IMG/VR virus record: IMGVR_UViG_3300042397_000920
Coordinates: 1 to 21,787 of that record
From: a virus
Length of the DNA stretch: 21,787 nt
Reading direction: 5' to 3' (one strand)
In this document: piece by piece, positions 1-21,787 of the stretch
Layout of the letters: each line of letters starts with the position of its first letter
Position numbering within the stretch: the stretch's first letter is position 1
Made by a program: the position numbers and the translations under genes
The notes under the pieces: generated by a model
What the model was told of the DNA's origin: nothing
Seen by the model: the letters and a program-made list of their open reading frames with translations, nothing else
The model's database searches: none

Positions 1-123
1 GGCTGGGTGCAGTCGGCACTTGGCGAAGACCAAGTTACCGCGTATGAAGCAAATGTGGCCCAGCAGATCAACGACCAAGTCGTGCCGCCGGTAGTCACAC
101 CCCCATTACCATGGAGCGCATAA
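1..123 (+). CDS. C-terminal end of an unidentified phage gene (5' partial)
   Basis: An open frame runs from the first base to a TAA stop and gives the last 40 residues of a protein whose start lies outside the window. The visible part contains a short amphipathic stretch (EDQVTAYEANVAQQINDQ) and ends in a Pro/Val-rich tail closing with PPLPWSA. Its stop overlaps the ATG of the next gene by one base (TAATG), which marks it as part of the same late operon. Position just ahead of a head-tail type gene suggests a virion or assembly role, but nothing visible identifies the family. Confidence 0.6.
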   Translation, partial: GWVQSALGEDQVTAYEANVAQQINDQVVPPVVTPPLPWSA

Positions 124-287
124 TGGAAATAAATCTGAACCTTACCGTAGACGAGATCAACGCCGTACTGCAGACGCTGGGCAACCTGCCTACGTCTTCC
201 GGCGCGTATCCTCTCCTTATGAAAATTAAGCAGCAGGCCGAAGCGCAGGTGCCGCCCGTTGCACAGGATGACGCAGAAGGAGAGTAA
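123..287 (+). CDS. Small conserved phage protein, 54 aa
   Basis: The ATG at 123 overlaps the preceding stop codon (TAATG) and the frame closes with TAA at 285-287, giving 54 residues. The sequence starts with a beta-like strand (MEINLNLTVDEINAVLQTLG) followed by the helix-prone segment YPLLMKIKQQAEAQV and an acidic tail. From memory, small proteins of this shape (strand, helix, LP, helix) recur next to structural genes in marine and environmental podoviruses, but their function is unknown. The one-base overlap implies translational coupling with the gene before it. A role beyond late-operon membership cannot be given. Confidence 0.7.
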   Translation: MEINLNLTVDEINAVLQTLGNLPTSSGAYPLLMKIKQQAEAQVPPVAQDDAEGE

Positions 288-298
288 GCGTCGGCGGC

Positions 299-313
299 GC
301 AGCAGGCTGCTGC
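299..313 (+). other. Short perfect hairpin between the 54-aa gene and the stabilisation-type gene
   Basis: GCAGCA (299-304) and TGCTGC (308-313) form a perfect 6-bp stem with a GGC loop in the 53-base gap before the ATG at 341. No T-run follows, so it is not a convincing intrinsic terminator. It lies upstream of the AAGGA ribosome binding site (330-334) and could act as an mRNA-processing or spacing element. This is a weak feature. Confidence 0.3.
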
Positions 314-340
314 TAGTCCGCATATATTTAAGGATCGCAG

Positions 341-1945
341 ATGCTCACTCCCGTCAACATCCAGTCAAAGCCCGGAATCAAACGGGATGGCACGAAGTTC
401 GAAGGTGCGAACTACGTTGACGGTCAGTGGGTGCGATTTCAGCGCGGACTGCCAAGAAAGATCGGCGGTTATCGTCAGATCAGCAACTTCGCCAACGGCA
501 TTATTCGCCAGTTCCACACGCAGGCCCTGAACAATTTCGTCTACACCCATATGGGCTATGGCGATGGCGTTCAGACGATGACGATTGACACGCTTGGCAA
601 CGCCAGTGCGCCTACGGATCGGACGCCTGCTGGCTATGTTGGTGGCGATGATTACATGTGGTCGTTCGATGCCATGAACGATGGCGCTGGTGGTGGCTCT
701 GTCATCATCGGCGTCTCCACAGACACGGCTCTTGATATTTCGAGCGCGGTGGCCAAGCAGGTCTACATCGGCAATATCTACGGCAGCAGCCCGCTTACCG
801 AGATCTCGGGCATTACGGCCTCTGGCGGCGTCTGCGTGCTGCATCCGTATTTGTTCGTATTCGGAACCAATGGCTACGTTCAGTGGTCTGATGCCAACGA
901 TCCGACGAACTTTACGACCGGCGATGCCGGTGATGCCTTTATCGCTGCGTCCAAGGTGGTTAAGGGCCTGCCACTGCGCGGCGGTGGTCAGTCGCCAGCC
1001 GGTCTATTCTGGACGCTCGATAGCGTCATCCGGGCCAGCTACACAGGCGGCGCGGACGTATTCTCGTTCGACACGATCAGCGCGTCCTCATCGATTCTCT
1101 CGTCGAACAGCGTCATCGAGTATGACGGCATCTATTACTGGTGCGGGATTGACCGATTCCTGATGTACAACGGCGTTGTGCGTGAGGTTCCCAATGAGCT
1201 GAACATCAACTATTTTTTCGACGGTCTGAACACGGAGCAGTCGAACAAGGTCTTCGCCTACAAGGTTCCCCGTTACGGCGAGATCTGGTGGTGTTATCCG
1301 CGTGGAACAGCGACGGAATGCACGCACGCTGTAATCTATAACGTCCGGGAAAATAATTGGTACGACACAGAGCTTCCGAATGCTGGGCGCTCTGCCGGCA
1401 TTTATGCTCAGGTGTTTCACTCCCCTATCATGGCTGGTATCGATCCAGTGCCGCAAGCCGAAGGGGCGTTCCGGATAACCGAGGCCAGCGACCTGCGCAT
1501 TACAGAAGCTGGAAATCAGCGCGTCGTGGACAATGGGCCTACCCAGTATAAAATCTGGCGTCATGAAGTTGGCAGCGATGAGATCGACGGCACGTCGATC
1601 AACGCGATTGAGAGCTACTTCGAAACTGGTGACATCAGCATGCTGTTGGCAGAGAGGCCGGCCAGCACTGCGATCCGCGTTGCCATAATTGAACCTGACT
1701 TTGTGCAGTCTGGGAATATGTCGGTTCAAATTACGGGCCGCATCAACGCCCGCGCACCTGAAGTCTCCTCGGAAGTAAGGTTCTTCCCGGCTGTGGCTAA
1801 CACGCCAGAAGAACAGGTGGTATTCTTCAAGGAGCAGCGCCGTGAGCTGCGCTTTAAGTTCTCCAGCAATACGGTCGGGGGAGACTACCAGATGGGTGAA
1901 GTGATTGCTCATATCGAATCCACTGACCATCGTTATCAGTCATGA
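341..1945 (+). CDS. P22 gp10-like packaged-DNA stabilisation / head-tail protein
   Basis: This 534-aa protein has the hallmark start of a large family of podovirus structural proteins: residues ~22-43 carry GANYVDGQWVRFQRGLPRKIGG. The middle has blocks I recognise from environmental phage relatives: HPYLFVFGTNGYVQWSD, VKGLPLRGGGQSPAGLFW and SVIEYDGIYYWCGIDRFLMY. The family is generally annotated as phage stabilisation protein (P22 gp10-like) or tail hub, a beta-rich protein that plugs the portal side after packaging and links to the tail. Near residue 377 a short repeat, xRITEA(S/G)(D/N), occurs twice with a third decayed copy. AAGGA at 330-334 precedes the ATG by 6 bases. The stop overlaps the next ATG (ATGA). 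Structural assignment is fairly firm; the exact position in the virion is inferred. Confidence 0.6.
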   Translation: MLTPVNIQSKPGIKRDGTKFEGANYVDGQWVRFQRGLPRKIGGYRQISNFANGIIRQFHTQALNNFVYTHMGYGDGVQTMTIDTLGNASAPTDRTPAGYVGGDDYMWSFDAMNDGAGGGSVIIGVSTDTALDISSAVAKQVYIGNIYGSSPLTEISGITASGGVCVLHPYLFVFGTNGYVQWSDANDPTNFTTGDAGDAFIAASKVVKGLPLRGGGQSPAGLFWTLDSVIRASYTGGADVFSFDTISASSSILSSNSVIEYDGIYYWCGIDRFLMYNGVVREVPNELNINYFFDGLNTEQSNKVFAYKVPRYGEIWWCYPRGTATECTHAVIYNVRENNWYDTELPNAGRSAGIYAQVFHSPIMAGIDPVPQAEGAFRITEASDLRITEAGNQRVVDNGPTQYKIWRHEVGSDEIDGTSINAIESYFETGDISMLLAERPASTAIRVAIIEPDFVQSGNMSVQITGRINARAPEVSSEVRFFPAVANTPEEQVVFFKEQRRELRFKFSSNTVGGDYQMGEVIAHIESTDHRYQS

Positions 1946-2178
1946 TCGATCCTCGCGGCATCCCCACTTTCGATCTCTGGGCAGATCTCAGCTATCCTTT
2001 ATTGGAGCCTTATGGCGTTATTGCGCAGTTTATGCCCGGGGATGATTGGAAAGTTTGGGGTTCTGGGTTATTAGCACTCAATGGGATCGTTCAGCGCGGG
2101 GCTCCGAGTACGTATATGTTTGATGATTGGCGAGATTGGGTCATGCGTCTAAACGAAGCTCTGGCGCAAGGGGAATAG
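1942..2178 (+). CDS. Small conserved virion-operon protein, 78 aa
   Basis: The ATG overlaps the stop of the preceding gene in an ATGA arrangement, and the TAG stop ends one base before the giant gene's ATG. The 78 residues are rich in Trp, Tyr, Pro and Asp: DLWADLSYPLLEPYG, then GDDWKVWGSGLLALNGI, then a C-terminal motif MFDDWRDWVMRLNEAL. The W-x-x-W plus P-x-x-F-x-D-W-x-x-W layout is one I associate with small proteins sitting between stabilisation and fibre/ejection genes in environmental podoviruses. No enzymatic motif is present. A chaperone, connector or minor tail role is possible but unproven. Confidence 0.7.
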   Translation: MIDPRGIPTFDLWADLSYPLLEPYGVIAQFMPGDDWKVWGSGLLALNGIVQRGAPSTYMFDDWRDWVMRLNEALAQGE

Positions 2179-2179
2179 C

Positions 2180-5100
2180 ATGTTTGAATTTGGTTCAATG
2201 CCGATGTTTGACATGGACTATTTCAATAGCCCCGCCTTTCAGCAGGCCATCGCTGCTGCGGTGGACCAGTATTCTCCGCCGCCTGTAGAGCCAACCTATT
2301 ACGCGCCGCCTCCGGTTGAGCCTATCTATCAGAACACTGCAGGCATCGGCAATATTCCTCAGTATACGTTTGATGACTATGCGGTCGTCGGCGGAGTAGG
2401 CAATCAATATATAGCGCCGCCGACATCGAATGCTCAGGCAGAGGCTGATGCTCAAGCTGCTGCCGCCGCTGAAGCCCAGCGGATAGCCGCTGCTCAGGCT
2501 GAAGCGCAGCGTATGGCGGCAGAGGCAGAGACACAGCGTATAGCTGCTGCTCAAGCCGAGGCCCAGCGGGTGGCAGCTGCTCAGGCCGAAGCTCAGCGTA
2601 TTGCCGCTGCCGAGGCGGAGGCTCAGCGCGTAGCTGCAGAACAGGCCGCTGCCGCCGCTGAAGCGCAGCGCGTAGCTGCAGCGCAGGCAGCCGCAGCACA
2701 GGCAGAAGCGCAGCGCGTGGCCGCAGCACAGGCTGCCGCCGCCGCAGAAGCGCAGCGCGTAGCTGAAGCGCAGGCCGCCGCAGAACGGGCAGCCGCAGAG
2801 CAAGCCGCAGCAGCCGAGGCAGCCTTCCAGAGACAGCAAACCGAGCTTAATCAAAGACGTGAGGCGGCAGCGCGTGCAGCTGCTGAGCGTGCGGCTCAGG
2901 AAAGAGCTTTGGCAGAGCAGGCAGCTGCTCAGGCTGCAATAGAAGCTCAGATTGCGGCGCAGGCTCAGGCAGAAGCTGCTGCTCAAGCGGAAGCGCAGCG
3001 CGTTGCTGCCGCTCAGGCGCAGGCCGAAGCAGCTGCACAGGCCCAAGCCGCTGAACAGGCTCGTATTCAAGCAGAAGCCCAGAGGGTCGCGGCAGAACAG
3101 GCTGAAGCTCAGCGCTTGGCTGCGCAGCAAGCGGAAGCTCAGCGCGCAGCAGAGGCGCAAGCAGAAGCACAGCGTGTCGCCGCAGCACAGGCAGAAGCCC
3201 AGAGAGTGGCCGCAGCACAGGCGGAAGCCCAGCGTGCAGCTGCAGCTCAGGCGGAAGCTCAGCGGGTGGCAGAGGCTCAGCGTTTGGCAGAGCAGCAGGC
3301 AGAGGCTCAGCGAGTAGCGGAAGCCCAGCGCATTGATGCAGAACGAGCTGAAGCTCAGCGGATTGTTGCAGAGCAGGAAGTTTTTGCGAGAGAAGAGGCT
3401 GAAAGAGTCGCCTTAGCCAACGCGCAAGCGCTCGAAGCTGCCGCTCAAAGAACTCAAAATGAAGCTATCGCTGCCCGCGCAGAGCAGGCGCGCATTGCTG
3501 CCGAGCGTGCGACCGCTGAGCGCGAAGCTGCAGAGCAGGCCCGTATCCAAGCAGAGGCAGCTGCTCAAGAGCAGGCGCGTATCCAAGCGGAAGCCGTTGC
3601 TCAAGAGCAAGCGCGAGTTCAGGCAGAAGCTGCAGCCCAAGAGCAGGCACGGATTCAGGCCGAGGCTGTTGCCCAAGAGCAGGCCCGCGTCCAAGCGGAG
3701 GCAGCTGCGGCAGTCACGCCGGAGCCGGAGATCTTTCGCGGGATCGGTCGTAACGTCGATGAGAACCTTTACGTTCCGGAAGTTCAGGTTCCTGAGCAGA
3801 TATACACACCAGAGCCACCAGCAAACATCCCGGCAGTAGAGTCCGTAGAACCATTGCCGGTCGAGGCCGCGCCTGTGGCCGGGATAGGCTCGCCGGTCGT
3901 CGCTGAACCAGCATACAGGGGAGCTGTGGAATCTGTTGAGCCTCTGCCTGTCGAGGCTGGACCTATCGCTGGTATTGGTTCTCCTGTCGTTGCCGAACCG
4001 GTGTATAGGGCTGCTGTAGAGTCCGTGGAGCCTATGCCTGCCGAGGTAGTACCCGTAGCTGGCATCGGCTCCCCTTCTGTTGCTGAGCCGGCTGCAGCTC
4101 CTACGGCTACTGAGGCCCCTGCGCCGCTGACATACGAAGAGCGAGAAGCCCGTAGGATCGCGACAAACACGCCGCCGAGTGGTGTATTCGTCGCTGCACC
4201 TACGGATAACCGAGGCAGCGCGACCGGCTTTAATATCGCGGGTCAGGGCACCAACGTATTCGAGTATTGGGGTGGCCCCGTCCGTGTGACAGATCGCAAT
4301 GGTAAAGTCCTGTTCAGCGGTGAAGGCGCAGAAGGCGCAGTCGCTGCTGCTCGGTTCGCGCAGAATCTAAGCGACACCAAGGGCAAGAACGCCTCGTGGG
4401 ACATCCAACAAGGCGAACGCACTATCAATCCCGATGGTTCAGTAGGGGAGATGCGCTGGATCTCAGGGCCCTCTGACGCCAAGGAAGGCATGGGCACGCT
4501 GGGTAGCCTAGCGGCATTCCTCTTGCCGATTGCCGCCGCGATTGCTGCTGGCCCCTTGGGCCTCGCGGCTCAAGTCGCTATGGGCGCTGCTGCAGGGGGC
4601 GTCGGCGCTGTGTTGTCGGGGAACGATCCTCTCAAGGCGGCGCTAATTGCCGGCATAAGCGCGGGCATTATGAATGTTTCCGGTGCCAACCAAGCCATAA
4701 GCGGCACGCTTAACAGTATTCTTGGCCCGGCTGCCACCCAAGCAGCCAATGAGGCTGTAAACCAAGCGGCTGCAGAGGTTACTGAGCAGATCCTCGTTAA
4801 TGGCGCAAGCCAAGCTGTTCAGGCTGCTGCAAGCGCCGCAGGGAACACATTGCTGTCTGGGGGCATAAGGACGGCCTTGGGCCTTACGTCTACTTCCCCG
4901 CCGCCGCTAGACCAGCCGCCTGTGGAAGAGCCTTCGATTGTAGTTACTTCCACTAGACCGGAAGCTGTCACTGGCGCTGATGTTGTCGCTGGTATTGGGG
5001 GTGGAGCGGCTGCCGACGCAGTAGCTGGCGATGTGGGATCTGACACTATTCAGGAGGAAGAGCCTCCTGTGGCGACAGTCACTGGTGCTAGACCAGAGGC

Positions 5101-6907
5101 TGTTACTGGCGCTGATGTCGTTACTGGTATTGGAAGTGGGGCTGCCGTCGATGTGATGACTCCGCCGCCGCCTGCGCCTGCTCCTGTGGAAGAGCCGCCT
5201 GCTGCGCCGCCCGCGCCGCCGCCTGTAGAAGAGCCTCCTGTGGCCATAGTTACCGGCGCTCGGCCAGAAGCCGTTGTTGGCGCTGATGTTGTTACTGGAA
5301 TTGGAAGCGGAGTTGTTGGCGACGTAGTGGCTGCGCAACCCACTCCGCCGCCGCCTGCGCCGCCGCTTGTAGAAGAATTGCCGCCTGCGCCGCCTCCGGT
5401 GGAAGAACCACCTGTGGCGACAGTTATTGGCGCTCGGCCAGAAGCTGTCACTGGCGCTGATATTATTTCTGGTATCGGAGGTGGAGTTGCTACTGATATA
5501 GTTTCCGCGCCGACGCCTGCACCGGCTCCTGTGGAGCAGCCGCCTATTGCGGAGGAAGAGCCGCCTGCGGTTGTAGTTACTGGCGCTAGGCCGGACATTG
5601 TCGCCGACGCTGTCGCTGGCATAGGTGGTATCGTTACCCCAGTTGAGATTCCGCCCTCCACGGTCGCTACTGAGCCTCCTTTCGAGCAGCCACCCGTTGC
5701 TGAAGAAGAACCCCCTATCGCGATAGTTACCGGCGCTAAGCCGGATGTCGTCGCCGATGCTGTTGCTGGCATAGGCGGTAGCGTTATTTCTGATATTGGA
5801 GGCGGAGTTGCCACCGACGTGGTGGCTGGCGACACGAGAACTGACACCCTTGAGGAAGAAGAAGAAGCGCCGATTGTGGTTACGGGACCAAGCGCTCCCC
5901 CTCTTTCTGCTCTGGATGTTACCAATGCCATAGGCGGCATCATTCCGGGCCTTATCCCGGGCACTGTCCCCGGCGCAGGAGCCTATGACCCCACAGAAAA
6001 CGTTATCATAAACACTGCGACGCCGGAGACCCCTGTGCCTGAGGTTACTGCTGGCATCGGCGGAGCTATTCCGGGCCTTGTTCCCGGCGCAGGCGTCTAT
6101 GATCCTACCGAAAATGTTATCATAAACACAGCGACGCCGGAGGCGACAGTCCCCGAGGAGCCGGGCTCTATACCTGTTATGCCACCCTTCACACCCATCC
6201 GGACTGACTTGGGCTTTACCGGGGTCCGTGACGGCGTGACGCAGCCTGAAGAAGACGGTATAGGTGTCAGGGACATCCTCGATGTCGCCAACGTAGCAAC
6301 TACCGTTCTTCCGATAGTCGGGGGTATTGTTGGTGGCGGCGGTGGTGGTGGTGGCGGGACGCTACCGCCGGACACTAGCGGCATTACATTCCGCCCCGGC
6401 ACGCTAAGGCCGACACTTCCCGGCGGTGGTATTGGTGGAGTCGGCGGCGCTGGCGGTCGCTATCCCTATACGCCAACGACGTATGGCCGCACTGGTGGAG
6501 ATCAGGAGACGGAGTATCTGTTCTTTACCCGCGATCCTGCGGCAGGGGCCGCTGCAGCGCCGGCCATAATCCCCGGTAAAAAAGAAGGCGGCGAAATCGA
6601 AGATGATATGGTAAAGCATCTCGTCGAATATCATAAGAACGGCGGCCATCATGGCCCCGGACAGGTGAAGGGCATCGGCAGCGGTCAGGAAGATAAGATC
6701 CCGGCATGGCTATCTGATGGCGAATATGTCTGGAGCGCGCAGGACGTTGCTGATCTTGGTGATGGTTCGACTGACGAAGGTGTGCGCCGCCTTGACAAAA
6801 TGCGGCGAATGGTGCGCCAGCAAGCTGGCCGTAAAGATGTAAAAAAGATTGCAAAACCCCAGAAGGGTATAGATAAAATGCTCAAAGCTGTTGGAGGACT
6901 GGCATAA
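2180..6907 (+). CDS. Giant modular repeat virion protein (1575 aa) with TonB-box-like repeats and C-terminal SDGEYV domain
   Basis: Layout: residues 1-80 hold Pro/Tyr-rich sequence with a doubled PPPVEPxY motif; ~84-511 are almost entirely Ala, Glu, Gln and Arg, a predicted long helix or coiled coil resembling TolA domain II; ~552-641 contain three 30-residue repeats; ~655-770 form a compact beta-rich segment (FEYWGGPVRVTDRNGKVLF); ~772-900 are Gly/Ala-rich and hydrophobic (LPIAAAIAAGPLGLAAQVAM, then NDPLKAALIAGISAGIM); ~915-1245 carry seven copies of an acid-Pro-VVTGARP motif in Pro-rich linkers; ~1250-1330 hold a doubled 41-residue unit; ~1385-1393 are nine glycines. The C-terminus has GKKEGGEI, GPGQVKGIGSGQEDKIP and SDGEYV (1512-1517), a module I associate with phage internal or tail proteins. 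GIG occurs 14 times along the chain. AAGGGG precedes the ATG. It could be a fibre, a needle or an ejected protein; the sequence does not decide. Confidence 0.6.
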   Translation: MFEFGSMPMFDMDYFNSPAFQQAIAAAVDQYSPPPVEPTYYAPPPVEPIYQNTAGIGNIPQYTFDDYAVVGGVGNQYIAPPTSNAQAEADAQAAAAAEAQRIAAAQAEAQRMAAEAETQRIAAAQAEAQRVAAAQAEAQRIAAAEAEAQRVAAEQAAAAAEAQRVAAAQAAAAQAEAQRVAAAQAAAAAEAQRVAEAQAAAERAAAEQAAAAEAAFQRQQTELNQRREAAARAAAERAAQERALAEQAAAQAAIEAQIAAQAQAEAAAQAEAQRVAAAQAQAEAAAQAQAAEQARIQAEAQRVAAEQAEAQRLAAQQAEAQRAAEAQAEAQRVAAAQAEAQRVAAAQAEAQRAAAAQAEAQRVAEAQRLAEQQAEAQRVAEAQRIDAERAEAQRIVAEQEVFAREEAERVALANAQALEAAAQRTQNEAIAARAEQARIAAERATAEREAAEQARIQAEAAAQEQARIQAEAVAQEQARVQAEAAAQEQARIQAEAVAQEQARVQAEAAAAVTPEPEIFRGIGRNVDENLYVPEVQVPEQIYTPEPPANIPAVESVEPLPVEAAPVAGIGSPVVAEPAYRGAVESVEPLPVEAGPIAGIGSPVVAEPVYRAAVESVEPMPAEVVPVAGIGSPSVAEPAAAPTATEAPAPLTYEEREARRIATNTPPSGVFVAAPTDNRGSATGFNIAGQGTNVFEYWGGPVRVTDRNGKVLFSGEGAEGAVAAARFAQNLSDTKGKNASWDIQQGERTINPDGSVGEMRWISGPSDAKEGMGTLGSLAAFLLPIAAAIAAGPLGLAAQVAMGAAAGGVGAVLSGNDPLKAALIAGISAGIMNVSGANQAISGTLNSILGPAATQAANEAVNQAAAEVTEQILVNGASQAVQAAASAAGNTLLSGGIRTALGLTSTSPPPLDQPPVEEPSIVVTSTRPEAVTGADVVAGIGGGAAADAVAGDVGSDTIQEEEPPVATVTGARPEAVTGADVVTGIGSGAAVDVMTPPPPAPAPVEEPPAAPPAPPPVEEPPVAIVTGARPEAVVGADVVTGIGSGVVGDVVAAQPTPPPPAPPLVEELPPAPPPVEEPPVATVIGARPEAVTGADIISGIGGGVATDIVSAPTPAPAPVEQPPIAEEEPPAVVVTGARPDIVADAVAGIGGIVTPVEIPPSTVATEPPFEQPPVAEEEPPIAIVTGAKPDVVADAVAGIGGSVISDIGGGVATDVVAGDTRTDTLEEEEEAPIVVTGPSAPPLSALDVTNAIGGIIPGLIPGTVPGAGAYDPTENVIINTATPETPVPEVTAGIGGAIPGLVPGAGVYDPTENVIINTATPEATVPEEPGSIPVMPPFTPIRTDLGFTGVRDGVTQPEEDGIGVRDILDVANVATTVLPIVGGIVGGGGGGGGGTLPPDTSGITFRPGTLRPTLPGGGIGGVGGAGGRYPYTPTTYGRTGGDQETEYLFFTRDPAAGAAAAPAIIPGKKEGGEIEDDMVKHLVEYHKNGGHHGPGQVKGIGSGQEDKIPAWLSDGEYVWSAQDVADLGDGSTDEGVRRLDKMRRMVRQQAGRKDVKKIAKPQKGIDKMLKAVGGLA
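2429..3712 (+). repeat. Ala/Glu/Gln/Arg helical repeat tract; last 180 bases are five 36-bp units
   Basis: Within the giant gene this tract encodes degenerate tandem copies of AEAQRVAAAQ and related 10-12 residue units. At 3533-3712 there are five consecutive 12-residue units of the form EQAR(I/V)QAEA(A/V)A(Q/A), one every 36 bases. Synonymous codons differ between copies (for example GAGCAGGCC, GAGCAGGCG, GAGCAAGCG), so the amino-acid pattern is kept while the DNA has diverged. That points to old repeats under protein-level selection rather than a recent slippage burst. Confidence 0.8.
3833..4102 (+). repeat. Three tandem 90-bp units encoding a 30-residue repeat
   Basis: Units start at 3833, 3923 and 4013. 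Each encodes AVESVEP(L/M)P(V/A)E, then (V/I)AGIGSP(V/S)VAEP, with the first two nearly identical in protein and the third decaying into an Ala/Pro-rich linker. They contribute three of the protein's 14 GIG tripeptides. Codon usage differs between copies. Confidence 0.85.
4922..5887 (+). repeat. Seven spaced repeats of an acid-Pro-VVTGARP (TonB-box-like) motif
   Basis: Core motifs begin at residues 920 (IVVTSTRPEA), 964 (VATVTGARPEA), 1021 (VAIVTGARPEA), 1079 (VATVIGARPEA), 1130 (AVVVTGARPD), 1180 (IAIVTGAKPD) and 1232 (IVVTGPSAP) of the giant protein. Each is preceded by a run of Glu residues and Pro. The first six are followed by a Val/Ala/Gly-rich GADVVxGIGxG-like stretch and the seventh by a shorter variant, LDVTNAIGG. 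Spacing between the conserved Thr positions is 45-58 residues, filled by Pro/Ala/Glu linkers. TonB-dependent receptors start their plug with a TonB box such as BtuB's DTLVVTANR or the common EIVVTGxR of alphaproteobacteria; the resemblance is visible, the function is not shown. Confidence 0.75.
5927..6157 (+). repeat. Two-copy repeat with YDPTENVIINTATPE
   Basis: Two adjacent units begin at 5927 and 6050. Each reads (A/G)IGG(I/A)IPGL(I/V)PG, then GAG(A/V)YDPTENVII, then NTATPE. The most conserved blocks lie at 5972-6028 and 6086-6142, where 18 of 19 residues are identical. The second copy lacks four residues of the Pro-Gly linker. Confidence 0.8.
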
Positions 6908-7836
6908 TGGCTGTCACACAAACCGTCACAGAGACCAAGCTGCCTCAATGGCTTGTTGATGCCTATACGAAGAGCATCGAGCGCGGCTATGAAGCCACTA
7001 CCGGTGACTATCAGCCTTATACTGCCGGCCCGCGTATTGCTGGATTCTCCCCGCAGGAGCAGCAGGCTTATCAGATGGTCTCCGCGAACGTCGGAAACTA
7101 TAAGCCGTACCTGCAAGCTGCTGGCAATTACATTGCAGGCGGCACGCAATCGTTCACCGATCCGGGCGTCGCGTCTAGGTTTATGAATCCATATACCCAG
7201 AACGTGGTCGCTGGGATTGGGGCGGCAGCTGGCCGCAACCTTTATGAGAATCTGCTGCCTCAGGTGAACCGCACATTCGTTGGCGGTGGCACGTTTGGTG
7301 GAAGCCGGAGCGCTGAGTTTACAGCCCGTGCCGTTCGCGATGCAAATGCTGCAGCTCTCTCGGCCCAGAACGAAGCTCTCCAGAAGGGCTACACTACCGG
7401 CATGGAGCAGTTCAACACTGAGGCCGGTCGCTACCTCACGGCAGCCGAGCAGGCGCAGGGCCTTGGTCGTGACGTTCAGAGCATGGCAGGCACGGACACG
7501 GCGGCGCTTGAGGCTGCTGGAGCAGCGCAGCGCGGGATGGATCAGAGGTCGCTTGATTTGCTGCGGGAAGATTTCGAAGCGCAGCGCGATTATGATTACA
7601 ATCAAGCACGTCGATTCGCGGAGTTTGTAGGAACGCCGAGCGCAGGCGGGTCAGGCACTATTTATAGGCAGGAGCCCGGTGTAAACAGAACAGCTTCGAC
7701 ACTCGGCGCTATTGCCACCGGGATTGGTGCGCTAGGTAACATCTTCGGCAAGAAGGACGGCGGCCCAATTACCGCCGATGGCAAGCGCAACATCAAGCAT
7801 CCGATGCACGGGCTTGGATGGCTGAAGGATAAATAA
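6907..7836 (+). CDS. Internal virion / DNA-ejection type protein, 309 aa
   Basis: The ATG overlaps the giant gene's stop (TAATG). The protein has an N-terminal aromatic region (GFSPQEQQAYQMV), then MNPYTQNVV, and a central GGGTFGGSRSAEFTARAVRD. The motif set of MNPYxQNVV plus (T/G)FGGSR is one I know from a common environmental podovirus protein located just before large ejection proteins. The middle third is Ala/Gln/Glu-rich helix (residues ~130-240). A Gly-rich hydrophobic stretch (ASTLGAIATGIGALGNIFG) precedes a C-terminus with GKKDGGPI, echoing GKKEGGEI in the giant protein. By position it may play the part of a T7 gp14-like, membrane-seeking ejection protein; that is inference. No catalytic motif is visible. 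Confidence 0.55.
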   Translation: MAVTQTVTETKLPQWLVDAYTKSIERGYEATTGDYQPYTAGPRIAGFSPQEQQAYQMVSANVGNYKPYLQAAGNYIAGGTQSFTDPGVASRFMNPYTQNVVAGIGAAAGRNLYENLLPQVNRTFVGGGTFGGSRSAEFTARAVRDANAAALSAQNEALQKGYTTGMEQFNTEAGRYLTAAEQAQGLGRDVQSMAGTDTAALEAAGAAQRGMDQRSLDLLREDFEAQRDYDYNQARRFAEFVGTPSAGGSGTIYRQEPGVNRTASTLGAIATGIGALGNIFGKKDGGPITADGKRNIKHPMHGLGWLKDK

Positions 7837-7837
7837 G

Positions 7838-9361
7838 ATGGTGATGACACCCCAGCAAGCACGAACGGCTGCAATGCGACTGCGGGCTCGGAAGCCAGAA
7901 CTGCAGAGCGTTCCTGTCGATGATTTGATCGCCCAGATTATGGCGTCCGAAGGGGCGGCGACTCCGGGCGCTGGTGTTGGCGGACTCGCGAACCTGTTCC
8001 CGACTAGGCTGTCGCCGGCTTCTCCAGCCCCCATGCAGCCAGCTAGACTCGAAGCTCCTAAGCCGACCGCGATGATAGTCCCGAATGCGGCTCGATCTGG
8101 TCCCGCAATACCAGTAGGCGCAGCCCAGAGATCCGCGAACCCGCCGCTTGCAGACTGGCAAAAAGAACATCTCGCCAGAATGGAAGCTGGCTTGGCAATG
8201 CCGGAGGGGCAGGCAGCGCCTGTGGCGGTCGCTGAAGCTGCGCCTCCGGCAGTCGCTGAAGCTCCGGCAAAGCCGAAGGGTTCGTCGCGCTTTAGGATAA
8301 TGCTTGAGCAGAAAGAGGCTGAGCTTGAGCAGCTTAAGGCGTCTGTGCCACGGACTGGTGAAATTCCGCCTGAATTAACCATTGGCTTGGACGTCTTGTC
8401 CAGAGAGGTAACTCAACTCAAAGGCTTGGTGGCAGCGGAGGAAGGCGCGTCTGTCGATCCTGAACGCACAGCTATATTGGAGCGTCAGACCAAGCGCCTT
8501 GGCCGCGAAGAAGAGCTGGTCGAGCAGGCACGCAAACGCGCTCCGTTCGATGCGCTGATCGCAGGTGGCGCTGCTCTTGCAGGTGCAAGGCCCGGCGAGA
8601 GTTTTGCCTCTGCCTTGGCTCGTGGTCTACAGGCTGGGTCTCAAACCTACAGAGGCGCTCTCGATGCGCGTGAGGCGTCTCTGCGTAACATCGAAGAGCG
8701 TCGGGATGCGTTTGCTCTGCAGAATATCGATGCGGTTCAGAAGGCTCGTGATGAAGCGATTGCTCTTCAAAATGCTGGCCTTGCGATGACTGAGCAGCAA
8801 ATGAGACTGGCGGGCATGACGAGAGAGGATGCCGAAAGTTTGGCTCTTGCTCCATTTAGGAAAAGGGCTGCTGAAGCGCAGACAAAAATAGCTGAGACTG
8901 AGGCTTTGTATGCGCCGAGTCAGGCCGAGGCTAATCTGGAATCTACAGCGGCTCTTACTGCTTTCAGGCGTAGGCCGCCGGTTGCTCGGGGTGGAAGTTC
9001 TGGCCCTAAGGACATGACGGACAATCAGCGCCGGACAAAAATTGGTAATCTTCGAAGAGAGCGTCGCGCTTTGACGATTGATCTTAGCGATCGCACGGTA
9101 CTGGGCTCTCAAAAAGAGGCCATTAAGCTGGCGATAAGAAATATAGACGAAGAACTTTCAGAGCTTGGTGCCGGAAATGCGGCTCCAGCCGCGCCGTTCG
9201 GTCCGGTGAAGCAGCCTTCGGCCAAGGCTGCCCCCGCTAAAGCTAATCGGGGCAAGCCACCTGTCGCGGGCGCGAAATGGTCTGATTCTCCAACACCCGG
9301 CTGGTTTATTAAAGATCCCCAAAGGCCGGGAAAGTATCTGCAAGTTTTTAATAAAGGGTGA
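7838..9361 (+). CDS. Internal virion / ejection type protein, helical, 507 aa
   Basis: It begins one base after the preceding stop; an in-frame ATG two codons downstream (7844) is an alternative start. Residues ~5-40 form a helical head (TPQQARTAAMRLRARKPELQ), followed by a Pro/Ala-rich linker to ~150. Long helices follow (~150-340), including GAALAGARPGESFASALARG, a segment typical of environmental phage virion proteins next to ejection genes. A basic segment (~395-430, RRTKIGNLRRERR) and a Pro/Ala/Lys linker lead to a C-terminal WSDSPTPGWFIKD, then RPGKYLQVF. It shows no enzyme motif. Placement between the 309-aa and 1519-aa proteins suggests a scaffold or translocation-tube component comparable in role to T7 gp15; this is inferred from order only. 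Confidence 0.55.
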   Translation: MVMTPQQARTAAMRLRARKPELQSVPVDDLIAQIMASEGAATPGAGVGGLANLFPTRLSPASPAPMQPARLEAPKPTAMIVPNAARSGPAIPVGAAQRSANPPLADWQKEHLARMEAGLAMPEGQAAPVAVAEAAPPAVAEAPAKPKGSSRFRIMLEQKEAELEQLKASVPRTGEIPPELTIGLDVLSREVTQLKGLVAAEEGASVDPERTAILERQTKRLGREEELVEQARKRAPFDALIAGGAALAGARPGESFASALARGLQAGSQTYRGALDAREASLRNIEERRDAFALQNIDAVQKARDEAIALQNAGLAMTEQQMRLAGMTREDAESLALAPFRKRAAEAQTKIAETEALYAPSQAEANLESTAALTAFRRRPPVARGGSSGPKDMTDNQRRTKIGNLRRERRALTIDLSDRTVLGSQKEAIKLAIRNIDEELSELGAGNAAPAAPFGPVKQPSAKAAPAKANRGKPPVAGAKWSDSPTPGWFIKDPQRPGKYLQVFNKG

Positions 9362-9364
9362 TTA

Positions 9365-12300
9365 ATGCCCACTTATAAACCGGTTGACTTTGATCCATTC
9401 GCTCCTGCAGCGCCTTCTGGCAACGTCAGGACGAAACCTGTTGACTTTGATCCATTTGCAAAGCCCAAGCCGAAAAAGAAAAAAGAGGAGGAGCCGTTTT
9501 ACAGCGGGGTCATTCCTGTCCTCAAGCGCTCGTTCGGGCAAATTCTTACGGAAACCGGAAGGACGCTGGAGCAAATCTCCCCTTACCTTCCTCGCGGCCT
9601 TGTCAGTTCAAGCAGTTTGTTGCTGACCGGCAAACCCAGTGGCAGTGACTTTCTGGTAAAAGGTCTTGAGCGGGCTGGCACTTCTACGCGGAAGGCTGGC
9701 GAAAGAATTAGAGCTAAGGCTGAAGCAGAAAGACCTGCGGCAAGCATTGCGGAAGATGTCCGGCAAGCGAAATTTATCCGAGATACAACGCCCGGTACAG
9801 TATCTCAAGTCGTTTCCGGGGTTAGCCGTGGCCTAGCTATGCTACCGTCGTTCACTAATTACGATATTGGCGGCTTGTCACGCAATCTTCTACCGCAGAC
9901 CCCGCAAGAAGCGGCCCGTGAGTTAGCAGCAGTCCAGTCTAAATTCCAAACTGGGCGAGGCGCAATTGAGTTTGGTGCGGGCCAAGTCTTACCCACCCTG
10001 ATCCCTCTTGGCGGCGGCAAAATCGTACAGCTTGGTGGCCGCGCAGTACTGCCGCGCTTAGGTGTTGAGGTTTCTGAGGCGGCCCTTAACAAGGGGGTCC
10101 GCCGGGGCGTTGTCGCCACTGGCGCCGGAATGAATGCGGCAAGCGCTGGCAACCAAGCCTATGAAGATGTAATCGCCGCAGGCGGAAGTGAAGAAGAAGC
10201 TGACCGCGCATTCAAGACGGCGTTTGCTATTGCTTCGGCTGCATCCGGCGCTGCTTCGAGAATGCCCGGCGTTGAGCAATTGGTATTTGCCGACAAGCCA
10301 GTGCGAGGCGGGATTCTCCGCTCGGCTGGTCGCGCAGCTATTGGTGAGGCCCCGCAGGAATTTGTCGAAGAAGCCGGGACTCAGTTAGCGACGAACGTCG
10401 GCAAGCTCGGAACAGCAGCAGAGACGCCTGTCGGCGAAGATGTTCTGTCTTCCGGTCTTCTTGGTGCAATCGGTGGCGCGACAATCGCAGCCCCCATCGG
10501 CGGCCTTCAGGGTGCTTTTAACAGAGGTGCGCCTGAAGAAGGCGGCGCTCCACCAGCGCCAAGCGCGCCGCGCGCGCCGCGCACACCGCCACCGCCGGCA
10601 GACATGGCCGCTCTTGCCCAAGCCCTTGGTCCAGTGGGCGGCAAGATCACTCTGCAGGAACCGTCCGGGCCACAGGAATATACCTACCAAGGCTTCGACG
10701 AAGATGGCGGCGTCATTCTCGCAGACGCTGACGGCATAGTCTTCTCTGAAGATCCTGATCAGGTTCAGGCCGCGATCAAGGCTGGCGTTGTCGAGCCGGA
10801 AAGCGGTTTGGGCGGCATGGCCTTTGGCATGGATATTACTGAGGGACTGGATGAGGTGTTCGCACCGCCCCCGCCGCCTCCGCCTGCTACGCCTTTGCCT
10901 CCGCCTGCTGCACCTACTGTGCCCGTTACTCCGCTGCCCGCCGCCGCGCCGCCCGCTGCGCCCGTAGCGCCTACGCCTCTGCCTAGCGCACGGACAGCCG
11001 TGCTTGATAATGCCCGCGAAACCGTTAAAATTTTGCAGCAACGCAATCCTAATGCGTTGGATCTCGTGACGGACCTGCACGCCCAAGACTTTAGCGCCGC
11101 AGAAGTGGCGGATGCTACCGGCCTTAACATTGACACCGTTCGCGACGTTCGCTTGGGTCTTGGACTGCCCGATCAAGGTAAGGGCACCGCAGGAATAACA
11201 GGTGCGGGCGCGCCTGCAGACGCGCAGGAGCGTGCTGTATTCGAAGCATGGCGCGACAATTATAACCAGACAAAACAAGCTGCCGAGCCTGCCGCCCCGC
11301 CACCGCCGCCTGCTGCGCAGAGCGCTCGAAGGTGGCTCGAAGATCAGGATTTATCGGATTACACCCCTCGGCAGATCGCAGAAAATATAACCGCGTTTTC
11401 GAACGGCGAGGCCCGGCGTCGTGGGTATGAAAGCGGTACTGATGCGTATCGCATGTTCGTTGAAGGTGTAAGGGACACGAAGGCTGGCTTCGACCCTCTG
11501 CCAGACGATACGCTCCTCCAGATCGGCGGACAGGAAGTTCTTACGGCATATAAGGAAGCTCGACAGTGGGCGGCGGAAACCATCGCGGCTGCTGAGCCTG
11601 CGCAGCCTGAGCCTGCCCCTGAGCCCGTCATCGCCCCGCCTGCACCACCACGCGCTATAGGCAGGACCGCCCGCGCCACCACCCCGGCAAAGCGCGAGAA
11701 GGTCGATGTGCAGTATGAGCTGCAGGATTTGGACAATATCCGGTTTGCCGAGGGTGAGCTTCAGAACCGCGACCGCAGCCGACCGCAGACGCAGCAGTTC
11801 CTGCGTCGGTTCACCAGTGAGTTTGACCCAGAGGGTCTGGGCGAACACCCGGAAACGGATCGCGGCGCGCCAATAATCAACAAGGATAATGTTATCCTTA
11901 GCGGCAACGGTCGCACGCTGGGCCTTGAGGAAATTTACGAAAAGTATCCTGAGCAGGCCGAGGCTTACCGTGAGTTCCTGCGTGAGCAAGGCTACGACAT
12001 CGAGGGCATAGAGCGTCCAATTCTGGTGCGCCGTCTTATGTCTGACGTTGATGAGCGCAAGTTTGTTGTCGGCTCGAACGAGCCCGACGTAGCCGCGCTG
12101 TCCCCTCCAGAGCAGGCAGCGCAGGACGCAAAGGACATCCTGACCCCCGGAGTGTTATCGAAATACAAGGGTGGCGATTTAAACGCGGCACGAAACGACG
12201 CCTTTGTTTCGGCCTTTATTGCCGAGATGAGTCCGCAACAGCGTGAAAACGCAATGGATGACAAGGGTAATGTCAGCGCTCAGGCCCTGAAGCGGATTGA

Positions 12301-13924
12301 GAATGCGCTGCTCTACAAGGCTTATGGCGGCACTGGCCGTGCGTCTGATATATTTATCAGCAAGGCGATGGAGCGCACGGACGACGACACCAAGACGCTG
12401 ACTAACTCTTTGGTCGATGTGGCAAACGACTGGATCAAGTTCCAGCAGGCCATTAAGGATGGTGAGGTTGATAAGAAATACGACATCACCAACAAGCTGA
12501 TGGAATCAGTCGGCAAGGTATCGGACATCAAGGCCAGCGGGAACAGCGTGTCAGGTGAGCTTCGCAGCCCCGACATGGTTGAGCCAATGGATGAGTTCGT
12601 GAAGGACATCCTGATCGGCTTCCACGACGATAAGATCTCCCGCATTCTCAGCAAGAAGGCCATCGCCGAAAAACTGCGGGCCTATACTGAGATCGCCGCC
12701 AATCAGCAGGCTGAGCCTGACATGTTTGGGAAGGCAGAGACGCCATCTGCTCGTGAGATTTGGAATCGCGCCGCTGCGGGCGAGGGTGCCTCAGAGGCCG
12801 TCATGTTCTCCAGAGCTGAGAAGTCTTCGCAGGCGACAGCGAAAAGGCTGCGCAGCGGCATTGCGGCAGTGGCAGCCATAACCACGCCACCGGCAAGCGC
12901 GGCTGTTAACGACACCCCGATTGCGCCGAACAGCGCGCTCTATAAATCGCTTGAAAGCGGCGATACAAAGCAGGCCATCGCGCTAATCCAGAAGAGCAGC
13001 AAGGACAAGGAAGCGCGAAAGATTGCCGCCATCCTTGCTGAGAACGGCGTTGGTGAGCAGAAGACCGTGATCCTTGATCCGACCAAGGACTACAACAAAA
13101 CGGTAGAGACGCTCACAAAGAACGGGGCTACTGAGGACTCTATCTATCGTGTGACTACCGGCGATGTTCGCGGGCTGGTTTTCTCAACGCCGAGAGATAA
13201 GGGTATCTATCTCATCAAGAACAAAGACCGGGAATCCAACGGCGTCAATGAGCAGACGTTCTTGCATGAAACAATTCATGCTTACGTAAAGGCGCGCTGG
13301 TCTAGCATTGGAGTTTACACAGAGCGTAATCGCGCAGCCCTGCAAGAGCGCGGCCTATTTAACAAGGAGGTCGCGGCAGAGGTTCAGAAATTTAATGACA
13401 TGTGGGACAAGTTTTCCGACATTGTTATGAAGGAATACGATGGTGGCGCGGAGGTTCCCACCACCGTTATAAGCGCAGCAGAGTCGCCCAATGAGGCTCT
13501 TGCCTATATCCTGACCAACAAGGGCGTTCAGGACTACGCCAAGCGTATTGCAAAGGATGGTGACGGCTATCGCCTGATGAGCGAGGAAGAGGCCGGCAAG
13601 CGCTCTTGGTGGGATGATTTTGTGGACATGATCCGCAAGATATTTGGCTATGATAGGAGCGACCAGTTCTTCCAAGACTTCCTTGCTGCAGGCAACAGGA
13701 TACTGGTCGTTGGTGAAAAGGCAGAGACCGACTTCCGTGTGGCCGCGATAAACGAAGAGTCGGTTTCACCTCAGAAGGTAAACAATAACAGGCAGGCCAT
13801 GCAGGCCCTGCTGAACGGCACGCCTGACCAGATGCGGAATGCGGTTGCAAAAGCGCAGAGACCCTTCGATAAGAGCAATGAAGAAGCTGCGGACGTACAG
13901 AGTAAAAACAGAGGGTGTGACTGA
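9365..13924 (+). CDS. Polyvalent ejection protein: ddrB-type ParB-like domain plus HETIH metallopeptidase (1519 aa)
   Basis: AAGGG lies 7 bases before the ATG, and the gene starts 3 bases after the previous stop. Residues 5-33 hold two copies of KPVDFDPFA, then a Lys/Glu-rich stretch. Residues ~200-385 are helical, hydrophobic and Gly-rich with EAPQEFVEE (328-336). Pro-rich linkers (~392-412, ~497-545, ~638, ~742-760) separate small domains, one HTH-like (575-602). A ParB-superfamily domain of the ddrB type spans ~780-1120: VDVQYELQDLDNI, NRDRSRPQTQ, GAPIINKDNVILSGNGRTLG (GNGRT 847-851) and RPILVRRLMSDVD. A C-terminal zincin-like domain (~1225-1450) carries HETIH (1301-1305) and a downstream ESPNEALAY (1373-1381) that may supply the third ligand. 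This architecture matches polyvalent proteins such as P1 DarB relatives, which enter the cell with phage DNA. Its stop overlaps the next start (TGATG). Confidence 0.8.
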   Translation: MPTYKPVDFDPFAPAAPSGNVRTKPVDFDPFAKPKPKKKKEEEPFYSGVIPVLKRSFGQILTETGRTLEQISPYLPRGLVSSSSLLLTGKPSGSDFLVKGLERAGTSTRKAGERIRAKAEAERPAASIAEDVRQAKFIRDTTPGTVSQVVSGVSRGLAMLPSFTNYDIGGLSRNLLPQTPQEAARELAAVQSKFQTGRGAIEFGAGQVLPTLIPLGGGKIVQLGGRAVLPRLGVEVSEAALNKGVRRGVVATGAGMNAASAGNQAYEDVIAAGGSEEEADRAFKTAFAIASAASGAASRMPGVEQLVFADKPVRGGILRSAGRAAIGEAPQEFVEEAGTQLATNVGKLGTAAETPVGEDVLSSGLLGAIGGATIAAPIGGLQGAFNRGAPEEGGAPPAPSAPRAPRTPPPPADMAALAQALGPVGGKITLQEPSGPQEYTYQGFDEDGGVILADADGIVFSEDPDQVQAAIKAGVVEPESGLGGMAFGMDITEGLDEVFAPPPPPPPATPLPPPAAPTVPVTPLPAAAPPAAPVAPTPLPSARTAVLDNARETVKILQQRNPNALDLVTDLHAQDFSAAEVADATGLNIDTVRDVRLGLGLPDQGKGTAGITGAGAPADAQERAVFEAWRDNYNQTKQAAEPAAPPPPPAAQSARRWLEDQDLSDYTPRQIAENITAFSNGEARRRGYESGTDAYRMFVEGVRDTKAGFDPLPDDTLLQIGGQEVLTAYKEARQWAAETIAAAEPAQPEPAPEPVIAPPAPPRAIGRTARATTPAKREKVDVQYELQDLDNIRFAEGELQNRDRSRPQTQQFLRRFTSEFDPEGLGEHPETDRGAPIINKDNVILSGNGRTLGLEEIYEKYPEQAEAYREFLREQGYDIEGIERPILVRRLMSDVDERKFVVGSNEPDVAALSPPEQAAQDAKDILTPGVLSKYKGGDLNAARNDAFVSAFIAEMSPQQRENAMDDKGNVSAQALKRIENALLYKAYGGTGRASDIFISKAMERTDDDTKTLTNSLVDVANDWIKFQQAIKDGEVDKKYDITNKLMESVGKVSDIKASGNSVSGELRSPDMVEPMDEFVKDILIGFHDDKISRILSKKAIAEKLRAYTEIAANQQAEPDMFGKAETPSAREIWNRAAAGEGASEAVMFSRAEKSSQATAKRLRSGIAAVAAITTPPASAAVNDTPIAPNSALYKSLESGDTKQAIALIQKSSKDKEARKIAAILAENGVGEQKTVILDPTKDYNKTVETLTKNGATEDSIYRVTTGDVRGLVFSTPRDKGIYLIKNKDRESNGVNEQTFLHETIHAYVKARWSSIGVYTERNRAALQERGLFNKEVAAEVQKFNDMWDKFSDIVMKEYDGGAEVPTTVISAAESPNEALAYILTNKGVQDYAKRIAKDGDGYRLMSEEEAGKRSWWDDFVDMIRKIFGYDRSDQFFQDFLAAGNRILVVGEKAETDFRVAAINEESVSPQKVNNNRQAMQALLNGTPDQMRNAVAKAQRPFDKSNEEAADVQSKNRGCD
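9383..9456 (+). repeat. 17-bp direct repeat encoding VDFDPF at the N-terminus of the polyvalent protein
   Basis: GTTGACTTTGATCCATT occurs at 9383-9399 and 9440-9456, exactly 57 bases (19 codons) apart and in frame, so KPVDFDPFA appears twice. Flanking codons differ. The motif is short, acidic and aromatic and sits in a disordered-looking N-terminus, which suits a docking tag. Confidence 0.7.
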
Positions 13925-16900
13925 TGATAGGATCTAACTGCTCCCTTGATCTGGCAGAGGTCGCTCTAAATAATCCGCCAGCGCCACCAAAGTCTTTTGA
14001 TCCAATCGAGAACATCGCATCCGTTGTGTCATATGTTCGCCCGGCGACTGCCGTTGCCCGGAAAAGCAGGTACTTTGCGCGCCTGCACAAGGCGACGAAC
14101 GACAAGGTCAAGATGACCAGCCTTCTCATGTCGGACTATGAGGATTTGCTGCATGAGATGAACGAGCTTCCGCAGGAATCGAAGGACAGGCTCAACGCGG
14201 TCTTCGAGTATCTTCGTTTGTCCAAGACCGCCGTCCGCGATACCGGGCGCAACTTTGCCCTGAAGACTCGTGAGCTTCGCCGCGAAGGCGCTGACGGCAT
14301 CGAGCGGCGCTTTGCTCCTGAGCTTTCGAAGCCCGGCCAAACACTAAAGCTAAACGCTAATGAAACCCGCATACTTCACGAGGCGCGGGAGTATCTTGAA
14401 AGCCGCTACACGCTAAACGCCAAGTCTCAGTTGTCTGTCCTTGGCTATGATGGTGAGTACAGCCGCAAGGCTATAGAGGAAGGAGTTGAGGACGACGGGT
14501 TCCGCGACGATCTTCTGCGCCTGTTTGATGCCATCGAGTCGCAGCGTCTGACATCCTACATCCCGTTCATGCGCTCAGGCGATACGAAAGTCATTGTCTA
14601 TGGTCCCGATGGGACATTGGACAGCGGCGCTTTCTACATGATCGACAGCCTGCAATGGCTGCGGGATCTGGTTGGCAAGGGGATTGCGATGACTATCCCC
14701 GATCCCAGCAAAAAGAGGATCGCCGAGATCAAGGCAAAGTACCCGGAGAGCGAGGGCTATAGGGTAATCACAGACTCACGCGACATTCCCAATCCACAGG
14801 ACCGGCTGTCTATCGAAGACCTTCCTAATCTCGACAAGCTGTTAAGCCTGATGGATGCCAGATCCGGCGGCATTATCAAGGATTACTACGACCGGACGAT
14901 GGGTGGGATGTTCTCTGAGAGCAATCTTGGTGAGCTAACAGAAAATAACACCAAGATGATCGCCAAGGGGATCATTGCAGATCTTCCTAAGAGCGTGCGC
15001 TCTGTTCTGATGCAAGACCTCGCCGCTGGATTCATGAAGCAATCTCGCGACATTGCGGGCTATGATACGAACTTCACGGATCGGCTGCTTGATTACAATC
15101 GGATTGTGGCAACAACGGTTGCGCACCGGATGTACCGCAAGGAATATGCAGAGGCGTATGATGACCTTCAGCGTAATGTTAATAAATCTGAAAGGGAGTA
15201 TGCCAAGGAGTGGGACCAGTACGTCGACACCCCTGAGGGGTACATAGCGCGTGGGCTTAAAACAATTGGCTTTTTCAACTCCATGTGGGCAAGCGTGGCG
15301 TCATCATCGGTCAACGCCATGTCCGTCTGGACAGTCACCGCCCAGCAGATGACGGTTATGAAGGGCTCTGCCGGCCTTGATACTTACAAAATGGCAGTTC
15401 AGGTTATGGCTGGATTCCGTGGCAAGGTTGGCTATGGAATGCACGTCGATCCAAACGCGATCCCGGGTCTGACAGACGAAGAGCGAGATGCCCTTGTCCT
15501 TGCAAACAAGCGTGGGACTGTCCGGGCCCAGATGAACCCAGAGCTTATGGGCATTGATAGCTACGGCGCTATGAGTGACAAAGGGTCTGGGCTCAAGAAA
15601 ACAGCCAAGCGCTATTTCCAATACGGCTCCAGCGTCATCTCGGTCACGGAAGAGATGAACAAGGCAGCTGCGTTTATCGTGGCATATCGCTATGCCAAAG
15701 ATCCGAAGGCTCTGAAGAACTGGAAGGAAGCCTACGGCAAAAACGAACGCGCCAAGATCATCATCAAGGAGGGCTCGAATCCCTACGACGTTGCTGAATT
15801 CATGGTCGAGACGGCGACGTTCATGGGCGGTCAGATCGAGAAGCCGCCTATTATGCGTGGCGCTGGCGGCGTAATCCTGCAGTTCTCCCAATACCCTCTG
15901 CAGATTATGTTCCTGTTGGCTGAAAATCTGCGCTCTCAGGGTCCGCGTGGCAAAGTGGCCGCCATGTTTACCTTGATGATAATGTGGACTGTCTCTGGCC
16001 TGCTGTATGCAATTCCGTTTGGCGACGATGCGGTCAACTTCTTCCAGTGGATTTACAACATGAACAGCGAGGGAGCCAAGAAAGACTTCCGCACCGAGGC
16101 GCAGCTGATGCTGGCCGAGATGTTCGGCAATGGTGAGGCTGGACGCCGGGATGCAGAGATGCTCCTTCGCGGACCTTCGAGAGAGCTGCTTGGGCTAAAC
16201 TTCGGTGAGCGTGTTGGCTTCACGACACTTATACCTGAATTTGAAAGTGGGATTGCTATTGCTCCAGCCATATCGACGACCGTTTCTAAGTTCCAAGAAT
16301 ACCTTCAGCGTCGCTCGTCTGGCGTGCAGCCTGTAGCAGCTAATGTGGCGCTTGTGTCCCCCTTCATCGGCAAGGGGCCAACTGATCTCCTGAAGGGATT
16401 CGTGCAGTACCCACTGGAAGGATATAGGACTCGCTACGGTTCGCTCGTAATTGCGCCGGAGGATATGGGCTTTGTATCTGAGCAACTCCCACGCGCCACA
16501 GGATTTCAGTCAGCTAAAATTGCACGCGAGATGCAGGCGAGGCAGGCTGGAAAGATGATCACAGAATCAACGCGAAACGCAGAGCGCAAGAATACGCTGA
16601 TACTGGGTAAACTTCTGGCAGATGCGATCAAGGCCGAGGATGCCGGAGACAATGCCAAGGCAGAAAAGATCCTCGCTCAATTTGACAAAGAGATGCAGCT
16701 GGTAGCCGACAAGTATGAAAAAGAAATCAATGCGGGGAACTTTGATGGAGCCGTCAAACCGCCGACAGAGCAGACGCTAAAGAATGCCATGATGGCAGAA
16801 CTGTATCCGGGCATGAAGCTGGATAGGGTCGGCAATCTGAAGCGTGAGGCTTACATCGATGCCTACCGGACAATATTGGTAGATGAAGAGGAAGGCGACC

Positions 16901-16974
16901 TCATACCGGAGGAAGAGGAAGAAGAGTTTGTGGCAGAAGAGGAAGGCGACATTGAAGCCGCCTTCCCCGAATAA
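13924..16974 (+). CDS. Large polyvalent-associated protein, PLxRFG/LPD38-like (1016 aa)
   Basis: Translation is probably coupled to the polyvalent gene by a TGATG overlap; the local ribosome site (GAGGG) is weak. The protein is mainly helical. Residues ~210-226 (TSYIPFMRSGDTKVIVY) fit a degenerate PLxRFG motif (PFMRSG, 214-219), the signature of giant phage virion proteins of that name. Around 653-701, QFSQYPLQIMFLLAENLRS is followed by a hydrophobic helix (AAMFTLMIMWTVSGLLYAIP), matching the shape of large polyvalent protein-associated domain 38. The final ~30 residues are strongly acidic with a doubled EEEGD (DNA 16885-16899 and 16936-16950). In many phages these modules share one polypeptide with ParB/peptidase domains; here they are a separate gene. 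A membrane-contacting or translocation role in ejection is inferred. No nuclease or polymerase motif is seen. Confidence 0.6.
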   Translation: MIGSNCSLDLAEVALNNPPAPPKSFDPIENIASVVSYVRPATAVARKSRYFARLHKATNDKVKMTSLLMSDYEDLLHEMNELPQESKDRLNAVFEYLRLSKTAVRDTGRNFALKTRELRREGADGIERRFAPELSKPGQTLKLNANETRILHEAREYLESRYTLNAKSQLSVLGYDGEYSRKAIEEGVEDDGFRDDLLRLFDAIESQRLTSYIPFMRSGDTKVIVYGPDGTLDSGAFYMIDSLQWLRDLVGKGIAMTIPDPSKKRIAEIKAKYPESEGYRVITDSRDIPNPQDRLSIEDLPNLDKLLSLMDARSGGIIKDYYDRTMGGMFSESNLGELTENNTKMIAKGIIADLPKSVRSVLMQDLAAGFMKQSRDIAGYDTNFTDRLLDYNRIVATTVAHRMYRKEYAEAYDDLQRNVNKSEREYAKEWDQYVDTPEGYIARGLKTIGFFNSMWASVASSSVNAMSVWTVTAQQMTVMKGSAGLDTYKMAVQVMAGFRGKVGYGMHVDPNAIPGLTDEERDALVLANKRGTVRAQMNPELMGIDSYGAMSDKGSGLKKTAKRYFQYGSSVISVTEEMNKAAAFIVAYRYAKDPKALKNWKEAYGKNERAKIIIKEGSNPYDVAEFMVETATFMGGQIEKPPIMRGAGGVILQFSQYPLQIMFLLAENLRSQGPRGKVAAMFTLMIMWTVSGLLYAIPFGDDAVNFFQWIYNMNSEGAKKDFRTEAQLMLAEMFGNGEAGRRDAEMLLRGPSRELLGLNFGERVGFTTLIPEFESGIAIAPAISTTVSKFQEYLQRRSSGVQPVAANVALVSPFIGKGPTDLLKGFVQYPLEGYRTRYGSLVIAPEDMGFVSEQLPRATGFQSAKIAREMQARQAGKMITESTRNAERKNTLILGKLLADAIKAEDAGDNAKAEKILAQFDKEMQLVADKYEKEINAGNFDGAVKPPTEQTLKNAMMAELYPGMKLDRVGNLKREAYIDAYRTILVDEEEGDLIPEEEEEEFVAEEEGDIEAAFPE

Positions 16975-16975
16975 C

Positions 16976-17272
16976 TCAGAACGGCACGTCATCCCCATCG
17001 AGATCATGAGCCGGGCGCTGATAGGCGTTTGCCTTAGCCGCTGAGTGCTGCTGCTGGCCGCCGTTATCCTTCGGCTCATAGAGCGAGACGATGATGCTCT
17101 CACGGCCTTCGTTGCCGCCGACACCAGCTGGATTGAACGTGCGGTCGAGCAGGATGTAGGGGCCCTTGTCCCCTTCCATCATGACGCCGACGTTCTTGAA
17201 CCGGCCCTTGGTCTGGCCTTGGCTGTCTGTGTATTCGCCAACCTTGACGACGAGATCATACTTTTTACCCAT
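16976..17272 (-). CDS. ssb: SSB-like single-stranded DNA-binding protein, 98 aa
   Basis: The last gene of the leftward operon. It starts with an OB-fold-like beta pattern (KYDLVVKVGEYTD, GRFKNVGVMMEG, GPYILLDRTFNPAG, ESIIVSLYEP), then a Gln/Asn/Pro-rich flexible linker, and ends exactly in DGDDVPF. That tail is the classic SSB C-terminal acidic peptide (DDDIPF in E. coli), through which SSB recruits host repair and replication proteins. I know phage relatives with the same MxKxYxLxVKxGEYT start and a terminal DIPF. The ribosome site AGGAG overlaps the RecT stop codon, so the two are coupled. The likely role is to coat ssDNA for RecT annealing and replication. The OB-fold reading is inference from pattern; the tail is direct. 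Confidence 0.7.
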   Translation of the reverse strand: MGKKYDLVVKVGEYTDSQGQTKGRFKNVGVMMEGDKGPYILLDRTFNPAGVGGNEGRESIIVSLYEPKDNGGQQQHSAAKANAYQRPAHDLDGDDVPF

Positions 17273-17282
17273 TTATTTTCTC

Positions 17283-18320
17283 CTACTTGAAAAACTTCAT
17301 CAACTTGGTGGTGTTGCGCGGGGCCATCAGCTCTGCCTCTTCGAGCATCCCTTCGTGCAGCCCGCGCCATGCTTCGCGTTCGCCTTCGGACAGGCCGGCA
17401 ACGATCTCGCACGCTGCGTTCGCCCAGCTATCCCAATCGGTCATGCCTTCCTCGTCTTCGCCCGGCTCCAGCACATCGATGTGAAGCGGCGTCTTAGGCG
17501 CAGTCTTGGCGACAATCTTTTCCTCAAGGGTCTGCACCTGAGCTTCTGCCACAGGAACGTCGTCGAAGTCGGTGATGTCCATTTCGTCGCCGCTATATTC
17601 ATCAGCCTCGATGACACCCTCTGCGTAATTGTCGACCATCACTGCGCGCTGCGCCTCAGTGGACAAGGGCATATACTTGCTTGCCCGGCGGACCACAGTC
17701 TTGCGCCACATCTCAGCCTCATCGGTCTTCCAAGGGCCGACGATAACGCCGTCCTTGGTCTTGGATGATGAGCGGTTCCGGATCGAGAGGATCTCTTCCT
17801 TGCTCATGATCTCGAACTGCGTCTCGCCGTTCTTCAGCTTCCACACGCAGTATGCGCCGACCTTCTCACCGCGATCCGACAGGCCGTGCTTGTGAATGAT
17901 GCGCGACTCGATGCCTTCCTCGACCTCGAATACATCTCTCTCGTACACGAGACGGCTCTCGATCTTCAGGACTTCACCGGACTGCAGCGCCAGCTTCATC
18001 AGTCCCTTATAGCGTGGGCGGAACTGGGCGACGTTGCGCTTCAGACGGCCATCCCAGACCTTGAGGATGTCAGCCTCGGCCATGCTCTTATTAAGCGACA
18101 GGCCAAGCTCTGCGGCGCTCAGGCACGCCTTCAGCAGTGATGCGCGGTCACAGTCCAGCAAGTCCATGTTGTCAGCGACGGCTGCCACCACGATGGCTTG
18201 GAACTTATCGACCGTCATGGCCTGCGGGAGAAGACTGCGGAGATGCCCTTCGCGCATCGCCAGCTCCTGCTTGAACCGATCCATCGGCTTTGCAGGAACG
18301 ATGTCATTACCTGTTGTCAT
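17283..18320 (-). CDS. recT: RecT-family single-strand annealing protein
   Basis: 345 residues; the RecT core spans ~10-235. Visible family signatures are SLLKACLSAAELGLSLN (61-77), VAQFRPRYKGLMKLAL (97-112), AYCVWKLKNG (156-165) and PWKTDEAEMWRKTVVRRASK (196-215). RecT anneals complementary ssDNA and works with a partner 5'-3' exonuclease, here the YqaJ-type gene upstream. The chain is longer than E. coli RecT (269 aa) because of a C-terminal extension (~236-345): an acidic stretch with DITDFDDVPV (248-257), then a Trp-containing helical module (TDWDSWANAACEIVAGLSE). The start ATG lies 14 bases inside the preceding small gene, with GAGGAA upstream. Confidence in the family is high; the role of the extension is unknown. 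Confidence 0.92.
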   Translation of the reverse strand: MTTGNDIVPAKPMDRFKQELAMREGHLRSLLPQAMTVDKFQAIVVAAVADNMDLLDCDRASLLKACLSAAELGLSLNKSMAEADILKVWDGRLKRNVAQFRPRYKGLMKLALQSGEVLKIESRLVYERDVFEVEEGIESRIIHKHGLSDRGEKVGAYCVWKLKNGETQFEIMSKEEILSIRNRSSSKTKDGVIVGPWKTDEAEMWRKTVVRRASKYMPLSTEAQRAVMVDNYAEGVIEADEYSGDEMDITDFDDVPVAEAQVQTLEEKIVAKTAPKTPLHIDVLEPGEDEEGMTDWDSWANAACEIVAGLSEGEREAWRGLHEGMLEEAELMAPRNTTKLMKFFK

Positions 18321-18471
18321 TCTTCATTTCCTCTTCAAGATCTTCAATCATCAACTCAATGGCACGCTCGACGGTGGCTCGAAGCGTAGGCTTCAGGGGA
18401 TGCTTGGCCGCGACTGAGCGCAGCCTTGCCAACAGATTCCTGTCCACCCGCATCATAACAATATCTTTCAT
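18307..18471 (-). CDS. Ribbon-helix-helix-like small protein, 54 aa, between exonuclease and RecT
   Basis: The frame begins with ATG at 18471-18469, sharing one base with the exonuclease stop (TGATG), and ends with TAA at 18307-18309, overlapping the RecT start by 14 bases. The product reads MKDIVMMRVDRNLLARLRSV, then AAKHPLKPTLRATVERAIEL and MIEDLEEEMKNDNR. The pattern of an N-terminal beta strand (IVMMRVD), a first helix (RNLLARLRSVAAKH), a loop with Thr and Arg, and a second helix (ATVERAIELMIEDLEEE) is that of an Arc/MetJ-type ribbon-helix-helix protein. These bind DNA as dimers and often repress their own operon. The tight overlaps on both sides support it as a real gene. DNA targets are unknown; a site near 19441-19461 is one candidate. 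Confidence 0.75.
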   Translation of the reverse strand: MKDIVMMRVDRNLLARLRSVAAKHPLKPTLRATVERAIELMIEDLEEEMKNDNR

Positions 18472-19406
18472 CATGTGATCCTTACTGTCGTGTATCCAGA
18501 ACGCTTGCCGGTGATCTCGCCAACCATATCGGGCGTGATTTCCTTGCCGGGATTGCTTGGGACGTTGCTGATCGACATCTTATGTTCGCCGCACTTGACC
18601 GAAGCCTTGTCCTGCGATGTGTTCATAAGCTCCAGCTTGGCACGGGCCTTCATCAGGATCGCACCCTTGGCCTCATCAGCACGGGTTGCCGCCACTTTTT
18701 CTTCCTGCTTGGCAGCCTTATAGTCCACGAACAGCTGCGCGTCTTCGTCATCAAGAACAATATCACTCTTAGGCAGCGTGCCCATGAGCTTTGTGATCGC
18801 CTCGATGTCCGTCGCGTAATCGGGATCAGGCTCCTTACCCTCTGCAATCGACTGCCAGAACAGCGTGATCTGGTTCTTGATGGCGTCAATGATATTGTCA
18901 TTGCGCGGGATCTTCATGCGGCGCGGCTCGTCATCGATCAGCGCGACCAGCCATGCGTGATCCGATGTCGTGCAGGCCAGCTGGTGCTGCACCTGAAGCA
19001 GATAGTTCTCAGGCGCTTCGTCGATCTCTTCACCATTATAGTGCCAGCCATAGCCACGGGCAGACCATTTGATCTCCACAGGAGCGCCATTGTTCGTGAT
19101 GTAATCGAACGACGCACCCATGCCGGGGCAGTCATCGACCGTGTAATAGTCTTCGACCTTCGTGAGATCCATTGACCAACGGTGCGCAGCCCAGTTCGCA
19201 ATGCCACTCTCAAGGAATGTGCCTGCTTGCACAGCCTTATTGCCAGAGATGTCCTCAGGTGGCAGCTTGCCGGCCTTCTCCATCCACAGTTGCCAGCGGC
19301 TCGTATAGGGCGACAGCCCGAACAGTGCAGCAACATCGCTCCCGCCAATGTGTTGGGAACGCAACTCGTGCCAGTGCTTCTGGTCACGGACTTGTATAAT
19401 AGCCAT
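18471..19406 (-). CDS. YqaJ-type (lambda exonuclease fold) recombination exonuclease, 311 aa
   Basis: All expected blocks are present. The N-terminal W12-HELR-(17-20)-GGSDVAALFGLSPY motif (GGSD 21-24, SPYTS 32-36) is followed by GTFLESGIANW (62-72, E66). The PD-(D/E)XK core is FDYI (D101) and VEIKW (E111, K113), followed by NYLLQVQHQLA (QVQHQ 138-142). The enzyme degrades the 5' strand of double-stranded ends to expose ssDNA for the RecT partner encoded just downstream. The C-terminal third (~200-311) is Ala/Lys/Glu-rich helix followed by a short beta-rich end. GGAG sits 7 bases before the ATG, and a promoter-like site and hairpin lie upstream. The length matches the phage YqaJ/RecE-like family. 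Confidence 0.9.
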   Translation of the reverse strand: MAIIQVRDQKHWHELRSQHIGGSDVAALFGLSPYTSRWQLWMEKAGKLPPEDISGNKAVQAGTFLESGIANWAAHRWSMDLTKVEDYYTVDDCPGMGASFDYITNNGAPVEIKWSARGYGWHYNGEEIDEAPENYLLQVQHQLACTTSDHAWLVALIDDEPRRMKIPRNDNIIDAIKNQITLFWQSIAEGKEPDPDYATDIEAITKLMGTLPKSDIVLDDEDAQLFVDYKAAKQEEKVAATRADEAKGAILMKARAKLELMNTSQDKASVKCGEHKMSISNVPSNPGKEITPDMVGEITGKRSGYTTVRIT

Positions 19407-19423
19407 TTATATTCTCCGGTTAT

Positions 19424-19441
19424 GGCCGTATCCAGTCGGCC
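19424..19441 (-). other. 5'-leader hairpin upstream of the exonuclease gene
   Basis: GGCCG (19424-19428) and CGGCC (19437-19441) form a perfect 5-bp stem with an 8-base loop. On the transcribed strand it falls just downstream of the promoter-like site and 6 bases before the GGAG ribosome site. It would form at or near the mRNA 5' end. It could stabilise the transcript or modulate ribosome access. Confidence 0.4.
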
Positions 19442-19448
19442 TACACAT

Positions 19449-19478
19449 GGCATACAAGTGTCTACGGAGTTATGTCAA
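19449..19478 (-). promoter_or_regulatory. Sigma70-like promoter candidate for exonuclease-RHH-recT-ssb
   Basis: On the minus strand a perfect TTGACA (19478-19473) is followed after 18 bases by TATGCC (19454-19449), a moderate -10 match. It overlaps the end of the VRR-NUC gene and would start transcription near 19441, about 35 bases before the exonuclease ATG. ACAC (19443-19446) and GTGT (19458-19461) flank the -10 as a small dyad that could be an operator. Only sequence pattern supports this. Confidence 0.4.
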
Positions 19479-19782
19479 GCCCTTTGTAAACATCGTCAAC
19501 AGATCGCGCTATGATGTATATTCCGCCGCGTTTTTCCCACGCATTCTGCCATGCAACCTGAGCAAGTCTTTGTTTTCCCTTGTCAGTTTTAACCTCGATG
19601 GCGAACGCTCGGCCCGGAGATATGACGCCAAGCAGATCGGGCGTCCCTTCGGGTGCGGACTGAATGACACGCGGGCCACCATCAATCGGGCGAAACTTGC
19701 CGACGTTGATCCGGAACATCATGATGTCATGCCTCTGGCCCAGCGCGAGGCGGATCTCCTGCTGGATTGCAGCCTCTCTCAC
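19462..19782 (-). CDS. VRR-NUC domain nuclease, 106 aa
   Basis: A compact stand-alone VRR-NUC protein of the PD-(D/E)XK superfamily. Visible residues are E9 in the first helix (REAAIQQEIRLALG), the core APEGTPDLLGV (D49), the strand AFAIEVKTDKGK (E63, K65) and the following helix QRLAQVAWQNAW with Q75. The spacing and length (~100 aa) match phage VRR-NUC proteins, which are structure-specific nucleases and are proposed Holliday-junction or flap resolvases. Its ATG overlaps the stop of the 74-aa gene by four bases (ATGA). Placement between a helicase and an exonuclease-RecT pair fits a role in resolving recombination or replication intermediates before packaging. Confidence 0.88.
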   Translation of the reverse strand: MREAAIQQEIRLALGQRHDIMMFRINVGKFRPIDGGPRVIQSAPEGTPDLLGVISPGRAFAIEVKTDKGKQRLAQVAWQNAWEKRGGIYIIARSVDDVYKGLDITP

Positions 19783-20003
19783 TGCAGGGTCTCCGGCTTC
19801 CCGTCATCATCGAGATGCTCCATCACGGCTTCAATGGCAGCCATCATGGCAGCAAAGGTCTGCCGGTGATTGATGCCTTCGATCTTCCGATTCTCATGCC
19901 ACTGATAGATCGTATCCAGCATCTCGAATGTCAGATCATATATCAGGGACAGCGGAACCACTACCGCATGGAACTCTGCGTCTTCCCCATCGTCATCTTC
20001 CAT
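19779..20003 (-). CDS. Acidic hypothetical protein, 74 aa
   Basis: The ATG at 20003 has a good ribosome site (GAGGG, 7 bases away) and lies 43 bases inside the 3' end of the helicase gene in a different frame; the stop overlaps the VRR-NUC start (ATGA). The product begins with the acidic stretch MEDDDGEDAEFHA and then appears fully helical: PLSLIYDLTFEMLDTIYQWH, RQTFAAMMAAIEAVMEHLDD. I do not recognise a family. An all-helical acidic protein nested between helicase and resolvase genes could be an accessory partner of either enzyme, but this is only context. Confidence 0.75.
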   Translation of the reverse strand: MEDDDGEDAEFHAVVVPLSLIYDLTFEMLDTIYQWHENRKIEGINHRQTFAAMMAAIEAVMEHLDDDGKPETLQ

Positions 20004-21451
20004 ATCGAGTCCCTCTCTTCTGCCGTCAAACCATTGGTTGTCTGCACGTCACGCATACCAACCTTCTTGGCAAGGCGCGATGCCTCTTGCCCGCAAATAA
20101 CATTGAATGCCCACTGCGTCGGATTTTTATAGCCTCGCTTGCGGGCGACGCTCGTAAGGACTCGATACCTTTTCTGCATCATATCTTCAGCGGTTTCGGT
20201 CGCCGCCTCACCATCCCGGCGCGTCTCAACCAGATCGCCATCCACATGCTTCACGGCTCTGGCCATGACAGGATAAACGTGGCCGCACATGGGACACGTA
20301 GGCGTCGGCTTGTGAACCGCGAAGCAGGCAGTGCATGTCCGCACAGACGCAACCTTCTCAGCGTTCTTGCCGCGATTGGTGACGAACCCGTCATCGAGGC
20401 TCCAGTCCCTCTCGTCATCAATGAACCCATGCCGCGCAGTGTTGCCTGCATGATCGAGGATGATCGTGCGCTCCTTGTCGGGATGTGGCCTGATTGCTCG
20501 ACCGCATTGCTGCAGGAACAGGCCCAATGATTTGGTCGGGCGCAACAGGATCGCAACCTCGACAGACGGGAGATCGAATCCCTCGCTCACCAGATCGCAG
20601 CTGGTCAGGATCTGCACCCGCCCATCCTCGAATGCCTTCAGGATGCCGTCGCGCTCAGTATCATCCATGCCTCCGTCAATGTGGCTGGCTGCGTGGCCGG
20701 CGTTGCGGAAGTCCTCCGCCACATCCTTGGCGTGCTTGACGCTAACGCAGAACGCAATCGCCTTCTTGCCCGGCGCGTATTTCTCATAGTGCCTAACCGC
20801 GCTGCCGGTAATGATCGGCTTGTCCATCGCGTCTTCCAGCTGCTTGGAAACGAAGTCCCCCATGCGCGTGCCGACAGAGCCGAGATCGGGCGTACTTGGC
20901 GCATAGACAATAGCCTGCGACAGGAAGCCCTGAGCGGTCAGCTCAGCGACCGTAGGGCCCATCACCATGTCATCGAACATCTGCCCCATGCCCTTGCCGT
21001 CAAGGCGCTCAGGCGTGGCTGTAACGCCCAGTACACGGGCAGTCGGGAAGCCGGTGACAACCTTGCCCCAACTGCTATCCGGCGTGAAGTGATGTGCCTC
21101 GTCGCCGATGATCAGATCGAACGGCTTCATCCCCTTCATGCGCCGCACCAAGGTGAACACGGATGCCACCACTACGTTGGCAATAGGAACGCCCGGCGTG
21201 CCACCAGACAGGACCGCATGAGATACGCCGACCTTCTTTAGTGCGCCGCTGATTTGCTTGAGTAGCTCACGCCTGTGCGCCACGATCAGGATGCGCTTGT
21301 TGTTGCGCGCCATGCCTGCGGCGATGTAGCTGAAGATCACCGTCTTGCCTGAACCTGTAGGAGAAACGAGTAGCGTCTTCTTGTGCCCACTGCGAAAGCT
21401 ATCACGCACAGCCTGAACGGCTAATTCTTGGTAGTCTCTAAGCTGAACCAT
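19961..21451 (-). CDS. DEAH superfamily 2 DNA helicase with zinc knuckle, 496 aa
   Basis: ATG at 21451 is chosen as start: AAGGA lies about 8 bases upstream, and LRDYQ (4-8), the usual first motif, follows at once. An upstream in-frame TTG at 21505 is a poorer choice. Motifs are Walker A SPTGSGKT (30-37), Ia VAHRREL (57-63), DEAH (117-120), III TATPER (144-149), the second RecA-like lobe with TSCDLVSEGFDLP (283-295), and VI QQCGRAIR (314-321). A four-cysteine knuckle follows (C373, C376, C386, C389). The C-terminal ~90 residues are helical and basic. This is the ResIII/UvrB-like phage helicase family, ATP-dependent and acting on DNA during replication or recombination. It heads the recombination gene cluster and overlaps the next gene by 43 bases. 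Confidence 0.92.
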   Translation of the reverse strand: MVQLRDYQELAVQAVRDSFRSGHKKTLLVSPTGSGKTVIFSYIAAGMARNNKRILIVAHRRELLKQISGALKKVGVSHAVLSGGTPGVPIANVVVASVFTLVRRMKGMKPFDLIIGDEAHHFTPDSSWGKVVTGFPTARVLGVTATPERLDGKGMGQMFDDMVMGPTVAELTAQGFLSQAIVYAPSTPDLGSVGTRMGDFVSKQLEDAMDKPIITGSAVRHYEKYAPGKKAIAFCVSVKHAKDVAEDFRNAGHAASHIDGGMDDTERDGILKAFEDGRVQILTSCDLVSEGFDLPSVEVAILLRPTKSLGLFLQQCGRAIRPHPDKERTIILDHAGNTARHGFIDDERDWSLDDGFVTNRGKNAEKVASVRTCTACFAVHKPTPTCPMCGHVYPVMARAVKHVDGDLVETRRDGEAATETAEDMMQKRYRVLTSVARKRGYKNPTQWAFNVICGQEASRLAKKVGMRDVQTTNGLTAEERDSIWKMTMGKTQSSMR

Positions 21452-21539
21452 ATGCTTCCTTGAATGGCAGACTGTCTTCGCCCCGGCCTGCCAGCGGAGT
21501 TCCAAAGTGCCTTACGACACGACCGAAGTTGGCTCACTC
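21452..21539 (-). other. 88-base gap upstream of the helicase gene
   Basis: The longest intergenic gap in the window. It contains the helicase ribosome site (AAGGAAG before the ATG) but no hairpin, T-run or convincing promoter that I can see. An in-frame extension of the helicase from a TTG at 21505 is possible but lacks a good ribosome site. Confidence 0.4.
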
Positions 21540-21617
21540 CTAGAACCGCAGATCACCCTCGTCCCAGTCATAGATGTCGAACCCGAAGTTCTCCCAGAGG
21601 AATTGGCGCAGGGTCAT
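21540..21617 (-). CDS. Possible 25-aa micro-gene
   Basis: ATG at 21617-21615 overlaps the stop of the upstream gene in an ATGA arrangement, and the frame closes with TAG at 21540-21542. The peptide is MTLRQFLWENFGFDIYDWDE followed by GDLRF, rich in aromatic and acidic residues. A weak GAGAAG lies upstream. The stop-start overlap typical of this operon is the main support; composition alone would not prove it. Small acidic, aromatic phage peptides are often inhibitors of host enzymes, but no such claim can be made here. It may also be chance. Confidence 0.4.
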   Translation of the reverse strand: MTLRQFLWENFGFDIYDWDEGDLRF

Positions 21618-21787
21618 GGCTGCTTCTCGTATTTCTGGATCATGTCGCAGAGGGCGCGGAACGAGCCACTAGCCTGATATAACTCGCGTAGCCATTCAAC
21701 GCTGCGGCACCATGTGTCACTCAGCTCCGCAGCTTTGAGCAAAATCCAATCGTCAGGCTTGCGATCAACGCCGGTCTCTTCCTCCAC
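21614..21787 (-). CDS. Unidentified phage gene, C-terminal 57 residues visible
   Basis: An open frame enters from the right edge and stops with TGA at 21616-21614. The visible residues include KPDDWILLKAAELSDTWCRS and EWLRELYQASGSFRALCDMI, predicted as two or three helices, ending KYEKQP. The first codon in the window is GTG, so a start exactly there cannot be excluded, but a longer protein is more likely. No family is recognised. It belongs to the same leftward operon as the helicase. Confidence 0.6.
   Translation of the reverse strand: MEEETGVDRKPDDWILLKAAELSDTWCRSVEWLRELYQASGSFRALCDMIQKYEKQP

Follow-up and report, generated by a model that had tools for sequence, protein, structure and literature searches.

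Resistance of tonB mutants to phage T1 is part of how TonB became known, and the TonB-dependent phages described so far are believed to work through receptors. The locus described here raises the question of whether a phage may carry TonB boxes of its own. The window (the whole stretch of DNA analyzed, a virus record of 21.8 kb) encodes a giant virion-operon protein with a row of short motifs that a preliminary description had likened to TonB boxes. Judged from sequence, we consider it slightly better than an even bet (a probability of roughly 0.55) that this virion protein docks on host TonB during genome entry via boxes in its linker.

The giant protein consists, in this order, of the AEAQR coil, the 30-aa repeats, the alpha/beta domain, the hydrophobic segment, the Pro/Glu-rich linker with the motifs and the C-terminal domain (Table 1). 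The Ala/Gly hydrophobic segment was found to be conserved among relatives of the protein. PHROG tape-measure families matched the C-terminal domain in 26 of 26 aligned members; the AlphaFold model of this domain was poor. The model of the part preceding the linker, itself only partly confident, gave no significant fold match in the PDB. A Pfam search of the giant protein returned no family and no TonB C-terminal domain, and a search of the window record for the plug domain PF07715 gave no match. In the window and in Caulobacter phage RW alike, the gene is flanked by a stabilisation-like and a DNA-ejection-like gene. From its sequence, the giant protein is most likely a virion protein of the tape-measure/ejection type, and its tape-measure-type C-terminus and ejection-gene neighbourhood suggest that it is probably ejected into the periplasm.

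Table 1. Features of the giant protein and of its gene neighbours in the window.
Feature	Position	Strand	Basis or score
Tail-stabilisation-like virion structural protein	341..1945	+	phrog_3287, E 9e-37; 49% identity to RW protein
Giant virion-operon protein, 1575 aa	2180..6907	+	Open frame, ATG to stop; carries the motif array
N-terminal coiled AEAQR(V/I)AA repeats	2471..3708	+	Tandem repeat arrays; translation
30-aa Pro/Glu repeats, VESVEPLPVEAAPVAGIGSPVVAEP	3836..4091	+	Tandem repeats, period 90
Small alpha/beta domain (about residues 660-767) ahead of the hydrophobic segment	4157..4480	+	AlphaFold pLDDT about 70-88
Ala/Gly-rich hydrophobic helical segment, possibly membrane-active	4481..4903	+	Sequence; low-confidence helices in model
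Box-like EQILVNGAS, residues 869-877, before array and helix	4784..4810	+	14.3 bits, phage-family matrix; 2.3 bits, receptor matrix
Box 1, PSIVVTSTR	4931..4957	+	15.8 bits, receptor matrix; good TonB-box match
Box 2, PVATVTGAR	5066..5092	+	-0.6 bits, receptor matrix; eroded
Box 3, PVAIVTGAR	5237..5263	+	0.6 bits, receptor matrix; eroded
Box 4, PVATVIGAR	5411..5437	+	-4.7 bits, receptor matrix; eroded
Box 5, PAVVVTGAR	5564..5590	+	11.9 bits, receptor matrix; good TonB-box match
Box 6, PIAIVTGAK	5714..5740	+	3.4 bits, receptor matrix; weak
Box 7, APIVVTGPS	5867..5893	+	8.9 bits, receptor matrix; 13.5 bits, family matrix; good match
C-terminal domain, tape-measure type (...GSGQEDKIPAWLSDGEYVWSAQDV...)	6587..6904	+	PHROG tape-measure families
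DNA ejection protein-like gene	6907..7836	+	phrog_4287, E 2e-15; RW neighbour matches same family

Translation and a pattern count confirmed the seven repeats reported for residues 920-1240 at spacings of 45-58 residues; the motifs were located at residues 918-1238, with spacings of 45, 57, 58, 51, 50, and 51. The nine-residue boxes of Table 1 are followed by Pro in copies 1-6 and by Ala-Pro in copy 7. The pattern T-G-A-(R/K)-P that had been assigned to them fits copies 2, 3, 5, and 6 and fails in copies 1 (TSTRP), 4 (VIGARP), and 7 (TGPSAP). A regular expression close to the full pattern of the preliminary description matched six times, compared to 0.06 times on average when the stretch was shuffled. 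With the receptor matrix described below, the receptors themselves have a median score of 14.8 bits, and only three of the seven window motifs, copies 1, 5, and 7 (residues 918, 1129, and 1230), scored convincingly as TonB boxes, the remaining four being eroded copies of the PPVATVTGAR type; the matrix derives mostly from alphaproteobacterial genomes, which may not be the host group of the window phage. Counted in the window array alone, matches to the receptor matrix were marginally above shuffles and close to chance, with the count starting at residue 920 and thereby dropping the first two residues of copy 1. The box peptides EEPSIVVTSTRP and EEEPPAVVVTGARP are from this array. The linker around the boxes (18% Pro, 16% Val, and 16% Ala) is rich in Pro, Glu, and Gly, its positions flanking the boxes are unconserved, and it is probably disordered. 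The window by itself is a weak case, and the strong evidence comes from its relatives.

In the window (4922-6130), and likewise in many relatives, the boxes are interleaved with another short motif, (A/T)GIGG or TGIGSG. Examples are PEVSGIGGAIEPIVVTGTK in contig L002, ATTGIGG in L004, and TTAGIGG in L026.

The receptor set comprised 94 TonB-dependent receptors, mostly alphaproteobacterial, of which the 50 residues ahead of the plug were used. Unsupervised motif discovery yielded a nine-column receptor matrix with the motif [ED]E[IV]VVT[AG]xR, found in 78 of the 94 receptors. Scanning viral contigs with the C-terminal part of the giant protein identified 45 relatives, and the window-clade set consisted of 33 non-redundant linkers, the window and RW included. 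A first motif search, over too wide a region and with a single-site objective, returned PxTYGRxGG, a motif of a folded domain that is conserved by descent, and the same search on the receptors gave overlapping registers. The later search covered linkers alone and accepted only motifs that recur in the same protein. Since this choice was made after seeing the data, a second clade and matrix-free tests were added.

Discovery of repeated motifs in the 33 linkers gave [GEND][EDP]-I-V-V-[TN]-[AG]-x-[RKP] at 120 distinct sites, with at least two sites in 28 of the proteins, and this motif matches the receptor box found by the same method. Shuffled linkers gave weaker and unrelated motifs (objective 155-190 compared to 332 for the real linkers). 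Sites of at least 10 bits with the receptor matrix numbered 45, over 50 times the mean of 0.6 in shuffles. The sites, whether in one protein or in related ones, are not independent of each other. The same number was compared to 300 column-permuted receptor matrices, in which order was broken and composition kept, and these gave at most 13 sites. The column-by-column agreement of the phage and receptor matrices was equalled in 3 of 20000 column permutations. The likeness to TonB boxes claimed in the preliminary description thus stands at the level of the family, far above shuffled and column-permuted controls, and does not extend to all seven window copies.

Among isolate phages, relatives of the giant protein were found in Caulobacter phage RW and sister phages. 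With the RW C-terminus as query, 80 loci were identified, 50 of them non-redundant. The linker motif of this clade was [DNE][EDP]IVV[TSN][GA]x[RK], with 132 distinct sites and two or more sites in 38 of the 50 proteins; examples are DEIVVTGQR, EEIIVTGNR, DLIKVTGSR, and GEIVVSASR. Receptor-type sites numbered 67 compared to 1.2 in shuffles, and none of 200 permutations reached as many. Because of their shared ancestry the window and RW clades are not fully independent tests. The DEIVVTPSQ box of phage RW scored 15.8 bits. Ahead of the helix, some RW-clade proteins have a box-like motif EQI(V/I)VTGLS that is the counterpart of EQILVNGAS in the window. At the threshold used, 7 of the 46 window-clade proteins and 16 of the 80 in the RW clade had no box, some of these proteins being truncated. 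The array is hence missing from part of each clade and cannot be essential to all members.

Further scans concerned the spread and the host of these phages. A DNA pattern scan of viral contigs for paired boxes gave no match, nor did a comparison of the linker sequences with isolate phages. RW is the named relative with a known host, Caulobacter vibrioides, and a control genome of C. vibrioides contains receptor plug domains. A host scan of genome contigs returned mostly distant phage-type C-termini and one contig of a close relative (L049). This is a phage contig with 96% identity in the C-terminal domain, binned into an alphaproteobacterial MAG from a pond; its placement may be a hint of the host or a binning error and does not fix the host.

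For the matrix-free check every hydrophobic triplet [IVLM][IVLMT][VI] was taken without reference to any motif. An acid was found in either of the two positions before the triplet in 67-71% of distinct linker cases, compared to 15-25% in shuffled linkers and 81% in receptor N-termini. The corresponding values were 49-54, 17-19, and 68% for T/S right after the triplet, 79-82, 27-31, and 81% for A/G in the position following T/S, and 21-41, 7-13, and 60% for R/K at column 9. Acid, T/S, and A/G occurred together in 27-33% of linker triplets, compared to 1-2.5% of those in the remaining ORFs of these contigs. This agrees with the information profile of the window clade, in which core columns 2-7 carried 1-2.5 bits and flanking linker positions under 0.4 bit, a profile that is partly given by construction since the sites were picked by the matrix. 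The expectation that homologous phages conserve the core relative to the linkers was therefore borne out, IVVT(A/G) being kept and the linkers not.

Outside the two clades the signal faded. Proteins with a tape-measure C-terminus from elsewhere (Pelagibacter, Rhodococcus, a cyanophage, and a gammaproteobacterial lake phage) were not above shuffles, and most other phage proteins checked that have the same C-terminal domain lack boxes. The distant relative MW202545 has GEVEITGQR (14.9 bits), and strong sites were found in 3 of 17 further outgroup proteins; at least one outgroup row looks like a divergent RW relative.

The main rival to docking on TonB is an assembly role inside the virion. The boxes would then be internal motifs, short beta-strands adding to the edge strand of a virion partner (the portal, the tail hub or another ejection protein) or to each other, and they would resemble TonB boxes since both are beta-addition peptides. 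The gene does sit among virion genes, several copies would fit an oligomeric partner, and the EQI(V/L)V(T/N)G motif at the edge of the hydrophobic helical segment, present in some members of both clades, may be structural; an IVVT-type strand can also bind partners besides TonB. Such a role gives no reason, however, for the column-by-column match to the receptor signature (acid, T/S, A/G, and R/K at column 9) or for the scarcity of box-like triplets in the remaining ORFs of these contigs, and we consider it unlikely.

Saturation of TonB by the array is possible. That the boxes serve as decoys with no role in entry, a periplasmic array saturating TonB, shutting TonB-dependent receptors and blocking competing TonB-dependent phages or colicins, appears quite improbable to us. 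It would fit the many boxes per molecule and a TonB-box consensus pentapeptide listed in the references of PMC7142613 as an inhibitor of TonB-dependent processes in vivo (Tuckman and Osburne, 1992), but the protein from one virion would probably amount to few copies, and a separately encoded, membrane-expressed version was not seen. Chance or drift in a low-complexity linker rich in Val, Thr, Gly, Ala, Pro, and Glu has in its favour the Pro/Val/Ala-heavy window linker with its near-chance match count, but it is contradicted at the family level, where shuffled, column-permuted, and same-contig controls fail to reproduce the signal across 83 non-redundant proteins; we regard it as hardly credible, and it could survive only for individual eroded copies.

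Two further roles were rejected as unlikely. Adsorption by receptor mimicry finds neither a plug nor a barrel in the protein, and the gene does not code for an adsorption or fibre protein. Because the C-terminus matches tape-measure proteins and a DNA-ejection gene adjoins, it is more plausible that the protein meets TonB once ejected into the periplasm than that it adsorbs to receptors. Mimicry of TonB itself, raised in the preliminary description, is not supported, as no TonB domain was found in the giant protein.

Docking on TonB would proceed as follows. The motif, its repetition and conservation, its match to the receptor box and the ejection-type neighbourhood are observed features. Going by its C-terminal domain and neighbourhood, the giant protein would exit the virion before the DNA or together with it and enter the periplasm, where the Ala/Gly hydrophobic segment may associate with a membrane. 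The IVVT(A/G) boxes would then join the C-terminal domain of TonB as an added beta-strand, as the boxes of receptors and colicins do. More speculatively, docking on TonB-ExbB-ExbD could anchor the ejected complex at the inner membrane, or the proton-motive force could pull it across, and multiple boxes might raise avidity and allow re-gripping. The wider proposal, that in two related podovirus-like clades, one with a Caulobacter isolate, TonB-box arrays on an ejected protein dock on and are pulled by the TonB-ExbB-ExbD motor during genome entry, so that the virus supplies its own box and does not rely on a TonB-dependent receptor, is put forward tentatively.

The boxes share their nine-column pattern (acid, hydrophobic triplet, T, A/G, x, R/K) with the TonB boxes of receptors, both the alphaproteobacterial EEIVVTGSR type and those of E. 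coli BtuB, FepA, and FhuA. TonB-dependent receptors have one box before a plug and barrel, whereas the phage virion protein has several boxes and neither plug nor barrel. TonB boxes work by beta-augmentation and tolerate side-chain changes, strand structure being more important (PMC11658791), and degenerate copies could therefore still bind weakly. The phage protein also resembles the imported bacteriocins colicin M and pyocin S2, which bring along a TonB box of their own, situated within or beside an unstructured segment (PMC11658791, PMC10994204); in pyocin S2 a disordered segment precedes the box and the protein is pulled by TonB (PMC10994204). The bacteriocin box is located near the N-terminus, whereas the phage protein is much larger, carries its array in the middle and has no toxin domain that was found.

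The closest named likeness is GP066c of Caulobacter phage RW (proposed Riverwalkvirus: RW, RLK, KcrB, and GB2A), with a homologous C-terminal domain and gene order and, as in the window protein, boxes downstream of the hydrophobic segment (DEIVVTPSQ and DPVVVNPPQ). It differs in being 580 aa long without the long N-terminal coil, and its annotation goes no further than hypothetical or tape measure. Podophage ejection proteins (T7 gp14/15/16 and P22 gp7/16/20) and siphophage tape-measure proteins share the virion-operon position, the tape-measure-type C-terminus and the hydrophobic segment (PMC8954989). A review of podophage ejection proteins makes no mention of TonB. A literature search for a TonB box in a phage virion or ejection protein, of partial coverage and weak as evidence, returned no such report; the only paper found that joins TonB box and tape measure deals with the FhuA TonB box in T5 infection.

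If docking on TonB is correct, it would provide an energy source and an inner-membrane anchor for DNA entry of short-tailed phages, and a role for unannotated tape-measure-like proteins of many metagenomic virus contigs. The idea is readily testable, since phage RW grows on Caulobacter vibrioides, a model organism of the laboratory.

Some other features of these contigs were observed. In MW202545 (L048), two adjoining virion proteins (16059-19220) have an extremely high cysteine content that is unusual for virion proteins, and one of them contains a run of CCSCCCSCCCS repeats. The internal-virion part of the window operon encodes a 1519-aa protein (9365-13924) that combines a ddrB-like domain of the ParB superfamily (PF18763) with an HExxH-like stretch (LHETIHAY) nearer its C-terminus. 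On the minus strand of the window (16976-21505) an opposing cluster encodes a RecT-family recombinase, a YqaJ-like recombinase and a DEAD/ResIII helicase.

What the first reader, a model, noticed from the sequence alone, without database searches (positions are those of the whole stretch)
9365..13924. Polyvalent anti-defence candidate carried in the ejection gene set
One 1519-aa protein joins a ddrB-type ParB-like domain (GNGRT at 847-851) to a HETIH metallopeptidase-like domain, in the gene position of a T7 gp16-like ejection protein. Polyvalent proteins, including relatives of P1 DarB, are known to travel with phage DNA and are proposed to counter host restriction or defence. The architecture here also includes several unassigned small domains separated by Pro-rich linkers, which may be additional effectors.
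Basis: partly seen in the sequence, partly recalled or inferred. Interest (0 to 1): 0.72.

Follow-up and report, generated by a model that had tools for sequence, protein, structure and literature searches.

The report
Modular phage-injected protein with swappable tags
A short-tailed bacterial virus carries a large multi-part protein, probably packed in the particle and injected with its DNA, whose effector parts are exchanged like cassettes between related viruses and whose first 36 residues look like one of several interchangeable address labels for loading such proteins.

Summary
The 1519-aa ORF has a ddrB-ParB domain (PF18763, E 2.7e-29; GNGRT 847-851) and a HETIH at 1301 with a candidate third ligand, E1377; the zincin region matches a solved 'internal virion protein' (E 9e-6). 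It lies last but one in an ejection-type block. It is a cassette protein. A helical/beta framework, the ParB unit and a 38-aa tail recur in relatives, while the zincin, the middle part and the N-terminus are exchanged; one relative is 91-97% identical in DNA on both sides of a completely different zincin. The unexpected part is residues 1-36, a tandem PVDFDPFA motif. An unbiased DNA-pattern scan found it N-terminal in 26 of 32 otherwise unrelated phage protein families (3.1 expected), usually in two copies, on proteins with polyvalent, DarB-like, toxin-like and lytic domains. A reversed-order control gave 2 stretches against 92. A second tag (FPDG) behaves alike and replaces the first on homologous bodies; one FPDG carrier is recorded as detected in its phage particle. 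I read these as interchangeable virion-loading tags (inferred, not shown). Anti-restriction activity itself is untested. The polyvalent class is known; the tag code and the cassette swap are what is new.

The parts
9365..13924 (+). P0001, 1519-aa polyvalent-type protein
9380..9403 (+). first tag copy PVDFDPFA, residues 6-13
   Evidence: scan
9437..9460 (+). second tag copy PVDFDPFA, residues 25-32
   Evidence: predicted disordered (pLDDT about 42)
9509..10519 (+). helical region, residues 49-385
   Evidence: low-confidence helical model; diverges between relatives
10565..10894 (+). constant small alpha/beta module, residues 401-510 (core 412-475)
   Evidence: pLDDT about 86; among the most conserved columns of A4
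10925..11629 (+). exchangeable middle cassette, residues 521-755
   Evidence: DNA similarity to L002 absent 10911-11647
11654..12757 (+). ddrB-type ParB unit, residues 764-1131 (Pfam core 776-891)
   Evidence: ParB fold Z 8.7, 2.4 A over 92 residues to 6sdk_B
11903..11917 (+). GNGRT 847-851
   Evidence: G-N-G-R nearly invariant in A3
12835..13765 (+). exchangeable zincin cassette (limits are the swap points against L017)
13265..13279 (+). HETIH 1301-1305
13493..13495 (+). E1377, candidate third zinc ligand
   Evidence: alignment
13808..13921 (+). constant 38-residue C-terminal tail
   Evidence: 15 sequences; fourfold sites also more conserved than in the next gene (0.66 against 0.53)
13924..16974 (+). 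P0007, PLxRFG/LPD38-type partner, fused to P0001 in some relatives
   Evidence: NCBIfam tail-700 E 1.2e-25, below its cut-off; LPD38 in one of 19 P0001-family proteins; continuous ORFs in L004, L024, L025, L027
7838..9361 (+). P0006, upstream neighbour, ejection block
6907..7836 (+). P0005, DNA ejection protein type
   Evidence: phrog_4287 E 1.7e-15
341..1945 (+). P0002, nozzle/stabilisation-type virion protein

Best explanation
P0001 is a polyvalent cargo protein of a short-tailed phage. (1) Its disordered N-terminal tandem PVDFDPFA tag, one of several interchangeable tags, gets it loaded into the particle with the other ejection proteins (inferred). (2) The constant helical and alpha/beta framework, and perhaps the 38-aa tail and the partner P0007, carry it through the tail with the DNA (inferred). 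(3) In the cell the ParB unit acts as a nucleotide- or DNA-dependent element and the zincin cuts a protein, either itself to free its parts or a host target (inferred from fold and motif). The swappable cassettes let related phages change the effector load while keeping the delivery parts (the swapping is shown; its purpose is inferred).
For: ddrB-ParB profile and ParB fold; zincin motif with homology to a solved internal virion protein; ejection-block position kept in relatives and in GB2A. Cassettes: constant and swapped blocks; L017 91% then 96.7% nucleotide-identical on both sides of an unalignable zincin. Tag: 92 stretches against 2 for the reversed-order pattern; N-terminal in 59 of 75 ORFs of 200 aa or more (7.4 expected) and in 26 of 32 families (3.1 expected); 48 of 54 non-redundant carriers have two or more copies. 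Carriers bear LPD38, ART-PolyVal, RadC, InPase, ddrB-ParB, Zeta toxin, N6-methylase, and DarB-like (11 of 52) and endolysin (7 of 52) profiles. FPDG tag: N-terminal in 35 of 39. Tags replace each other on homologous bodies and none of 65 and 37 carriers has both. The FPDG carrier phiM5_31 is noted 'detected in phage particle proteome'. Precedent: 30 N-terminal residues of P1 DarB direct a reporter into the capsid (PMC9024508 passages).
Against: No virion proteomics for this virus or for any FDPF-tagged protein; the receptor is unknown. Tag type did not track any one neighbour gene: weak permutation signals also in the helicase and RecT, none in P0004 or P0005. The motif is not always N-terminal: 6 of 32 families, plus C-terminal copies in small lysozyme-like ORFs and a terminase-like ORF. 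Two relatives with a readable C-terminal part (L011, L018) lack any HExxH, so the zincin is dispensable. No Pfam model recognises the zincin. The DarB N30 signal was not compared in sequence.
Confidence: 0.6

Rival explanations
1. Structural helper. P0001, like P1 DdrB, mainly helps other proteins enter the head or forms part of the ejection channel; the zincin processes virion proteins during maturation.
For: P1 DdrB is listed as 'Aids DarB addition to capsid' and is non-essential. Iyer et al. suggest DdrB autoproteolysis before packaging. ParB and the tail are constant here.
Against: The zincin is replaced by distant types, doubled or absent among close relatives, which fits a changing target better than a fixed maturation step.
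Confidence: 0.2
2. Anti-restriction protein in the narrow sense: ParB and zincin protect the entering DNA against restriction.
For: Ulx, DarB and DdrB of P1 are linked to the EcoB/EcoK response (PMC12810830 passage). 11 of 52 carriers of the same tag match 'DarB-like antirestriction'.
Against: No methylase or helicase domain in P0001 itself; no test of activity; the polyvalent class has many other targets.
Confidence: 0.12
3. The tags are not loading signals. They act after entry or in assembly, for example as docking to a host protein, a prohead-protease site, or a membrane or tail-channel contact.
For: C-terminal and interdomain copies exist; no virion receptor found.
Against: Terminal position, disorder, sharing with internal virion, lytic and ejection proteins, and exchange with a second tag on a protein found in particles.
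Confidence: 0.25

Closest known systems
Polyvalent proteins (Iyer et al. 2017, PMC5512222; passages read)
   Same: Several unrelated domains in one chain, zincin peptidase, DdrB-ParB, late-gene context, domain mosaicism (they describe up to 50 combinations in Helicobacter prophages)
   Different: I saw no mention of a shared N-terminal tag in the passages read. Here cassette limits are seen at DNA level between near-identical phages.
Phage P1 DdrB
   Same: Same ParB-type unit (tblastn 29% over residues 798-1122), virion protein, C-terminal peptidase proposed by Iyer et al.
   Different: Similarity stops outside that unit; different phage type; no Dar neighbours in this window
P1 DarB capsid targeting sequence (PMC9024508; passages read)
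   Same: Short N-terminal stretch that targets a large injected protein to the head
   Different: Shown experimentally for one protein; those authors found no common consensus among Dar proteins. The tags here are shared by many families and often tandem.
Internal virion protein of PDB 9sfn (chain G)
   Same: Homologous zincin stretch with HExxH
   Different: Only about 170 residues of 1337 match; entry title not seen

Membership tests
DdrB-like ParB domain (PF18763) | profile match above the gathering score | tested here: met
   102.2 against 27.6 bits; 18 of 19 relatives match
DdrB-like ParB domain (PF18763) | ParB/Srx fold with conserved arginine in the pocket | tested here: met
   predicted model, Z 8.7 to 6sdk_B and 7bnk_A; GNGR nearly invariant
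DdrB-like ParB domain (PF18763) | nucleotide binding or DNase activity | not testable with these tools
   needs biochemistry
Zincin-like metallopeptidase of polyvalent proteins | HExxH plus a downstream Glu in the next conserved helix | tested here: met
   HETIH 1301, E1377 aligned with the Glu of Z3 and of 9sfn
Zincin-like metallopeptidase of polyvalent proteins | zincin fold | tested here: inconclusive
   model pLDDT about 46-88 in this part. Best match N4 vRNAP Z 5.9 at chain 2379-2596, while PMC12633501 puts the N4 HExxH in 2124-2375, so it is not counted.
Polyvalent proteins | two or more biochemically unrelated domains in one chain, encoded next to virion genes | tested here: met
Polyvalent proteins | carried in the virion and injected | not testable with these tools
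   inferred from context and tag only
P1 Dar anti-restriction system | DarA, Hdf and DarB partners present | tested here: inconclusive
   none among the window proteins scanned, but the record is a 21.8-kb fragment
Capsid targeting sequence (P1 DarB, T4 IPIII type) | short N-terminal stretch sufficient to load a reporter | not testable with these tools
   position and sharing fit; sufficiency untested
T7 gp16-type ejection protein | sequence or profile similarity to gp16 | tested here: inconclusive
   no such profile hit for P0001; same slot only

The most novel reading that the evidence does not exclude
Short-tailed phages use a small set of interchangeable terminal peptides (tandem PVDFDPFA, APDGxxVxFPDGTP, and others seen in this family) as a loading code: any protein carrying one is taken into the particle and injected, so effectors can be swapped freely behind a constant address.
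Probability: 0.5. Interest if true: 0.85.

Novelty: new variant of a known kind. Interest (0 to 1): 0.68.

Why it matters
How phages choose which large proteins to pack and inject is an open question; P1 DarB and T4 IPIII are the examples met here. A sequence-readable tag shared by some 30 unrelated families would give a direct test, a way to predict injected effectors from sequence (toxins, anti-defence enzymes, pyrophosphatases), and a handle for protein delivery by phages. The clean cassette exchange shows an effector locus evolving behind a fixed delivery frame.

Tried and rejected
Zincin by Pfam or NCBIfam: no match. P0001 against PDB by single sequence: nothing useful, one hit at E 0.44. 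N4 vRNAP fold match not counted, because the aligned part lies outside the HExxH subdomain as numbered in PMC12633501. Foldseek PDB search: no hit below E 1e-3; ParB chains ranked first. N-terminal model: mean pLDDT 51, and its matches are generic helical bundles. P0007 has no match in named phages or PDB. Short-tag tblastn in named phages with native tags gave 1 weak hit and two blanks; composite tag queries gave 7 records and 1 record. Of those 7, both RHph_N38 rows (E about 10) fall in an early small ORF and are probably chance. Tag against neighbour-gene co-variation: no clear receptor candidate. The large single-linkage neighbour cluster (32 loci) mixes portal-like and Q/A-rich proteins, so I drew nothing from it. 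Tail conservation may be partly DNA-level, since it precedes the next start codon. Internal motif in L148 is in a portal-like ORF, probably chance. Profile of the tag alignment A2 against PDB: only weak unrelated hits.

Rows dropped: duplicates L010, L019 and L010, L019, L023; L077 and L110 for size; ORFs under 200 aa; L164 and L195 from A5. The scan reported 92 stretches; statistics use the 80 listed, and the other 12 were only looked at (L152 has a C-terminal copy).

Full report
1. What is there. The window is a 21.8-kb virus record from a public collection, probably a fragment. Genes on the + strand form a late block: nozzle/stabilisation-type protein P0002, a 78-aa protein, a 1575-aa Ala-rich protein, an ejection protein P0005, P0006, P0001 (the finding) and P0007; RecT, a YqaJ exonuclease and a helicase lie on the other strand. 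P0002 is 48.7% identical to a virion protein of Caulobacter phage GB2A, and GB2A has the same order gp067-gp063 followed by gp062, a 'lytic tail protein', in the slot of P0001.

2. The claimed domains. ddrB-ParB is certain (PF18763, E 2.7e-29), and the predicted model of residues 764-1519 places residues of this unit on ParB CTPase structures (Z 8.7, 2.4 A over 92 residues). HETIH is the only HExxH. No Pfam model covers it. The profile of ParB plus zincin matches chain G of PDB 9sfn, named 'Internal virion protein', at E 9.1e-6 over the zincin, with HExxH and the later Glu aligned. A relative's zincin alone matches the same chain at E 7.6e-5.

3. A cassette protein. Twenty relatives came from the first scan and more from the second. 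Gene order is kept in nearly all family loci that reach far enough. Within P0001, residues 401-510, 761-1130 and 1481-1519 recur in relatives; residues 1-40, 521-760 and 1150-1480 change. ParB itself comes in a near and a far version (mostly 22-55% identical in L018 and L003). Of 18 relatives and window sequences with a readable C-terminal part, 16 have a HExxH, in at least three zincin types, and two (L009, L014) carry two zincins in tandem; L011 and L018 have none. L016 has a GHKL-ATPase-like stretch before its HELAH. The clearest swap is window against L017: 91% nucleotide identity over 12260-12834 and 96.7% over 13766-21618, with no alignable DNA between. L002 and L001 match again from 11648 and 11625, after an exchanged middle cassette. 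In L004, L024, L025 and L027 one ORF runs through P0001 into the P0007 region.

4. The N-terminal tags. The window has two copies of PVDFDPFA in its first 32 residues. Among 23 family loci examined, 21 have a readable N-terminus: ANYR type 8, FDPF 4, PITV (FPDG-like) 4, PVVF 2, ADLK 2, and one tandem FDLKSA type; two are truncated (duplicates L010, L019, L023 left out). A search with the window tag returned 23 loci, and the non-family ones carry it at the start of unrelated ORFs. Some patterns in that search contain the initial Met, so I ran an unbiased scan with the DNA code for PVD[FY]DPFA: 92 stretches, 80 listed. Reversing the residue order gave 2. In ORFs of at least 200 aa the motif is within 60 codons of the upstream stop in 59 of 75 (7.4 expected if uniform). 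With one ORF per family it is 26 of 32 (3.1 expected); the six others are L104, L114, L130, L131, L137 and L148. The rest of the proteins falls into 34 single-linkage families. Of 54 non-redundant carriers 45 have two strict copies, or 48 by a looser pattern, median spacing 19 residues. An alignment of 52 of the 54 has a consensus only in the tag.

5. What the carriers are. Pfam on the 52: LPD38 3; AAA_34, ART-PolyVal and RadC 2 each; Helicase_C_4, InPase, ddrB-ParB, Tox-ART-HYD1, His phosphatase, DUF7178, Zeta toxin, ResIII, UPF0020 and N6_Mtase 1 each. PHROGs: DarB-like antirestriction 11, virion RNA polymerase 8, endolysin 7, and others. How many of the 52 have no match is not given by the tool.

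6. A second tag and tag exchange. FPDG, scanned as [IVM]xFPDGTP[DE], gave 53 stretches; 35 of 39 ORFs of at least 200 aa have it within 60 codons of the upstream stop (4.05 expected). The 27 proteins scanned include internal virion, ejection, transglycosylase and ddrB-ParB members. No carrier has both tags (0 of 65 and 0 of 37). Bodies of FPDG carriers match bodies of FDPF carriers at E below 1e-5 in 6 of 34 FDPF families by my reading. The best cases start just after the tag: L201 against L088 (42% over 451 aa), and RHph_N65 EVC08_011 against L125 and L146 (about 31% over about 640 aa). Sinorhizobium phiM5_31, FPDG-tagged and noted in its record as detected in the phage particle proteome, is about 30% identical over 464 aa to the FDPF-tagged L074 and 33% to GB2A gp062, which has neither tag. 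Among cultured phages, Pseudanabaena phage Pam5 carries the tandem FDPF tag at residue 1 of Pam5_13, right after a tail lysozyme gene. Pelagibacter phage HTVC025P carries an FPDG-like start on 'internal virion protein D'.

7. Mechanism. Shown: domain content, position, cassette exchange, tag sharing and tag exchange. Inferred: tag gives virion loading; framework gives passage; ParB and zincin act in the host or on P0001 itself. The loading reading rests on the DarB precedent, where 30 N-terminal residues send a reporter to the P1 capsid (PMC9024508 passages), and on phiM5_31. Results against it are listed under the best explanation.

8. Novelty. Polyvalent proteins, DdrB-ParB and their mosaicism are described (PMC5512222 passages). 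Searches of the open full-text library for the tag strings returned no paper and concept searches found nothing on a shared tag. That library lacks most subscription papers, so absence from print is not shown.

Noticed in passing
L120 (terminase-like ORF of 523 aa): PVDYDPFA lies 6 residues from the C-terminus of an ORF that looks like a large terminase subunit; if real, the portal could be the tag's receptor. Identification is by eye.
   Followed up: no
L085, L086, L099, L112, L135: Small lysozyme-like ORFs carry the motif 7-12 residues from the C-terminus.
   Followed up: partly
L108:10658-11380: A short ORF that looks like a histidine phosphatase has PVDYDPFA at its N-terminus and a VAHDPFA copy at its C-terminus.
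   Followed up: no
L026, start of the P0001-family ORF: Another tandem N-terminal repeat, FDLKSAKP/FDLKSARP, in place of the other tags.
   Followed up: no
window 2180-6907: P0004, Ala-rich tape-measure-like protein, varies greatly in length among relatives (566-1335 aa in full-looking copies, 1575 here).
   Followed up: no
L016:6479-12148: A GHKL/topoisomerase-like ATPase stretch sits between ParB and the HELAH motif.
   Followed up: no
L036 (JAIXXE010000028.1): A contig in an Alphaproteobacteria MAG carries the same gene block, hinting at the host group.
   Followed up: no
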